Below are positions 1-64,000 of a stretch of DNA of 64,000 nucleotides, piece after piece. Both the position numbers and the translations under genes were made by a program. The notes under the pieces are model-generated. The model saw only the letters and a list, made by a program, of their open reading frames with translations, was not told the origin of the DNA and made no database searches. The DNA comes from Noviherbaspirillum massiliense JC206. GTDB taxonomy: Bacteria; Pseudomonadota; Gammaproteobacteria; Burkholderiales; Burkholderiaceae_D. The DNA lies in NCBI RefSeq assembly GCF_000312045.1, contig NZ_HE978634.1:2468380-2532379 (forward strand). Reading direction: 5' to 3'. Numbering within the stretch: the stretch's first letter is position 1; every line of letters starts with the position of its first letter.

Positions 1-174
1 GCCGCCCTTGCCGCGGCCGCCAGCATGGATCTGCGCCTTGACGACCCAGACCGGGCCTCCAAGAGTTTCGGCCGCCTTGACCGCTTCCTCGACGGAAAAG
101 CACGGGATGCCCCGTGGAACCGTCACTCCGAACTTGCGGAGGATTTCTTTGCCCTGATACTCATGGATTTTCAT
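1..174 (-). CDS. sucC: Succinyl-CoA ligase (ADP-forming) beta subunit, N-terminal fragment
   Basis: This is the first 58 codons of the TCA-cycle enzyme subunit that, with SucD, interconverts succinyl-CoA and succinate with nucleotide phosphorylation. The visible sequence begins [17 protein letters not shown] and includes the [15 protein letters not shown] segment, which belongs to the nucleotide-binding ATP-grasp domain of SucC. The gene runs off the left edge, so about 85% of the usual ~390 residues is outside the window. The ATG at 174 is preceded by GAAGGGAAGC, a reasonable ribosome binding site. The DUF2889 gene lies 44 bp upstream on the same strand, so co-transcription is possible. Confidence 0.95.
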
Positions 175-218
175 GCGAGCTTCCCTTCAGACACTTTTAA
201 AAGACAAACTGGGTTGGA

Positions 219-794
219 TTAAGTTGTTTCTGTTTCCGCTGGCTTGACCGCCCAGCGCGGATAGAATTTCGCCACCGCCTCGCCATCGATGCGCAAGGCA
301 TGGCAACGATCGAGTTGAAAAGGCCGCTCTCGTTGCTTGTCGTCACCGGCACCATCCCGGGTATCGAAGACGTCGCCAGCAAATGCCTGGATCGCCGCAG
401 TTGGCAGGACCTGGGCAAGTTCCGTCAAATGAGTGCACCCCTGGATGCCGGACAGCCGTTCCTTGAGCGCGTTACGAAAACCCTTCATCAGGTTCAATCC
501 AACCAGCTTTTGGTAAGCGGGCGCGATCGTGTCACAGTAGCCGGGATAAGGAACGGAATCAGACACAGCCTCCACTGCCCGTATGGTAAGCAGGGTGTCG
601 ACAGTCAATCGCAGCCAGAGGTCATGCAAGGGTGAACCGGATGGCTTGGTGCCAGACGCAAGTGTTACGTCCCGGGTTTTGGTGTCGGTGATGTGGGCCT
701 CGATATCCCAGAAACCATCGTGGCGTGCGAATGCTTGAACCTGGATGGTACGCGTGTGCTTGAGCACGCGGGATGTCGGCGGTGATAAGGGCAT
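219..794 (-). CDS. DUF2889 domain-containing protein
   Basis: A 191-residue soluble protein of the DUF2889 family, whose function is unknown. Family hallmarks visible are the opening MPLSPPTSR with HTRTI, the DGFWDIEAHITDTKT segment, PLHDLWLRLTVD, and GCTHLTEL near residue 140. No signal peptide or membrane segment is visible. A TTG three codons upstream (803) is in frame, but the ATG at 794 gives the start usual for the family. It sits between recX and sucC, an order I associate with Burkholderiales. The family assignment is firm; any role in metabolism or repair would be a guess. Confidence 0.85.
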   Translation of the reverse strand: MPLSPPTSRVLKHTRTIQVQAFARHDGFWDIEAHITDTKTRDVTLASGTKPSGSPLHDLWLRLTVDTLLTIRAVEAVSDSVPYPGYCDTIAPAYQKLVGLNLMKGFRNALKERLSGIQGCTHLTELAQVLPTAAIQAFAGDVFDTRDGAGDDKQRERPFQLDRCHALRIDGEAVAKFYPRWAVKPAETETT

Positions 795-1132
795 AATGAC
801 CAATGCCAGCGGGCGGCGGCGAAAAAAAGCCGCATTTGCGAGTCGTTACCGCAGCTTCTACGATAACAGCCGCTCATGCGGCGTTGCAAAAACCGGGAAA
901 GTGTAGCACAGGTCAAAGGGCTTAGCGATCTTGATCCCCGACTATCTTCATTCAACGCATCATAGTGATGATCTCGCCGATCCTGCCGGCGTCGAAAATC
1001 GGCACTGAAATAGCGGGATAAGGAAATAAAGAATGAGAGAAAGATTTTTTTGGAAATACGGCAACGCCACCTGCGGTTTTAGGTGAGAACTGCTCTTCGG
1101 GGGAATCGGCGCCGCCTTTCCGGTCGTCGAAT
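795..1132. other. Intergenic stretch between DUF2889 gene and recX
   Basis: About 340 bp without a convincing gene. A minus-strand reading frame of 65 codons (952-1149) overlaps the 3' end of recX. Its composition is unlike a conserved protein and it lacks a clear ribosome binding site, so I do not call it. A weak hairpin-like segment (CACCTGCGGTTTTAGGTG) just past the recX stop could help terminate recX transcription but lacks a clean U-tract. Nothing else stands out. Confidence 0.5.
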
Positions 1133-1588
1133 TCATTCTCCGTCATCAATGTCGTAATTGAGGACGGCCTTTATCGTAGCCGGTGAAAATCCGCGTTGCA
1201 AAAGGAAACGTGCCTGCCTTGCGCGCTCCTTCGCATCTTCGGGAAGCGAGCCAAATTTTTTTCGCCAGATTTCGCGAGCACGCACGGTTTCATCCTGTTT
1301 CAGGCCGGCCTCGATCGCATCAAGTGCTTCGCCACCGATCCCGTGACTTTGCAATTCCGACAGGATGCGATGATTCCCATACCGTGCCGCGCGGCGATGC
1401 ACGAGAGACTCGGCAAAACGGGGCTCGGACAAAAGCTTTGCCGCTTCGAGAGAATCCAGCAAGGCGTCGATATCGTCATCTTCCCGTGCATGGCGCGCCA
1501 GCTTGCGTGCCAATTCTTGGCGGCTATGTTCTCTTTGCGCCAAATAATTGAGGGCCCGGGCCTTCAGACTCAGCGGTAACTTTGTCAT
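1133..1588 (-). CDS. recX: Recombination regulatory protein RecX
   Basis: A 151-residue protein that binds RecA filaments and restrains their ATPase and strand-exchange activity. The sequence shows the RecX family pattern: an N-terminal helix with [19 protein letters not shown], a middle segment with [28 protein letters not shown], and a C-terminal [15 protein letters not shown]-like helix. It lies 65 bp downstream of recA on the same strand, the classic arrangement, and probably receives read-through from the LexA-controlled recA promoter. Length and start (ATG) are normal. Confidence 0.95.
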
Positions 1589-1653
1589 CTGGCGCGGGCC
1601 CTGCTCACGTGAAGCCGATCAGGCAATGTAATCGTTCGGAAGGCTCCGATCGA

Positions 1654-2697
1654 TCACTCTTCCACTTCCTTGATGGGGGCGAGTTCGGGAACGCCGAGCG
1701 ATGCCCGCACCTTGTTCTCGATTTCGCGGGCCAGTTCCGGATGTTCTTTCAGGTAATTGCGCGCATTATCCTTGCCTTGGCCAATCCGTTCGCCGTTATA
1801 GCTATACCAGGCGCCAGATTTTTCCACGATCTTCGCTTCCGAGCCGAGGTCGAGGATTTCGCCTTCGCGCGAAGTGCCTTCCCCGTAGAGAATGTCGAAA
1901 TGCGCCTCCCGGAACGGAGGAGCAACCTTGTTCTTCACGACCTTGACCTTGGTTTCGTTACCGATCACCTCGTCACCGGACTTGATGGAGCCGGTACGGC
2001 GAATGTCCAGGCGCACCGAAGCATAGAACTTCAATGCATTGCCACCAGTCGTGGTTTCAGGATTGCCGAACATGACTCCGATCTTCATCCGGATCTGGTT
2101 AATGAAAATGACCAGCGTATTGGTGCGGTTGATGCTGCCGGTCAGTTTGCGCAGCGCCTGGGACATCAGCCGGGCTTGCAGACCTGGCAGGGAATCGCCC
2201 ATTTCGCCTTCGATTTCCGCGCGCGGGGTCAAAGCCGCAACCGAGTCGACCACAACCATGTCCACACTGCCGGAACGCACCAGCGCATCGCAGATTTCAA
2301 GCGCCTGCTCGCCAGTATCGGGCTGGGAAATCAGGAGATCCTGCAAATTCACGCCCAGTTTCTGCGCATACACGACATCCAATGCATGTTCCGCATCGAT
2401 AAAGGCGCAGGTGCCGCCCAACTTCTGCATCTCTGCAATTGCCTGCAGGGTCAGGGTGGTTTTGCCGGATGATTCCGGACCATAAATTTCAACGATTCGG
2501 CCACGTGGCAAGCCGCCCACGCCGAGCGCAATATCCAGTCCCAGCGAACCGGTAGAGACCACCTGCACTTCTTCCGCAACGGCGCCATCGACCATGCGCA
2601 TCACGGAACCTTTGCCGAACTGCTTTTCGATCTGGGCCAAGGCGGCTGCAAGGGCTTTGCTCTTGTCCGGATTCAATGCGGATTTCTTGTCGTCCAT
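1654..2697 (-). CDS. recA: DNA recombinase RecA
   Basis: The 347-residue central recombinase: it forms filaments on single-stranded DNA, catalyses homologous strand exchange, and stimulates LexA self-cleavage in the SOS response. Walker A GPESSGKT is at residues 73-80, the Walker B stretch [12 protein letters not shown] near 150, and the L2 loop region [20 protein letters not shown] near 200. The C-terminus is acidic (PIKEVEE), as expected. The gene is complete and intein-free. A perfect LexA-box match lies about 65 bp upstream of the ATG. Confidence 0.99.
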
Positions 2698-2760
2698 AAA
2701 TGTATTCTTTCGACGGTTGGAATAAAAGATCTGGCGACTGCTTTTGATCTCAGAACCTAT

Positions 2761-2789
2761 ACTGTATAAAAAAACAGTGATTTGTGCAA
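2761..2789 (-). promoter_or_regulatory. recA promoter with LexA (SOS) box
   Basis: Positions 2762-2777 read CTGTATAAAAAAACAG, a perfect CTGT-N8-ACAG LexA operator. On the minus strand a -35-like TTGCAC (2784-2789) stands 17 bp from TACAGT (2761-2766), so the operator covers the spacer and -10 region. This is the expected repression geometry for recA. The box is seen directly; the transcription start is inferred. Confidence 0.85.
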
Positions 2790-2907
2790 GCGCGATTTTC
2801 GAATATTCGAAAGTTGATTAATATGACTATATATCAATGACTTGTCTTCCTGATACCCTTACTGAATCGCAATAGAGTGTTTTGATACCTAATGGATCGA
2901 ATCGACC

Positions 2908-3609
2908 ATGCGCATCTTGCTCGCTGAAGACGATAACGTACTCGCCGATGGGCTTACCCGTTCATTGCGGCAGTCGGGGTATGCGATCGACTGTGTCAAG
3001 AACGGCGAGGAAGCTGATTCAGTTTTGTCGACCCAGGATTTCGACTTGCTGATCCTGGATCTGGGATTGCCGAAAATGCCTGGGCTCGAAGTGCTGCGCC
3101 GTCTGCGCATGCGCAATTCACGACTTCCGGTGCTGATCCTGACTGCGGTCGATTCGATCGAACAACGCGTCAAAGGCCTGGACTTGGGCGCCGACGACTA
3201 TATGGCGAAACCGTTCGCGCTTTCGGAACTGGAAGCGCGGGTGCGCGCGCTGACCCGGCGTGGCGCAGGCGGGGGACCGACCGTCATCCGGCACGGCGCC
3301 CTCACTTATGATCAGGTTGGCCGCATCGCGTACCTGCATGACCAGATGCTCGACTTGTCGGCGCGCGAACTGGGCTTGCTGGAAGTCCTGCTACAACGCA
3401 CTGGCCGCCTGGTTTCAAAAGAACAACTGGTGGACCATTTGTGCGAATGGGGCGAGGAAGTCAGCAACAATGCGATCGAAGTGTATGTGCATCGACTCCG
3501 GAAGAAAATAGAAACCGACGGTGTGCGCATCGCCACTGTGCGTGGTCTGGGCTATTGCCTGGAAAAAACTCCTGACCCGAATCCGCATAGCACCCCGCCT
3601 TCAGTCTGA
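2908..3609 (+). CDS. OmpR-family response regulator
   Basis: A 233-residue two-component regulator. The receiver domain (about 1-115) has the acidic pair near residues 8-9, phospho-acceptor Asp at about 51 (LLILDLGLP) and the conserved Lys in MAKPFAL at about 101. A winged-helix DNA-binding domain follows, with SARELGLLEVLL and the C-terminal TVRGLGYCLE. It resembles QseB/TctD-type regulators. The kinase gene starts 5 bp downstream and a symporter pair follows, so it most likely controls that transporter or its substrate's catabolism. The ligand is not evident from the sequence. Confidence 0.93.
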   Translation: MRILLAEDDNVLADGLTRSLRQSGYAIDCVKNGEEADSVLSTQDFDLLILDLGLPKMPGLEVLRRLRMRNSRLPVLILTAVDSIEQRVKGLDLGADDYMAKPFALSELEARVRALTRRGAGGGPTVIRHGALTYDQVGRIAYLHDQMLDLSARELGLLEVLLQRTGRLVSKEQLVDHLCEWGEEVSNNAIEVYVHRLRKKIETDGVRIATVRGLGYCLEKTPDPNPHSTPPSV

Positions 3610-3614
3610 TAACC

Positions 3615-5174
3615 ATGATGAGCGACGCAAACGACCTGGATGCGCACGCTCCCGCCGTATCCGACCTCCCCTCTTCATCACCCCCCCCGCGCGAGCGGCC
3701 CGACAAGCCGCAAGAGCGCATCCAGCGTTCGCTCTTCGGCGAAATCCTTGACTGGATGCTGGTGCCGCTCTTGCTGCTGTGGCCGGTAAGCATTGCCATC
3801 ACTTATCTGGCCGCAAAATCCATCGCCAATCATCCATTTGATCGCGCGCTCGAAGACAAGACGACCGTAGTAGCACAGCAAGTGAAAGAGGTCGACGGCA
3901 GGCTCGTCGCCTCTCTGCCCGCATCCGCCCGCGACATCCTGCGTGCCGACGATATCGATTATGTTTATTTTCAGGTCACTGGCCGAAATGGAGAATTCGT
4001 TGCCGGTGACCGCGATATGCCGGCTCCGCCAGCAGAGGATGAGAATTCACAGACAGGCTCCGTCCAGTTTCGCGACGACACTCTGCGTGGCAGCGACGTA
4101 CGCGTCGCTTATGTGTATGTCGATTTCCACCGCCAGGCCGCAAGGAATGGCGGACAGGAGCCGCGGGTGGCACTGGTGCAGGTGGCAGAAACCTTGGACA
4201 AGCGCAGCCAGCTTGCCAATGAAATCATCAAGGGCGTCATCCTGCCCCAGTTCATCATCCTGCCGATCGCGCTGGCCCTCGTATGGTTTGCACTGTCGCG
4301 TGGGCTCTCGCCGCTGACCGAACTGCAGCAGCATATCAGTGCCAGGAGGCCGGATGATTTGCGGCCGATCGAGCCGGGCCAGGTACCGGAAGAGATATCG
4401 CCGCTGGTGCGTTCTCTGAATGACATGCTGGGGCGACTGGCGCAAACCATCCAGATGCAGAAGCGCTTCATTGCCGATGCCGCGCACCAGATGAAGACCC
4501 CGCTGGCCGGCATGCGCATGCAGTCCGAGCTGGCACTGCGCGAATCCGATCCGAAGGAAATCCATCGCTCGCTCGAACAATTGTCGAAAAGCTCGGAATC
4601 CGCGACGCGCCTGGTGAACCAGTTGCTGGCCCTGGCGCGCGCAGAAAACCAGACACCGGAAGCGAAGCCTTTCGCGCCCATCGAACTTTCAGAACTGGCG
4701 CGTGACGTGGTGCAGGACTGGGTACAAAGCTCGTTCACTCATCGCATCGACCTCGGTTTTGAGCAGCCGGGCCATCCGATCATGGTCCAGGGAAATGCCG
4801 TCATGCTCCGCGAAATGCTGAGCAACCTGATCGATAACGCCTTGCGCTATACGCCGGCCGGCGGCAGCGTCACGGTGCGCGTCTACCCGGATGAGGATCA
4901 GGGCCGTGCCATGCTGGAAGTGGAAGATACCGGGCCGGGCATTCCGCCCGCGGAGCGGATCCATGTATTCGAGCGCTTCTACCGCATCCTGGGCACCAAT
5001 GTCGAAGGCAGCGGACTGGGCCTGGCTATCGTTCGGGAGATTGCGCAGCAGCATGGTGCCGAAATCGAGCTTTCCAACAGCCCGCATAGTCAGGACAAGA
5101 GATTTCCAGGCACCTTGTTCCGAGTCAGCCTGCCGATGCAACGCCGCTCCGCCTTCATCGAAGATCTTGGCTAA
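3615..5174 (+). CDS. Sensor histidine kinase
   Basis: A 519-residue inner-membrane kinase partnered with the preceding regulator. It has a proline-rich cytoplasmic N-terminus, a first membrane segment at about 47-68, a periplasmic sensing region of about 140 residues (TctE/QseC-like), a second segment at about 208-227, and a HAMP-like linker. The H-box AADAAHQMKTPLAG carries phosphorylated His at about 291. The N-box LIDNALRYTP and the G-boxes EDTGPGIP and GSGLGLAIV complete the ATPase. Two ATGs are adjacent (3615, 3618). The sensed compound is unknown but is plausibly the substrate of the symporter encoded next. Confidence 0.93.
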   Translation: MMSDANDLDAHAPAVSDLPSSSPPPRERPDKPQERIQRSLFGEILDWMLVPLLLLWPVSIAITYLAAKSIANHPFDRALEDKTTVVAQQVKEVDGRLVASLPASARDILRADDIDYVYFQVTGRNGEFVAGDRDMPAPPAEDENSQTGSVQFRDDTLRGSDVRVAYVYVDFHRQAARNGGQEPRVALVQVAETLDKRSQLANEIIKGVILPQFIILPIALALVWFALSRGLSPLTELQQHISARRPDDLRPIEPGQVPEEISPLVRSLNDMLGRLAQTIQMQKRFIADAAHQMKTPLAGMRMQSELALRESDPKEIHRSLEQLSKSSESATRLVNQLLALARAENQTPEAKPFAPIELSELARDVVQDWVQSSFTHRIDLGFEQPGHPIMVQGNAVMLREMLSNLIDNALRYTPAGGSVTVRVYPDEDQGRAMLEVEDTGPGIPPAERIHVFERFYRILGTNVEGSGLGLAIVREIAQQHGAEIELSNSPHSQDKRFPGTLFRVSLPMQRRSAFIEDLG

Positions 5175-5179
5175 ACCAC

Positions 5180-5458
5180 ATGAGTAATTCGCAGACCATG
5201 CCACGAAACGCTAATGCATACTGGTTACGTACCCGACGCCTCGTCGCGCTACTGATGCTGCTTGGCTTTGGCACAACCTTCGCCACAACTTTTTTTGCGC
5301 GCGAACTGGCCGGCCTCACGCTATTCGGCTGGCCATTCCCGTTCTACATGGCTGCGCAAGGCCTGATCTTCCTGTATCTCTTCATCGTCGGCGTGTATGC
5401 CTTGTACATGAACCATCTGGACAAGACATGCGAGCGTGAGGCTGCCGATGGCGAATAA
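5180..5458 (+). CDS. DUF4212 small membrane subunit of a sodium symporter
   Basis: A 92-residue protein with two hydrophobic segments (about 18-38 and 50-72), typical of DUF4212. Members of this family are encoded immediately before VC_2705-type sodium:solute symporters and are assumed to act as small partner subunits. The motif FGWPFPFYMAAQG between the two segments is characteristic. Its stop overlaps the start of the symporter gene, so translation is probably coupled. Functional evidence for the family is thin; the call rests on sequence and context. Confidence 0.9.
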   Translation: MSNSQTMPRNANAYWLRTRRLVALLMLLGFGTTFATTFFARELAGLTLFGWPFPFYMAAQGLIFLYLFIVGVYALYMNHLDKTCEREAADGE

Positions 5459-7472
5459 GGGGTTCTTCAGGCGCTTGTCCCGCTACTACCTCGGGTACAC
5501 CATTGGCTTCGGCATATTCCTGATCGCGCTTTCCATTCTCGAACGCGAAGGATTTCCCCGCGCCTGGATCGGCTATCTGTTCCTGTTCTCCACGATCGTC
5601 GTGTATGCCGCGATCGGAGTGATGAGCCGCACCTCGGATGTGTCGGAATACTATGTCGCAGGCCGCCGCGTACCAGCGCTCTTCAATGGCATGGCCACCG
5701 CCGCCGACTGGATGTCAGCAGCCAGCTTCATCAGCCTCGCTGGCGGCCTCTATATCATGGGATTTGACGGCCTGGCCTATATCCTCGGCTGGACCGGCGG
5801 TTTTTGCCTGGTTGCCTTCCTGATCGCGCCCTATCTGAACAAATTCGGGCAGTACACGGTTCCGGATTTTCTGGCAGCGCGCTACGGCGGCAATCTGGTC
5901 CGTATCCTGGCGGTGGCAGCGACCGTGGTCATCTCCTTTACCTACGTCGTCGCGCAAATTTACGGCGTGGGGCTGATCACTTCGCGCTTCACCGGCGTCG
6001 ATTTTTCGGTAGGCATTTTCCTCGGACTGGCCAGCATCCTGGTGTGTTCTTTCCTTGGCGGCATGCGCGCGATCACCTGGACCCAAGTGGCGCAATACAT
6101 CATCCTGATCATCGCTTATATGATCCCGGTCATCTGGCTTTCAGCCAAGCACACTAGCATGCCGGTGCCGCAGCTTGCCTACGGGTCCGTCCTCGCCAAG
6201 CTGGGCGAACGGGAAAAGGAACTCGTCACGGATTCTAAGGAGCAGCAGGTACGGACCATCTATCGGCAGCGTGCCGAAGGCTACGATGCCAAGCTGAACG
6301 CGCTGCCGAAATCATGGGAGGATGGCCGGATCGAAGCACGCCGACATGTCGAAGAACTGAAGAGGAGCAATGCATCCTTAATTGAAATCAAGGCCGCCGA
6401 GCGGGCGCTGAATGCCTATCCCAGGAATGCGGAAGAAGCTCAACGCAAGTGGACGGAAGCGAGGGCAGCGAATCTGGCGCATGCCGAGCCCGTGGTTGCG
6501 CATACCGCCCCTTTCCCCGGCAAGGACAAGGAGACCTCGGATGCGAAACGCAACAATTTCCTCGCCCTGGCGTTCTGCCTGATGATGGGAACGGCTGCCT
6601 TGCCGCATGTGCTGGTACGGTACTACACCACGCCGAGCGTGCAGGAAACGCGTGTATCGGTGTTCTGGACCCTGTTTTTCATCATGCTGCTGTACACCGC
6701 CGTGCCGGCCCTCGCCGTTCTCGTGAAATACGACATATATACATCACTGGTCGGTACCGAATTTGCGCAGCTGCCGTCGTGGGTATCCTACTGGGCCAGC
6801 GTAGACAAAGCCAACCCGCTGGTGACGATTACAGACATGAACATGGATGGCATCGTGCAACTGGCGGAAATCATGATGGACGGCGACATCGTTGTCCTCG
6901 CGACGCCGGAAATCGCCGGGCTTCCATATGTAATTTCCGGGCTGATTGCCGCCGGCGGCCTTGCCGCCGCTTTGTCGACAGCCGACGGCTTGTTGCTCAC
7001 CATCTCCAACGCGCTGTCGCACGACGTCTATTACAAGACGGTCCACCCGGACGCATCCATGCAAAAGCGCGTGACCGTTTCCAAGCTGCTGCTGCTCGGG
7101 GTCGCGCTCGTCGCCGCCTATGTTGCCTCGTTCAAGCCGGGCGACATTCTGTCGATGGTCGGCGCCGCATTTTCCCTGGCATCCTCCACGCTCTTTCCTG
7201 CGCTCGCGCTCGGCGTGTTCTGGAAACGCGCGAACTGGCAAGGCGCAATTGCCGGAATGCTGGTCGGGTTTGGCGTCTGCGTGTACTACGTCCTGCGGAC
7301 TTATCCCGCTCTGGGTGGTTCCACTGCCGAACAATGGTTTCACATTGCTCCGGCATCGGCAGGCGTATTCGGGGTGCCTGCCGGGCTGGCCGCGCTGATC
7401 GTCGTCAGCCTGCTGACACCGGCACCCGACCAGCGCAGCCAGCTGCTGGTCAAGCACCTGCGCATGCCATGA
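5448..7472 (+). CDS. Sodium:solute symporter family protein (VC_2705-like) with large hydrophilic insert
   Basis: A 674-residue inner-membrane carrier of the SSS family, close to the acetate/monocarboxylate branch. The family core is clear: VSEYYVAGRRVPALFNGMATAADWMSAASF near the N-terminus, YTVPDFLAARYGG, and AAALSTADGLLLTISNALSHD near residue 515. Unusually, a charged, helix-rich stretch of over 100 residues (roughly 245-375) interrupts the membrane segments. It contains KELVTDSKEQQVRTIYRQRAEGY and EEAQRKWTEA, which accounts for the length above the usual ~550-590. An in-frame GTG lies at 5436, but the ATG at 5448, overlapping the upstream gene by 11 bp, looks better. Substrate uncertain; short-chain carboxylates are the best guess. 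Confidence 0.88.
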   Translation: MANKGFFRRLSRYYLGYTIGFGIFLIALSILEREGFPRAWIGYLFLFSTIVVYAAIGVMSRTSDVSEYYVAGRRVPALFNGMATAADWMSAASFISLAGGLYIMGFDGLAYILGWTGGFCLVAFLIAPYLNKFGQYTVPDFLAARYGGNLVRILAVAATVVISFTYVVAQIYGVGLITSRFTGVDFSVGIFLGLASILVCSFLGGMRAITWTQVAQYIILIIAYMIPVIWLSAKHTSMPVPQLAYGSVLAKLGEREKELVTDSKEQQVRTIYRQRAEGYDAKLNALPKSWEDGRIEARRHVEELKRSNASLIEIKAAERALNAYPRNAEEAQRKWTEARAANLAHAEPVVAHTAPFPGKDKETSDAKRNNFLALAFCLMMGTAALPHVLVRYYTTPSVQETRVSVFWTLFFIMLLYTAVPALAVLVKYDIYTSLVGTEFAQLPSWVSYWASVDKANPLVTITDMNMDGIVQLAEIMMDGDIVVLATPEIAGLPYVISGLIAAGGLAAALSTADGLLLTISNALSHDVYYKTVHPDASMQKRVTVSKLLLLGVALVAAYVASFKPGDILSMVGAAFSLASSTLFPALALGVFWKRANWQGAIAGMLVGFGVCVYYVLRTYPALGGSTAEQWFHIAPASAGVFGVPAGLAALIVVSLLTPAPDQRSQLLVKHLRMP

Positions 7473-7476
7473 GGTA

Positions 7477-7501
7477 AAGGCGGGCTTCATGTGCCCGCCT
7501 T
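7477..7501. terminator. Hairpin between convergent symporter and purM genes
   Basis: AAGGCGGGC (7477-7485) pairs with GCCCGCCTT (7493-7501) around a 7-nt loop. It sits exactly in the short space between two convergent genes, so it can serve both directions. U-tracts are short (TT on either side), so it may be a modest terminator. Confidence 0.6.
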
Positions 7502-7503
7502 CA

Positions 7504-8547
7504 TCACAGGACGATGGTCTGGGCTTCTTCGCCGCGGCGCTCGCGGATTTCACCGATGCGGCTCACTGTCTCGCCGGCAGCCTTCAATTGTGCAATTGCC
7601 ATGTCCGCATCCTGTTTCGAGACAATGATCACCATGCCGATGCCGCAATTGAACACGCGATGCATTTCCGCATCCGCCACGCCGCCATGTTGCTGCAGCC
7701 AGCCGAACAAGGGCGGCATATTCCAGGCATCGCGATGCAATTCCGCCGTCAGGTTGTCACGCAAGACCCGCGGCACATTCTCGACCAGACCGCCGCCGGT
7801 GATATGCGCCATGCCTTTTACTTCGATCGCATTCATCAGCGCCAGCAAGGGTTTGACGTATATGCGGGTCGGCTCCATCAATACATCCGCCAGCCTGCGA
7901 CCGTGGAAGTCGGCGTTCAGGTCCGGTCTGGCGACCGAAATGATCTTGCGCACTAGGGAATAGCCGTTCGAATGCGCACCTGAGGAGCCGAGGCCCAGCA
8001 CGACGTCGCCTGGTGCAATCGTGCTGCCGTCGATGATCTTCGATTTTTCCACCGCCCCGACCGCAAAGCCGGCCAGGTCATATTCACCGTCCGGATACAT
8101 GCCAGGCATTTCCGCGGTTTCACCGCCGATCAGGGCGCAGCCGGCAAGTTCGCAGCCTTTTGCAATCCCCTTGATAACGTCCGTGGCAGCCTGCACGTCC
8201 AGCTTTCCGCAGGCGAAGTAATCCAGAAAGAACAGCGGCTCCGCGCCCTGCACCAGGATGTCGTTGACGCTCATGGCCACGAGGTCGATTCCCACCGTGT
8301 CATGCTTCTTCAATTCGAAGGCCAGCTTGAGCTTGGTACCCACGCCGTCCGTGCCCGATACCAGGACCGGCTCCTTGTATTTCTTGCCGATCTCGAACAG
8401 CGCGCCGAAACCGCCGATGCCGCCCAGTACGCCTTCACGCATCGTGCGCTTGGCAAACGGCTTGATCGCTTCGACCAGGGCATCGCCCGCATCGATGTCG
8501 ACGCCGGCGTCTCGGTAAGACAGGGAATGCTTAGAAGAGGAACTCAT
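7504..8547 (-). CDS. purM: Phosphoribosylformylglycinamidine cyclo-ligase (AIR synthetase)
   Basis: A 347-residue cytoplasmic enzyme of purine synthesis that closes formylglycinamidine ribonucleotide to AIR using ATP. Features include the N-terminal [20 protein letters not shown], the glycine-rich [15 protein letters not shown], the signature [25 protein letters not shown], and [15 protein letters not shown]. It is complete and of normal length. In many relatives a PerM-type permease gene follows divergently between purM and hda; here only about 250 bp separates the two. Confidence 0.98.
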
Positions 8548-8648
8548 GATGTGATTGGGGATAGAGGCGGTAAAATAGTCGGTTGAGGCTCGACGCGCAC
8601 AACGAAACTGCTATTTTATCAAACCGATTCATCCAGACTTCCTGTTCC

Positions 8649-8801
8649 ATGCCGTTTTCTTCGTCTTCCAGAAGTTTCGACGCCCCCGCGCCAGCCCGCA
8701 TCGTTGCGGGATTGGCAATTTCCATTACGTTCGCCTGCCTGCAAAAGGCCTTGGAACGGCGTGCGCCCGACGTTAATCGCCGCTATTACAGTGAGTCATG
8801 A
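8649..8801 (+). CDS. Possible 50-residue leader-type ORF overlapping hda start
   Basis: An ORF starting ATGCCGTTTTCTTC and ending in a TGA that overlaps the hda ATG (ATGA arrangement). The predicted peptide is Ser/Ala-rich with a short hydrophobic middle (IVAGLAISITFACL) and a basic C-terminus. I recognise no family. The stop/start overlap with hda suggests possible translational coupling, but chance is equally plausible. Confidence 0.25.
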   Translation: MPFSSSSRSFDAPAPARIVAGLAISITFACLQKALERRAPDVNRRYYSES

Positions 8802-9481
8802 AGCAATTGGTGCTCGACCTGGGCGCGGAAAAACCGCAAGCCCTCGATAATTTCGTGGTGGGACGGAACGAGGAGCTGCTCCAGCTCCTGCAGCTTTTCG
8901 CGCGGCGCGCTTCCCGCTCCGGTTCGGAACGTTCCGCCTATCTCTGGGGTGATGCCGGCTCGGGCAAGACACATCTGCTGCGGGCCCTTGCAGGCCAGCC
9001 GGATACGCGTTACATCCCGGCTGAAAGCGGTCCCGAGGCCTATCTCTTTGCTCCGGAAGTCAGGCTATACCTCCTCGATGATTGCGATCAGCTGTCGCCC
9101 GCCGAGCAGGTCGCCGCATTCGGCCTCTTCAACCAGGTGCGCGAACATGGCGGCTTCCTGGTTGCCGCCGGTGCGAGCGCGCCTGCTGCGCTGAACCTGC
9201 GCGAAGACCTGCGTACGCGCCTGGGATGGGGACTGATCTATCAGGTGCATGGCTTGACCGACGATGAAAAAATCGCGGCCCTGAGCCAGGCTGCGCAGGC
9301 ACGCGGCTTGGTACTGTCAGCCGGCGTGTTACCCTATCTCATTACCCATTTTCGCCGTGACATGCGCTCCCTTTCGGCAATGCTCGATGCACTGGACGAG
9401 TATTCGCTGGAGACACAGCGTCCGATCACCCTGCCGCTGCTGCGCAACCTGTTGCAGGCCGAAGGCGAACCGAAAACATAA
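8798..9481 (+). CDS. hda: DnaA regulatory inactivator Hda
   Basis: A 227-residue AAA+ protein homologous to the DnaA ATPase domain. With the DNA-loaded beta clamp it promotes hydrolysis of DnaA-bound ATP and so limits re-initiation. The N-terminus contains QLVLDL (residues 3-8), matching the clamp-binding hexapeptide of Hda proteins. Walker A GDAGSGKT is at 51-58 and the Walker B YLLDDCDQL follows near 90. It overlaps the HAD gene by 1 bp and begins a plus-strand run that extends to panB. Confidence 0.95.
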   Translation: MKQLVLDLGAEKPQALDNFVVGRNEELLQLLQLFARRASRSGSERSAYLWGDAGSGKTHLLRALAGQPDTRYIPAESGPEAYLFAPEVRLYLLDDCDQLSPAEQVAAFGLFNQVREHGGFLVAAGASAPAALNLREDLRTRLGWGLIYQVHGLTDDEKIAALSQAAQARGLVLSAGVLPYLITHFRRDMRSLSAMLDALDEYSLETQRPITLPLLRNLLQAEGEPKT

Positions 9482-10152
9482 TGAACCTGGCTTTATTCGA
9501 TCTTGACCATACCCTGCTTCCGCTCGATTCCGACTACGAGTGGGGCCAATTCCTGGCGCGCATCGGTGCCGTCGACGCCGCCGCTTACGAGAAGCGCAAT
9601 ACTGAATTCTTTGTGCAATACCAGAACGGCACGCTCGACCCAGTGGAATATCTCGAATTCGCGCTCGGCACGCTCGCGCAGTTTCCTCGCAAGCAACTTA
9701 ATGCCTGGCATGCGCAATTCATGGAAGAGGTAATCCAACCCGCCATCCTGCCCCAGGCACGCAACCTGGTTCAACAACACCAGCGCAACGGCGATCTGGT
9801 GGTCATCATTACCGCAACCAACCGCTTCGTCACCGCTCCGATTGCAAGAGCATTTGACGTGGAAAACCTGATCGCGGCCGAGCCGGAGTTGACGCCTGAA
9901 GGCGAACTCACCGGCAAGCTGCTGGGTATCCCGACCTCCGGTCCGGGCAAGGTGACCCACCTGCAGGCATGGCTCGATGCACGGGGCAAGTCACTTTCGA
10001 GCTTCGACAAATCCTATTTCTACAGCGACTCACAAAACGACATCCCCTTGTTGTCGATCGTCACCAACCCTGTCGCCACCAATCCCAATCCCCGTCTCAA
10101 AGCGCATGCCCATGCGCATGGCTGGCCTACTTTGAATCTGTTCGATGATTAA
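9481..10152 (+). CDS. HAD-IB family phosphatase (SerB-like)
   Basis: A 223-residue HAD-superfamily hydrolase of subfamily IB. Motif I is LALFDLDHTLLPLDSD near the N-terminus, motif II is VVIITATNRF, and motif III/IV is KSYFYSDSQNDIPLL. A helical cap lies between motifs I and II. Such proteins are often labelled phosphoserine phosphatase-like or histidinol-phosphatase-like, but the substrate cannot be read from sequence. The gene overlaps hda by 1 bp and pcnB by 8 bp, which is a conserved beta-proteobacterial arrangement. Confidence 0.9.
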   Translation: MNLALFDLDHTLLPLDSDYEWGQFLARIGAVDAAAYEKRNTEFFVQYQNGTLDPVEYLEFALGTLAQFPRKQLNAWHAQFMEEVIQPAILPQARNLVQQHQRNGDLVVIITATNRFVTAPIARAFDVENLIAAEPELTPEGELTGKLLGIPTSGPGKVTHLQAWLDARGKSLSSFDKSYFYSDSQNDIPLLSIVTNPVATNPNPRLKAHAHAHGWPTLNLFDD

Positions 10153-11509
10153 GAAGCTTATCCGTCGCATACTCGGCAAGAATAAAAAGGCCGACAGCCC
10201 TACCGAGCCGGCAGTGATCGGCCCGAAAGAACATCGCATCGATCCGCAACTCCTGTCGCCGAACGCAGTACGTGTCACGCAGACCTTGCAGGAAGCCGGC
10301 TTCAAGGCCTTCGTTGTGGGCGGCGCAGTGCGTGATTTACTGCTTGGCGTCAAACCCAAGGATTTCGACGTGGCGACCAATGCAACGCCCGAGCAGGTCA
10401 AACGCCTGTTTCGCCGCGCATTCATCATCGGCAGGCGTTTCCAGATCGTACATGTCATGTTTGGCCAGGAGATCATCGAAGTCACCACATTCCGTGGTGC
10501 GTCATCGGAAGCGGCACCGAAGGATGAGCATGGCCGTGTCCTGCGTGACAACACCTTCGGCGAGCAGCATGAAGATGCAGCGCGGCGCGACTTCACGATC
10601 AATGCGATGTACTACAACCCTGCGGACGAGACGGTGCTCGACTACCATCACGGCATAGACGACGCGCGCGACAGGGTGTTGCGGATGATCGGCACGCCGG
10701 AGGAGAGATATCGGGAAGATCCGGTGCGCCTGCTGCGAGTGGTGCGCTTCGCGGCCAAGCTCGGCTTCACCATCGATCCGGCAACCCAGGAACCGATCCG
10801 CGTCATGGCACCGCTGATCAACAACGTGCCGGCTGCGCGGGTATTCGATGAAATGCTGAAGCTGCTGATGAGCGGCCATGCGCTGGCTTGCCTGCAGCAA
10901 TTGCGCAAGGAAGGCTTGCACCATGGCCTGCTGCCCTTGCTCGATGTAGTGCTGGAACAACCACTGGGCGAAAAATTCGTCACGCTCGCCCTCTCCGGCA
11001 CCGACCAGCGTGTCCGTCAGGGCAAGCCGGTGTCTCCCAGCTTCCTGTTCGCCGCCCTGTTGTGGCATCAGGTCCTGGAAAAATGGAATGCCTACCGCGC
11101 TTCCGGCGAATACCCCATCCCCGCATTGCATCTCGCTGCGGATGACGTCCTGAACACGCAGACCGAATCGCTGGCCCTGCAACGCAAGATCGCTTCCGAC
11201 ATGCGCGATATCTGGGCCATGCAGCCGCGCTTCGAACGCCGTACCGGCAAGACACCTTACAAATTGCTCGAGCACATGCGCTTCCGGGCCGGCTACGACT
11301 TCCTGATGCTGCGCTGCTCCTCCGGCGAGATCGACGCCGAGATCGGCGAATGGTGGACCGCGTTCATGGAAGCCGATGGCCCGGGCCGCGAAGCACTGCT
11401 TACCAGGAAGCCCAAAGCCGAAGGGGAAAACGGTGGAGCGAAAAAGCGGCGCCGGCGCGGCGGAAGAAGCAAGCAGAAGGCAACCGGCACCGACGGAGGC
11501 AGTGAATGA
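10145..11509 (+). CDS. pcnB: Poly(A) polymerase I
   Basis: A 454-residue nucleotidyltransferase that adds 3' poly(A) tails marking RNA for decay. The class II nucleotidyltransferase core is visible: FVVGGAVRDLLLGVKPKDFDVATNATPEQVKRLF with the catalytic DxD. It is followed by IGRRFQIVHV and the RRDFTINAMYY motif, then REDPVRLLRVVRFAAKLGF. The C-terminus is a lysine/arginine-rich tail (KKRRRRGGRSKQKA), typical of PcnB and absent from CCA-adding enzymes. It overlaps folK by 4 bp (ATGA). Confidence 0.95.
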   Translation: MIKKLIRRILGKNKKADSPTEPAVIGPKEHRIDPQLLSPNAVRVTQTLQEAGFKAFVVGGAVRDLLLGVKPKDFDVATNATPEQVKRLFRRAFIIGRRFQIVHVMFGQEIIEVTTFRGASSEAAPKDEHGRVLRDNTFGEQHEDAARRDFTINAMYYNPADETVLDYHHGIDDARDRVLRMIGTPEERYREDPVRLLRVVRFAAKLGFTIDPATQEPIRVMAPLINNVPAARVFDEMLKLLMSGHALACLQQLRKEGLHHGLLPLLDVVLEQPLGEKFVTLALSGTDQRVRQGKPVSPSFLFAALLWHQVLEKWNAYRASGEYPIPALHLAADDVLNTQTESLALQRKIASDMRDIWAMQPRFERRTGKTPYKLLEHMRFRAGYDFLMLRCSSGEIDAEIGEWWTAFMEADGPGREALLTRKPKAEGENGGAKKRRRRGGRSKQKATGTDGGSE

Positions 11510-11991
11510 GCGCAGCCGTGGTCACGTCCTACGTCGGCATCGGGTCCAATCTCGGGGACGCGCTCGGCAATGTGCAGCGTGCCATCCTGCGATTGGGCCA
11601 ACTACCGGGCACCCGGCTGACAGCCCAATCCAGCCTGTTTCGCACCACGCCCATCGATGCAGGCGGCGACGATTACATCAATGCGGTCGCCCAGCTTGAA
11701 ACCAGCCTGACGGCCCCGCAGTTGCTGCAGGAACTGCAATCCCTGGAAAACGAATTCGGCCGTGAACGCCCCTACCAGAATGCACCCCGTACACTCGACC
11801 TGGATATTCTGCTGTACGGAGAACAGAAAATAACCTCCGAGTCATTGACGGTCCCGCATCCGCGCCTGACACAGCGGGCCTTTGCATTGATCCCGCTTTT
11901 GCAAATCGACCCCATGCTAACCATTCCCGGCGAAGGACCTGCGCACAGCTTTGTTCCCGGCGTGGCGGGACAGGCAATCAGGAAAATCTGA
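11506..11991 (+). CDS. folK: 2-amino-4-hydroxy-6-hydroxymethyldihydropteridine diphosphokinase
   Basis: A 161-residue folate-pathway enzyme that transfers pyrophosphate from ATP to hydroxymethyldihydropterin. It shows the family start YVGIGSNLGDALGNV, the FRTTPIDAGGDDYINAVAQLET segment, and the signature RPYQNAPRTLDLDILLYGEQ with metal-binding aspartates. PHPRLTQRAFALIPL closes the active site. Translation is coupled to pcnB by the ATGA overlap. Confidence 0.97.
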   Translation: MSAAVVTSYVGIGSNLGDALGNVQRAILRLGQLPGTRLTAQSSLFRTTPIDAGGDDYINAVAQLETSLTAPQLLQELQSLENEFGRERPYQNAPRTLDLDILLYGEQKITSESLTVPHPRLTQRAFALIPLLQIDPMLTIPGEGPAHSFVPGVAGQAIRKI

Positions 11992-11994
11992 CGC

Positions 11995-12342
11995 ATGCAA
12001 ATCCCCGTTATCGTGCAAACTGGCGGGCTGCTCGCTCTCTCCAATATCTTCATGACGGTCGCCTGGTACGGCCATCTGAAAAACCTGGCGAGCAAACCGT
12101 GGTGGATCGCCGCAATCGTGAGCTGGTCGATCGCTTTATTCGAATATCTCTTGCAGGTTCCGGCCAACCGTATTGGATACACCGAATTCAGCCTGGCTCA
12201 ACTGAAAATCATGCAGGAGGTGATCACGCTTTCCGTATTCGTTCCTTTTGCAATGATCTACATGCACCAGCCCTTCAAGCTGGATTATGTGTGGGCCGCA
12301 CTGTGCCTGCTTGGCGCCGTCTTTTTCATCTTTCGCACATGA
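11995..12342 (+). CDS. DMT-like small membrane protein, DUF486 family
   Basis: A 115-residue integral membrane protein with four predicted hydrophobic segments. It resembles half of a drug/metabolite transporter. The family-typical elements are FMTVAWYGHLKNL, SWSIALFEYLLQVPANRIGY and LKIMQEVITLSVF. Function unknown. It is wedged between folK and the deoxynucleoside kinase gene and overlaps the latter by 4 bp, so it belongs to the same transcript. Confidence 0.88.
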   Translation: MQIPVIVQTGGLLALSNIFMTVAWYGHLKNLASKPWWIAAIVSWSIALFEYLLQVPANRIGYTEFSLAQLKIMQEVITLSVFVPFAMIYMHQPFKLDYVWAALCLLGAVFFIFRT

Positions 12343-12980
12343 GTCTCGATAAATACAGGTATATCGTGGTTGAAGGGCCGATCGGTGTCGGCAAGACGAC
12401 GCTGGCACGCAAGCTTGCCGAGAGCAGTCATGCCCAGATGCTGCTGGAGCAGCCCCAGGAGAATCCCTTCCTTGAAAAGTTTTATCGCGATGCGGCGCGT
12501 TATGCGCTGCCCACGCAAATGTTCTTCCTGTTTCAGCGGATGAATCAGTTGCGTGACCTGGCGCAGGCGGACATGTTCGACGCGCGCATCGTGTCGGATT
12601 TCCTGCTCGACAAGGACCCGATTTTCGCCCGTCTGACGCTGGGTGACGACGAACTCAACCTGTATCGCCAGCTGTACGAGCAGCTGCGTCCGCAAGCCCC
12701 GGCGCCCGACCTCGTGGTGTACCTGCAGGCGCAGCCGGAAACTCTGATCGAGCGCGTCCGCAAGCGTGGCGTGCCGATGGAGGCGGGCATCTCGGAAATG
12801 TACCTGTACCGCCTTTGTGAAAGTTACAGCCGTTTCTTTTATCATTACGACGCCGCGCCGCTGCTGATCGTCAATACCGAGCACCTGAATCCGATCGAGC
12901 GCGACGAGGACTTCGACCTGCTACTGAGCCGCATCAGGAACATGCGCGGGAAGCGGGAATTTTTCAATCGCGGAGAATAG
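12339..12980 (+). CDS. Deoxynucleoside kinase family protein
   Basis: A 213-residue P-loop kinase that phosphorylates deoxynucleosides for salvage. The start [21 protein letters not shown] puts the P-loop at residues 13-20; [23 protein letters not shown] and the VSDFLLDKD motif follow. [15 protein letters not shown] matches the LID region. A longer upstream reading frame exists, but the ATG at 12339 overlaps the stop of the DUF486 gene (ATGA). Substrate specificity (dA/dG or broad) is not determinable here. It lies 2 bp before panB. Confidence 0.9.
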
Positions 12981-12982
12981 TC

Positions 12983-13801
12983 ATGTCGGGATACCTGCAA
13001 GAGGCGCGCACCAAGGCGGTGACAGTGCCGTCGCTGTTGGCGATGCGTAACGCCGGCGAGAAGATTGCCATGCTCACCTGCTACGACGCCAGCTTTGCGG
13101 CTCTCATGGATCGCTGCGGCGTGGAAGCGCTGCTGGTGGGTGACTCGCTGGGCATGGTTTGCCAGGGACAAACATCGACGCTGCCGGTCACGCTTGCCGA
13201 TGTCGCGTATCACACTGCAAGTGTGGCTCGCGGCAATCGCACGGCGCTGCTGATCGCCGATATGCCTTTCGGAACCTATGCGACTCCAGAAGCGGCATTC
13301 CAGAATGCAGTCCTGCTGATGCAGGCAGGCGCACAAATGGTCAAGATCGAAGGCGGTGGCTGGCTGGCAGATACGGTGCGTTTTTTGACCGAGCGCGCGG
13401 TACCGGTATGCGCCCACGTCGGCCTGACCCCGCAATCCGTGCACCAGTTTGGCGGGTACAAGGTGCAGGGCAAGACGTCGGAAGCAGCCGAACAACTGAA
13501 GGCGGATGCCCTGGCCCTGCAACGCGCAGGCGCATCCCTGCTGGTGCTGGAAGCGATTCCGTCGGCGCTTGGCAAGGAAGTCACCGACATGCTCGCGATT
13601 CCGACCATCGGTATCGGTGCCGGGCCGGATTGTTCCGGTCAGGTGCTGGTCATGCATGACATGCTCGGCGTCTTCCCCGGGCGCAAGGCACGCTTCGTGA
13701 AGAATTTCATGGAGGGGCAGCCCAGCATCGACGCGGCAGTACAAGCTTACATCGCAGCGGTCAAGGACAAGTCCTTCCCTGCCCCTGAACACTGCTTCTA
13801 A
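12983..13801 (+). CDS. panB: 3-methyl-2-oxobutanoate hydroxymethyltransferase
   Basis: A 272-residue enzyme of pantothenate synthesis that transfers a hydroxymethyl group from methylene-tetrahydrofolate to ketoisovalerate. The TIM-barrel hallmarks are [17 protein letters not shown], the metal-binding [24 protein letters not shown], and [21 protein letters not shown]. It is complete. The dependence on a folate cofactor fits its position downstream of folK. panC is not in the window. Confidence 0.97.
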
Positions 13802-13804
13802 CGT

Positions 13805-14476
13805 CTAGCTTTTTTCATACCGGGCGAGGCTGTCCTGCAGCTTCGCCGTCAATTCCTGTGGATTGCTGACTGTCATGCCCAATTCGCGCAGCAAGCCATC
13901 CTGTATTCCGTAGATCCAGCCATGCACGGTCAAGGGCTGGCCGCGTTCCCAGGCATCCTGCACGATCGTAGTCTGGCACACATTGGCAACCTGCTCGACA
14001 ACATTGAGTTCGCATAAGCGATCATGTTTGGCAGTGGGCGACAGCACATCACCAAGATAGCGCTCATGCTTCAAGCCCACGTCCTGCACGTGGCGCAGCC
14101 AGTTGTCCGCGATGCCCACCCGGCGCCCGGTCAAGGCGGCATGGACGCCCGAGCAACCGTAATGTCCGCACACGATGATGTGCTTTACCTTCAACACATC
14201 GATGGCGAATTGCAGCACAGACAGGCAATTCAGGTCGCTGTGAACGATCACATTGGCGACGTTGCGATGGACAAAGACATCCCCGGGCAGCAGGCCCAGA
14301 AGCTCATTGGCGGGAACGCGGCTGTCGGAACAGCCAATCCACATGTATTCCGGAGCCTGTTGCGCCGCGAGTTTCTTGAAAAAATCCGGTTTTTCGGCAA
14401 CGACGGAAGCTGCCCATTCCCGGTTGTTTTTAAGCAGATGCTCAAGCAAATTTACGTCTTGGTCGGGTTTTGTCAT
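13805..14476 (-). CDS. can: Beta-class carbonic anhydrase
   Basis: A 223-residue zinc enzyme interconverting CO2 and bicarbonate. The zinc ligands and catalytic dyad are visible: CSDSRVP (Cys about 49, Asp 51, Arg 53) and CGHYGCSG (His about 105, Cys about 108). The N-terminus lacks a signal peptide, so it is cytoplasmic. It converges on panB with a 3-bp gap and stands alone on its strand. Family and length match the E. coli Can type. Confidence 0.96.
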   Translation of the reverse strand: MTKPDQDVNLLEHLLKNNREWAASVVAEKPDFFKKLAAQQAPEYMWIGCSDSRVPANELLGLLPGDVFVHRNVANVIVHSDLNCLSVLQFAIDVLKVKHIIVCGHYGCSGVHAALTGRRVGIADNWLRHVQDVGLKHERYLGDVLSPTAKHDRLCELNVVEQVANVCQTTIVQDAWERGQPLTVHGWIYGIQDGLLRELGMTVSNPQELTAKLQDSLARYEKS

Positions 14477-14839
14477 TTACTGTCGATATAAGAAGTCATG
14501 GCACGGCTTGACCCGCGCCTGTACGTATATATGGCGGCGATTTCCCACCATACCTGTCCGAACTTGTGACACCATTTCGTCGCCTGCATCGGACGGAACC
14601 GGCACATCAGGCGCTTGAAGATGATGGATCAGAAGGCGGAAAAGGCTTAATTATAAAACTCTCGCTGCGGCAAGCGGGCTTCGTAGCGAAGATCGTGCGA
14701 TAAAAGACGCTCGAGGCGAGGCAACAACCGGGGATGAAAAAACGAAGGAGAAGACAAGAAGGAAATCCGGCACTTGCAGAGGCGGCCGGTTTGCGCCTTT
14801 CGCCTCTGCATGCCTTGATCTCAATGCCGGTTCATGTCG
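14477..14839. other. Intergenic region upstream of can
   Basis: About 360 bp with no recognisable gene. It should hold the can promoter. A hairpin is visible: GCAGAGGCG (14776-14784) pairs with CGCCTCTGC (14801-14809). A plus-strand reading frame of 91 codons from 14734 runs into the decayed gene that follows, looks like chance, and is not called. Confidence 0.5.
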
Positions 14840-15424
14840 TCTTCAGGTGTTTGAATGAGCAACAAGGGCTTCTAACTCACGCCGAGTGCTCTTGCTCCCA
14901 ACCACGTTCTGAGCAGGGCGTGGTCGAACGCGATGTCGGGGATTGGTTCGGGAATTTGCCTGGCATTGGTGGAGATGAGTGCCTCGATGCCTGGGATTTA
15001 GTGCCCTAGGAGGAACTGTCCTTTATAACCTTCAGGGATTTCACAGAAGATTTCGACCAGCCAAATCAAGCACTGGTCAATTTGGCTTTTTTATTGAGGT
15101 TCAGGTTGAGGCTGATCCCGCTCATCTGGCCGAGCTAGGATCCCGGACTGCTGATATCACGCACCGATACTAGCTTGACGCGCCGCAGCCCTGTTGAGTT
15201 GAGAACATCCTGAACCGGAGACTTTTCTGTGGGAATTAGAGTGTCGCGACATGCATCTTGAAAGTTGCCTTACGACAAATGCTGCCCTAGTTCAGCTTGA
15301 GGTCCTGGTTTGCCACGCGCACCGGGTCTTCAAGGCTGACACCGGCCACGTCTGCCGCGGCCGGTGCATTTTGAGCTTGCACCCATGCTCAATAGCATGA
15401 GCATTTTTGAATGCTGTACTTCAT
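14840..15424 (-). pseudogene. Decayed tandem copy of the chalcone-isomerase-like gene
   Basis: Translating the minus strand from about 15424 gives stretches colinear with the intact neighbour at 15492-16100. ADVAGVSLEDPVRV.NQDLKLN corresponds to AEVAGVKLEDTVKVGGQELKLN, followed at once by an in-frame TAG; further on, KATFKMHVATL ends at TAA where the intact protein reads KVIFKVYVAGLYL. Later DNA still matches (AACCTGAACCTCAATAAAAA versus the LNLDRTEKA codons; the INLS/DIAFY-type end near 14930). Homology extends to about 14840, with several frameshifts. It is a dead duplicate; ends are approximate. Confidence 0.85.
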
Positions 15425-15491
15425 TGGCCATCTCCTTTTCAACCTGGCAATGAATGCTTAGGTCTGCAACGGACAAGCTTGCCGGTTCACA

Positions 15492-16100
15492 TTAAAGCGC
15501 TTCGTCCGGCTTCTGACCCAGCAGCAAAGGCTTGAGCTTCACATCCAGCGGTTTTTCCCCAAGCCACATCTTGAGAAGCGCGTTGTAGAAGGCGATGTCG
15601 GGCAGAGGCTCTACAATCTGCTTGCCATCTACATACATGACGGTACCCGTGTTCGGAATCCAATCTACCAGGACGACATCACCTTTCTTCAATTCCGGAA
15701 TCTGGGCAAATACTTCGCCCAGCTTGAGAAGCTGGTTGGTAAGCTTGGCTTTTTCTGTACGGTCGAGATTAAGCTGAATCCCGCTCATGAGTCCGCGTCC
15801 GAACTCTTCAGAACCGATATCACGCAGCGTCACGATTTTTACGCGCCGGGGGCCGGTCGCGGCAAGGACATCCTGAACTGTGGATTTCTTTTCGCTCAAA
15901 TACAAACCGGCTACATAGACTTTGAAGATGACCTTATGTCGGATTCCAGCGCCGTTCAGCTTCAATTCCTGGCCGCCAACTTTCACCGTATCTTCAAGCT
16001 TGACGCCTGCCACTTCTGCCGCATTGACTTGTGAAACAGCAAAACTTGCAACAAATCCCAGAAATGCCAATGCACGTACAAACTGAATTCCGTATCTCAT
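15492..16100 (-). CDS. Chalcone isomerase-like secreted protein
   Basis: A 202-residue protein with an N-terminal signal peptide (RYGIQFVRALAFLGFVASFAVSQVNA, cleavage after about residue 26), so probably periplasmic. The mature part matches the bacterial chalcone-isomerase-like family: VAGVKLEDTVKVGGQELKLNGAGIR, FKVYVAGLYL, GSEEFGRGLMSGI and GTVMYVDGKQI. Bacterial members are not known to act on flavonoids; binding of a fatty-acid-like ligand has been suggested for the fold. A frame extending to 16226 exists, but the ATG at 16100 has an SD (GGAGGCTGTC) and leads straight into the signal peptide. A degenerate copy lies just downstream. Confidence 0.88.
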   Translation of the reverse strand: MRYGIQFVRALAFLGFVASFAVSQVNAAEVAGVKLEDTVKVGGQELKLNGAGIRHKVIFKVYVAGLYLSEKKSTVQDVLAATGPRRVKIVTLRDIGSEEFGRGLMSGIQLNLDRTEKAKLTNQLLKLGEVFAQIPELKKGDVVLVDWIPNTGTVMYVDGKQIVEPLPDIAFYNALLKMWLGEKPLDVKLKPLLLGQKPDEAL

Positions 16101-16225
16101 GACAGCCTCCGCTCCAAGTAAAAAATGCGCGTAAACGGGATTTACAGATTCTTTCTTATTCCCCGTGCAATCAAGCATACACCAAACGTGTAATAAATTG
16201 TTACGCAGAAACTTTTTTAGCAACA

Positions 16226-16260
16226 AAAAACCGCTGGTTTTTTTGAAACCAGCGGTTTTT
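16226..16260 (-). terminator. Rho-independent terminator downstream of dnaJ
   Basis: A 15-bp perfect inverted repeat: AAAAACCGCTGGTTT (16226-16240) pairs with AAACCAGCGGTTTTT (16246-16260) around a 5-nt loop. A and T runs flank both arms, giving a U-tail in either direction. It lies 27 bp past the dnaJ stop and should end the grpE-dnaK-dnaJ transcript. Confidence 0.9.
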
Positions 16261-16286
16261 ATAAGCTGCGACGAATATGGCCTGGG

Positions 16287-17417
16287 CTATTCGAAAAACT
16301 CTTTCACTTTGTCTCTCCAGGATTTGCTCTGCGGACTGTGCTTCGACCCGCCCTCAGTCGTCAGCTGGTCGAATTCGCGCAGCAATTCCTTTTGCCTTTC
16401 AGTGAGCTTGACCGGTGTCTCGACCACAACATGGCAAAACAGATCCCCTGCATAGCCCGAACGCACGCCCTTGATGCCCTTCCCGCGCAAGCGGAACGTC
16501 TTCCCGGATTGGGTTCCCTCGGGAAGTGAAAAGGAAGCCTTGCCATTCAGGGTCGGCACCTCTATCTCGCCGCCCAGCGCTGCCTTGGCAAAGGAAACCG
16601 GAATCTCGCAATGCAGGTCGTCGCCGTCGCGCTGGAATACCTGATGGGGCTTGATATGGATCTCCACATACAGGTCGCCCGGCGGTCCGCCATTCATGCC
16701 CGGTTCGCCATTTCCGGAAGAACGAATCCGCATGCCGTCATCGATGCCGGCAGGGATTTTGACTTCCAGAGTTTTGTTACGCTTGATACGACCGGCTCCG
16801 CCGCAGGTGGAGCATGGCGTCGGAATGATCTTGCCGGTGCCATGGCATTTCGGGCAAGTCTGCTGGATGCTGAAAAAGCCTTGCTGCATCCGGACTTGAC
16901 CCTGGCCGCCGCAAGTGGAGCAAGTAGTTGGCGAAGTGCCGGGCTTGGCGCCCGAACCGTGGCAGGTTTCGCATTCATCCCATGAAGGCACCCGTATGGT
17001 GGTATCAAAACCATGCGCGGCTTGCTCCAGGGTGATTTCGAGGTTGTAGCGCAGGTCCGCGCCCCGATACACCTGGGGGCCGGAGCGACTGCTGCGCCCG
17101 CCGCCGCCGAAGATATCGCCGAAGATATCGCCGAAGGCGTCGGAGAAGCCGCCGAAACCTGCGCCCGCCCCAAAGCCTGCACCCATATTGGGGTCGACGC
17201 CGGCATGGCCATAACGGTCATAGGCCTCGCGTTTCTGGGCATCGGACAGCATCTCGTAGGCTTCTTTTGCCTCCTTGAACTTTTCTTCCGCTGCCTTGCT
17301 ATCCGGATTGCGGTCCGGATGGTATTTCATTGCGAGCTTGCGATAAGCCTTCTTGATCTCTTCTTCAGAGGCGTTCTTCGCTACACCCAAAATCTCATAA
17401 TAATCGCGCTTCGCCAT
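16287..17417 (-). CDS. dnaJ: Chaperone DnaJ
   Basis: A 376-residue type I Hsp40 co-chaperone that delivers substrates to DnaK and stimulates its ATPase. The J-domain (1-70) includes YHPDRNPD with the essential HPD. A Gly/Phe-rich linker ([19 protein letters not shown]) follows, then four zinc-binding repeats: [24 protein letters not shown] and CSTCGGAG. The C-terminal substrate-binding domains are complete. It follows dnaK on the same strand after 100 bp and is closed by a strong terminator. Confidence 0.99.
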
Positions 17418-17517
17418 CTTTTAGGTACCTTGTATTCAAGCGAAAACGCCGAGCGGAGATCGGCAGGCGATCGTCCGGCTCGGCGAGTCATTACGGCGTT
17501 AGCCGCTGACCAGGTAA

Positions 17518-19452
17518 TTACTTGTCCTTGACTTCCTTGAAGTCGGCGTCAACGACATCTTCTTCCTGAGGCTTCGCACCGGATGAGCCGCCTGCGTCCG
17601 CTCCCGCACCCGCAGCCTGCTGTTGCGCCTGCATGTCGGCGTACATCTTCTCACCCAGTTTTTGCGCAGCAGTCGACAGGGCAGCGACCTTGGCATCGAT
17701 GTCGGCCTTGTCATTGCCTTTCAGCGATCCCTCCAGGTCCTTGATCGCGGACTCGATTTTTTCCTTCTCGCCCGCATCCAGCTTGGAACCATGCTCGTTC
17801 AGCGCCTTCCGGGTCGAATGGATCAACGCGTCCCCCTGGTTGCGCGCGTCCGCCAGTTCCTTGATCTTCCGGTCTTCATCCGCATACAGCTCAGCATCCT
17901 TCACCATCTTCTGGATTTCCTCTTCCGACAAGCCGGAGTTGGCCTTGATGGTGATCTTGTTTTCCTTGCCGGTGGCCTTGTCCTTCGCGCCGACATGCAG
18001 GATGCCGTTGGCGTCGATGTCGAAGGTCACTTCGATCTGCGGCACGCCGCGCGGTGCCGGCGGAATGCCTTCCAGGTTGAATTCGCCGAGCAGCTTGTTG
18101 CCGGTCGCGATCTCGCGCTCGCCCTGGTAAACCTTGATCGTTACTGCCGGCTGGTTATCGTCGGCAGTCGAGAACACCTGGCTGAACTTGGTCGGGATGG
18201 TGGTGTTCTTCTGGATCATCTTGGTCATTACGCCACCAAGGGTTTCGATACCAAGCGACAGCGGCGTTACATCGAGCAACAGCAAGTCCTTGCGATCACC
18301 TGCCAGCACCGAACCCTGGATGGCTGCACCGACTGCCACTGCTTCGTCCGGGTTCACGTCCTTGCGTGGTTCCTTGCCGAAGAATTCCTTGACCTTTTCC
18401 TGCACCTTGGGCATCCGGGTCATCCCGCCCACCAGGATCACGTCATGAATATCGGAGACCTTCACGCCCGCATCCTTGATCGCAGTGCGGCAAGGCTCGA
18501 TCGTCCTTTCGATCAATTCTTCCACCAGCGATTCCAGCTTGGCGCGGGTGATCTTCATGTTCAGGTGCACCGGCGCGCCGTTGGCCATGGCGATATACGG
18601 CTCATTGATCTCGGTCTGCTGCGAGGATGACAGTTCGATCTTCGCACGCTCGGCGGAAGCCTTGATACGCTGCAGCGCGATTGCATCCTTCGACAGGTCG
18701 AGACCGTTGATCTTCTTGAATTCGTCGATGATGTAATCGATCAGACGCTGGTCGAAGTCTTCGCCGCCGAGGAAGGTGTCGCCATTGGTCGACAGCACTT
18801 CAAACTGCATCTCGCCATCGACATCGGCGATTTCGATGATCGAAATATCGAAGGTGCCGCCACCGAGGTCATACACCGCGATCTTGCGGTCGCCCTTGCC
18901 GCTCTTGTCCAGGCCAAAGGCGAGTGCCGCCGCGGTCGGTTCGTTGATGATGCGCTTCACATCCAGGCCGGCAATGCGTCCCGCATCCTTGGTCGCCTGG
19001 CGCTGGGAGTCGTTGAAGTAGGCCGGGACAGTGATCACGGCTTCGGTGACTTCCTCGCCAAGATAATCTTCAGCCGTCTTTTTCATCTTGCGCAGGACTT
19101 CTGCGGAGACCTGCTGCGGCGCGAGCTTCTTGTCGCGTGCCTGCACCCAGGCATCGCCGTTGTCGGCCTTGACGATCTGGTAAGGCATCAGGCCGATGTC
19201 TTTCTGCACTTCTTTTTCGTCAAAGCGGCGACCGATCAGGCGCTTGACAGCGAACAAGGTGTTTTTTGGATTGGTGACCGCCTGGCGCTTGGCCGGCGCG
19301 CCCACCAGAATTTCGCCATCTTCCTGGTAAGCCACTACGGAAGGCGTCGTGCGCGAGCCTTCGGAGTTCTCGATCACCTTCGGCTGGCCGCCTTCCATGA
19401 TGGCGACGCAGGAGTTGGTGGTACCCAGGTCAATGCCAATGATTTTGCCCAT
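17518..19452 (-). CDS. dnaK: Chaperone DnaK (Hsp70)
   Basis: A 644-residue ATP-dependent chaperone. The nucleotide-binding domain opens [21 protein letters not shown] and contains the phosphate loops [16 protein letters not shown] and [14 protein letters not shown]. The hydrophobic linker [15 protein letters not shown] joins the substrate-binding domain. The C-terminus has a Gln/Ala-rich flexible tail followed by [15 protein letters not shown], typical of bacterial DnaK. It lies between grpE and dnaJ in the usual operon order. Confidence 0.99.
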
Positions 19453-19536
19453 AGTTTGTTCCTTTTAGAATTACTGGATTTCTGATAATTCGAATATGTG
19501 GAAGAAATTCGTTGTTTCAAGAAGCGGTCAAGCCGC

Positions 19537-20094
19537 TCATGCCTTCCCTTGCGCCACTGTCACCAGGGCAGGCCGCAACAAGCGGTCGGCGATCATATAA
19601 CCTTTCTGCAGGACCGACACGATGGTATTGGCTTCCTGTTCGGCAGGCACGGTCGAGATCGCCTGGTGCTTCATCGGATCGAGTTTTTCGCCCGGTACCG
19701 GATTCACCTCTGCCAGACGATTGCGCTCAAAAGCGCTGTTCAATTGCTTCAGGGTCATCTCGACCCCTTCCTTCAGTGATTCGACTGAGGGCTTGTCCAG
19801 TTTCAGCGCCATTTCCAGGCTATCCTTTACCGGTACCAGCGCCTCGGCAAAATTTTCAATGGCGAATTTGTGCGCCTTCGCGACGTCTTCCTGGGCACGG
19901 CGCCGAACGTTTTCGGTTTCGGCTTTTGCACGCAAGAATGCATCCTGCATTTCCCGGGCCTTGGCTTCGGCCGCTGCGAGCTTTTCTTCCAGATCAGAAG
20001 CAGGAACGTTTTGTGCGGCCTCTTGCGCCACTCCGTTTTCCTGTGCCTGGCCAGCTTGTTCAGCTTGCTCCTGCATTTTTGGTTGGTCTTGCAT
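19537..20094 (-). CDS. grpE: Nucleotide exchange factor GrpE
   Basis: A 185-residue co-chaperone that releases ADP from DnaK. It has an acidic/Gln-rich disordered N-terminus, the long coiled coil ([32 protein letters not shown]), and a C-terminal beta domain ending [26 protein letters not shown] five codons upstream is in frame, but the ATG at 20094 has GGAG nine bases before it and gives the expected MQDQ start. A sigma-32-like promoter lies 50-80 bp upstream, so it probably heads the chaperone operon. Confidence 0.97.
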
Positions 20095-20143
20095 CACGAA
20101 AATCTCCACACAGTCAATGGCTTGAAATCAAAACACTCAATAT

Positions 20144-20171
20144 AAGTAGGGTCGGGTATCGGCTTTTCAAG
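20144..20171 (-). promoter_or_regulatory. Sigma-32-type heat-shock promoter for grpE-dnaK-dnaJ
   Basis: On the minus strand CTTGAAA (20165-20171) is followed 13 bp later by CCCTACTT (20144-20151). This closely matches the RpoH consensus (CTTGAAA, about 13-15 bp, CCCCATnT). It stands 50 bp before the grpE ATG. No CIRCE element (the HrcA operator) was seen nearby, although hrcA lies 5 kb away. Confidence 0.75.
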
Positions 20172-20348
20172 TCCTGCCGGACAAGAAACTTACTCCTCCA
20201 GCAATTAGTTGTTTAAATGAAACCGCCGACCTGGATAGCCTCTACGCAATTGTTTGTTACAGACTTTACGCAGTCTGGAACTTCATTTTTCTCGGTGAGG
20301 CACTACCATGTAGATATGAATTTGACTTCGAAGTACAAGGGAAACCTC

Positions 20349-20468
20349 ATGAAACTGCCCTTGATATCTGCATCGGTGATTGTCTATACATTGCTGGCGG
20401 TTGTCTGGATTTGCTATGCCGAGTTCAGCCGGATCACGACTTTCAGCGCTCCATTTTTGCATCAGTGA
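20349..20468 (+). CDS. Possible 39-residue single-pass membrane peptide
   Basis: A short ORF beginning MKLPLISASVIVYTLLAVVWICYAEF, which would be one membrane helix, followed by a short polar tail. An AGGGAAA sequence lies 6-7 bases before the ATG at 20349. The reading frame is open further upstream (to 20217) without better start signals. It lies divergent from grpE and convergent on hemH. No family recognised; it may be a genuine small protein or chance. Confidence 0.35.
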   Translation: MKLPLISASVIVYTLLAVVWICYAEFSRITTFSAPFLHQ

Positions 20469-20539
20469 ATCTCGTATAGCACTTCTTGCCCGAGCAAGCT
20501 CACAGGCAACACGTTCCACAGATATCACCTCTCTCTGAA

Positions 20540-21646
20540 TCAACGCGGTGCTCCCAATTGCACCGCGCGGGTTCGCGCAAGTTCTGATTCTGCTTTCCGC
20601 TTTTCCCCGGTATCTGGATTCGTCCTGGTTGGCCAACCCGACATATGCCGTTCCGCAATATTGGACAGGGCGGCGATCCAGCGGGGAGATTCATTCAGGC
20701 AGGGAATATAGTGGAATTGTTTTCCACCGGCAGTCAGAAAAGCGTGCTTGCCTTCGATGGCAATCTCTTCCAGTGTTTCCAGGCAATCCGCAACGAATCC
20801 GGGGCAAACGACATCGACCCGCCCCACTCCATTCTTTGCCAGCGTTTCCAAGGTAGGCGCGGTATAAGGTTGGAGCCATTCCGCCCTTCCCAGCCGCGAC
20901 TGGAAAGTGACGACGTACTGCCCCTCCGCGAGCTGCAGGCGCTCGGCAACCAGGCGGGCAGTTTTCTGGCATTCGCAATGATAGGGATCTCCCAGCAGCA
21001 AGCTGCGCTTGGGCAATCCGTGGAAGCTCATGACTAGCTGGTCCGGGCGTCCGTGCATGCCCCAGTAATCTCGGATGGATGCTGCCAGCGCGTCAACATA
21101 GCCCTCATCATCGTGGTAATGCTTGACCAGCCTTAATTCGGGAACATTACGCACCCAGCGCAAGTGGTCTTGCACCACATCGAAGATGGAAGCGCTCGTC
21201 GTCGCCGAATACTGCGGATAGGCGGGCAGCACCAGGATGCGGTCGCAGCCCTCGGATTTGAGCTGCTGCAGGACGCCAGGCAGAGATGGCGCACCGTACC
21301 GCATGGCATGAACGACCTGCACCTCATGCCCCTGCTCCCCAAGATAGCCGCGCAAGAGCAATGCCTGCTTTTCGGTATGCACCTTCAGCGGCGAGCCCTC
21401 ATCGGTCCAGATGGAAGCGTATTTCCTTGCGGATTGCCGGGAACGGAAGGGCAGGATCAGGCCATGCAGGATGAACCACCACACGGCTTTCGGGATTTCC
21501 ACGACGCGCGGGTCGGACAGGAACTCTTTCAGATAACGCCGTACGGCCGGCGCGGTTGGCGCCTCCGGGGTCCCGAGATTCGCCAGCACGATGGCCGTTC
21601 GCGCGACCGTGCCATGGGTGTATGGGGGCTCTGGAAGGAAGCGCAT
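20540..21646 (-). CDS. hemH: Ferrochelatase
   Basis: A 368-residue enzyme that inserts Fe2+ into protoporphyrin IX in the last step of haem synthesis. Family landmarks are the start [45 protein letters not shown], the catalytic-His segment [22 protein letters not shown], and the signature [21 protein letters not shown]. It is slightly long at the C-terminus, with an Arg/Glu-rich tail. Its place between recN and grpE is conserved in beta-proteobacteria. Haem from this pathway feeds the oxidases encoded further on. Confidence 0.96.
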
Positions 21647-21724
21647 GCTATCAGGTCTGTCGATGTATTGTCGTCGGTTGGCTGTCTGCGCGGACAGGCG
21701 TTTCCCGCACTGCCCTGCCGGTGT

Positions 21725-23374
21725 TCACGATGCCAGCAACTCGCGTGCGTGCTTGCGGGTGGTCGCCGTGATTTCGAGTCCGCCGAGCATCCGTGCCACC
21801 TCTTCAATCCTGGCCTTGGCATCCAGCGCATCGATGCGCGACACCGTCTTGCCGTCCTTGGTGCTCTGCTTGCTGACCTGGAAGTGCTGGTTGGCCTGGC
21901 TGGCCACCTGCGGCAAGTGCGTCACGCACAATACCTGGCGATCCTGGCCGAGCCGCTTGAGCAAGCGCCCGACGACTTCGGCCACTGCGCCGCCGATACC
22001 GCTGTCGACTTCGTCGAAAATCAGGGTCGGCGTGGCAGTCGCGCTTGAGGTAATGACCGAAATCGCCAGCGAGATGCGGGCCAGTTCGCCGCCAGACGCC
22101 ACCTTTGCCAGCGGGCGCGGCGCCGTACCGGCATGGCCGGCGACCAGGAATTCCACGTGTTCCAGGCCGTAAGCGGCCGGCTCGCATGGATTCAGTACCA
22201 CTTCGAAACGCCCGCCCGCCATGCTCAGATCCTGCATCGCATCCGTGACTGCGCGGCTGAGTGACTTGGCAGCCTTGGTGCGCGCAGCCGACAGCTTCTG
22301 CGCCAGGCTCATGTAATGCGCCTTCAGCTTTTCCTCCTGCGCGCGCAAGGCATCCAGATCGCTGGCATCGGCCAGCTGGCGCAGTTGGGCTGACAGCGTC
22401 GCCATCTCCTGCGGCAGGTCTTCCGGCTGCACCCGAAACTTGCGCGCGGTGGAATGGATGGCTTCCAGGCGTGCCTCGACTTCATGCAGACGCTCCGGAT
22501 CCAGTTCCACCCGGCCCAGGTAATCGTTCAGGGAATAGACTGCTTCCTGAAGCTGAATTCGGGCCGGCTCCAGCGCTTCCAGCACCGGCTTCAGCCCGGC
22601 ATCGATGTCGGCCAGCTTGTCCAGCTTCTGGGTCAGGGTGGAAAGCCGCGACAGCATCGGATCGTCCGACTCGGAAATCGCGTCCAGGGCTTCCTGCGCA
22701 CCTTCGATCAGGCTGGCAGCATGCGACAAGCGGCTGTGCTCGTTGCTGATCTCCGCCCATTCGCCAGGCTTGACCGCCAGCTTTTCGAGTTCGCCGACCT
22801 GCCATTCCAGGCGCTCGCGCTCCAGCAATACATTCCTGGCATTGGTCTCGAACTCTTCACGCTGCTTTGCGAGCGCCCGCCAAGCCTTGTAGGCTGCGGC
22901 CACTGCGCGCGCCTCGTCCTGCAAACCAGCCTGGCCATCAAGGAGCATCCGCTGCGCATCTGCTTTCAGCAAAGACTGGTGGGCATGCTGGCCATGGATG
23001 TCGACCAGCATTTCCCCCAATTCGCGCAATTGGGCCGCAGTTGCCGCGATGCCGTTGATGAAGGCTTTCGAACGGCCCGCATTGTCGATCACCCGGCGCA
23101 GCAGCACCCCGCCTTCATCAGCGTTGAATTCATGAGCGGCAAGCCAGGCCTCGATTTCATCGCTGGCCGCAAATTCTGCGGTGATGTCGGTTTTGAGCGC
23201 GCCTTCGCGCACCACGCTCGCATCGCCGCGTCCGCCCAGGGCAAGCGCCAGCGCATCGATCAGGATCGACTTGCCCGCGCCTGTTTCACCGGTGAAAACA
23301 GTGAAACCCGGCGCGAATTCGAGTTCGATGGTATCGACAATGACAAAATCGCGTATGGAAAGTGAACGCAGCAT
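21725..23374 (-). CDS. recN: DNA repair protein RecN
   Basis: A 549-residue SMC-like ATPase involved in double-strand-break repair. The N-terminal half-ATPase has LRSLSIRDFVIVDTIELEF and Walker A FTGETGAGKSILIDALALALGG. Two coiled-coil arms span roughly residues 160-370. The C-terminal half has the signature VASGGELARISLAI and Walker B TLIFDEVDSGIGG. recN is often SOS-controlled, but I see no perfect CTGT-N8-ACAG in the 70 bp upstream. Confidence 0.97.
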   Translation of the reverse strand: MLRSLSIRDFVIVDTIELEFAPGFTVFTGETGAGKSILIDALALALGGRGDASVVREGALKTDITAEFAASDEIEAWLAAHEFNADEGGVLLRRVIDNAGRSKAFINGIAATAAQLRELGEMLVDIHGQHAHQSLLKADAQRMLLDGQAGLQDEARAVAAAYKAWRALAKQREEFETNARNVLLERERLEWQVGELEKLAVKPGEWAEISNEHSRLSHAASLIEGAQEALDAISESDDPMLSRLSTLTQKLDKLADIDAGLKPVLEALEPARIQLQEAVYSLNDYLGRVELDPERLHEVEARLEAIHSTARKFRVQPEDLPQEMATLSAQLRQLADASDLDALRAQEEKLKAHYMSLAQKLSAARTKAAKSLSRAVTDAMQDLSMAGGRFEVVLNPCEPAAYGLEHVEFLVAGHAGTAPRPLAKVASGGELARISLAISVITSSATATPTLIFDEVDSGIGGAVAEVVGRLLKRLGQDRQVLCVTHLPQVASQANQHFQVSKQSTKDGKTVSRIDALDAKARIEEVARMLGGLEITATTRKHARELLAS

Positions 23375-23443
23375 GATGGAATGTTTTATTTCTCAGGCAA
23401 GCAAGTCGCTGTTCATTTCAGACATCTAGGACGGAAAGGCGGG

Positions 23444-24361
23444 CTATTTTAACTGCCCTTCCACCGAAGGATATTCATGCCAGTGCAGTTTTTCCCGCAG
23501 GGTGTCGTAATAACTCCAGCCCAGGGGATGGAGGAAGGTAATCGTATGGGCGGAGCGTTGGACCACAATACGGTCACGGTGCTGCAGGCTGGTCAGGGAT
23601 TGCATGTCGAAATTCGCGCTCACTTCGCGTCCGCCGCGGATTTCGATCACGATCTTGCTGGAATCGGGAACGACGATCGGCCGGTTCGACAGCGCATGCG
23701 GCGCAATCGGCACCAGGACCAGACCATTCAGGCGCGGATGCAGCAAAGGGCCGCCGGCAGACAGCGAATAGGCCGTGGAACCTGTCGGCGTAGCAACAAT
23801 CAAACCGTCCGAGCGCTGGTTGTACATGAAGCGGCCATCGACTTCCACTTGCAATTCCACCATGCCGGAAGTCGGTCCGCGCGATACGACCACGTCGTTA
23901 AAGGCGAGCGCATGGAAAATCGGATTACCGTCGCGGATCACGGAAGCTTCGAGCAGGCTGCGCTGCTCGGATTCGAGCTTGCCACTCAACATCTCGGTCA
24001 GAACCGGGATCATGACGTCCTGTGAAATATCCGTCATGAAGCCGAGGCGCCCTTGGTTGATGCCGATCAATGGCACATTGTATGGCGCCAACTGGCGTGC
24101 GATACCAAGCATGGTACCGTCGCCGCCAACCACGATGGCCACATCCGCCTTCCGGCCGATTTCCACCGGTGCCATCGCCACGATATTGCTGAGGCCGATA
24201 TTGCGCGCCGTTTCGCTCTCGAAAACGACGTCATAACCAGACTTGCTTAAAAAATCGGCAATCTCGGCCAGGGACTGGTCAATGCCCGCGGCCATATACT
24301 TGCCGACAATGGCAATAGTCTTGAAAGCAGGCGGCGCGGCATGTGGTATGGAGGGCAACAT
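23444..24361 (-). CDS. nadK: NAD kinase
   Basis: A 305-residue cytoplasmic enzyme making NADP from NAD and ATP or polyphosphate. Diagnostic motifs are [25 protein letters not shown], and the long [24 protein letters not shown]. The frame is open to 24409, but the ATG at 24361 starts a natural N-terminus ([22 protein letters not shown]). It lies between recN and a divergent HAD gene. Confidence 0.95.
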
Positions 24362-24443
24362 GCTGCAGATTAGACCATAATTTGACTGTCTATCACAGGT
24401 TACTGGCAACGAAGCGGTCCAACCCTATTTGAATGTCTTGCAG

Positions 24444-25154
24444 ATGGCACCCATCAAGGCAGTTTTTTTCGATCTAGACGACACGCTCTGGCCCATCGTG
24501 CCCGTCATCCAGCGCGCCGAAACCATCCTGTACGAATGGCTGACGCGGCATGCACCGAATGTCGCCAGGCGTTTCGATATCGATGTCCTGCGGGAAAGAA
24601 GAAAGGCATTGATGGCAACGGATCCGGTGTACCAGCTTGACCTGCGGGCGCTGCGCCGCGCCGGACTGCTCGAAGCCTTTCACAGTGCCGGGGAAGATGT
24701 GACCCTGGTCGATGCGGCAATGGAAATCTTTTCAAAGGCACGCAATGAAGTGATGCTCTTCGACGACGTGCATCCCATCCTCGCACGCCTGCGGCAACGC
24801 GTAGCGCTTGGCTCGATTTCGAACGGCGTTGCCGATCTCGACGCCATCGGCCTGGCGCCCTACTTCCGGACTTCGCTTGCCGCCCACCGCTTCGGCCTTG
24901 CCAAGCCGGATCCGGCCATCTTCCGCGCCGCTTGCGATGCCCTGAACGTGGCACCAGCCGAAGCCGTTTATGTCGGCGACGACCCGGTGCTGGACGTTGA
25001 AGGAGCACAGAAGGCAGGTTTGCATGGCGTCTGGCTCAACCGGCCGGGCGTTGAACCTCTGAAAACCTTGCCTGACCATATACGACCGGATGGGGTTTGC
25101 GCCAGCCTGCATGAGCTTGATCACTGGCTGGGCAACCGGCTGGTAAAAAGCTGA
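24444..25154 (+). CDS. HAD-IA family hydrolase
   Basis: A 236-residue haloacid-dehalogenase-superfamily hydrolase. Motif I is AVFFDLDDTLWPIVPV; motif II is ALGSISNGVADL; motif III and IV are FGLAKPDPAIF and AVYVGDDPVLDVEGAQKAG. An alpha-helical cap follows motif I (subfamily IA). A TTG at 24429 is in frame, but the ATG at 24444 is preferred. Likely a small-molecule phosphatase; the substrate is unknown. It lies between divergent nadK and hrcA. Confidence 0.88.
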   Translation: MAPIKAVFFDLDDTLWPIVPVIQRAETILYEWLTRHAPNVARRFDIDVLRERRKALMATDPVYQLDLRALRRAGLLEAFHSAGEDVTLVDAAMEIFSKARNEVMLFDDVHPILARLRQRVALGSISNGVADLDAIGLAPYFRTSLAAHRFGLAKPDPAIFRAACDALNVAPAEAVYVGDDPVLDVEGAQKAGLHGVWLNRPGVEPLKTLPDHIRPDGVCASLHELDHWLGNRLVKS

Positions 25155-25231
25155 TAACAATCAAATGGATAAATGACGTTGCGAGCGAACATTGCTGGCG
25201 CCGCCCGCTGCTGCTCGCATAGAATACCGGT

Positions 25232-26251
25232 ATGCAACTCGATACTCGCGCTCAGACATTGCTGAAAGCCCTGGTTGAACGGTATATCGCCGATGGCCAA
25301 CCAGTGGGCTCACGTGCACTCTCGAAGATATCCGGCCTGGAACTGTCGCCTGCGACGATACGCAACATCATGGCCGATCTCGAAGAGATGGGTTTGGTTG
25401 CCAGTCCGCATACATCGGCGGGAAGGGTGCCGACCCCGCGCGGCTACCGTCTTTTCGTCGACACTCTCCTGACGGTGCAGCCGATCGATGAAACCACGGT
25501 GGAATCCAAGCTCCAGCCCAGGCTGCAAAAGCATTCCCCGCAGAAGATCATCGCCAATGCAGCGCAGACATTGTCGTCGCTGTCGCAATTCGCCGGCGTG
25601 GTGATGACGCCCAGGCACGAATCGGTGTTCCAGCAGATCGAATTCCTGCGCCTGTCGGAAAGGCGCATCCTGCTGGTGATCGTCTCGCCCAATGGCGAAG
25701 TGCACAACCGGTTGCTGCTAACTGAAGTGGACTACACGCCTTCCCAGCTGACACAGGCTGCCAATTACATCAACCAGCAGTACAAGGGTTTCACCTTCGA
25801 GGATGTGCGCGCCAGGCTGCAGAACGAACTGCAGCAATTACGCGACGACATGACGCGCCTGCTGCAGGCGGCGGTCGAAGCGGGCAGCGACGCGATGGCC
25901 GAGAATGCCGATGAAGTGGTGATTTCCGGCGAACGCAATCTGCTGAGCGTAAGCGACCTGTCTTCCAACATGACGTCCCTGCGCAGGCTGTTCGACATGC
26001 TCGAACAGAAGACCAGCCTGATGCAGTTGCTCGATGTTTCAAGCAAGGCCACGGGCGTCCAGATTTTCATCGGCGGCGAATCGCAGCTGGTGCCGCTGGA
26101 TGATATGAGCGTGGTGACCGCGCCTTATGAAGCGAATGGAAGAATCGTCGGGACCCTGGGCGTGATCGGACCGACACGCATGGCTTATGAACGGGTCATA
26201 CCGATCGTCGATATCACGGCGAAACTGCTGTCGAATGCGTTGAGCCAGTAG
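25232..26251 (+). CDS. hrcA: Heat-inducible transcription repressor HrcA
   Basis: A 339-residue repressor that binds CIRCE operators and is kept active by GroEL. The N-terminal winged helix is visible ([17 protein letters not shown]...[30 protein letters not shown]). A GAF-like middle domain and the C-terminal [25 protein letters not shown] complete the protein. No CIRCE inverted repeat was found in this window, so its targets (usually groESL) lie elsewhere; dnaK here appears driven by sigma-32 instead. Confidence 0.96.
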
Positions 26252-26281
26252 GCAGGAATATCCGGCAGGCGGAAATGCAGC

Positions 26282-26710
26282 TTAGCGTCGATGCGGACAA
26301 TTGACTTTCGTGCAATGCCCGTATAGCGCCAGAGCATGCTCGGCAATGGTGAAGCCGCGCTCGTTGGCGACTTTCTGCTGGCGCTTCTCGATTTCGTCAT
26401 CAAAAAACTCCTCCACCCGCCCGCAATCCAGGCACACCAGATGGTCGTGATGCGAACCTTCGTTCAGTTCGAAGACGGCCTTGCCGGTTTCAAAATGATT
26501 GCGGTGCAATAGCCCGGCCTGCTCGAACTGCGTCAGCACCCGATAGACCGTGGCAAGACCGACATCCATGTTTTCAGTCAACAGGATCTTGTACACGTCT
26601 TCGGCGCTCAGGTGCCGCACTGCGCTGTTCTGGAAAATCTCGAGAATCTTGAGTCTGGGCAGCGTGGCTTTGAGTCCGCTGGCTTTCAGTTCGGAAGGAT
26701 TGCTAGGCAT
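26282..26710 (-). CDS. fur: Ferric uptake regulator Fur
   Basis: A 142-residue iron-responsive repressor. The winged-helix N-terminal domain has [15 protein letters not shown] and [33 protein letters not shown]. The metal-binding region includes [16 protein letters not shown] with a CxxC, and the end [12 protein letters not shown] adds a second Cys pair. The long open frame to 27016 reads back through bamE; the ATG at 26710 gives the standard N-terminus. It is divergent from bamE, the usual arrangement. The nearby TonB/ExbBD set is a plausible Fur target. Confidence 0.97.
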
Positions 26711-26786
26711 GTCAATGGTCAGTATGCGATTATCTGCTTTATCATATAGCGTTTTGCCACAATTGCCCAACCAACCGAGACGTCTC

Positions 26787-27359
26787 ATGCGAATGTTGTT
26801 CCCCCGCCCTGATCGCGCGCCAGCCTTTGTCGGCATCCTCTGCGTCAGCCTCGCCTGCCTTGCAGGCTGCGCATCGAAGAATCCGCTGATCGACGAAACG
26901 GGCAATGCAGCTCCGTCCCAGGCCCAAGCCGCGGAAGCGCAGGCAGACGGAGGTTCCACTGAATTGAGCGGCATGCACACCACCCGCCCCAAGGGCGTGC
27001 AAAAATTGTTCGGCATCCTGTCGCCTTACCGCATTGATATCCAGCAGGGCAACTTCGTGTCCCAGGAAATGGTCGCGCAACTGAAGGAAGGCATGCGCCG
27101 TCCGGAAGGCATGACGCGCGAACAGGTGCGTTTCGTCATGGGCACGCCGCTGCTGACCGACATTTTCCATGCGGACCGCTGGGATTACGCGTTCCGCCTG
27201 AAAAAGGGCAGCGGCGAAATCATCTCCAGCCATGTCGCCGTATTTTTCGACAATAACCGGCTGGTGCGTATCGAAGGCGGGTCCCTGCCCACCGAGAAGG
27301 TTTACCTCGACCTGATCGCCGGCGGCACGCCGCAGGCAAGTTCCGCGGAATCCAAGTAA
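26787..27359 (+). CDS. bamE: Outer membrane assembly lipoprotein BamE (SmpA/OmlA family)
   Basis: A 190-residue lipoprotein of the BAM complex that folds beta-barrel proteins into the outer membrane. A signal peptide ends in the lipobox LACLAGC (Cys near residue 29). The SmpA/OmlA domain is seen in [51 protein letters not shown] and [19 protein letters not shown]. The start ATG at 26787 fits the signal peptide. It lies 15 bp before dapB and divergent from fur. Confidence 0.95.
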
Positions 27360-27374
27360 CCCAAAGAAGCTCGC

Positions 27375-28181
27375 ATGAATCGAATGAAAATTGCCATCGC
27401 AGGAGCATCCGGCCGCATGGGCCGCATGCTGATCGAAACCGTCCTGAACGCGGAGGATGCAACACTGGCCGGCGCGCTCGACGTTCCCGGCGCGCCCAGC
27501 ATCGGCAGCGATGCCGCCGCCTTCCTCGGCAAGCCGGCAGGGGTGGCCATCGAGTCCGACCTCGCCAAGGGGCTGGGCAATGCGGAATATCTGATCGATT
27601 TCACGCGGCCGGAAGGCACGCTGAAGCATCTCGAATACTGCGCTGCGCATGGCATCAAGATGATCATCGGCACCACCGGCTTCGACGAGGCGGGCAAGGC
27701 CGCGATCGCCGCAGCCGCAAAGAAGACGGCAATCGTGTTCGCGCCCAATATGAGCGTGGGCGTCAACGTCACCATGAAGCTGCTGGAGATGGCCGCCAAG
27801 AGCTTCTCCCACGGCTATGACATTGAAATCATCGAAGCGCATCACCGCCACAAGGTGGACGCACCCTCCGGCACCGCCATCAAGATGGGTGAAGTCATTG
27901 CCCATGCACTTGGCCGCGACCTGAAGGATGTGGCAGTCTATGCACGCGAAGGCGTGACCGGGGAGCGTGATCCTTCCTCCATCGGCTTTGCCACCATTCG
28001 CGGCGGCGACATCGTCGGTGACCATACCGTGCTGTTTGCAGGCATCGGCGAGCGCATCGAGATCACCCACAAGTCCGCCAGCCGGGTCACTTATGCACAC
28101 GGCAGCCTGCGCGCGGCGCGCTTCCTCGCCAACAAGAAGACTGGCCTGTACGACATGCAGGATGTGCTCGGGCTTCACTGA
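27375..28181 (+). CDS. dapB: 4-hydroxy-tetrahydrodipicolinate reductase
   Basis: A 268-residue enzyme of lysine/diaminopimelate synthesis that uses NAD(P)H to reduce the cyclised product of DapA. The Rossmann start [17 protein letters not shown], the GTTGF nucleotide-contact loop, and the signature [18 protein letters not shown] are all present. The C-terminal [21 protein letters not shown] is typical. ATGs at 27375 and 27384 are both possible. It follows bamE closely. Confidence 0.97.
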
Positions 28182-28216
28182 CCGGGACGACAAACCAGAC
28201 CGTCCCGGTGCGCTGC

Positions 28217-28954
28217 ATGGAATCCATTCCGCGCATCGCTGCCATCGCCGCCACACTATTGCTGCATCTCGGCTTGGTGGCGGTGGCCCGGCATGAATTG
28301 ATCCGTCGGAACGAATCACCCCAGGCCCTGCCGGTCGTGGTCGAACTCCTCCCGCCGCCGGCTCCACCACACAACACCACTCCTCCCGCGCCATTGCCAC
28401 CGGCGCCCGCTCCTGCGGAATCCGAAAAACAAGCCGCCGAAGCCAAGCCTTCCACCAGGCCCAGGACAAAGCCCCGTGCCGCGGCGGCGCCGCGAAAAAG
28501 GGAAAATCCTCTTCCCAAGCCGAAAGACGATTCCACCGGCGCGGCGGCCCCGCTTCCTGCGCCCGCGACCGCGCCTGCTGCACCTTCCACCTCGTCCGCA
28601 TCAGCCGAGCCTGTCGCGCCGCCAACAGCACCCGCCGCCCCGACTGCAGCGCCTGCTTCCCCAAGCAGAACCGGCGTATCGATCCCGGCCAGCTATGCGA
28701 CCAGCAACCGCAAGCCCGATTATCCTGCGCTATCGCGCCGCTATGGCGAACAGGGAACGGTCGTGCTGCGGGTGCTGGTGCAGGCCGATGGCACGGCCGG
28801 GAAAGTCGAAATAAAAACGTCCAGCGGCTATCCTCTTCTGGATGAATCGGCATTGAATGCGGTGCGGACCTGGCGCTTCCATCCCGCGACCAGCGACGGA
28901 AAGCCGGTGGCAGAGTGGTATCAGCTTGCCATTCCGTTTAAACTTCAGAACTGA
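28217..28954 (+). CDS. tonB: Energy transducer TonB
   Basis: A 245-residue protein that spans the periplasm and couples proton-motive force to TonB-dependent outer-membrane receptors. It has one N-terminal membrane helix (IAAIAATLLLHLGLVAV), a very long Pro/Ala-rich linker (about 50-150), and a C-terminal TonB domain with YPALSRRYGEQGTVVLRVLV and SSGYPLLDESALNAVRTWRF. A GTG nine bases earlier is in frame; the ATG at 28217 is preferred. ExbB and ExbD genes follow, making a complete energy-transduction set. Fur is encoded 1.5 kb upstream. Confidence 0.93.
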   Translation: MESIPRIAAIAATLLLHLGLVAVARHELIRRNESPQALPVVVELLPPPAPPHNTTPPAPLPPAPAPAESEKQAAEAKPSTRPRTKPRAAAAPRKRENPLPKPKDDSTGAAAPLPAPATAPAAPSTSSASAEPVAPPTAPAAPTAAPASPSRTGVSIPASYATSNRKPDYPALSRRYGEQGTVVLRVLVQADGTAGKVEIKTSSGYPLLDESALNAVRTWRFHPATSDGKPVAEWYQLAIPFKLQN

Positions 28955-28973
28955 TTCATTTCCTACTGACACC

Positions 28974-29651
28974 ATGAACCAGACACTCGGATTCGCACAT
29001 TACTGGGCACAAGGCGATGCGGTATCGCATGCGGTTGCCTACCTGCTCCTGGCAATGTCTGTCATCAGCTGGTACTACATCTTTTCGAAAGCCTGGAGTT
29101 CCTGGCGCATTCGCAGGAGTGCGGGCGCGCTGGAACATTTCTGGAAGGCGCCGACGCTTGCCGATGCGATCGCGGTGGTGAAAAAGGCCGACAGCGAAAA
29201 CGTCTATACGCCGCTGGCCACCCAAAGCGCCGAAGCCGCCAGCCTGAAGGAGCAGGCCGGTTCGCTCAATGCCGGCATCGACCTGGGCGAACTGATCACC
29301 CGCACCCTGCGCCAGGAAATCAACCGGGTGTCTTCCCGGCTCGAAAATGGCCTGACGCTTCTGGCTTCGGTCGGCTCGACCGCGCCTTTCGTCGGCCTGT
29401 TCGGCACTGTATGGGGGATCTATCATGCGCTGGTGGCGGTCTCGACTGCAGGCACGGTACAGATCGACAAGGTGGCGGGGCCGGTGGGCGAAGCGCTGAT
29501 CATGACCGCACTCGGACTGGTGGTGGCGATTCCGGCAGTGCTCGCCTACAACGCCTTCACCCGGGTTAACCGGGTGACGCTGGCGGAGCTCGATGCCTTT
29601 GCGCATGACCTGCATGCATACCTGACCACCGGCGCGCGCGTCGGCAAATAA
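28974..29651 (+). CDS. exbB: MotA/TolQ/ExbB proton channel family protein
   Basis: A 225-residue inner-membrane channel component. Three membrane segments are visible: an N-terminal one (AVAYLLLAMSVISWYYIFS), and two after a cytoplasmic loop (TLLASVGSTAPFVGLFGTVWGIYHAL and GEALIMTALGLVVAIPAVLAYN). The last two contain the family's conserved Gly/Thr residues. With ExbD it uses protons to energise TonB. It sits 19 bp after tonB and 21 bp before exbD. Confidence 0.94.
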   Translation: MNQTLGFAHYWAQGDAVSHAVAYLLLAMSVISWYYIFSKAWSSWRIRRSAGALEHFWKAPTLADAIAVVKKADSENVYTPLATQSAEAASLKEQAGSLNAGIDLGELITRTLRQEINRVSSRLENGLTLLASVGSTAPFVGLFGTVWGIYHALVAVSTAGTVQIDKVAGPVGEALIMTALGLVVAIPAVLAYNAFTRVNRVTLAELDAFAHDLHAYLTTGARVGK

Positions 29652-29672
29652 ATTCGGCAAACAGGAGCAGCC

Positions 29673-30104
29673 ATGGCCTTCGGCGGATTCGACGACAACA
29701 AGCAGCCGGCACCGATGTCGGAGATCAACGTCACGCCGATGGTGGATGTGATGCTGGTGCTGCTGGTGATCTTCATCATTACCGCGCCACTGTTTACTCA
29801 TGCCATCAGGCTGGATTTGCCGACTGCACAATCCGCGCCGGCGCCGGAAAAGCCGGAAACGATTTCCCTGTCGATCGATGGCGAGGGCAAAATTTTCTGG
29901 AACAACGACGCAATCCAGCAACAGGACCTGGATGCGCGGCTGGCCACTGCTGCCCAGCAGACCCCGCAGCCGGAACTGCAGCTGCGCGCCGACAAGTCGA
30001 CCCGCTATGAAATCATCGCCCAGGTCATGGCCGCTGCCCAGAACAGCGGCATGAGCAAGATGGGCTTTGTCACCGAACCGCGGGAAACTCCACCAAAGCA
30101 ATAA
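29673..30104 (+). CDS. exbD: Biopolymer transport protein ExbD
   Basis: A 143-residue protein with one N-terminal membrane segment (PMVDVMLVLLVIFIITAPLF) containing the conserved protonatable Asp, preceded by the family motif SEINVTPMVD. The periplasmic domain has LQLRADKSTRYEIIAQVMAAAQNSGM, typical of ExbD/TolR. It completes the tonB-exbB-exbD unit. The next gene, barstar-like, begins 10 bp after its stop and is probably on the same transcript. Confidence 0.95.
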   Translation: MAFGGFDDNKQPAPMSEINVTPMVDVMLVLLVIFIITAPLFTHAIRLDLPTAQSAPAPEKPETISLSIDGEGKIFWNNDAIQQQDLDARLATAAQQTPQPELQLRADKSTRYEIIAQVMAAAQNSGMSKMGFVTEPRETPPKQ

Positions 30105-30114
30105 GCTTCCGCCG

Positions 30115-30441
30115 ATGCCCACCGCCCACCTGAACGGCCAGTCGATCACCGACTGGGATTCCTTCCATACCGAATCGAAGAAGGCATTCGGCTTCCCGGA
30201 TTTTTACGGGCGCAACATGGATGCCTGGATCGATTGCCTGAGCTACCTGCGCGACGATGACGGGATGGCAAGCTTCCGGCTGGCGGAGAACGAAGTCCTG
30301 CGCATCGAGGTCACGGATGCCGAGAGTGTGCGCCAGCGTGCGCCCGACATCCTTGCCGAGCTGGCGCTGTGCGTCGATGTCATCAACGAGCGCTATGCAG
30401 ATTACGGCGAACAGCCGGCGCTGGAGCTGGTGCTGCGCTGA
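30115..30441 (+). CDS. Barstar-family protein
   Basis: A 108-residue acidic cytoplasmic protein of the barstar (barnase inhibitor) fold. The diagnostic region is FHTESKKAFGFPDFYGRNMDAWIDCLSYL, matching the helix and FYGxNxDAxxDCL motif that contacts barnase. No ribonuclease gene lies beside it, so here it is an orphan. Orphan barstar homologues are common in proteobacteria and may neutralise incoming toxins or serve other roles. It is probably co-transcribed with exbD. Confidence 0.85.
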   Translation: MPTAHLNGQSITDWDSFHTESKKAFGFPDFYGRNMDAWIDCLSYLRDDDGMASFRLAENEVLRIEVTDAESVRQRAPDILAELALCVDVINERYADYGEQPALELVLR

Positions 30442-30534
30442 GCCGGCCGTCTTTCCCTGCCGAAATCGCGGCGCTATAGGAGTGGGCGAAACAGTATAAT
30501 CACGGGTTCGCATCCACTTTTCGCTCCATTCGTC

Positions 30535-33183
30535 ATGCAAGAGAAATTTATCCCCGGCGACGTCGAGAAATCGGCGCAGGCACACTGGCAAGCCATCGAC
30601 GCCTACAAGACCGTCGAAAACGCAAAAGACAAGGCCGGCCGCGACAAGAAGAAGTTCTACGCCTGCTCCATGCTGCCCTACCCGTCCGGCAAGCTGCACA
30701 TGGGCCACGTGCGCAACTACACCATCAACGACATGATGGCGCGCTTCCTTCGCATGAACGGCTACAACGTGCTGATGCCGATGGGCTGGGATGCCTTCGG
30801 CTTGCCGGCGGAAAATGCGGCGTTGAAAAACGGCGTACCGCCCGCGAAGTGGACCTACGACAACATTGCCTACATGAAGAAGCAGATGCAGGCGATGGGA
30901 CTGGCGATCGACTGGTCGCGCGAAATCGCCACCTGCGATCCGAGCTATTACAAGTGGAACCAGTGGCTGTTCCTGAAGATGCTGGAAAAAGGCATCGCCT
31001 ACCGCAAGACCCAGATCGTGAACTGGGATCCGGTTGACCAGACGGTGCTCGCCAATGAACAGGTGATCGACGGCCGTGGCTGGCGCACCGGCGCAGTGGT
31101 CGAAAAGCGCGAGATCCCCGGCTATTACCTGAAGATCACCGATTATGCGGAAGAATTGCTCGACCATGTGGTGAACAAGCTGCCGGGCTGGCCGGAACGA
31201 GTGCGCGTGATGCAGGAAAACTGGATCGGCAAGAGCGAAGGCGTGCGCTTCGCCTTCCCGCACGATATCCGCGATGCAGACGGCCAGCTGATCCAGGACG
31301 GCAGGCTCTACGTCTTCACTACCCGCGCCGACACCATCATGGGCGTCACCTTCTGCGCGGTCGCACCGGAACACCCGCTGGCCACGCATGCCGCGGCAAC
31401 GAATCCTAAACTCGCCGCCTTCATCGAGGAATGCAAGCGCGGCGGCACCACCGAGGCCGAACTCGCGCTGAAAGAAAAGGAAGGCATGCCGACCGGCCTG
31501 TTCGTCACGCATCCTCTGACCGGTGAAAAGGTCGAAGTGTGGGTCGGCAACTATGTGCTGATCACCTACGGCGACGGCGCAGTGATGGGCGTGCCGGCGC
31601 ATGACGAACGCGACTTTGCCTTCGCGAAGAAATACCAGCTGCCGATCAAGCAGGTGGTGGCGGTGCAGGGCGAAACCTACTCCACCGACGCCTGGCAGGA
31701 ATGGTATGCCGACAAGCAGCGCGGCGTGACCATTCATTCCGGCGCCTACGACGGCCTGAACTACAAGGCAGCGGTGGACAAGATCGCCGCCGACCTCGCC
31801 GCCAAGGGGCTGGGCGAAAAGAAAACCACCTGGCGCCTGCGCGACTGGGGCATTTCCCGCCAGCGCTACTGGGGCACGCCGATCCCGATCATCCATTGCG
31901 AATCCTGCGGGCCAGTGCCGGTTCCGGAAAAGGACTTGCCGGTGGTACTGCCGCAGGATTGCGTGCCGGACGGCAGCGGCAATCCGCTGAACAAGCGCGA
32001 GGACTTCCTGCGCTGCGACTGCCCGCAATGCGGCAAGCCGGCGCGGCGCGAAACCGACACCATGGATACCTTCGTCGACTCGTCCTGGTACTTCATGCGC
32101 TACTGCGATCCGAAGAACAGCGAGAAGATGGTGGACGGCGGCACCGATTACTGGATGCCGATGGACCAGTACATCGGCGGCATCGAGCATGCCATCCTGC
32201 ACCTGCTGTATGCCCGCTTCTGGACCAAGGTCATGCGCGACCTCGGACTGGTGAAGATCGACGAACCCTTCGTCAACCTGCTCACCCAGGGCATGGTGCT
32301 CAACCACATCTATTCGCGCCGCACGCCGCAGGGCGGCATCGAGTACTTCTGGCCGCAGGACGTCGAGAATGTCTATGACGACGGCGGCCGCATCATCGGC
32401 GCGAAGCTGAAGAAGGATGGCTCGGAAGTCACCTACGAAGGCGTGGGCACGATGTCGAAGTCGAAGAACAACGGCGTCGACCCGCAGGAACTGATCAACC
32501 AGTACGGCGCCGATACCGCCCGCCTGTTCGTGATGTTCGCCGCTCCGCCGGAGCAGACCCTGGAATGGAACGATGCCGGCGTCGAAGGCGCGCACCGTTT
32601 CCTGCGCCGCGTCTGGGCCTATGCGCATGGACAGGAAACGCGTGTCGCCGCCTCCTCGGAGATCGATTTCTCGGAACTGCCGGAGCCGCACAAGGCCTTG
32701 CGCCGCGAGATCCACAAGATCCTGCAGCAGGCCGATCACGACTTCCGCCGCATCCAGTACAACACCGTGGTTTCCGCCTGCATGAAGATGCTGAACACGC
32801 TGGAAGGCGCCAAGCTGGAAGACTCGGCGCAAACCAATGGAGTGATCGCGGAAGCCTTCTCCATCTTTCTGCGTGTGCTGTATCCGGTGGCGCCGCACAT
32901 CGCCCACGTGCTGTGGCAAGAACTCGGCTTTGCAGTGGCCTTCGGCGACATTCTCGATGCGCCCTGGCCGCAGGTCGATCCGGCTGCGCTGGAACAGGCG
33001 GAAATCGAGCTGATGGTACAAGTCAACGGCAAGCTGCGCGGTAGCGTGAAGGTGCCCAAGGATGCCGACAAGGCCGCCATCGAAGCGGCGGCGCTGGCGA
33101 ACGAGAACGTGAAGAAATTCGTCGAAGGCACGCCGAAGAAAGTGATCATCGTGCCGGGCAAGCTGATCAACATCGTCGCCTAA
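30535..33183 (+). CDS. leuS: Leucyl-tRNA synthetase
   Basis: An 882-residue class I synthetase that charges tRNA-Leu. The HIGH-like signature [12 protein letters not shown] is near residues 50-61, and [10 protein letters not shown] (KMSKS) near 640. The CP1 editing domain (about 225-420) has the threonine-rich [13 protein letters not shown] and [16 protein letters not shown] with its conserved Asp. A zinc-ribbon-like CDCPQCG segment is visible near 485. The C-terminal anticodon and PGKLINIVA regions are complete. Confidence 0.99.
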
Positions 33184-33201
33184 TTCATGCAGGGAGTGCA
33201 G

Positions 33202-33711
33202 ATGCCTAACAAACGCCAATTTCTGTTCGCGCTAGCCGCCGCGGCGGCGGTCACTCTGACCAGCTGCGGCTTCCAGCTGCGCGGATCGAATGGCCAGACC
33301 GGCCTTCCCTTCAAGACGATCTACGTCAATGCGCCGGAAACGTCGACGCTCGGCGCGCAACTGAAGCGTTACATCCGCGTCAGCGGCAACACCGAAGTAG
33401 TGAGCGATCCCAAGTCTGCGGAAGCAGTGCTCGACCTGTTGTCGGAGGGCCGGGACAAGGCCGTTCTTTCCAAGAACACCCAGGGGCGCATCCGCGAATA
33501 CACGATTTTCTACAAGGTGCGCTTTCGCGTCCGGGACGGCGGCAACAAGGATTTGCTGGCGCCCACCGACATCACGCTCAAGCGCGATCTCAGCTTCAAT
33601 GAATCGCAGGTGATGGCGAAGGAAGCGGAAGAGGAATTGCTGTATCGCGACATGCAGTCCGACATGGTGCAGCAGATCCTGCGCCGCATGGTCGCGCTCA
33701 ACCCCGCCTGA
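33202..33711 (+). CDS. lptE: LPS-assembly lipoprotein LptE
   Basis: A 169-residue outer-membrane lipoprotein that plugs and assists the LptD barrel in delivering LPS to the surface. Its signal peptide (RQFLFALAAAAAVTLTSC) ends in a lipobox-like LTSC, followed by GFQLRG, the hallmark of LptE. The body has TEVVSDPKSAEAVLDLL and FNESQVMAKEAEEELLYRDMQ. The ATG at 33202, preceded by GGGAGTGCAG, is better than the one at 33187. The order leuS-lptE-holA is widely conserved. Confidence 0.93.
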   Translation: MPNKRQFLFALAAAAAVTLTSCGFQLRGSNGQTGLPFKTIYVNAPETSTLGAQLKRYIRVSGNTEVVSDPKSAEAVLDLLSEGRDKAVLSKNTQGRIREYTIFYKVRFRVRDGGNKDLLAPTDITLKRDLSFNESQVMAKEAEEELLYRDMQSDMVQQILRRMVALNPA

Positions 33712-33720
33712 GGACAAATC

Positions 33721-34737
33721 GTGCAGCTGCGGCCGGATGCCCTCGACGCCCATCTCGGGAAAACGCTCGCGCCGCTGTACGTGATCACCAGCGACGAGCA
33801 CCTGCTTGCGCTGGAAGTCGCCGACAAGATCCGCAAGGCGGCGCGGGCACAGGGTTTTTCCGAGCGCGAAGTGCTGGTCGTCGAGCGCAGTTTCAAATGG
33901 AGCGAACTGCTTGCCGCGAACCAGTCGCAATCCCTGTTCGGCGACCGCAAGCTGATTGAATTGCGCATTCCTACCGGAAAACCCGGCAAGGATGGCGCGC
34001 AGGCGCTGCAGGAATATGCGGCAGCGCTCCATCCGGACAATGTAACGTTGATCGCCCTGCCGAAACTGGATTGGGCGGCACAGAAAACCGCCTGGGTGGC
34101 GGCGCTGCAGCAGGCGGGCGTCTACATCGACATCCCGCTGGTGGAACGCGCCCAGCTGCCGGCCTGGATCGGCATGCGACTGGCGGCACAAAACCAGAAC
34201 GCAGACAGGCAAAGCCTCGATTTCATTGCCGACCGGGTCGAAGGCAACCTGCTGGCTGCCCATCAGGAAATCCAGAAGCTGGCGCTGCTCTATCCCGAAG
34301 GCAAGCTCGGCTTCGAGCAGGTACAGGATGCGGTGCTCAATGTGGCGCGCTATGATGTGTTCAAGCTGAATGAAGCCATGCTCGCCGGCGACGCAGCGCG
34401 CCTGGTGCGAATGATCGAAGGCTTGAAGGGCGAAGGCGAGGCGTTGCCGCTGGTGCTGTGGGCGATGGCGGAAGAAATCCGCACCCTCCTGAAGCTGAAG
34501 TCGGGTCTTGCCCAGGGACGTGCACTCGGCATGCTGCTGAAGGAATACCGGATCTGGGGCCCGCGCGAACGCCTGATGGAACCGGCGCTGAGCCGCCTGC
34601 CATTGTCGACGCTGGAAGCCGCGCTGCAGGAAGCAGCGCAAATCGATAAGATGGTCAAGGGCTTGCGTGCGAAGGCGTTTGCGGGCGATCCCTGGGATGC
34701 GCTGCTGCAGCTGGGCCTGAAGATCGCATCGGCATAG
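33721..34737 (+). CDS. holA: DNA polymerase III subunit delta
   Basis: A 338-residue clamp-loader subunit that opens the beta sliding clamp. The N-terminal AAA+-like domain shows [23 protein letters not shown] and [24 protein letters not shown]. It lacks a Walker A, as expected for delta. [26 protein letters not shown] and [22 protein letters not shown] follow. The start is GTG, nine bases after the lptE stop. Complete. Confidence 0.95.
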
Positions 34738-34775
34738 AACCGAAACCGCATCACTCTCTTTTTGATTTCACCATC

Positions 34776-36041
34776 ATGGACATTAAGCACTACATGAATG
34801 AAGTCGGCCAGCGCGCCCGCAAGGCATCGCGCGCCATGGCCAAGGCCGACACCAGCGCCAAGAACCGGGCGCTGACCCTGATTGCGGCGGCGATCCGGCG
34901 CGACGCCGACGCACTGCGCGCAGCCAACCAGAAGGACCTGGAAGCAGCGCGCGCCAACGGCCTGGCCGATGCCATGCTGGACCGCCTCACCCTGTCCGAC
35001 AAGGCGATCGCCACCATGGCCGAAGGCCTGGAACAGATCGCATCCCTGCCCGATCCCATCGGTGAAATCTCGAACATGAAATACCGCCCGACCGGCATCC
35101 AGGTCGGGCAGATGCGCGTGCCGCTGGGCGTGATCGGCATCATTTACGAAGCCCGCCCGAACGTGACGGTCGACGCCGCCGGCCTGTGCATCAAGAGCGG
35201 CAATGCGACCATCCTGCGCGGCGGCTCGGAAGCGATCCATTGCAACCAGGCGCTGGCGAAGCTGGTGAAGGAAGGCCTTGCGGGCGCCGGTCTGCCGGAA
35301 GATGCGGTGCAGATCATCGAAACCACCGACCGCGCCGCCGTCGGCGAACTGATCACCATGCCGCAGTATGTGGACGTGATCGTGCCGCGCGGAGGCAAGG
35401 GCTTGATCGAGCGCCTGATGAAGGAATCCAAGGTGCCGATGATCAAGCACCTCGACGGCATCTGCCATGTCTACATCGACGACAAGGCCGACATCGACAA
35501 GGCCCTGAAGGTTGCCTTCAATGCGAAGTGCCATCGCTACGGCACCTGCAACACCATGGAAACCCTGCTGGTGGCGCGTGCGATCGCGCCCCAGGTATTG
35601 CCGAAGCTGGCTGAGCTGTATGGCGCGAAGGAAGTGGAGCTGCGCGGCGACGAGGAAGCGCTCAGGATCCTGGCCGGCTACCCGCGCCTTGCCGCAGCCA
35701 CCGAGGAAGACTGGCGCACTGAATACCTCGCGCCCATCCTCGCCGTGCGCATCGTCGACGACGTCGGGCAGGCCATCGAACACATCAACAGCTATTCGTC
35801 GCAGCATACCGATTCCATCGTCACCGAGGACTACAGCCGCGCCATGCGCTTCCTGCGCGAGGTGGATTCCGCCTCAGTGATGGTGAATGCGTCGACGCGC
35901 TTTGCCGATGGCTTCGAATACGGACTCGGCGCCGAGATCGGCATTTCCAACGACAAGCTGCATGCACGCGGCCCGGTCGGTTTGGAAGGATTGACCTCGC
36001 TGAAATACGTCGTGTTCGGGCACGGCGAAGTACGGCAGTGA
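34776..36041 (+). CDS. proA: Gamma-glutamyl phosphate reductase
   Basis: A 421-residue proline-pathway enzyme that reduces gamma-glutamyl phosphate to the semialdehyde with NADPH. It has the aldehyde-dehydrogenase fold: [34 protein letters not shown], and the catalytic Cys in [14 protein letters not shown] at about residue 258. The C-terminal signature [31 protein letters not shown] is complete. proB is not in the window. Confidence 0.98.
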
Positions 36042-36045
36042 ATGT

Positions 36046-36067
36046 CCCTTCCCGTTCACGGGAAGGG
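36046..36067 (+). terminator. Short hairpin after proA
   Basis: CCCTTCCCGT (36046-36055) pairs perfectly with ACGGGAAGGG (36058-36067). It starts 5 bp past the proA stop. There is no U-tract after it (AAACATCAG), so it could be a weak or Rho-assisted terminator, or an mRNA-stabilising hairpin. Confidence 0.45.
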
Positions 36068-36094
36068 AAACATCAGCCAACGAAACCAATAATC

Positions 36095-36517
36095 ATGCTC
36101 TGGGCCAAATCGCTCCATATCGTATTCGTCGCCTCCTGGTTTGCCGGCCTCTTTTACCTGCCGCGAATTTTCGTGAACCTGGCGATGGAAAAGGATGAGG
36201 CCGCCACGGCGCGCCTGCTGCTGATGGCGCGCAAGCTGTATCGCTTCATGACCATGCTGGCCATACCCGCGCTGATCTTCGGGCTCTGGCTGTGGCTGGG
36301 CTACGGCATTGGCAAAGGTCCCGGCAATGGATGGCTGCATGCGAAGCTCGCCGTGGTCGTGCTGCTGATCGGCTATCACCATGCCTGCGGCAGCCTGCTG
36401 CGCAAATTCGAAAGCGGCAGCAACCGGCACAGCCACCGCTGGTACCGCTGGTTCAATGAATTTCCCGTACTCGCCCTGCTGGCCGCCGTCGTGCTGGTGG
36501 TCGTCAAACCTTTCTGA
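36095..36517 (+). CDS. CopD family membrane protein
   Basis: A 140-residue inner-membrane protein with four hydrophobic segments. It has LWAKSLHIVFVASWFAGLFYLPRIFVN, with a conserved His in the first helix, and LHAKLAVVVLLIGYHHACG with a further His cluster. This is the small CopD-like (also labelled HemJ-like) family of putative copper- or haem-related proteins. HemJ is an alternative protoporphyrinogen oxidase of similar length and topology, so that assignment is a real possibility. Start ATG at 36095. Confidence 0.78.
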   Translation: MLWAKSLHIVFVASWFAGLFYLPRIFVNLAMEKDEAATARLLLMARKLYRFMTMLAIPALIFGLWLWLGYGIGKGPGNGWLHAKLAVVVLLIGYHHACGSLLRKFESGSNRHSHRWYRWFNEFPVLALLAAVVLVVVKPF

Positions 36518-36537
36518 TCCATTCCCGGGAGCCTCAC

Positions 36538-37140
36538 TTGGCCAAGACATGCACCTACTTCTTCACGCCGCAGTCGCCGTTCGCCTACCTGGGCCATGAG
36601 CGTTTCGTCGCGCTTGCGCGGAAATACGGCGTGCAGGTCGAGGTCAAGCCCTGCGACCTGGGCAAGATTCTGCCGATTTCGGGCGGACTGCCGCTTTCCA
36701 AGCGCGCGCCGCAACGCCAGACCTACCGGCTGGCTGAACTGAAGCGCTGGAGCGAATTCCTGAACATTCCACTGAACCCGCAGCCGAAATTCTTCCCGGT
36801 GCCCGGCGATCCGGCGGCGAAGCTGATCATCGCCACTCGCCTCGCGCATGGCACCGATGCTGCGCTGAAAGTGACCGGCGGCGTCATGCGCGCCGTCTGG
36901 GCCGAAGAGCGGAATATCGGCGACCCCGATACCCTCGCCGCGATCGCACAGGAAGCCGGTTACGACGGCAAGGCCCTGCTGAAGTCATCGGAAACCGCCA
37001 GCGTGCAGGCGGAATACGACCGCTACACCGAGGAAGCAATCGCCGCCAATGTATTCGGCGCGCCCTGGTATGTGGTCGATGGCGAAGGATTCTGGGGCCA
37101 GGACCGGCTGGATTTCGTCGAGCGGGCGTTGGCGAAGTAA
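36538..37140 (+). CDS. 2-hydroxychromene-2-carboxylate isomerase family protein (DsbA fold)
   Basis: A 200-residue cytoplasmic protein of the kappa-GST/HCCA isomerase group. It has the thioredoxin-like start TYFFTPQSPFAYLGHERFVALA, where a Ser replaces the DsbA cysteine pair and can activate glutathione. The C-terminal ANVFGAPWYVVDGEGFWGQDRLDFVERAL matches the family. The start codon is TTG. In naphthalene degraders the enzyme isomerises a ring-cleavage product, but no aromatic pathway genes are near, so the substrate here is unknown. Confidence 0.88.
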   Translation: MAKTCTYFFTPQSPFAYLGHERFVALARKYGVQVEVKPCDLGKILPISGGLPLSKRAPQRQTYRLAELKRWSEFLNIPLNPQPKFFPVPGDPAAKLIIATRLAHGTDAALKVTGGVMRAVWAEERNIGDPDTLAAIAQEAGYDGKALLKSSETASVQAEYDRYTEEAIAANVFGAPWYVVDGEGFWGQDRLDFVERALAK

Positions 37141-37151
37141 TTTGTTTTTAG

Positions 37152-37179
37152 CGGGAGCGCCGTTCTGACGGCGCTCCCG
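37152..37179 (+). terminator. Strong hairpin after the isomerase gene
   Basis: CGGGAGCGCCGT (37152-37163) and ACGGCGCTCCCG (37168-37179) form a perfect 12-bp GC-rich stem with a 4-nt loop, 12 bp past the stop at 37140. A T-rich stretch precedes rather than follows it on this strand, so it is an atypical intrinsic terminator. It might end the upstream transcript or shape the leader of the downstream gene. Confidence 0.5.
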
Positions 37180-37213
37180 TCATCGTGTTGTCACTACGGA
37201 TAAAGGGTTCCCC

Positions 37214-38419
37214 ATGTCACATTCCTACTTTTGCCCCTGCCCGCGCGGTCTTGAAGCGGCGCTTGCCGAAGAGCTCGGCGAAATTGCGCAGCACGGCAAA
37301 ACCCTGCAAGTTCACAACCAGGTCCCGGGCGGAGTCCACTGCTCCGGCACGCTGGCAGATGCCTACCGCATCAACCTGCATTCCCGCATCGCTTCGCGCG
37401 TCCTGCTGCGCATTGCCCAAGGTAGCTATGTCAATGAGAACGACATCTACGACCTCGCGCTGGCCCAGCCCTGGGAAGAATGGTTCGATGTCAACCACAC
37501 CATCCGCGTCGATCTCACCGCGATCAAGTCGCCGCTGAAAAGCCTGGAATTCACCACGCTCAAGATCAAGGACGGCGTGTGCGACCGCTTCCGCGACCTG
37601 TATTCGAAGCGCCCTTCGGTCAACACCCGCACGCCGGACATGCGCATCTTCGGCTTCCTCGATGCGCGCAACTTTACGCTGTATCTCGATACTTCCGGCG
37701 AGGCGCTGTTCAAACGCGGCTGGCGCCAGGAAACCGGCGATGCGCCGCTGCGCGAAAACCTGGCAGCCGGCCTGCTGCGCGTCGCCGGCTGGAAGCCGGG
37801 CACCGTCCTGTTCGATCCGATGTGCGGCTCGGGCACCATCCTGATCGAAGCCGCGCAAATCCTTGCCGGCATCCCGCCGGGCGCGCGCCGTCGCTTCGCC
37901 TTCGAAAAATTCCTCGCGTTCAAGCAGGATGAATGGCTGGCGATCAAGGGGAGCTTCAAGCCCAATCCCCTGCCAACCGAGCCGAGCATTTTCGGCAGCG
38001 ACATTTCGGGCGACATGATCGCCATGACGCGCAACAATCTGCTCAATGCCGGCATCCAGTTCGAGGTGCCACTGAAACAGATCGAAGCGCAGGAAGTGAA
38101 GCCGCCGACCGACGCTCCGGGCATCATGCTCACCAATCCGCCCTATGGCGAACGAATCGGCGTGCGCGGCGACCGCAGCCAGCCCGCGGATGAAATGGCC
38201 ACTGCCTTCTACAGCGCCTTCGGCACTACCCTGAAGCAGCGCTTCGCCGGTTGGAAAGTGTTCCTGTTCACCGCCGACCTCAGCCTGCCCAAGCTTGTGC
38301 GATTGAAGGAATCGCGCAAGACGCCCTTCTTCAATGGCGCGCTGGAATGCCGGCTGTTCCGCTTCGATATGGTGGCGGGATTCAACCGGCGCGAGGAAGC
38401 CAGGCCGAAGCAGGTTTAA
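37214..38419 (+). CDS. THUMP-domain class I SAM-dependent RNA methyltransferase (RlmL N-terminal-type)
   Basis: A 401-residue enzyme that probably methylates a guanine N2 in 23S rRNA, as the homologous half of E. coli RlmL does. The N-terminal part SYFCPCPRGLEAALAEELGEI leads into a THUMP domain (about 45-165). The methyltransferase domain follows, with the SAM loop LFDPMCGSGTILIEAAQ and catalytic IMLTNPPYGERIG. It lacks the second (RlmK) half of the fused E. coli protein, which is normal outside gamma-proteobacteria. Confidence 0.9.
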   Translation: MSHSYFCPCPRGLEAALAEELGEIAQHGKTLQVHNQVPGGVHCSGTLADAYRINLHSRIASRVLLRIAQGSYVNENDIYDLALAQPWEEWFDVNHTIRVDLTAIKSPLKSLEFTTLKIKDGVCDRFRDLYSKRPSVNTRTPDMRIFGFLDARNFTLYLDTSGEALFKRGWRQETGDAPLRENLAAGLLRVAGWKPGTVLFDPMCGSGTILIEAAQILAGIPPGARRRFAFEKFLAFKQDEWLAIKGSFKPNPLPTEPSIFGSDISGDMIAMTRNNLLNAGIQFEVPLKQIEAQEVKPPTDAPGIMLTNPPYGERIGVRGDRSQPADEMATAFYSAFGTTLKQRFAGWKVFLFTADLSLPKLVRLKESRKTPFFNGALECRLFRFDMVAGFNRREEARPKQV

Positions 38420-38456
38420 AGCGGATTTACCGGAATTGCGGGAAAGAGGATGCGGG

Positions 38457-38993
38457 CTATTTGACGCGCCGCTTTTCCAGCTTGCGCGCAAGCGTGCGGC
38501 GATGCATCCCGAGGCGGCGCGCCGTTTCCGAAATATTGAAGCCCGTCTCCCTCAGCACTTCATGGATGCGCTCCCATTCGAGCGTCTTGATCGAGGTCGC
38601 GCGGTTGGTAAGTTCGATATCGGTATTTCCGGCGACATGGCCGAAGGCTGCCTCGATGTCATCGGTGTTGGAAGGCTTGGCCAGATACTGGCAGGCGCCC
38701 AGCTTGATCGCCTCGACCGCCGTATTGATGCTGGCGAAGCCGGTAAGAACTACGATCAGCATGTCCGGGGCATGCTGGTGCAGCATTTGCACACAAGCCA
38801 GGCCGGACGTGTTGTCGCTGAGCTTGAGGTCGACCACAGCATGGGTCGGCGCATGCTCCGTAAGTAACGCGGCCACCTCGTCGATATTCTCCGCCAGCAG
38901 CACCTCATAGCCGCGTCGCTCGAATGAGCGGCCGAGCGTGCGGGCGAAAGCCGCATCGTCTTCGACGATCAGCAGCAGGCGGTCAGAGCCCAT
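38457..38993 (-). CDS. regA: Redox response regulator RegA/PrrA/RoxR type
   Basis: A 178-residue response regulator. The receiver has EDD near residues 11-13, phospho-acceptor Asp at about 55 (HAVVDLKLSD) and the Lys in YLAKPSN. A short linker leads to a Fis-type helix-turn-helix, WERIHEVLRETGFNISETARRLGMHRRTLARKLEKR, which is almost invariant in RegA-like proteins. In relatives it activates respiratory, photosynthetic and carbon/nitrogen-fixation genes at low redox potential. It overlaps regB by 11 bp and lies downstream of the cyo genes, which are a likely target. Confidence 0.92.
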   Translation of the reverse strand: MGSDRLLLIVEDDAAFARTLGRSFERRGYEVLLAENIDEVAALLTEHAPTHAVVDLKLSDNTSGLACVQMLHQHAPDMLIVVLTGFASINTAVEAIKLGACQYLAKPSNTDDIEAAFGHVAGNTDIELTNRATSIKTLEWERIHEVLRETGFNISETARRLGMHRRTLARKLEKRRVK

Positions 38994-40332
38994 GTCCTTC
39001 TTCCCTTTCGAGCGCGATCGCTGACAGGGGCAGGGTAAGCTGGACAGCCGCCCCGCCCTCCGGGCGATTGCTCGCAGTTACGGTACCGCCGAGCTTGCGC
39101 GCGACATTCACTACCAGGAACAATCCCAGTCCGGCCCCGGGACGCCTCTTGGTCGACTGATAGGGTTTGCCGAAATGCTCGAGCATCGACGGCAGGAAAC
39201 CGGGGCCGGCGTCCGTCACCAGCAGTTTCAGCGAACCGTCCTCGCGGATCGCTTCGAGCTTCACCCATTGGGGCGAGGCTTCGAGCGCATTGTCGAGCAC
39301 ATTGAAAATCATTTGCTTCAGGGCAGAGTCGAATGCGACCGGAAGATCGTCCTGAATCCGGTTCTCGTAGACGAATGAAGGAATCGGCCTGCTGGATCGC
39401 CATTCTTCGGCCAGATCATTCAGAAACGTGACGATCGTGGTCTTCACCGAAGATTCGCCGCGCGCTTCACCCGCCGACAGAAGAATACCGCTGACAATGG
39501 TCTTGCAGCGCTGCAGTTGTGCCTGCATCTCGGTGATTTCTTCCTGCAGCTCGGGATTCCTGCTGAATTCCGGCATGCGTCGCCAGTCACCCAGAATGAC
39601 GGAAAGCGTCGCCAGCGGAGTGCCGAGTTCGTGCGCGGCACCCGAGGCCAGCAGGCCCATACGCACGATATGTTCTTCCTCGGCCGCGCGCTGCCGAAGG
39701 TAAGCGAGCTGGGCGTCGCCCGCGCGCAGGTTGCGGGTGATGCGGGTGATGAAGAAAACCAGCAAGGAAGCATTGAGCACGAAGCAAATCAGCAAGCCCT
39801 GCACATACAGGTCGGAAAAGCTGTGCCCTTGTTCGTGGGGCAATACCAGGGGCATGGAAAACTGCGACAGGACGGCCAGGCAGAGGGCCGTAATCAGGAC
39901 TATCGTCCATGTGGACCAAGGTTTGAGCAGAACGGCGCTGAGAATGACCTGCAGCAGGTACAGGAATGCGAATGGATTGGCCGCGCCACCGCTGAAATAC
40001 AGCTGTGCCGTAAGGCTGCCCACATCGACCAGCAGCGCGGAAAACAGGCGCGTGTTGGAAACGGTGCTCTGCTCGTGCCAGCGCAGATGGCTGCTGATGT
40101 TGTAGGCGATGAGGCATGCCAGCACGGCAAGCATTTGCGGCAGCGGCAGGCGGATGTCAAACACCAGGACGACGATGGCAATCGTCGTAACTTGCCCGAA
40201 GACGGCAAGCCAGCGCAGTTGGATCAACTGCAGCATGTTGTTGTGGCCGGCAGTGTTTTCAATCTTCTCGGTCGCGGGCCATTGCTCTTTGACGCCTTCC
40301 CGATTCGCGGCAGTTTCCATTTTGCTTGGCAT
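38983..40332 (-). CDS. regB: Redox sensor histidine kinase RegB/PrrB type
   Basis: A 449-residue membrane kinase. Six hydrophobic segments occupy about 40-200 and include the family's redox/quinone box GGAANPF at 115-121. The H-box is ASGAAHELGTPLATLSV, with phosphorylated His at about 234. Cys 276, in LQRCKTIV, occupies the place of the redox-reactive cysteine described for Rhodobacter RegB. N- and G-boxes (NVLDNALEA, VTDAGPGFLP, GLGLFLVV) complete the ATPase. It should sense quinone/electron flow and phosphorylate RegA. Located 42 bp after the SURF1 gene, suggesting co-transcription with the oxidase. Confidence 0.92.
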   Translation of the reverse strand: MPSKMETAANREGVKEQWPATEKIENTAGHNNMLQLIQLRWLAVFGQVTTIAIVVLVFDIRLPLPQMLAVLACLIAYNISSHLRWHEQSTVSNTRLFSALLVDVGSLTAQLYFSGGAANPFAFLYLLQVILSAVLLKPWSTWTIVLITALCLAVLSQFSMPLVLPHEQGHSFSDLYVQGLLICFVLNASLLVFFITRITRNLRAGDAQLAYLRQRAAEEEHIVRMGLLASGAAHELGTPLATLSVILGDWRRMPEFSRNPELQEEITEMQAQLQRCKTIVSGILLSAGEARGESSVKTTIVTFLNDLAEEWRSSRPIPSFVYENRIQDDLPVAFDSALKQMIFNVLDNALEASPQWVKLEAIREDGSLKLLVTDAGPGFLPSMLEHFGKPYQSTKRRPGAGLGLFLVVNVARKLGGTVTASNRPEGGAAVQLTLPLSAIALEREEGHGL

Positions 40333-40374
40333 CGTTACTTTCCGGTTCGACAGGTTCAGTACCGGTGCACCGTG

Positions 40375-41199
40375 TCATTGCCGCAGCCTGCGCTCCTCGC
40401 GCGCGATCCAAAGGCCTGCACCGGCCACCATCAAGGCGAGAGCATACCAAGTAAGCGCATAGACCAAGTGACTGTTGTGAAAGGAGATGACGGTCAGGCC
40501 ACTGATCGGATAGTCGGGTGCGCCTCCCGACTTGCCGGCCGCAGGCGCCTTGGCATCTGCATCGACGAAGTACGGCGCGACGCGGGACAGGCCACGGGCC
40601 GCCGCAATCGCCTGGACATCGCGGGAATACCACCGGTTGGCAGCAGGGTCATTGTGGTGGAGAAAGGCGCCGCCGGGCTCGCTCATGCGCACCAGCCCGG
40701 TCACGACGGACTCGGACTGTCCGGGGCCTCGCAGATTGCCGGTTGCGCTGCCGGGGTCATCGCGGACTTGATCGGACGCACCGGAAGGAACGAAGCCACG
40801 GTTGACCAGCACGATGCTGTCATCGGCCATGCGAAGCGGCGTCAGCAGCCAGTAGCCGCCGCCATATTCGGTGGAGGCCTGAACCCGGGTCGTGAGTGGA
40901 TAAAGGAAGGTGCCGGCTACCCGTACGTGGCGGTATTCGTCGGCTTGGGCATTGATTCGCGACCAGTCGGCGGGACCCGGAGCGGGCACGGGCGCGGCAT
41001 GCACCCGCTGGTTGACGCGTTCAATGAGTGCGAGTTTCCATTGGAGACGATAGAGCTGCCAGGTGCCAAGAGCGACAAAACCCGCAAACGCCAGCGCCAG
41101 GCAGACCGCCAGCGCGACCAGCCTGGACAAGGAGCGCGCGCGCGGCTCGGCTTCCTGCATGGAGGTCGAACCGCTGTGCTGCTCCTGCCGGTCCGTCAT
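40375..41199 (-). CDS. SURF1 family oxidase assembly protein
   Basis: A 274-residue inner-membrane protein with one membrane helix near each end (ALAVCLALAFAGFVALGTWQL and LVYALTWYALALMVAGAGLWIA) and a large periplasmic domain. The family motifs GTWQLYRLQWKLALIERV and SIVLVNRGFVP are visible. SURF1 proteins help insert haem into subunit I of haem-copper oxidases. Its ATG overlaps the cyoD stop (ATGA), so it is likely the assembly factor for this quinol oxidase (a Surf1q-type arrangement) rather than for the caa3 enzyme 16 kb away. Confidence 0.9.
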   Translation of the reverse strand: MTDRQEQHSGSTSMQEAEPRARSLSRLVALAVCLALAFAGFVALGTWQLYRLQWKLALIERVNQRVHAAPVPAPGPADWSRINAQADEYRHVRVAGTFLYPLTTRVQASTEYGGGYWLLTPLRMADDSIVLVNRGFVPSGASDQVRDDPGSATGNLRGPGQSESVVTGLVRMSEPGGAFLHHNDPAANRWYSRDVQAIAAARGLSRVAPYFVDADAKAPAAGKSGGAPDYPISGLTVISFHNSHLVYALTWYALALMVAGAGLWIAREERRLRQ

Positions 41200-41606
41200 T
41201 GCATGTTGTGCATCTGGTGCATGGTTTCGGGCATCATGCCCGGCATCATGTTGTGATTGAGATGGTACATGACCCATAAGGAGCCACTCAGTACGATAAC
41301 CACCAGCACGACTGTAAAGATGAGGGCAAGCATGTTCCAGCCGCCTTCGGATTTCGTGTTCATATGCAGGAAATAGACCATGTGAACAACGATTTGCACG
41401 GCGGCAAAGCCAAGAATGACCATTGCCGTGGTGCTGGACTTGTCGAACACCTTGCCCATCACCAGCCAGAACGGAATGGCGGTCAGGATTACCGACAGGA
41501 TGAAACCGATGACATAGCTTTTCAGGCTGCCATGGTCGGCATGATCCTCGTGCTCATGATGGCCGTGATCGGCGCTATGGTTCGAATGGGTGTGATGTTC
41601 GCTCAT
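41196..41606 (-). CDS. cyoD: Cytochrome o ubiquinol oxidase subunit IV
   Basis: A 136-residue membrane protein with three hydrophobic helices: SYVIGFILSVILTAIPFWLVM, AMVILGFAAVQIVVHMVYFLHM and LALIFTVVLVVIVLSGSLWVM. These match CyoD. The N-terminus is exceptionally His-rich (about ten His in the first 32 residues), and the C-terminus is Met/His-rich (NHNMMPGMMPETMHQMHNM). Both suggest metal contact, perhaps with copper. The ATG at 41606 overlaps cyoC by 4 bp. Confidence 0.93.
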   Translation of the reverse strand: MSEHHTHSNHSADHGHHEHEDHADHGSLKSYVIGFILSVILTAIPFWLVMGKVFDKSSTTAMVILGFAAVQIVVHMVYFLHMNTKSEGGWNMLALIFTVVLVVIVLSGSLWVMYHLNHNMMPGMMPETMHQMHNMQ

Positions 41607-42238
41607 GGCAAGACTCCCATCAGATAAACAAAGGTGAAGACGCCGATCCAGATGACGTCCAGGAAGTGCCAGAACATGGAAAGGCACATCAGGCGACGGC
41701 GGTTTTCGGGAATCAATCCGTGCCGCTTGAGCTGGAACATCAGCGTGACCAGCCAGATGATGCCGAAGCTCACGTGCAGGCCGTGCGTGCCGACCAGGGC
41801 AAAGAAGGATGTCATGAAGGCGCTGCGCTGCGGGCCGGCACCTTCATGGATCAGGTGCATGAACTCGGTCAATTCGAGGGCGATGAAGCCCGCGCCGAGC
41901 AGGCCGGTGATGCCCAGCCACAGCAAGGTAGTGCCGAGCTTCTTGCGCTGCGACTCCAGCATCGCAAAGCCGTAGGTGATCGACGACAGCAGCAGCAGCG
42001 CCGTGTTGACTGCCACCAGCGGCAGGTCGAACAGTTCGGCGCCCGAGGGGCCGCCTGCGTAGTTGCGTCCCAGGACCGCATAGGCGGCGAACAGGCATGC
42101 AAATACCAGGCAGTCGCTCATCAGGTAGAGCCAGAAACCGAGCAGGGTACTGTTTTCCGGATGGTGCTCGCGCACGTAGTAGCGCTCGCTCGATGCAGCG
42201 CTCAGTGCGTTAACAGAGGTTGCAGTGATGTCAGACAT
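41603..42238 (-). CDS. cyoC: Cytochrome o ubiquinol oxidase subunit III
   Basis: A 211-residue membrane subunit with five hydrophobic helices. Landmarks include [25 protein letters not shown], the glutamate-bearing [42 protein letters not shown] and [20 protein letters not shown]. Start ATG at 42238 overlaps the cyoB 3' end by 8 bp. Complete and of normal length. Confidence 0.96.
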
Positions 42239-44234
42239 AGCTTTCCAGTAATCGGGTGCGATCCTTCTCGGTTCGGACAACTTGCTCGGCCGGGATGTAA
42301 TAGTCGCGTTTGTAATTAAAGGTGTGGATGACGACGGCGGCCATCATCGCAGCAAAGCCGAGGCCGGCCACCAGCCACATCTGCCAGATCAGGGCGAATC
42401 CGACGACCGCGCTCAGTGCGGCGATCACGAATCCGGCAGCCGTATTCTTCGGCATGTGGATCGGAACGAAGCCCTGCAGCGGCCGGCTGTAGCCGTTCTT
42501 CTTCATGTCGGTCCAGGCGTCGTTGTCATAGACGCGCGGCGTGAACGCGAAGTTGTAGTCCGGCGGCGGCGAGGACGTCGACCATTCCAGCGTACGGCCG
42601 TCCCACGGATCGCCGGTCACGTCGCGCAGTTCGTTGCGGCGCTTGAAGCTGACATAGAACTGGATCAGCATCGAGGCAATACCCAGCGCGATCAGTACCG
42701 CGCCGAACGCAGCGATCTGGAACCAGATCTGCAGCGAAGTATCCTCGAAGTGGCTCATGCGGCGCGTCACGCCCATCAGGCCCAGCACATACAACGGCAT
42801 GAAGGCGAGATAGAAGCCGATGACCCAGAACCAGAACGAGCACTTGCCCCAGAAGACGTCGAGCTTGTAACCGAAGGCTTTCGGGAACCAGTAGTTGATC
42901 GCGGCAAACACGCCGAACACCACGCCGCCGATGATCACGTTATGGAAGTGCGCGATCAGGAACAGGCTGTTGTGCAGCACGAAGTCAGCCGGCGGTACCG
43001 CCAGCAGCACTCCCGTCATGCCGCCGATCACGAAGGTGATCATGAAGGCAACGGTCCACATCATCGGCAGCTCGAAGCGGATACGGCCGCGATACATGGT
43101 GAACAGCCAGTTGAAGATCTTGGCGCCGGTCGGAATCGAGATGATCATCGTCGTGATGCCAAAGAACGAGTTCACGCTCGCGCCGGACCCCATCGTAAAG
43201 AAGTGGTGCAGCCAGACCAGGTAGGACAGGACCATGATCACCGCGGTCGCGTACACCATCGAGGTGTAGCCGAACAGGCGCTTGCCGCAGAAGGTCGCAA
43301 CCACTTCGGAGAAGACGCCGAACACCGGCAGGATCAGGATGTACACCTCAGGGTGGCCCCAGATCCAGATCAGGTTCACGTACAGCATCGGGTTGCCGCC
43401 CAGGTCGTTGGTGAAGAAGTTCGAGCCGAAGACGCGGTCCATGGACAGCATCGCCAGCACGGCGGTCAGCACCGGGAAGGTCACGACGATCAGGATGTTG
43501 GTGCACAGGGCGGTCCAGGTGAACACCGGCATCTTCATCAGGCTCATGCCGGGTGCACGCATCTTGACGATGGTCGCAATCAGGTTCACCCCGGACAGCA
43601 AGGTTCCCACCCCGGCAATCTGCAAGGACCAGATGTAGTAATCGACCCCCACATCCGGACTGAGCTGCAATCCCGACAAGGGCGCGTAGGCGAGCCAGCC
43701 GGTACGCGCATATTCGCCGACGAACAGCGAGACCATCGTCAGCGCCGCGCCACAGGCGGTCATCCAGAAGCTGAAATTGTTCAGGAACGGGAAAGACACG
43801 TCGCGCGCGCCGATCTGCAGCGGCACGACATAGTTCATCAGGCCGGTCACGAACGGCATCGCGACGAAGAAGATCATGATCACGCCGTGTGCCGTGAAGA
43901 TCTGGTCGTAGTGGTGCGGCGGCAGGTAGCCGGTGGCGTCGCCAAAGGCAACCGCCTGCTGGGCACGCATCATGAGCGCGTCGGCAAAGCCGCGCAGCAG
44001 CATCACCAGGCCCAGTATCATGTACATGATGCCGATTTTTTTGTGGTCGATGCTGGTGATCCAGTCACGCCACAGGGGGCCCCAGAGGCGGAAACGCGTC
44101 AGCGCGGCGAGGACCACCACGCCGCCGATCGCCACCATGGCAAAAGTCGCAATCAGGATGGGCTCATGATATGGAATGGCATCCCAGCCCAGCCGGCCGA
44201 AGATGAGCTTCGTCAGGTTAATTTGGTCTAGCAT
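42231..44234 (-). CDS. cyoB: Cytochrome o ubiquinol oxidase subunit I
   Basis: A 667-residue catalytic subunit housing the low-spin haem and the haem-copper centre that reduces O2 to water while pumping protons. It shows [22 protein letters not shown], with the proton-channel Glu and the Cu-ligand His/cross-linked Tyr. [10 protein letters not shown] supplies two further Cu-ligand histidines, and [12 protein letters not shown] supplies haem ligands. The long N- and C-terminal extensions typical of CyoB (extra membrane segments) are present. It follows cyoA by 2 bp. Confidence 0.98.
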
Positions 44235-44236
44235 CG

Positions 44237-45250
44237 TTACTCCTGATGAATGTGGGAGTGCGAGGGGGAGGCTTCGGCGCTGCTTTGCGCAACAGGGCGC
44301 ACCGGCTTCTCTTCCTCCGTGGCTTTACGCGCGGCATCGGCCTTGATGCGCTCACTGTCGGCAGCCATCATGTCGCTCATGCATACCGTTCCGGGCGCCA
44401 CGCAGCGGTTGACGATGGCGTCGTACAGATGCGGCGTCACCTTTCCGAAATGCCGCACCGGCTCGCGTTCACTGGGCTTTTCCAATTGCAGGTAGTCGTC
44501 ACGCTCGAGCGCGCCGCCTCCCGCCTTGGTTTTTTGCACCCAGCCTTCAAAGTCCGCAGCGCTCACGCCGTGGTACTTGAAGCGCATGTGGGAGAATCCC
44601 GCGCCGCTGTAGTTGGCCGAAAAGCCTTCGTAGACACCGGGCTTGTTCATGACGGCGTTCAGCGTGGTATCCATACCCGGCATGGCGTAGATCTGCCCGG
44701 CAAGCGCAGGAATGTAGAAAGAGTTCATCGCATTGGATGCGGTAATCTTGAATCGAACAGGCACATCCACCGGCGTGACGAGTTCATTGACCGTCGCAAT
44801 ACCCTGTTCCGGATAAATGAACAGCCATTTCCAGTCGAGGGCGACGACCTGGACAACCAGCGGCTCGGTGCCGGCAGGAATTTCGCGCTTGGCATCAAGA
44901 CGTTGCAGGGGCCGGTACGGGTCCAGCTGGTGAGTGCTGATCCAGGTCAGCAAGCCCAGGGCGATGATGATCAACAGCGGAGCGCCCCAGATCACCAGTT
45001 CGAGCTTGGTCGAATGGTCCCAGTCGGGATCGTATTTGGCAGAGGTATTGCTTTTCCTGTAGCGCCATGCAAAGAGGATGGTCAGGGCGATCACGGGAAC
45101 GATGATCAGGAGCATCAACAGCGTGGAAATAACAATGAGATGCCCCTGCTGGGCGGCAATGTCGCCAGAGGGATTCATTACCACCGTATCACAACCGGCA
45201 AGCAAGATGACTGGCAACAACAGCCCGCTACGAATTATCAAGGAAATCAT
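44237..45250 (-). CDS. cyoA: Cytochrome o ubiquinol oxidase subunit II
   Basis: A 337-residue lipoprotein subunit that forms part of the quinol-oxidising site. The signal sequence ends in LLAGC, with lipid-modified Cys at about 20. Two membrane helices follow ([22 protein letters not shown] and [20 protein letters not shown]), then a cupredoxin domain. It lacks the CuA cysteine pair, as expected for quinol rather than cytochrome c oxidases. First gene of the cyo run; the promoter lies in the 136 bp shared with the divergent transporter gene. Confidence 0.96.
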
Positions 45251-45386
45251 GCGGTAGAGTTACAGAGATTGGCGAACATGGTACTGTACTGCTAACGACG
45301 CGCATTTCCGATTGGACATTTTGTCCCACCCTGGAACAAGGCCGGAACAGGTCAGACGCGTCGGGCAAAATGACTGAGGAGACGAC

Positions 45387-46736
45387 ATGGCAAGCATGAG
45401 CACTTCCGCCACCCGCATTTCTTCCGCTTCGCAGCCGCACCCGGACAGCAGCGGCGCGCGACACATCAATGCCCGCGACGGGCAGATTGCACCCGGCGAA
45501 ATCGCCATCGGCGTCGTCATAGGCCGCGCATCCGAATACTTCGATTTCTTCGTCTATGCGATCGCCTCGGTGCTGGTGTTTCCCTCCGTATTCTTCCCGT
45601 TCGAGGGAAGGCTGGAGGGCACCCTGTACGCCTTCGCGATTTTCGCCCTTGCCTTCGTGGCGCGGCCCTTCGGAACGGTTGCCTTCATGGCGATCCAGCG
45701 CCGGTTCAGCCGGGAAGTGAAGCTCACGCTCGCGCTCTTTGTCCTCGGCGCATCGACTGCCGGCATGGCCTTCCTGCCAACCTACGCGCACCTGGGTACG
45801 GCCTCGATCGTCCTGCTGGCGCTGCTGCGCATCGGCCAGGGCATCGCGCTCGGCGGTTCATGGGACGGGCTGCCCTCGCTGCTGGCGCTCAGCGCGCCGC
45901 AACACCGTCGCGGCTGGTATGCAATGCTGGGTCAGCTCGGTGCACCGGTGGGCTTCATCGTTGCCGCCGGACTGTTCTCCTACCTGCTGTCCACGCTGTC
46001 CTCCCTGGACTTTATCGAGTGGGGCTGGCGTTATCCGTTCTACGTGGCATTTGCCATCAACGTGGTGGCACTGTTCGCCCGCCTGCGCCTGGTATCCACC
46101 TCCGAATACTCGCGCCTGCTTGACGAACGCGAGCTGGAGCCGACCAATGTCATTGAAATGACCCGTTCGCAAGGACGCAATCTGATCATCGGTGCCCTCG
46201 CGGCGCTGGCGAGTTACGCGCTGTTCCATCTCGTCACGGTGTTTCCGCTGTCGTGGATCGCCTTGTATTCCTTGCGCTCGATCAGCGACTTCCTGATGGT
46301 CCAGATGGCGGGCGCGGCACTGGCGATCCTCGGCATCATCGCCTCCGGCGTGATCGCCGACCGCTTCGGCCGGCGCACGACACTAGGCAGCCTCGCATTC
46401 CTGATCGCCCTGTTCAGCGCATCCGTTCCGACCCTGCTGAACAGCGGCGAGCTGGGGCAGGACTTGTTCATCCTGCTCGGTTTCGGCCTGCTCGGCTTGT
46501 CATACGGCCAGGCAGCCGGCGCGGTTACCGCCAACTTCCCGGCAAAGTACCGCTACACCGGCGCAGCCCTCACCTCCGATCTGGCCTGGCTCGCCGGCGC
46601 AGGCTTCGCTCCGCTGGTGGCGCTTGGCCTGTCCGCGCATTTCGGTCTGGCCTACGTCAGCCTGTACCTGCTGTCAGGCGCCGCGGGTTCGCTGGCTGCG
46701 CTCAGCCTCAACCGCGCCCTCGAAATCCGGGACTGA
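45387..46736 (+). CDS. MFS transporter, metabolite:H+ symporter-like
   Basis: A 449-residue major-facilitator protein with about 12 membrane helices. The pattern GEIAIGVVIGRASEYFDFFVYAIASVLVFPSVFFP, ARPFGTVAFMAIQRRFSR and LRIGQGIALGGSWDGLPSLLAL is that of the MHS subfamily (ProP/KgtP/ShiA relatives). These import carboxylates, osmolytes or shikimate. The substrate is not evident. It is divergent from cyoA. The region's regulator is unknown. Confidence 0.85.
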   Translation: MASMSTSATRISSASQPHPDSSGARHINARDGQIAPGEIAIGVVIGRASEYFDFFVYAIASVLVFPSVFFPFEGRLEGTLYAFAIFALAFVARPFGTVAFMAIQRRFSREVKLTLALFVLGASTAGMAFLPTYAHLGTASIVLLALLRIGQGIALGGSWDGLPSLLALSAPQHRRGWYAMLGQLGAPVGFIVAAGLFSYLLSTLSSLDFIEWGWRYPFYVAFAINVVALFARLRLVSTSEYSRLLDERELEPTNVIEMTRSQGRNLIIGALAALASYALFHLVTVFPLSWIALYSLRSISDFLMVQMAGAALAILGIIASGVIADRFGRRTTLGSLAFLIALFSASVPTLLNSGELGQDLFILLGFGLLGLSYGQAAGAVTANFPAKYRYTGAALTSDLAWLAGAGFAPLVALGLSAHFGLAYVSLYLLSGAAGSLAALSLNRALEIRD

Positions 46737-46770
46737 CCACGCTGCGCCGCCGGGCGCAGTAGCCAGAGAA

Positions 46771-48186
46771 TCAACTGCCGCTCGGAGCGCGTTCATGCAA
46801 CGCGCTCCTGTCACTTCTCCCGGCGTACATCGATTGTTCCGATATCGGGGCGGGCCCTTGGGATCGCAAGGTATTGCGGACAAAACCGATATGCCCGCGC
46901 AGACCGTAAAACAGGTCGCCGAAGGAAGCGGGCACCACGATCTTGCTGACCGCATTCTCGATCTCATCAAGGTGTTGCAAGAGCTCTTCGCGCCGCTTCG
47001 GGTCCGCGCCGGGCTTGAATGCATCGCGTTCAAGGTCCAGCAAGGCCCGGTACCAGCGGTAGATGCGTGACTCCATGCGCCAGCGATAGATGGCCGGTGC
47101 GAGTCTCAGCGCGGGAATCAGCAACAAGGCGAACGGCACGAAGAAGGCCACGATGCGCGTGATGATGCTGGCAACCCCGTAGGGGAACATGCGATAAAAG
47201 AAACTCTTGCCCGAGGTGTAGTAGCGGGTCGCATCCGGGCTGATCCGGAATTCATGTTCCTGCGGCGCCGGGAACTCGCCGCGCTTCTTGAAGAGGCTGG
47301 CACCGCCGTGTACTTCGCGCGCCGCTTCAAGCAGCAGGTCCGACAGCGCCGGGTGCAGGCTGTCCCGGGCAATGATTTCGACGGTCGGGCCGATGAGAGC
47401 AGTGTCTTCGGCAGGAATGTCCTTGCCAAAATCCAGCGACCCCCTGGGCAGGCTCAGCTTGTTCAAATAGTTGATGCGTCGGGTATAGCCATCGGCTTGC
47501 TCAAAGTTAAACAGGTGAATGTCCGGCGTATGCAGCAGTTCGCGCATCATGTCGGTGGCCGTGGAATCCCCCATGACGAAAATCGCATCCACCCGGTTCT
47601 CGCGCAAGGCGCGCACCAGGTCGCCGGGAACGGTGCTGACGAAGGCCGTGTCACCACCGGGTTCGATGCCATTCGCCTTGAGCAGCGTGAGCGCCAGCGA
47701 ATGCGCCCCGCTGCCTTCCGGCCCGATGTCGAGGCGCAGTCCCCTGAAATCGGAAAGCAAGGTCTTTGGGCTGCCGCGATAAAAGATCATGAGCGGCTGG
47801 TAGGAAATGCTCCCGAGCGACACCAGATTCCCCTTGTCCGCCTTGCCAACTTCGCCACCCAGCACAAAGCCGACATCGACCGCCACTTTAGGATCGGACA
47901 ACTTCTTGAGGTTGTCCCTGGACCCTTCCGAAGGAAGTATCTTCACCGTGACGCCTTGCCGCGCCAGGATCTGCCTGTACTTCTCGGCATTTCGCTGGAA
48001 TACGCTGCCATTGGGCCCGCTGGCTATGGTGATGGTGTTGGGGGCGCCGAAATTCGCGAATGCGAGGATCGCCATGCCCGCGACGACGCCGAACACCAGG
48101 ATGGCACTGACGGACATCACCTGCCCTTTTCCAAACAGGCCGTTGAGCTTCGCGAGCATTCTGGACAAATAGATTTTGGGACTCAC
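46771..48186 (-). CDS. TAXI family TRAP-type solute-binding protein, membrane-anchored
   Basis: A 471-residue protein with an N-terminal membrane segment (VSAILVFGVVAGMAILAFANFGA). A TAXI-type binding domain follows, with TITIASGPNGSVFQRNAEKYRQIL, GPEGSGAHSLALTLLKANGI and VMGDSTATDMMRELL. A second hydrophobic segment (VASIITRIVAFFVPFALLLIPALRL) and a cytoplasmic C-terminal tail come last. TAXI proteins normally feed TRAP permeases, but no permease gene is adjacent. The frame opens at a GTG (48195), but a GTG at 48186 is better spaced from GGAGG. Confidence 0.85.
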   Translation of the reverse strand: MSPKIYLSRMLAKLNGLFGKGQVMSVSAILVFGVVAGMAILAFANFGAPNTITIASGPNGSVFQRNAEKYRQILARQGVTVKILPSEGSRDNLKKLSDPKVAVDVGFVLGGEVGKADKGNLVSLGSISYQPLMIFYRGSPKTLLSDFRGLRLDIGPEGSGAHSLALTLLKANGIEPGGDTAFVSTVPGDLVRALRENRVDAIFVMGDSTATDMMRELLHTPDIHLFNFEQADGYTRRINYLNKLSLPRGSLDFGKDIPAEDTALIGPTVEIIARDSLHPALSDLLLEAAREVHGGASLFKKRGEFPAPQEHEFRISPDATRYYTSGKSFFYRMFPYGVASIITRIVAFFVPFALLLIPALRLAPAIYRWRMESRIYRWYRALLDLERDAFKPGADPKRREELLQHLDEIENAVSKIVVPASFGDLFYGLRGHIGFVRNTLRSQGPAPISEQSMYAGRSDRSALHERAPSGS

Positions 48187-48432
48187 TGAAGTCACCCTCC
48201 GAGTGTGTTGCTGCTTCGGGAAAGCGCAGATGATATGCGGTTTTCACGCGGTGTACATGCCAGAATGCGGGTTGTCGTCATTGAAAGGTGCCCTTCCGTA
48301 GGGACGTTTTGAAATGCCGGCTGTTTCAGTTTAATAGGGTGGCGGAGTTTAATCGGATGGAAAAGCGAATCTGAAACAGGTTGGGGATTTTTTGTCGGCT
48401 CGTGTGGCGAGAGGTGTTTACTTAACGCCGCC
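48187..48432. other. Spacer between TAXI gene and cassette remnant
   Basis: About 245 bp without a gene. It carries a 9-bp inverted repeat, CTGTTTCAG (48321-48329) and CTGAAACAG (48371-48379), separated by 41 bp. Near 48420-48426 lies ACTTAAC, a possible half attC core on the edge of the foreign patch. The TAXI gene's promoter should also lie here. Confidence 0.4.
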
Positions 48433-48801
48433 CTAACCGGCCTGTAGCACTTGCTGCGAAGCGGCATGTCCTCGCTCTCTGGGGCAGTCCATACAGGAAC
48501 TTCTGGAGTTTAGGAACTCCTTTTCCAACACGCCGACAACAAACTCTAAGAAGGCGTAAACCTCATTCCAATTGGCTCCGAAGAAGTAGGTCCGAATCTC
48601 TCCGAGGATTCTTTCGCTCCGATTCAAGTATTGCCATCCCGGCCTTTGGTCGATTGGCTTCTTAAAGTAACGAAACCAGAGGTGTGCGCTGAAATTGTCG
48701 ACGGTGGGCAGATTGCCCTAACGACCGTGGAGAAATCCGTCCGACTCCCAGACTGACAGCTGCAGCGCATTCCAGAGGGAGTTGCGGAGCTCATCGCTCA
48801 T
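48433..48801 (-). pseudogene. Broken AbiJ-like (NTD4-type) abortive-infection gene fragment
   Basis: Reading from an ATG at 48801 gives MSDELRNSLWNALQLSVWES, an in-frame TAG after about 27 codons, then, in the same frame, LWFRYFKKPIDQRPGWQYL and GEIRTYFFGANWNEVYAFLEFV before a stop at 48433. These segments resemble the N-terminal domain of AbiJ-type proteins (NTD4, from memory of family members), found in phage-defence abortive-infection proteins. The expected continuation is missing, so the gene is both interrupted and truncated. It may have been a cassette in the adjoining attC array. Confidence 0.65.
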
Positions 48802-48818
48802 CCCATCTGACTAAATGG

Positions 48819-48855
48819 TTTAGCGCACTGACTTTAGGCCCTTGCGTGCGCTAAA
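48819..48855. repeat. Perfect 10-bp inverted repeat
   Basis: TTTAGCGCAC (48819-48828) and GTGCGCTAAA (48846-48855) flank a 17-bp loop. It lies between the AbiJ-like fragment and the first attC site, within the foreign patch. It could be a hairpin terminator or a leftover recombination structure; no U-tract is present. Confidence 0.55.
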
Positions 48856-48872
48856 TGACTTCATATCTGTAG

Positions 48873-48928
48873 ACCTAACTTAAAAACATCCGGTACCGAA
48901 GGCGTCCGTGTTCATTGCCAAGTTAGGC
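48873..48928 (-). repeat. attC-like integron recombination site 1
   Basis: The 56-bp segment is bounded by ACCTAAC (48873-48879) and GTTAGGC (48922-48928), exact fits to the RYYYAAC and GTTRRRY core sites of attC elements. The interior is imperfectly palindromic (AACTT.../...AAGTT, then CCGG-containing arms), as expected for a folded single-strand attC. It stands 18 bp after the stop of the cassette gene at 48947-49324, the usual place for an attC. The call is from core sites and context, not an alignment model. Confidence 0.7.
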
Positions 48929-48946
48929 TATATCAGGTTCAGAACG

Positions 48947-49324
48947 TCACTGAGCCTTGCCATACGCTTTTAACGACGCATCGCAATGCGACTTCACATC
49001 ATTCCACTTGGCCACAATCGCGTCCACGTCCTTTGCGTTTGTCACCTCTTTCAATACCGCTTCCTGAGCGGCCTTTTGGACGGCAGGCTTTTGAGCCTCG
49101 ACATAGCCGTATGACGTTGCTTTTTGAGCGGCATCCAGATAGACAACGGATTCTGCTTGCGCCTTTTGTGCCGCGGAAGCCGTTCCGGGGCCAAGGCCGT
49201 AGGTGGCATTTTGGTAAGCGCATGAAATCATTTCGCTGGCAAACGCTTCGGCGGTCAATGCATCGCTAGCCATCGCTACCGCTGGCATGGCAACGAGCAG
49301 TGCAAGTGTCTTACGCATAAGCAT
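48947..49324 (-). CDS. Small secreted protein of unknown function (cassette gene B)
   Basis: A 125-residue protein with a clear signal peptide (MLMRKTLALLVAMPAVAMA, cleavage before SDALT). The mature part has two cysteines (ISCAYQN and KSHCDAS) and an Ala/Gln-rich helical middle (AAQKAQAESVVYLDAAQKA). No family recognised. AGGGAG lies six bases before the ATG at 49324 (ATGs at 49327 and 49318 are alternatives). It is flanked by attC-like sites on both sides, so it is a cassette-type gene. Its frame is continuous with the upstream cassette ORF through the attC. Confidence 0.7.
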   Translation of the reverse strand: MLMRKTLALLVAMPAVAMASDALTAEAFASEMISCAYQNATYGLGPGTASAAQKAQAESVVYLDAAQKATSYGYVEAQKPAVQKAAQEAVLKEVTNAKDVDAIVAKWNDVKSHCDASLKAYGKAQ

Positions 49325-49345
49325 CATTTTCTCCCTGTAAGTTGC

Positions 49346-49394
49346 GCCTAACAACTTAAATGACCGGCAGTCCGGGTTCATTGACAAGTTAAGT
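49346..49394 (-). repeat. attC-like integron recombination site 2
   Basis: A 49-bp segment bounded by GCCTAAC (49346-49352) and GTTAAGT (49388-49394), both exact core-site matches. The inner arms pair imperfectly: AACTTAAATGACCGG against CCGGGTTCATTGACAAGTT. It shares the CAATGAAC...CCGGAC-type layout with site 1, which supports common origin. It is slightly shorter than typical attC sites. The site is translated in frame by the ORF that crosses it. Confidence 0.72.
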
Positions 49395-49783
49395 TTCATT
49401 AATACCCGCACTATTGGTGCACTTCTGGAGAGGACGGAAACGCATTCCTGGTAACCGGCAACTAAATATTCGGTAATCTCTGCGGCATGATACTTTGAAT
49501 AAAAGTCTTCTCGCGTTGCTTCAAAATCAAACCAGCCTCCACGGTTGACCTTAAAAAGCCAACTTTCAGCTAATTTTGTTTTAGGCGTATTCAACCAAAA
49601 GCCGGCCACGTCTAATTCATCCAATATTCTTAGCCCAATATCGTCCGAAAAGATAACCTCTGCGCGCTCATTGGTGGTTTTGAGCCATACCTCAATAACT
49701 GTGCCCGCATCATGAGTCCATTGAGCTTCAACTACTTTGACGGAGGTCCCGTTGAACGGAACTTCAATAACCTCGATATCCAT
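49394..49783 (-). CDS. Hypothetical cassette protein A, lacking its own stop codon
   Basis: About 130 residues starting MDIEVIEVPFNGTSVKVVEA. The protein has the aromatic-rich pattern DELDVAGFWLNTP, SWLFKVNRGGWFDFEATREDFYSKY and EYLVAGYQECVSVLS, which looks like small proteins often found in integron cassettes, but I recognise no named family. There is no stop before the attC: the frame continues through it and into cassette gene B, ending at 48947 (278 residues in all). Its DNA is visibly more AT-rich than the surrounding chromosome, a sign of transfer. Confidence 0.65.
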
Positions 49784-50307
49784 AACTCTTTAGTTTCCCC
49801 CAATGGCGGTATGAAACTTAACTGTTACGTTATACGGACACAACCGTCCGCTATACACAAGCATCCGCCCGACATGCACGGAATTCCATACCCTTGAAAG
49901 CAGGGCCACACCTTGAACTTGATAAGGCCGACCACGGATACGGCAAATGCCATTCCGTGAAATACGGCAGTCGGATCCCGTTATCACGTTGGCAATCACC
50001 GCCGTATGCTGTCATGGAATAGTTACAACAGCAACATTAAACCACGTGGGCAATTGCAGCTTTTTCGGCGTCCGGCAGCCGATTGCCGCTTGGTGCGCTC
50101 TACGCCGCGATTCCCATTCGTTTCCGTTTCGGGTCAACCGGGCCTCATGTTAGCGCGGAAGGTTCCCTCGACTAGGAGGTGCACCGGCTGGGCCCTTTCG
50201 TCTACGCGTCCCCTAGGGCAACCAAGCCCGGTTCCCGTCAGCAGCCTGTCAGCGATTGCGCTATTCTTGGTTTTTTACTCAGTTTCAAAAATGACGAGGA
50301 GAAGACC
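49784..50307. other. Intergenic region between cassette remnant and gabD
   Basis: About 520 bp with no supported gene. It contains an imperfect palindrome, TATACGGAC (49831-49839) against GTCCGCTATA (49846-49855), and near 49814-49820 a GTTAAGT core (minus strand) without a recognisable partner core. That could be a decayed attC or an insertion edge. The gabD promoter should lie in the right half, and a GAGGAGAAG ribosome binding site precedes gabD. No integrase gene is present. Confidence 0.5.
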
Positions 50308-51786
50308 ATGCTGCAACAAGTCAAGGGACTGCCCAAACTCAAGGACGAGGCGCTGCTGCGCAACCAGGCTTATCTGAATGGCGCTTGGGTTGGCGGCGCA
50401 TCGACTTTCGATGTGACTAACCCGGCCGACGGCGTGACGATTGCCTCGGTGCCGAACCTTGGCGCCAAGGAGGCACAGGCCGCGATCGAGGCCGCTGCAG
50501 CCGCCTTCCCCGCCTGGTCTTCCAAAACCGCGAAGGAACGCGCCGGCATCATGCGCAAGTGGTTCGACCTGCTGGTCGCGAATGCCGACGATCTGGCCGC
50601 ATTGATGACCGCCGAGCAAGGCAAGCCGCTGGCGGAAGCGAAAGGCGAAGTCGCCTATGGCGCGAGCTTCGTCGAATGGTTCGCAGAAGAAGCGAAGCGG
50701 GTATGCGGCGACGTGATGGCATCCACATGGAGCGACAAGCGCATGGTGGTGCTCAAGCAGCCGATCGGCGTGTGCGCCGCTATTACTCCATGGAACTTCC
50801 CGATCGCGATGATCACGCGCAAGGTCGCGCCCGCGATTGCAGCCGGCTGCACCATCGTGATCAAGCCGGCCGAACAGACGCCCCTGTCCGCGCTGGCCAT
50901 GGCCGAACTCGCACACCGCGCCGGCCTGCCGCCGGGGGTGATGAATATCGTGACGGCCGATGCCCAGCGTTCCATCGAAGTCGGCAAGGTGCTGTGCGAG
51001 AGCCCGACCGTACGACATCTGTCCTTCACCGGATCGACCCCGGTCGGCCGCATCCTGATGCAGCAGTGCGCGCCCACCGTCAAGAAACTGTCGCTCGAAC
51101 TCGGCGGCCATGCGCCCTTCATTGTGTTCGAGGATGCCGACATCGATGCCGCGGTGGAAGGCGCGCTGGCCTCGAAATACCGTAATGCCGGCCAGACCTG
51201 CGTGTGCACCAACCGCATATACGTGCATGAATCCATCCATGACAAGTTCGTCGAAAAGCTGGCCGCCGGCGCGGCGAAGATCAAGGTCGGCAACGGCTTC
51301 GAGCAAGGCGTGGTACAGGGGCCGCTGATCGACGACCAGGCGGTCGCGAAGGTGGAGGAGCATGTCGCCGATGCGGTCGCCAAGGGTGCGAAAGTGCTCA
51401 CCGGCGGCAAGGCGCATGCGCTCGGCGGGCATTTCTACGAACCGACGGTGCTGGCCAACGTCACCGGCGACATGAAGGTGATGCGCGAAGAAACCTTCGG
51501 GCCGGTCGCCGCAGTGACCAAGTTCCGTACCGAGGAAGAAGCGATCGCCGCCGCCAACGATACCGAGTTCGGCCTGGCGAGCTATTTCTATTCGCGCGAC
51601 ATCGGCCGCGTCTGGCGGGTTGCGGAAAAGCTGGACTACGGCATGGTCGGCATCAACACCGGGATCATCTCGAACGAAGTCGCCCCCTTTGGCGGCGTCA
51701 AGCAGTCGGGCCTAGGGCGTGAAGGCTCGAAATACGGCATCGAGGAATACCTGGAAATGAAATACCTGTGCATGGGCGGCGTCTGA
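50308..51786 (+). CDS. gabD: NAD(P)-dependent succinate-semialdehyde dehydrogenase
   Basis: A 492-residue cytoplasmic aldehyde dehydrogenase that oxidises succinate semialdehyde to succinate, the last step of GABA breakdown. It has ITPWNFPIAMITRKVAPAIAAGCTIVIKPAEQTPLSA, the Glu motif LELGGHAPFIVF, the catalytic Cys in NAGQTCVCTNRIYV, and the C-terminal NTGIISNEVAPFGGVKQSGLGREGSKYGIEEYLE. These fit GabD closely; glutarate semialdehyde could be an alternative substrate. The frame extends to 50179, but the ATG at 50308 has a strong SD. No GABA transaminase is adjacent. Confidence 0.93.
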   Translation: MLQQVKGLPKLKDEALLRNQAYLNGAWVGGASTFDVTNPADGVTIASVPNLGAKEAQAAIEAAAAAFPAWSSKTAKERAGIMRKWFDLLVANADDLAALMTAEQGKPLAEAKGEVAYGASFVEWFAEEAKRVCGDVMASTWSDKRMVVLKQPIGVCAAITPWNFPIAMITRKVAPAIAAGCTIVIKPAEQTPLSALAMAELAHRAGLPPGVMNIVTADAQRSIEVGKVLCESPTVRHLSFTGSTPVGRILMQQCAPTVKKLSLELGGHAPFIVFEDADIDAAVEGALASKYRNAGQTCVCTNRIYVHESIHDKFVEKLAAGAAKIKVGNGFEQGVVQGPLIDDQAVAKVEEHVADAVAKGAKVLTGGKAHALGGHFYEPTVLANVTGDMKVMREETFGPVAAVTKFRTEEEAIAAANDTEFGLASYFYSRDIGRVWRVAEKLDYGMVGINTGIISNEVAPFGGVKQSGLGREGSKYGIEEYLEMKYLCMGGV

Positions 51787-51806
51787 GCCTTTGCGAAAGC
51801 GCACTG

Positions 51807-51838
51807 CCGGCCGCGGCGATGAAGCGGCGGCCGGTTTT
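51807..51838 (+). terminator. Rho-independent terminator after gabD
   Basis: CCGGCCGC (51807-51814) pairs with GCGGCCGG (51827-51834), followed directly by TTTT. It begins 20 bp past the gabD stop and lies before the small downstream gene, so that gene may depend on its own promoter or on read-through. Confidence 0.75.
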
Positions 51839-51865
51839 CCCGCCGACCGCCGTCACGAGAAGAAC

Positions 51866-52156
51866 ATGAACGAGACGCTTTGCAGGGCTATCCAGGAAAA
51901 ACGGGTGCTCGAACTGCGCTACCACGGCTATTCGCGCATCGTCGAGCCCCATGTCTACGGCCGCAACAAAAAGGAAGAGGAAATGCTGCGCTGCTACCAG
52001 CTTGCCGGTGGCAGCGACAGCGGCGAACGCGCGGGCTGGAAGATGCTCAAGGTGGACGATACCTTCCTCGTGCACCTGACGGAGACGCAATTCCTTCCCC
52101 GTCCCGATTACCAGCCCGAGGACAAGGTGATCGTGGACGTGTTCGCGCGGATATAG
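51866..52156 (+). CDS. Small WYL-like domain protein
   Basis: A 96-residue cytoplasmic protein opening MNETLCRAIQEKRVLELRYHGYSRIVEPHVYG. The pattern of a charged strand, YxG turn and ExHxYG resembles the ligand-binding core of WYL domains, here without the usual helix-turn-helix. WKMLKVDDTFLVHLTETQF and PDYQPEDKVIVDVFARI complete it. Standalone WYL-like proteins of this size are common and uncharacterised. It lies 30 bp short of the convergent FAD/Rieske gene. Confidence 0.7.
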   Translation: MNETLCRAIQEKRVLELRYHGYSRIVEPHVYGRNKKEEEMLRCYQLAGGSDSGERAGWKMLKVDDTFLVHLTETQFLPRPDYQPEDKVIVDVFARI

Positions 52157-52186
52157 CCCGGGATTCCTGCTTGCCAAGCAAGCGCT

Positions 52187-53779
52187 TCACTGCCGCGGCG
52201 CCTGCCGGCTGATCGGCGTGCCTATTCCTGCGGCCGGACGATCGGGCCGCCCGCTCAGCACCATCTCTTCCAGCGGCTCCACCGCCGGCCCGTGCAGGAC
52301 TTCGCCATCGACGTCGAAGCGTGATCCATGGCAGGGGCAGTCCCAGGATTTTTCCGCGGAATTCCAGGACACCATGCAACCCAGGTGGGTGCAAGCGGCT
52401 GACAGCACATGCAGCTCGCCTTCCGGATCCCGGTAGATCGCGAGCTTCTTGCCGCCTTCACTCACCACCGCACCCTGTCCGGGCGCGATCGCCTGCACCG
52501 ATTCGAGCTCGCCCGCCTTCAGCCAGTCGCCATACTGCGACAGGGCGTTGGCCTGTTCCTTGAAAAACTCGGAGAAGCCGTGCACCACGTGCCGTGCCGG
52601 GTCGTACAGCTCGGCCCACGGATTGTTGCGGCCCATGATCAGGTCGGTCACCAGCATTGCGCCTGCAGTGCAATGCGTCATGCCGTTGCCGGAGTCGCCG
52701 GTGATGACGTACACGTTCGGGTCGTCCAGCGGGTTGCGGCCGAGATAGGCCAGGCCGTCGGCCGGTTCCATCACCTCGCCCGACCAGCGGTATTCAACCG
52801 CGCCGGCCATCGGATAGCGTTCCCTCACCCAGGTTTCGATTTCATCATAACGATGCTCGGGATGCGTGTCCTGCCCCACCTTGTGGTCGGCCCCGCCCAC
52901 GATCAGGACATCATGATCGGCATCCTGGTCCGGCGTTTCCACGCGCACGTAGTAGTACGGAGCGCCGTTATCCCACAGCAGGATCCGTGGCACCGAGTCC
53001 TTCGGCACGCGCAGGCCGAGCACATAGGTCCGGTAAGCTGCCTGCTTGGTATGCATGACGACGCGGTTGTTGAAGGGCGTGTTGGTCGCCACCACTACCG
53101 CTGCGGCATGGATCTGGCCGCCCCTGGTCGTCACCATCTGGCGATCCTGGCTGCGCTCCACGCTGAGCGCGCGGGTATGGGTGTAGATCCGGCCGCCATA
53201 GCGCTCCACGGCCTCGGCCAGGCCTGCAAGGTATTTCAGCGGATGAAACTGTGCCTGATGCGCGAAGCGCAGGCAGGGGCCGGTATCGAAGCCCAGCTCC
53301 GGCACGCGCACCAGCTTGGTCACATCCACGCCGGCGCGGCGCGCAGCCGCCAGTTCCTTGTCCAGGTCCGGATAACCGTCGCTCGTCAGCGCAAACAGGT
53401 AGCCGTCCAGCCGTTCGAACTCGCAGGCGATGTCTTCCGTTTGCGCGATCGCTTCCACCAGTGCCGTCGCCCGGGCAAAGCTGTCGGCAAGCAGGCGCGC
53501 CTTCTCGACGCCGAAAGCGCGCTCGATGGCGCAATAGCGGTTATCGGGCGGGAAAAAATGTGCGGTGGTGCGCGCAGTTTCGCCCGCGCCGATCTGCATC
53601 GCTTCCACCAGCACCACCGACTTGCCTTCACACGCCAGCAGGTACGCCGTGGTGAGGCCCGCAATGCCGCCGCCGATGACGCACACGTCAGCTTCGAGAT
53701 TTTCTTGCAAGCTGGAATAGCGCGGCAATTGCGCCGTTTTCATCCAGACTGAGGTTGAACCCTTTGATTCGACTGTCAT
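52187..53779 (-). CDS. FAD-dependent oxidoreductase with C-terminal Rieske [2Fe-2S] domain
   Basis: A 530-residue fusion. The N-terminal DAO-type flavoprotein has the dinucleotide-binding DVCVIGGGIAGLTTAYLLACEGKSVVLVE (from about residue 31) and GDSGNGMTHCTAGAML near the end of the domain. The C-terminal Rieske domain carries its cluster ligands in CTHLGC (about 463-468) and CPCHGSRF (about 480-487). No signal peptide, so cytoplasmic. Related fusions in bacilli and proteobacteria are uncharacterised; an amine/amino-acid oxidase with internal electron transfer is a reasonable inference. It stands alone on its strand. Confidence 0.9.
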   Translation of the reverse strand: MTVESKGSTSVWMKTAQLPRYSSLQENLEADVCVIGGGIAGLTTAYLLACEGKSVVLVEAMQIGAGETARTTAHFFPPDNRYCAIERAFGVEKARLLADSFARATALVEAIAQTEDIACEFERLDGYLFALTSDGYPDLDKELAAARRAGVDVTKLVRVPELGFDTGPCLRFAHQAQFHPLKYLAGLAEAVERYGGRIYTHTRALSVERSQDRQMVTTRGGQIHAAAVVVATNTPFNNRVVMHTKQAAYRTYVLGLRVPKDSVPRILLWDNGAPYYYVRVETPDQDADHDVLIVGGADHKVGQDTHPEHRYDEIETWVRERYPMAGAVEYRWSGEVMEPADGLAYLGRNPLDDPNVYVITGDSGNGMTHCTAGAMLVTDLIMGRNNPWAELYDPARHVVHGFSEFFKEQANALSQYGDWLKAGELESVQAIAPGQGAVVSEGGKKLAIYRDPEGELHVLSAACTHLGCMVSWNSAEKSWDCPCHGSRFDVDGEVLHGPAVEPLEEMVLSGRPDRPAAGIGTPISRQAPRQ

Positions 53780-54041
53780 TTTCCGATTTTTCCTTCCGCA
53801 TGCACCGCAATACCGGCCTGCAAAGATTAGGCTTCGGTGCGGCGCACAAGTTCAGCAGGCAAGCCGGCGGGCGCCGCCGGTGTTTTCGAACAGCAGCTTC
53901 GGGAGCAAGCCTGTAAAATTTCGCCCGCACCGGCCAAAACACCGGCTGCCATCAAGTATCAAGAACATTCAGCTCTGGCCGATGCCGGCAGGAATCCGGC
54001 GGAAGGCTGCTGCGAGCAATCCCACAAGGAAAAAACAAACC

Positions 54042-55310
54042 GTGTCCGCTCACCCCGAAACCAGCCTTTCTTCCTCAACAGAAAACAAGCACTTGCCCGG
54101 CGCCAACGCGCTGGCCCTGATCCTGGCCGCTCTCGCCATGATCGGCCCGTTCTCCGTCGACACCTATCTCCCCGCATTTGCCAACATCCAGTCGTCGCTG
54201 CATGCCAGTCCGCTGCAGGTGCAGCAAACCCTGACTGCGTACATGTTTTCCTTCGGCATGATGATTCTTTGGCATGGCGCCCTGTCCGATGCCTTCGGCC
54301 GCCGCAATATCATCCTCGGGGCGCTCGCGGTATTCGCCGTCGCCTCGCTCGGCTGCGCCGCCGCGCACAGCGTCGAATACCTGTGGGCCTTCCGCATGCT
54401 GCAGGGCATATCGGCGGGCGCGGGTGTGGTGATCGGCCGCGCCATCATCCGCGACGTGTACTCGGGGGCCCCGGCAGCGCGCCTGCTGTCCCTGGTCACC
54501 ATGATCTTTTCGATTGCGCCGGCGATTGCGCCCATCCTCGGCGGCTGGATCGTGAAGCTGCTGGACTGGCGCTCCATCTTCCTGTTCCTGTTCGTCTATA
54601 CCGTCCTGCTGCTATGGATGTGCTTCAAGCGCCTGCCGGAAACCCTGCCTCCGGCCAAGCGCCAGCCATTCAATCCCCGCTTCCTGGCGCAGAGTTACAC
54701 CCAGGTATTCCGCTCGCTCATGTTCCAGCTGATCGCCGGCACCGTCGCCTTCAACTTTGCCGGACTATTCCTCTACATTTCCGCCGCGCCGGTCTTCATC
54801 ACCCAGCACCTCGGACTCGGCCCCGACCAGTTCGGCTGGCAATTCGTGCCGGCGGTGGGCGGCATCTTCAGCGGCGCATTGGCAGCCAACCGGCTGGCAG
54901 GCCGGGTTCCGGTGCCGAAGCAGGTCAAGATCGGTTTCATCCTTCTGCTCGGCGCGTCCCTGTTCAACGTCCTCTACCACGCCTTCTTCCCGCCCGCCCT
55001 GCCTTGGTCGGTAGCGCCGCTGTTCTTCTATACCTTCGGCATGTCGGTCGTGGCTCCCGGCGCGACGCTGATGGTGCTCGACCTGTTCCCCAGCATCCGC
55101 GGCATCGTCGCTTCCTGCCAGTCCTTCACACAGACCATGCTGGCCGCGCTGGTATCCGGCCTGATCGCACCCATCCTGTCGCATTCGGTATTCCTGCTGG
55201 CGGCGGGCCAGTTCGCTTTTGTCCTGATTGCGCTGGCACTGTGGTCGGGCGGACGTCACTGGCACAACATCCAGACACGCCGCCATCCGCATGCCTGCCA
55301 GGCTGAGTGA
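54042..55310 (+). CDS. Bcr/CflA family multidrug efflux MFS transporter
   Basis: A 422-residue inner-membrane exporter with about 12 membrane helices. The start of the transport domain, ALALILAALAMIGPFSVDTYLPAFANI, with YMFSFGMMILWHGALSDAFGRRNIIL and MLQGISAGAGVVIGRAIIRDVYSG, is diagnostic for the Bcr/CflA drug-resistance group. The open frame reaches 53880, but the segment before 54042 is not protein-like. The GTG at 54042 gives a normal N-terminus (MSAHPETSL) with AGGA upstream. Likely substrates are bicyclomycin-like or phenicol drugs, unproven here. Confidence 0.9.
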   Translation: MSAHPETSLSSSTENKHLPGANALALILAALAMIGPFSVDTYLPAFANIQSSLHASPLQVQQTLTAYMFSFGMMILWHGALSDAFGRRNIILGALAVFAVASLGCAAAHSVEYLWAFRMLQGISAGAGVVIGRAIIRDVYSGAPAARLLSLVTMIFSIAPAIAPILGGWIVKLLDWRSIFLFLFVYTVLLLWMCFKRLPETLPPAKRQPFNPRFLAQSYTQVFRSLMFQLIAGTVAFNFAGLFLYISAAPVFITQHLGLGPDQFGWQFVPAVGGIFSGALAANRLAGRVPVPKQVKIGFILLLGASLFNVLYHAFFPPALPWSVAPLFFYTFGMSVVAPGATLMVLDLFPSIRGIVASCQSFTQTMLAALVSGLIAPILSHSVFLLAAGQFAFVLIALALWSGGRHWHNIQTRRHPHACQAE

Positions 55311-55324
55311 CGCCTGCAAGAAAG

Positions 55325-55639
55325 TCAGCGGAAAAACAGCAGGCGCGTGGCGAACACGTAATCGGCTTCCGTCGCCATCAGGATCACCAGCACCAGCAGG
55401 CACAATGGCGGGAGCAGGATGGCATAGATCAGCGCCAGCCTTTCCCATGCCATGTGCATGAAGACCGCGACGATCAGTCCGGCCTTCATCAGCATGAGAA
55501 GAATGATCAGGCTCCAGCGCAGGTAACCGTGAAAATTGAAGTAATCGACCAGGTAGGACAGCGTGCTGAGCACGAACAGCAAGCCCCAGATCTTCAGATA
55601 GAGGCTGATCGGATGTTGTTGCCCGGTGGCGGAACTCAT
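55325..55639 (-). CDS. Cytochrome c oxidase subunit IV-like membrane protein
   Basis: A 104-residue protein with three hydrophobic helices (IWGLLFVLSTLSYLVDYF, LIILLMLMKAGLIVAVFMHM, LIYAILLPPLCLLVLVILM). It matches the prokaryotic subunit IV family (CyoD/CoxQ-like), including the conserved MKAGLIVAVFMHM. It is the last gene of the caa3-type oxidase run and lies 8 bp after the subunit III gene. A start three codons further upstream is also in frame. Confidence 0.85.
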   Translation of the reverse strand: MSSATGQQHPISLYLKIWGLLFVLSTLSYLVDYFNFHGYLRWSLIILLMLMKAGLIVAVFMHMAWERLALIYAILLPPLCLLVLVILMATEADYVFATRLLFFR

Positions 55640-55647
55640 GGGCGGCC

Positions 55648-56355
55648 TCACCAGAGATAGAACAGCGCAAAGATGAATACCCAGACCAGGTCGACGAAGT
55701 GCCAGTACAGGCCGGCGATCTCCACGATCTGGTAATTGCCGGTTTTCTCGTAGCGCCCGCGCAGCACGCGCACCGCCACGGTCAGGAGGTAGATCACGCC
55801 GGCGGTCACATGCAGGCCATGAAAGCCGGTGATCATGAAGAAGCTGGCGCCGAACTGCTCCGCGCCCATGGGATTGCCCCAGGGCCGCACACCTTCGCCG
55901 ACGATCAGCTTGGTCCATTCGAAAGCTTGCATGCAAACGAAGGTGGCGCCGAACGCGGCAGTGACGAACATCAGCGCGGCGGTGCGCACGCGGTCACGAC
56001 GATAGGCGAAATTGACCGCCATCGCCATGGTGCCGCTGCTGCTGATCAGCACAAAGGTCATGATCGCGATCAATAGCAGCGGGACTTCCACGCCCCCAAC
56101 GTTCAGGCCGAACACGATGCTCGGATTCGGCCAGGGCACGGTGGTCGAGACGCGCACCGTCATGTAGCCGGTCAGGAAGCAACTGAAGACGAAGGTGTCG
56201 GACAGCAGGAAAATCCACATCATCGCCTTGCCCCAGGATACCTGGAAGGCCTGGCGGTCGGACGACCAGTCCGCAACCAGTCCACGCCAGCCGCCGAATG
56301 ATGCGTGGGCGACGGGAACGGGAGTTTCCGGTGGCGGGGAAAGTTGTGCACTCAT
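55648..56355 (-). CDS. Haem-copper oxidase subunit III (CoxP-like)
   Basis: A 235-residue membrane subunit with about six or seven helices. It has WGKAMMWIFLLSDTFVFSCFLTGYMTVRV, MQAFEWTKLIVGEGVRPWGNP with the conserved Glu, and FHGLHVTAGVIYLLTVAVRV followed by YWHFVDLVWVFIFALFYL. These are standard subunit III landmarks. It is the second of two subunit III-type genes in this cluster, as in coxMNOP-type oxidases of Bradyrhizobium. Preceded by the other subunit III-like gene with a 21-bp gap. Confidence 0.92.
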   Translation of the reverse strand: MSAQLSPPPETPVPVAHASFGGWRGLVADWSSDRQAFQVSWGKAMMWIFLLSDTFVFSCFLTGYMTVRVSTTVPWPNPSIVFGLNVGGVEVPLLLIAIMTFVLISSSGTMAMAVNFAYRRDRVRTAALMFVTAAFGATFVCMQAFEWTKLIVGEGVRPWGNPMGAEQFGASFFMITGFHGLHVTAGVIYLLTVAVRVLRGRYEKTGNYQIVEIAGLYWHFVDLVWVFIFALFYLW

Positions 56356-56376
56356 GGGTACTCCTTGGTTTCCAAC

Positions 56377-57030
56377 TCATCCGGTGCCGCAGATCAGCCG
56401 CACCGTTTCCGGCGTCAGCCAGCCCAGCGCCGCAAACAGCACCAGCCAGACCGCCAGCAGGAAATGCCAGTAGCGCGCGCACAGACCGATGCGCGCTGCG
56501 ACACGCGGGCGGGCAGCATGGCCGGCGGCGCCGTACATTGTCCATCCCCAGCCTGCCAGCCCGCCCAGAACATGCAATCCATGCATTGCGGTGAGCAGGT
56601 AGAAGAAGCTGGCGGCAGGATTGCCGGTGGCCCTCACCTGATTCATCTGCAAGGCCTGCCAGGCTGAAAGCTGCACGCACAGGAATGCGAAAGCGCAGCT
56701 GCCTCCGACCAGCAGCAGCGTGCGGGCCCTGTCCCATTGCGCATGCCGGGCCGCTGCACTCGCCCGCTGCAAGCTCACGCTGCCGGCCAGCAGCAGGGTC
56801 GTGCTGATCCAGAGCTGCCAGGGCATGGCGATCGGCGACCAGTCGCTGCTTGCCATGCGCATGACATAGGCGGCGAGGAAGAGCGAAAACAGGGAGGTTG
56901 CCACGCCGATGAATGCCCATAGCCCGATGCCCCCCGGCGTGCCGCGGCGCCAGCGCCAGCCCGCTGCATCCGGCGCGCGTGGCTCTTCCCGTTCATCGCG
57001 CGCGACCTTGAAGACCACAGTGGTGTTCAT
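56377..57030 (-). CDS. Divergent haem-copper oxidase subunit III (CoxO-like)
   Basis: A 217-residue membrane protein. It shows IGLWAFIGVATSLFSLFLAAYVMRM, FLCVQLSAWQALQM, FFYLLTAMHGLHVLGGLAGW and RYWHFLLAVWLVLFAALGWL, a divergent subunit III pattern. The usual Glu in the second conserved segment appears replaced (LSAWQAL where typical subunits have an EW-x2 pattern). The ATG at 57030 overlaps ctaD by 4 bp. It probably occupies or shares the subunit III position with the following gene's product. Confidence 0.85.
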   Translation of the reverse strand: MNTTVVFKVARDEREEPRAPDAAGWRWRRGTPGGIGLWAFIGVATSLFSLFLAAYVMRMASSDWSPIAMPWQLWISTTLLLAGSVSLQRASAAARHAQWDRARTLLLVGGSCAFAFLCVQLSAWQALQMNQVRATGNPAASFFYLLTAMHGLHVLGGLAGWGWTMYGAAGHAARPRVAARIGLCARYWHFLLAVWLVLFAALGWLTPETVRLICGTG

Positions 57031-58784
57031 GCCAGCGCCTCCTTGCCGGTATAGGGTTCGGGTTCCATCCCGCCGTCGCCGGGCGGCGCGTTCTGGGCAA
57101 TGAAATCCTGCGGCGCGCCCGGCACACTGTAGGCATAGGCCCAGCGGTAGACCACCGGCAGATGCGGTCCCCAGTTGCCATGCACGGGCGGCGTGTCCGG
57201 CGTCTGCCATTCCAGCGAAGCGGCGCGCCAGGGATTGCCATCGGCCTGTCTGCCGCGAAACGCACTCCAGACGAGATTGAAGACGAAGACCAGCTGCGCC
57301 GCGGCGACCACAAACGCGACCACGGAAATGAACATGTTCAGCGTATGCGCCGATTGCGGGATAAAGGCATAGTTGTCGAAGGCATAGTAGCGGCGCGGCA
57401 TGCCGAGGATCCCGAGGTAGTGCATCGGGAAAAAGATGGCATAGGTGCCGAGGAAGGTGACCCAGAAATGCAGCCTGCCCAGCCTATCGTTCAGCATGCG
57501 GCCGGTGACCTTGGGATACCAGTGATAGATGCCGCCGAACACTACGAGGATGGGCGCCACGCCCATCACCATGTGGAAGTGGGCCACCACGAAATAGGTG
57601 TTCGACAAGGGGATATCGACGCTCACGTTGCCGAGGAACAGCCCGGTCAGCCCGCCGATGGCGAAGGTGCTGACGAAGGCGAGCGCAAACAGCATCGTCA
57701 CCGACAGGTGTATGTCGCCGCGCCACAGCGTCAGCAGCCAGTTGTACATCTTGATCGCGGTCGGTACGGCGATGATCAGGGTGGTGGTGGCGAAGAAGAA
57801 GCCGAAGTACGGATTCATGCCGGAGACGAACATGTGGTGTGCCCACACCACCACCGACAGCACGCCGATCGCGAGGATGGCCCAGACCATGTTGCGGTAG
57901 CCGAAGATGCTCTTGCGCGCATGCACGCTGATCAGGTCGGACACGATGCCGAAGGCGGGCAGCGCGACGATGTAGACTTCCGGATGGCCGAAGAACCAGA
58001 ACAAATGCTGGAACAGCAGCGGGCTGCCGCCCTTGTAGCCGGTCGCCTGTCCCATCGATACCAGTGAAGGCATGAAGAAGCTCGTGCCGAGCGTCTTGTC
58101 GAGCAACATCATGACGCCGGACACGAACAGCGCCGGAAACGCCAGCAGTGCGAGGATGGTCGCGGTGAAGATGCCCCACACGGCGAGCGGCATGCGCATC
58201 AGCGTCATGCCTTCGGTACGCGCCTGCAGCACCGTGGTGACGTAATTCAGACCGCCCATGGTGGCGGCCACGATGAAGATCAAGAGCGACACCAGCATCA
58301 GGATAATGCCCCAGTCGGCGCCTGGCGTGCCGGGCAGAATCGCCTGCGGCGGATACAGGGTCCAGCCGGCGCCGGTCGGCCCGCCGGGCACGAAGAAGCT
58401 GGCCATCAGCACCAGCACCGACAGCAGGTAGACCCAGTAGCTCAGCATGTTCAGGAAGGGGAATACCATGTCGCGCGCGCCCACCATCAGCGGGATCAGG
58501 TAATTGCCGAAGCCGCCGAGGAACAGGGCGGTGAGCAGGTAGATCACCATGATCATGCCGTGCATGGTGACGAACTGGTAGTAATGCTGGGCATCGATGA
58601 AGGCGAACTTGCCGGGGAAGCCGAGCTGCAGCCGCATCAGGTTCGATAGCGCCACGCCGACCAGCCCGACGATGATCGCGGTGCTCGCGTACTGGATCGC
58701 GATCACCTTGTGGTCCTGGCTCCAGACATACCTGGTCCAGAAGCTCTGCGGCGCGTGCTGCGCATCATGATCGGCGTAGGGCAT
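57027..58784 (-). CDS. ctaD: Cytochrome c oxidase subunit I
   Basis: A 585-residue catalytic subunit. WFFGHPEVYIVALPAFGIVSDLI supplies the proton-channel Glu, a copper-ligand His and the cross-linked Tyr. VVVWAHHMFVSGMNP supplies two more copper ligands, and TYFVVAHFHMVMG the haem histidines. The N-terminal SQDHKVIAIQY and the Asp-channel region HGMIMVIYLLTALFLGGFGNYLIPLMVG are normal. It is distinct from CyoB, lacking its extra N-terminal helix, and lies 30 bp after the cytochrome-c-fused subunit II gene. Confidence 0.97.
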   Translation of the reverse strand: MPYADHDAQHAPQSFWTRYVWSQDHKVIAIQYASTAIIVGLVGVALSNLMRLQLGFPGKFAFIDAQHYYQFVTMHGMIMVIYLLTALFLGGFGNYLIPLMVGARDMVFPFLNMLSYWVYLLSVLVLMASFFVPGGPTGAGWTLYPPQAILPGTPGADWGIILMLVSLLIFIVAATMGGLNYVTTVLQARTEGMTLMRMPLAVWGIFTATILALLAFPALFVSGVMMLLDKTLGTSFFMPSLVSMGQATGYKGGSPLLFQHLFWFFGHPEVYIVALPAFGIVSDLISVHARKSIFGYRNMVWAILAIGVLSVVVWAHHMFVSGMNPYFGFFFATTTLIIAVPTAIKMYNWLLTLWRGDIHLSVTMLFALAFVSTFAIGGLTGLFLGNVSVDIPLSNTYFVVAHFHMVMGVAPILVVFGGIYHWYPKVTGRMLNDRLGRLHFWVTFLGTYAIFFPMHYLGILGMPRRYYAFDNYAFIPQSAHTLNMFISVVAFVVAAAQLVFVFNLVWSAFRGRQADGNPWRAASLEWQTPDTPPVHGNWGPHLPVVYRWAYAYSVPGAPQDFIAQNAPPGDGGMEPEPYTGKEALA

Positions 58785-58814
58785 GGCCTTCTCCCTTGAA
58801 CGGTTGCTGCGGTT

Positions 58815-59963
58815 TCATTTCTGCGCCTTCTGTGCCGGCGGCTTTTCCGTGCCGCCCAGGGACTGGATATAGGCGACCAGCGCGTTCACTTCCTCGTCGC
58901 TCATCTCGATCTTCGGCATGATGGGCGCGAAGCCTTTTACCACCTGTGCATTCGGGTCCCGGATCGACTTCTTCAAATAGGCTTCATCAGCTGCTGCAGT
59001 AGAGCCGTCGGCCATGGGTTCAGTCTTGCCGTACAGCCCTTTCCAGGTCGGGCCGACGCCCGGGTTGCCGTCGATGGAATGGCAGGCCACGCATCCCTTG
59101 GACTGGGACAGCGCCCTGCCTTTTTCCGCCATCCCGCCGGCAGACGCGACCGCGGACGTGCCGGCGCGCGGCGGTGCCATCGATTGCGCAAAAGTCGGCT
59201 GCCCCCGCAGCCATACCCGGAACTTGTCTTCCTCCTCCACCACCACGTAGCTGCGCATGTTGTAATGCCCCATGCCGCACAGCTGCGCGCACAGGATTTC
59301 ATAGCGGCCCGGCCTGGTGGGAGTGAACCAGAAACTGGTCACCATGCCCGGCACGATGTTCATGCGGGCGCGGAATTGCGGGACATAGAAGTCGTGCAGC
59401 ACATCATGCGAGCGCAGCAGCATCTTGACCGGCTTGTTGAGCGGCAGGTGCAGTTCGTTACCGCCGATCAGGACATTGTCCTGGCCGGATGGATCGCCCG
59501 GGTCGACGCCGAAGGGATTCGTGGCATTCACGAAGCGGATATCGGTCGGGCCCAGCCTGCCGTCGGCGCCCGGAAAGCGGAAGCGCCACTGCCACTGCTG
59601 GGCCAGCGCTTCCACCTCGATCGCATCGCGCGGCGCCCGCACATAATCGGCATAGACGAACAGGCCGGGCATCAGCAGCGCCATGATGCCGAGGGAAGTG
59701 GCGACCAGAAGCCAGCGCTCCAGCCTGCGGTTGTCCGGCTGGTAGGCGGCACTGCTGCCTTCGCGATGGCGGTAACGCAGCAGGGTGTAGACGACGAACA
59801 GATTGATGGCGACGAAGAAGATTCCCGTGATCACCAGCGTGATGATCAGGGTGTCATCCATCTGCCTCCAGTTCGAAGCGAGAGGCGTGGTCCACCACGG
59901 GCTGATGAAATGAAACAGCAAGGCCCCGAGGACGATGACGATCAGTGCGACAGCCATGGCCAT
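58815..59963 (-). CDS. coxB: Cytochrome c oxidase subunit II with fused C-terminal cytochrome c
   Basis: A 382-residue subunit. Three N-terminal membrane segments are followed by a cupredoxin domain with CuA ligands in CAQLCGMGH (about 225-233) and HDFYVPQFR. A C-terminal cytochrome c domain has haem-attachment site CVACH (about 291-295) and a likely Met ligand in APIMPKIEM. The fusion makes this a caa3-type enzyme that can accept electrons through its own cytochrome c. An ATG at 60005 is in frame but lacks an SD; the one at 59963 has AGGGG seven bases upstream. It heads the oxidase run. Confidence 0.95.
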   Translation of the reverse strand: MAMAVALIVIVLGALLFHFISPWWTTPLASNWRQMDDTLIITLVITGIFFVAINLFVVYTLLRYRHREGSSAAYQPDNRRLERWLLVATSLGIMALLMPGLFVYADYVRAPRDAIEVEALAQQWQWRFRFPGADGRLGPTDIRFVNATNPFGVDPGDPSGQDNVLIGGNELHLPLNKPVKMLLRSHDVLHDFYVPQFRARMNIVPGMVTSFWFTPTRPGRYEILCAQLCGMGHYNMRSYVVVEEEDKFRVWLRGQPTFAQSMAPPRAGTSAVASAGGMAEKGRALSQSKGCVACHSIDGNPGVGPTWKGLYGKTEPMADGSTAAADEAYLKKSIRDPNAQVVKGFAPIMPKIEMSDEEVNALVAYIQSLGGTEKPPAQKAQK

Positions 59964-60110
59964 ACCAATCCCCTTCCTTCGGGACCGGGCCGCGCACTCC
60001 GCCATGTCCGGACATGCGCCGGCCCGCTTCCCATGCGAAAACGGACGAAAGGCGAACGCCTTTCGTCCGCTCGATCAACGCACCACGGCCTGCAATTCAG
60101 GCAGGCCGGT

Positions 60111-60614
60111 TCATCTCATCAAGGCCGGCCGTTCCAGCTTCCAGTACATGCCGGCGGCCACCATGCCGAAAATCAGGTGGGCGATCAGGGCCGGCCAGCC
60201 CCGCACATCGGCAAACCAGGTGAAGATGCGGGCCATGCCGTAGAAGTTGACCAGGTAAAGCACCAGGCCATACGCCGCCCCCACGAGCAGCACCATGGCG
60301 GGGCTCGAATCCAAATGGAAGGGAGCGATGATGGCAGCCAGGATCATGCCGAACACGATGCCCAGCACATAATGGATGACCAGCGACAGGGCCACGATGC
60401 TCACGCTGAACGCATGCGACTGCAGCGCGTCGGGTCCCGTCACGATGGCGGCGATCATGTGCGACATGGTCCAGGGAGTGGCGCCCATGAGATTGGTCGA
60501 CCACAGCATTTCCAGCACCATCAGGACTGCGCCGGCGACGAAGCCGGAGACTGCCGCCGCCGTCCAGTCGGGGGAGCGCGCTACCCTGCGATGTGAACGC
60601 ATATGAATTTCCAT
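60111..60614 (-). CDS. Conserved four-helix membrane protein of unknown function
   Basis: A 167-residue protein with four hydrophobic segments: VSGFVAGAVLMVLEMLW, ALSLVIHYVLGIVFGMILAAII, VLLVGAAYGLVLYLVNFYGMA and LIAHLIFGMVAAGMYW. The pattern of a repeated H/F-x-LG-x-VFG helix resembles small uncharacterised membrane proteins seen near oxidase and stress genes. Start ATG at 60614 follows AGGAGGTAGC, a near-perfect SD. It is 147 bp upstream of coxB on the same strand, so it might be co-expressed with the oxidase. Confidence 0.7.
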   Translation of the reverse strand: MEIHMRSHRRVARSPDWTAAAVSGFVAGAVLMVLEMLWSTNLMGATPWTMSHMIAAIVTGPDALQSHAFSVSIVALSLVIHYVLGIVFGMILAAIIAPFHLDSSPAMVLLVGAAYGLVLYLVNFYGMARIFTWFADVRGWPALIAHLIFGMVAAGMYWKLERPALMR

Positions 60615-60684
60615 GCTACCTCCTGCCAATTGTCAGGCGCCGGCCGGTGCCGCGAACCTGCTCGTTGCCGGCAAGCAGCTGCCA

Positions 60685-61191
60685 CTACGGGAACACGGGC
60701 ACGTTCGGTTCTTCGCCGTTGAACTTCATTTCAGGATGACGATCGGCCATCACTTTCTCGATCTGCTCCACCTTGCGCGCGGGCACATCGACGATCAGGA
60801 GAATCTTGCCGCGTTCAAGTTCGGGGTAAAACGATTTCAGCCTGGTATTCGGCAAGGCTGCCGCGACCATGCTGGCCGCCCATCCGCCGAACAGAACCCC
60901 GACCAGTGCCGAAACGAGGACCACCAGCGCTTCCGAAGACAGGCCGTAGTAGTAGACGAGCAGAAAACCGAAAGCGATGCCCAGGATTCCGCCGACGATC
61001 ATGCCGGAGCTGGCACCATGAACTACATCGGTTTTATGGAACAGCGTGCCGTCCGGCAGATCAGGGGGCAACATGGTTCCGCCGGTTACGAAATGGATAT
61101 GCTTTTCCTCGATCCGGTTGAGCAGCAAGTCATCCAGGGTTTTCCGGGCGCACTCGATATCCGGAAGCAAGTAGTAAAGCGTGTGTCGCAT
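60685..61191 (-). CDS. DUF1269-like membrane-associated protein
   Basis: A 168-residue protein. A soluble N-terminal part (LYYLLPDIECARKTLDDLLLNRIEEKHIHFV) resembles general-stress/DUF1269 modules. Two adjacent glycine-rich helices follow (GMIVGGILGIAFGFLLVYYYG, VLVSALVGVLFGGWAASMVAA), then a ferredoxin-like C-terminal strand set (KILLIVDVPARKVEQIEKVM). The glycine-zipper pair suggests membrane insertion. Function unknown. It is 70 bp upstream of the four-helix protein gene on the same strand. Confidence 0.75.
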   Translation of the reverse strand: MRHTLYYLLPDIECARKTLDDLLLNRIEEKHIHFVTGGTMLPPDLPDGTLFHKTDVVHGASSGMIVGGILGIAFGFLLVYYYGLSSEALVVLVSALVGVLFGGWAASMVAAALPNTRLKSFYPELERGKILLIVDVPARKVEQIEKVMADRHPEMKFNGEEPNVPVFP

Positions 61192-61287
61192 GATTGAACC
61201 TCCTGCGAGGTACGTTGGCTGGTCGATTCAGTATAGGCAGCGGTGCCTCACTTTCAATATCGCGTCCAAGGAAAATCATGAGGCAGG

Positions 61288-61503
61288 TCAATTCGTTTGC
61301 GTACCGGCGGCCCGCCTTGTCTTGATGCCGGGCAGGATGGCGAAGGCGATGCCGAGATATGGCAGTACATCAGCAAGCGTGGCACCAATCCGATTCAGGC
61401 GCAGGGCAGCATGGATGGCGGCAGTGCGCGGGATCAGCCAGCGCAGGAATTGCAGCGAATTGTCGAACCGCAGTGATACAAGCGGCAAATCCGTCAGGAC
61501 CAT
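61288..61503 (-). CDS. Possible 71-residue protein overlapping LysR gene end
   Basis: A reading frame starting ATGGTCCTGACG overlaps the stop of the LysR gene by 10 bp, and continues with LRFDNSLQFLRWLIPRTAAI and a hydrophobic LADVLPYLGIAFAILPGI. No family recognised. The overlap and absence of a clear SD leave it doubtful; it otherwise fills a 240-bp gap. Confidence 0.3.
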   Translation of the reverse strand: MVLTDLPLVSLRFDNSLQFLRWLIPRTAAIHAALRLNRIGATLADVLPYLGIAFAILPGIKTRRAAGTQTN

Positions 61504-62387
61504 ATCCTGCAGAAATCCCTGAACTCGGTCAGCGGCTTCGACAGGTTTTTCCTGGCGCTGTAAATCATATAAAGACTGCGCATCATCTTCGGCAGTGTGC
61601 TGTGGACTTCCACCAGCCGCCCCTGGGCGAGGAGATCGGCCACGACCAGGCGCGACAGGCAGGCGAGCCCGAGCCCGACCATGCAGGCCTGGGTGATCGC
61701 CTCCGAACTGCTGAACACGCCGCCTTCGGCCATGTGATGCAAATGCGGAATCAGGGCGTCTTCCACCGCTTCGCGGGTGCCCGAGCCCGGTTCGCGCAGC
61801 AGCCATTTCGCCTGTGCGAGGACGGCGGGCGTGGCCTTGCGGCGCGTGTTCCCCGCTGCCAGTGCATGGCTGGGCGCGGCGACGATGATGAGTTCATCCC
61901 TGATCCATGGCTCGACTCTCAGGTCGCGCACATGGGAGGGCCCTTCGATGAATCCGATGTCGACGTCGAAGTTGGCCACGGCCGCCGCCACCTCTGCCGT
62001 ATTCGCGATCAGCACCCGTGGAGTGATCTCGCCGTGGCGGCTGGCGTAGCCGGCAATCAGTCCGGGCAGGATGTAAGTGCCGATGGTGGTACTGGCGCCG
62101 ATGACCAGATCCCTTTTCACCCCCTCCGCGCCGCTGAACTGGCTCTCGATGGTGCGCGCGAGCGCCAGCATCTGCCTTGAATGCGCGAGCAGCAGCCGGC
62201 CGTTGTCGTTGAGAATGAGTCGTTTGCCAACCCGGTCGAACAAGGCTGCATTCAGCAGGCTTTCCAGCTCGTTGAGCGCGGCGCTGGTAGCGGACTGCGA
62301 CAGCGCAAGCTGTTCGGACGCCGCCGTGGTGCTGCCGCTCGATGCGACCGCTTCAAAGATCTGCAATTGCCTCAGGGTGATGCGCAT
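61494..62387 (-). CDS. LysR-family transcriptional regulator (YeiE-like)
   Basis: A 297-residue regulator. The N-terminal winged helix-turn-helix is RITLRQLQIFEAVASSGSTTAASEQLALSQSATSAALNELE. The C-terminal periplasmic-binding-like domain has LVIGASTTIGTYILPGLIAGY and GPSHVRDLRVEPWIRDELIIVA. It resembles CysB/CbbR/YeiE relatives. It is divergent from a YeiH-type transporter gene with a 118-bp shared region, as yeiE and yeiH are in E. coli, so it very likely controls that transporter. The frame is open to 62507, but the ATG at 62387 gives the standard N-terminus. Confidence 0.9.
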   Translation of the reverse strand: MRITLRQLQIFEAVASSGSTTAASEQLALSQSATSAALNELESLLNAALFDRVGKRLILNDNGRLLLAHSRQMLALARTIESQFSGAEGVKRDLVIGASTTIGTYILPGLIAGYASRHGEITPRVLIANTAEVAAAVANFDVDIGFIEGPSHVRDLRVEPWIRDELIIVAAPSHALAAGNTRRKATPAVLAQAKWLLREPGSGTREAVEDALIPHLHHMAEGGVFSSSEAITQACMVGLGLACLSRLVVADLLAQGRLVEVHSTLPKMMRSLYMIYSARKNLSKPLTEFRDFCRIWS

Positions 62388-62505
62388 GAATTTCAGATAA
62401 ATTACATAGCCAAAAAACAGGTAGGTTTTAGAAGAATAACCTGTTTTACTTATATCGTGCCGCTGCGTAGACTCGAGGCATTCTTTTTCGCAGGCACAAA
62501 CCCTC

Positions 62506-63600
62506 ATGAATCAGTTCCCGGCGCCCTTGCAGGCAGCCACGGATCCTCTTACGCCCGAGAGCCGGCTGCGCCGCGCGCTGCCCCTGTTGCCCGGCGTCGT
62601 CTTGAGCGCGCTGATCGCGCTTGCCTCCATGTGGCTCGGCGAAGCGCCGTGGCTCAAGCAGCATGGGCTCAGCGCGCTGGTGATTGCGATGTCGATTGGC
62701 ATGATCGCCGGCAATACCTTGTATGCCCGCCTTGCGCCCGCCTGCGCGCCGGGTGTCGCATTTTCCAAGCAGAGACTGCTGCGGCTCGGCATCATCTTTT
62801 TCGGCATTCACCTGACGCTGCACGACATCGGCCGTCTCGGCCTGCCGGTCATACTGACCGACGCCCTGATCCTCACCTCGACCTTCGCTCTCGCACTCCT
62901 CATCGGCAAGACGGTGCTGAAGATGGATACCAACACCGTTTGCCTGATCGGCGCCGGCAGCTCGATCTGCGGCGCGGCGGCAGTGATCGCGACCGACCCG
63001 GTGCTCGGCAGCCGTTCCGAGCAGGTGACTGTCGCCGTATCGACGGTGGTCGTGTTCGGGACCATTGCCACCTTTCTCTACCCGCTCCTGTACCAGCTCA
63101 ATCTGGACTGGCAGGTCCTGCCGTCATCACACACCGCTTTCGGCATGTATGCCGGCTCCACCATCCATGAAGTGGCGCAAGTGGTGGCCACCGCGCGCTC
63201 CTTCGGGCCGGAAGCGGCCAACACCGCGGTGGTCGCCAAGATGCTGCGCGTGATGATGCTGCCGCTCTTTCTCCTGGCGCTTTCGTTTTACATCGTGCGG
63301 CGTCGGCAGACATCTGCCGCAGGAACCAAGGCACGCGTGACGATTCCCTGGTTTGCCTTCGGTTTCGTCGGCGTGGTGATCCTGAATTCGCTGCTGCCAG
63401 TGCCGCAGATCCTTGCGCAAAACATCGCCCGCATCGACGCGCTGGTACTGACGATGGCGATGGCGGCGCTCGGCTTGACGACGCATGCATCGGCGTTTCG
63501 CCTTGCCGGGAAAAAGCCCATCCTGCTGGCCGCCATTCTTTTCGCCTGGCTGATTGCCGGCGGCGCGTGGATCAATTCCTGTTTTACTCTTGCTTCCTGA
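62506..63600 (+). CDS. yeiH: YeiH family putative sulfate/sulfite exporter
   Basis: A 364-residue inner-membrane protein with about ten helices. The family signatures are LSALVIAMSIGMIAGNTLYARL, FSKQRLLRLGIIFFGIHLTLHDIGRLG, LIGAGSSICGAAAVIATDPVL and SSHTAFGMYAGSTIHEVAQVVATA. YeiH/UPF0324 proteins are named putative sulfate exporters; the E. coli gene responds to sulfite through YeiE, but transport has little direct proof. The divergent LysR gene supports a regulated detoxification or sulfur role. Confidence 0.9.
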   Translation: MNQFPAPLQAATDPLTPESRLRRALPLLPGVVLSALIALASMWLGEAPWLKQHGLSALVIAMSIGMIAGNTLYARLAPACAPGVAFSKQRLLRLGIIFFGIHLTLHDIGRLGLPVILTDALILTSTFALALLIGKTVLKMDTNTVCLIGAGSSICGAAAVIATDPVLGSRSEQVTVAVSTVVVFGTIATFLYPLLYQLNLDWQVLPSSHTAFGMYAGSTIHEVAQVVATARSFGPEAANTAVVAKMLRVMMLPLFLLALSFYIVRRRQTSAAGTKARVTIPWFAFGFVGVVILNSLLPVPQILAQNIARIDALVLTMAMAALGLTTHASAFRLAGKKPILLAAILFAWLIAGGAWINSCFTLAS

Positions 63601-63722
63601 AAATGCTTCTTTTGGGAACTCATTGATACTAATCAATGGCATTGCTGCCCTGGTAACTATCATCGTAAGTTCGACATCGAGCAATTGGTGCCGAACTCAC
63701 GAGACGTCCAAGGAAATGCAGA

Positions 63723-64000
63723 ATGCCGTTGACCAAACTCCTTTCCGCTTTCGCCAAGCGCAAGTCGCCGCACCCGATCACCTCCTCTGCCCTGTCCGCC
63801 CACTCGGCGCAGAAGACAGCGTTCATGCCGGCCAAGGCATCCGACATCGGCAGCAAGCTGCTGGATGCGGTGGCGTTGCACAAGCAGGGACAACTGGCGC
63901 GCGCCGAAGCGGCATACCAGGAAATCCTGCAGGCGCAGCCACGGCATTTCGATGCCCTCCACTATCTCGGCCTCATGGCTTTGCAGCGCGGGAAGACCGA
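63723..64000 (+). CDS. Tetratricopeptide repeat protein, N-terminal fragment
   Basis: The first 92 codons of a gene that runs off the right edge. After a basic, low-complexity N-terminus (MPLTKLLSAFAKRKSPHPITSS), a TPR unit appears: LLDAVALHKQGQLARAEAAYQEILQAQPRHFDALHYLGLMALQRG. Many such proteins in this group are large O-GlcNAc-transferase-like or glycosyltransferase fusions, but the rest is not visible. An AAGGAA SD lies eight bases upstream of the ATG at 63723. Confidence 0.85.
   Translation, partial: MPLTKLLSAFAKRKSPHPITSSALSAHSAQKTAFMPAKASDIGSKLLDAVALHKQGQLARAEAAYQEILQAQPRHFDALHYLGLMALQRGKT

Follow-up and report, generated by a model that had tools for sequence, protein, structure and literature searches.

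Integrons are gene-collecting devices of bacteria. The closest described relatives of the locus considered here are CALINs, which, in the part of PMC9024848 drawn on here, comprise at least two attC sites and cassette genes with no integrase nearby. Small intI-less arrays of this kind lie outside the ilvD locus in Xanthomonas, in genomes that may keep an intI, and the accessible part of the report on them (PMC12444791) mentions no attI. Cassettes away from an integron, with the integrase elsewhere in the genome, are also known as attG insertions, again from the available portions of PMC12901181 and PMC12444791.

We describe a patch of about 1.5 kb, best read as foreign DNA, in a Noviherbaspirillum genome (4.19 Mb, three contigs) which is of this known kind, a CALIN or degraded integron, and whose history is unusually legible. 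It shares with CALINs (PMC9024848) the features just listed; set against them, as far as that source was available, it differs in also having an attI-like site, together with the decayed remains of a third attC, and these make its origin readable. Compared with the Xanthomonas arrays, as covered in the accessible text of PMC12444791, it belongs to a different genus and has an attI-like site, and compared with the attG insertions of the portions of PMC12901181 and PMC12444791 drawn on here its edge resembles an attI rather than a bare core. A search of titles and abstract starts found no paper on integrons in Noviherbaspirillum. We consider the patch to be probably a decayed (“headless”) chromosomal integron from which intI has been lost and in which an attI-like site and three cassettes have been kept.

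Layout of the patch

The window is the whole 64,000-nucleotide stretch that was analysed (C1:2468380-2532379, C1 and C2 denoting contigs), and positions are counted from its first letter. The supported layout is best read as lost intI, attI, cassette, attC, cassette, attC, broken AbiJ-like cassette and decayed attC, with the following features:

48285-48365, plus: left flank, decayed 3' terminus of an additional rlmL copy (tblastn E 2.4e-4 over the window, 56% over 27 aa)
48420-48473, minus: predicted 3' half (loop, L', R') of attC3, long type (54-column profile, 46.5 bits)
48426-48878, minus: cassette 3, a broken AbiJ_NTD4-like gene with decayed attC3 (Pfam and PADLOC pieces)
48873-48928, minus: predicted attC2, intact (R1, 27.5 bits, E 4.4e-5 over the window)
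48879-49351, minus: cassette 2, ORF2 with attC2 (ORF2 at 48947-49330, 127 aa, between two attC)
49346-49394, minus: predicted attC1, intact (R1, 36.1 bits, E 1.6e-7 over the window)
49352-49821, minus: cassette 1, ORF1 with attC1 (ORF1 homologue with its own attC in G151)
49816-49880, minus: putative attI relic (likeness to intI-upstream regions of congeners)
50061-50123, plus: probable WYL-type regulator remnant, right flank (tblastn, 62% over 21 aa, E 0.015 over the window)

The patch is AT-rich, as had been remarked in the initial annotation, with a GC content of 0.496 at 48301-49700, the lowest among the 1.4-kb steps of the window. Also in agreement with that annotation, the 64 kb hold no integrase: there is no TIGR02249 match at E <=1e-5 in the window, and the nearest match listed on the contig is a partial one at C1:2797k, so that the patch, like a CALIN, has no integrase nearby. 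An intI adjoining the attI-like site, as in a complete integron, is absent from the patch, and no intI residue is recognisable beside it (best E 2.2). A promoter scan returned fewer sites than were obtained in shuffles.

Two predicted attC sites on the minus strand

The segments 48873-48928 and 49346-49394 had been singled out for their exact RYYYAAC and GTTRRRY ends, which a motif scan reproduces; they are the sole core pairs in the window over the spacing scanned and with up to two arm mismatches (<=2). The number of such pairs carries little information in itself. RYYYAAC is rarer than expected in the window (43 occurrences against 75.8 in shuffles), Markov resamples of the window contain 1.98 core pairs on average, and two or more occur in 170 of 300 resamples. 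We therefore dropped core-pair counts as evidence for attC, since they are at chance level over 64 kb; only the closeness of the two pairs is unusual, a 2-kb stretch of the same composition containing two of them in 40 of 2000 resamples.

We instead used a covariance model, R1, which stands in for IntegronFinder's own attC model throughout. R1 was built from ten attC of the same genome, excluding the window, all of which adjoin the genome's integrases (one in L012, four in L009 and five in L010). Scanned over both strands of the 64 kb, it selects precisely the two segments named at the outset, and on the minus strand only: the best other place in the window reaches 12.6 bits, the plus strands of the same two segments score 7.7 and 8.1 bits, and the maximum in 532 kb of control sequence (loci of relatives and other genomes) is 13.6 bits. 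This strand preference fixes the cassette orientation as minus, which is also the strand of the ORFs. The two sites start 473 bp apart, so that by R1 the patch has the two nearby attC of a CALIN.

The structural signal is modest. Folds of the two sites as single-stranded DNA give z-scores from -2.0 to -3.0 over both strands (attC1, -3.0), and an Rfam scan of 46000-52000 returned no match. Covariation in the training structure of R1 (ten sites) is not above shuffles (64/500 for the cells paired), although slid structures are far worse, and R1 must therefore be regarded as drawing mainly on sequence. Judged by their sequence, 48873-48928 and 49346-49394 are attC sites and not chance motifs.

Cassette genes and a third, decayed attC

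In cassettes 1 and 2 a gene is followed in its sense by an attC, and each unit is bounded by the preceding R' core, as in gene cassettes generally. Their small same-strand ORFs, reported initially to have no housekeeping homologues, are as described: one occupies 48947-49330 between the attC and the other runs from 49783 to attC1, both on the minus strand, and neither has a Pfam match at E <=0.1.

ORF1 encodes 129 aa up to attC1 with no stop of its own, and its frame crosses attC1 into ORF2, giving a predicted read-through product of 278 aa. Matches to ORF1 (P0005) were found in 14 of 294 family genomes including its own, in none of 14 congeners, and at a second place in the own genome (C2:931557, 45% similar). 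The homologue in G151, a member of another genus, matches at 36% over 102 aa (locus L126) and is directly followed by the first of three attC that score 48.3, 38.3 and 35.9 bits with R1; that genome has 14 R1 matches at E <=0.01. On this evidence the ORF1 homologue is a predicted cassette gene in a real array. Since an attC accompanied the homologue at one of only seven loci tested, out of 13 other family genomes, cassette status is demonstrated for a minority of the homologues. A single plasmid match to ORF1 (42%, covering 71% of it) is surrounded by ordinary genes, and a PDB sequence search with ORF1 gave nothing at E <=1. ORF2 has an N-terminus which, judged by eye, is hydrophobic and signal-peptide-like; it matched its own genome only (1/294 family genomes), with no match in the plasmid collection, no PADLOC family and a best NCBIfam match at chance level (0.75).

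Cassette 3 is more decayed. Its AbiJ_NTD4-like gene (about 48864-48516) is interrupted by in-frame stops, and two pieces searched separately against PF18863 match it collinearly in the profile with E-values of 0.082 and 7.5e-5, the remainder of the profile being unmatched. At 13.8 and 23.7 bits, both fall below the gathering cut-off of 34, and an AbiJ_NTD4 domain cannot be assigned by that threshold; the second piece also matches PADLOC PDC-S32 (E 4.5e-11). The gene thus resembles a fragment of a candidate defence protein of the AbiJ_NTD4 (PF18863) or PDC-S32 kind, and it is unlike a whole one in its in-frame stops and in matching the profiles only in part.

The third attC is recognised by its 3' half. 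From that half of four long-type attC, all located outside the window, we built a 54-column profile; its best match in the window coincides exactly with 48420-48473 on the minus strand (46.5 bits), against 3.5 bits for the runner-up there and a control maximum of 12.1 bits in 535 kb. The half-core motif at about 48420, thought to mark one edge of the patch, accordingly marks where attC3 ends in R'. Decay has affected the R''/L'' half, at about 48474-48502. Three results speak against the assignment: R1 gives no hit at attC3, the fold is no better than shuffles, and R2, a full-length model of long-type attC, gives only a partial hit of 12.6 bits. We replaced R2 with the 3'-half profile as the test for attC3, given this partial hit and the 15.3-22.6 bits that R2 reaches at three relatives' loci (see below). 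In blastn of the patch against 13 loci of its own genome, a long-type attC in L104 matched at 77% over 48 bp (E 0.002).

An attI-like edge beside the first cassette

The motif near 49814 that had been proposed as the other edge is the core of an attI-like site, GTTAAGT at 49822-49816, which lies 32 bases before the ATG of ORF1. Upstream of it on the minus strand are two direct-repeat-like units, GTGCATGTCGG and GTGTATAGCGG, corresponding to GTGCATAACGG, which occurs twice in L150, one of nine intI-upstream regions from congeners that formed our comparison set.

When the edge was aligned, anchored at its right end, against 994 cores, the three highest scores were all obtained upstream of intI in congeners (25 for L150 of G012, 23 for L147 of G004 and 18 for L152 of G009; next, 17), and a second scoring of the nine regions returned the same three at 40, 27 and 24, the remaining six scoring no more than 18 or lacking a core. 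When the 75 upstream nt were aligned locally with G012, G004 and G009, 0, 3 and 25 of 1000 resamples, respectively, did as well. Homology extends over about 65 bp and is strong against two congener regions, weaker against the third and absent against the other six. The distance between each congener core and the point where the integrase-model match begins is 176-178 bp, core and integrase being divergent, and the intI matches at these reference loci have no stops in G012 and G004 and one in G009. Towards the intI side (-180..-50) the homology is not above resamples, ending about 75 nt upstream of the core. We read 49816-49880 on the minus strand as a probable attI relic, and the edge at 49816 would then have worked as an attI.

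Two intI-less cassette sites of the same genome, L106 and L109, have edges similar to this one. The genome's own attI copies were ruled out as its source: against attI-A, 249-992 of 1000 resamples were as good (five of the six copies, the sixth being left out for its decayed core), and against attI-B 940 of 1000. A hairpin-plus-core pattern (CGGAC..GTCC..GTTRRRY) was likewise abandoned as proof in itself of a shared edge and the alignments used in its place, because the reversed control was commoner (18 genome hits against 3).

Flanking sequence and the locus in relatives

Both flanks carry gene remnants, and blastn of the flanks found these remnants only. The left flank holds the decayed end of a second rlmL; the intact rlmL of the window lies at 37214-38419, and the 10 kb between the two contain a response regulator, a histidine kinase, SURF1, oxidase subunits, an MFS gene and a TAXI gene. 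The WYL-type remnant on the right is also matched by blastn to L055 and L049, and a WYL-type gene precedes gabD in some relatives. A VOC (glyoxalase-type) remnant at 49873-49947 was set aside as weak (E 0.025 in a 2.1-kb stretch) and overlapping the attI side. With an rlmL remnant on its left and a WYL remnant on its right, the patch appears as an insertion into a decayed rlmL-gabD interval.

Comparison of the locus with close relatives had been suggested as a way of finding the empty site. No empty site was found at base-pair level; at the level of synteny, the patch is absent from nine more distant relatives. Their gabD loci have rlmL before gabD in eight of nine ORF lists, the ninth (L115, G012) listing an antisense frame where blastn at the same locus (L048) shows an rlmL 3' end, and in four (L110, L111, L112 and L116) the rlmL-gabD interval contains VOC and WYL genes (RlmL, VOC and WYL identities from Pfam, one example each). 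R1 gives nothing over 12.4 bits at the nine loci. With R2, L117, L112 and L116 give matches of 22.6, 17.5 and 15.3 bits, respectively, which we tentatively take to be other hairpins; in view of the score in L117, the absence of attC from these loci rests on R1.

TAXI-like proteins occur in 38 of 60 relatives, with a further 47 loci in a set of genome contigs. gabD is beside TAXI at none of 29 loci of the first set, and the second set offers only one distant aldehyde-dehydrogenase match (35%). In the relatives examined, the TAXI gene is not the ancestral neighbour. Matches to the TAXI protein itself include Noviherbaspirillum pedocola (68%) and an Oxalobacteraceae MAG (74%).

Integrons elsewhere in the genome and genus

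A genome-wide search for intI and further attC, also suggested initially, recovered both. Two integron integrases, at C2:288667-289608 and C1:1047-1991, exceed the TIGR02249 cut-off and have open frames, and two others are decayed, one with two stops at C2:271905-272588 and one a fragment at C2:860534. Of four expressions written for the catalytic region, all match IntI-A and two match IntI-B, which differs from the other two by two residues and one. R1 gives 23 matches at E <=10 over the genome, both window sites included, and lone attC sites lie at C1:708k, 1128k, 2980k and 3090k. Across the genus, own genome counted, 7 of 15 genomes have an IntI match at E <=1e-60 and 9 of 15 have R1 matches at E <=0.01; R1 hits at 28-42 bits also occur in three congeners with no IntI match (G014, G010 and G003), and these represent additional CALINs or else false positives.

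A second relic, L106 (C1:1810k), likewise lacks intI; what is left there is an attI, the intI leader, which contains a LexA-like box, and a cassette together with its attC. Its cassette carries a barstar-like gene (attC, 37.0 bits), and a CDI-immunity-type ORF is also present with no attC match after it. Unlike the window edge, L106 is homologous to congener attI sequence continuously through the intI leader. It sits between fliR and a flagellin-type gene, here named flgL, in a spacer of about 1230 bp. The spacer, sized from matches near each end, was measurable in 9 of 14 congeners and is about 85-275 bp in eight (G010, G004, G013, G012, G006, G001, G005 and G009), the end matches being several kb apart in the ninth, G002.

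Origin of the patch

The description of the patch as an integrase-less, CALIN-like cassette remnant is right, with three amendments. The window is without an integrase, as stated, and integron integrases do exist far from it in the genome; the cassettes are three rather than two, the third gene and third attC having decayed; and an attI-like site is kept on the gabD side, which makes a degraded integron likelier than attC of unknown origin. On the reading we favour, rlmL-derived and gabD-side sequence would once have enclosed an integron whose intI lay to the right and was encoded by the plus strand. Its integrase would have taken up three circular cassettes at attI, each with its own attC, all pointing away from intI along the minus strand in the order attI, ORF1, attC1, ORF2, attC2, AbiJ-like gene and attC3. 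Later intI would have been deleted, and the final cassette gene would have decayed, as would attC3 in its R''/L'' half, the ORF1 frame now running through attC1 into ORF2. We infer the lost intI and this order of events; with no intI residue beside the patch and homology stopping about 75 nt upstream of the core, it is the attI from which the integrase is deduced. Counting against this history, the attI match is moderate (25/1000 resamples against one reference), and six of the nine congener regions are unmatched.

That the motifs arose by chance and the ORFs are ordinary intergenic open frames is barely credible: core pairs alone do occur about twice per 64 kb by chance, but this explanation is contradicted by the R1 scores, the minus-only matches, the control maximum, the attC3 profile and the ORF1 homologue in a cassette array. 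The alternative that deserves most attention, unlikely as we judge it, is that the cassettes were inserted, singly or as a multi-cassette circle, into an attG site by an integrase supplied in trans, with no platform ever at this locus. An attG is a non-classical genomic target at which, with no attI present, a cassette adjoins genomic sequence directly at a GTT-type core. Such insertion is in print (the available parts of PMC12901181 and PMC12444791, citing Loot et al. 2024), two open IntI genes could have supplied the activity, lone attC are scattered at the four C1 positions given above, and the patch has no intI residue. However, the 65 bp that precede the first cassette resemble the attI of congeners, which would be unexpected for a bare attG, and the L106 and L109 edges resemble the same attI.

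We regard as more improbable still that a chromosomal rearrangement brought in part of an array, its attI end with the first cassettes, that had belonged to a different integron in this cell. The neighbourhood has indeed been rearranged, with a 10-kb segment between the intact rlmL and the decayed 3' end of the second, and the genome has several attI copies; yet blastn found no patch cassette gene in common with 13 own-genome loci, the match being at the level of attC only. Loss of intI from a resident integron is the explanation we retain as probable. Under it, attC1 and attC2 could still be recombinable in trans by the other IntI proteins of the genome.

Implications for CALINs

The practical question raised by this locus is whether CALINs arise from integrase loss or from cassette insertion at secondary sites. 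An attI-like head on a two-attC patch would be a direct sign of integrase loss, and the same sign is present at L106, there with an intI leader. Scans for whole attC can miss both ends of such a relic, the attI and an attC that has decayed beside a broken defence-like gene; R1 alone misses both ends of this patch.

More tentatively, and with doubts that weigh more heavily with us than the arguments in favour, small CALINs in the genus may mainly be headless integrons, with platforms at rlmL-gabD, fliR-flgL, L109 and others, from which intI was repeatedly lost while attI and the first cassettes were kept. If this is true, attI at the heads of CALINs would distinguish, across bacteria, those left by integrase loss from those produced by attG insertion, and lone arrays would continue to serve as a reservoir on which the remaining integrases could act in trans.

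Integron relics and attC sites elsewhere in the genome

Like the main patch in the window, which we read as a headless integron (intI lost, attI-like site and cassettes kept), L106:3176-4013 (contig C1:1810.2-1811.0k), within the spacer between fliR and the flagellin-type gene flgL, is a second such relic. This spacer measures ~1230 bp here, as against ~85-275 bp in 8 of the 9 measurable congeners. The relic comprises an attI, an intI leader with a LexA-like box and a barstar-like cassette with its attC; the CDI-immunity-type ORF that follows the cassette was without an attC match.

On contig C2, the covariance model R1, built from ten attC sites of this genome outside the window, gave six clustered matches (L104:1454-7097, C2:896-902k; E up to 0.011), near which the IntI search of the genome listed no match. 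Four further loci each hold a lone attC (24.5-44.5 bits), preceded by small same-strand genes in L105, L108 and L109 (SMI1/KNR4 among them in L109); no such gene lies ahead of it in L107.

Lone attC sites
L105, C1:708k
L107, C1:1128k
L108, C1:3090k
L109, C1:2980k

An attI type distinct from the window's attI-like edge, attI-A, occurs in six copies within this single genome.

Copies of attI-A
L012:870-941
L013:19455-19520
L009:7708-7765
L014:5362-5420
L104:936-990 and 4574-4631, accompanying the attC cluster

An intI, intact or decayed, adjoins three of these copies, and for the other three the same IntI search listed no nearby match; one of the six has a decayed core. The break of C1, the large contig, falls within an integron array at both its ends (L012:1-1000, L013:19450-20000), from which attI-A copies face one another.

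Several of the own-genome loci retrieved also share a dispersed palindromic repeat, AGTAGGGTGCGCC...GGTGCGCA..GCGCACCCTAC.

Copies of the repeat
L105:6886-6956
L106:902-967
L107:577-647
L010:1413-1474
L104:10086-10177

Related genomes and the rlmL locus

Three congeners (G014, G010, G003) gave R1 matches of 28-42 bits and, with an E limit of 1e-60, none to IntI; these R1 matches are possibly CALINs, or else false. In a relative (G016), a stretch upstream of rlmL (L117:6357-6436) scored 22.6 bits with R2, the full-length long-type attC model, and R1 found nothing there.

In the window, a 10-kb segment (38420-48365) separates the intact rlmL from a decayed second rlmL 3' end. Carrying a two-component system, SURF1, terminal oxidase subunits, MFS and TAXI, it looks as if it were an island inserted at the end of rlmL.
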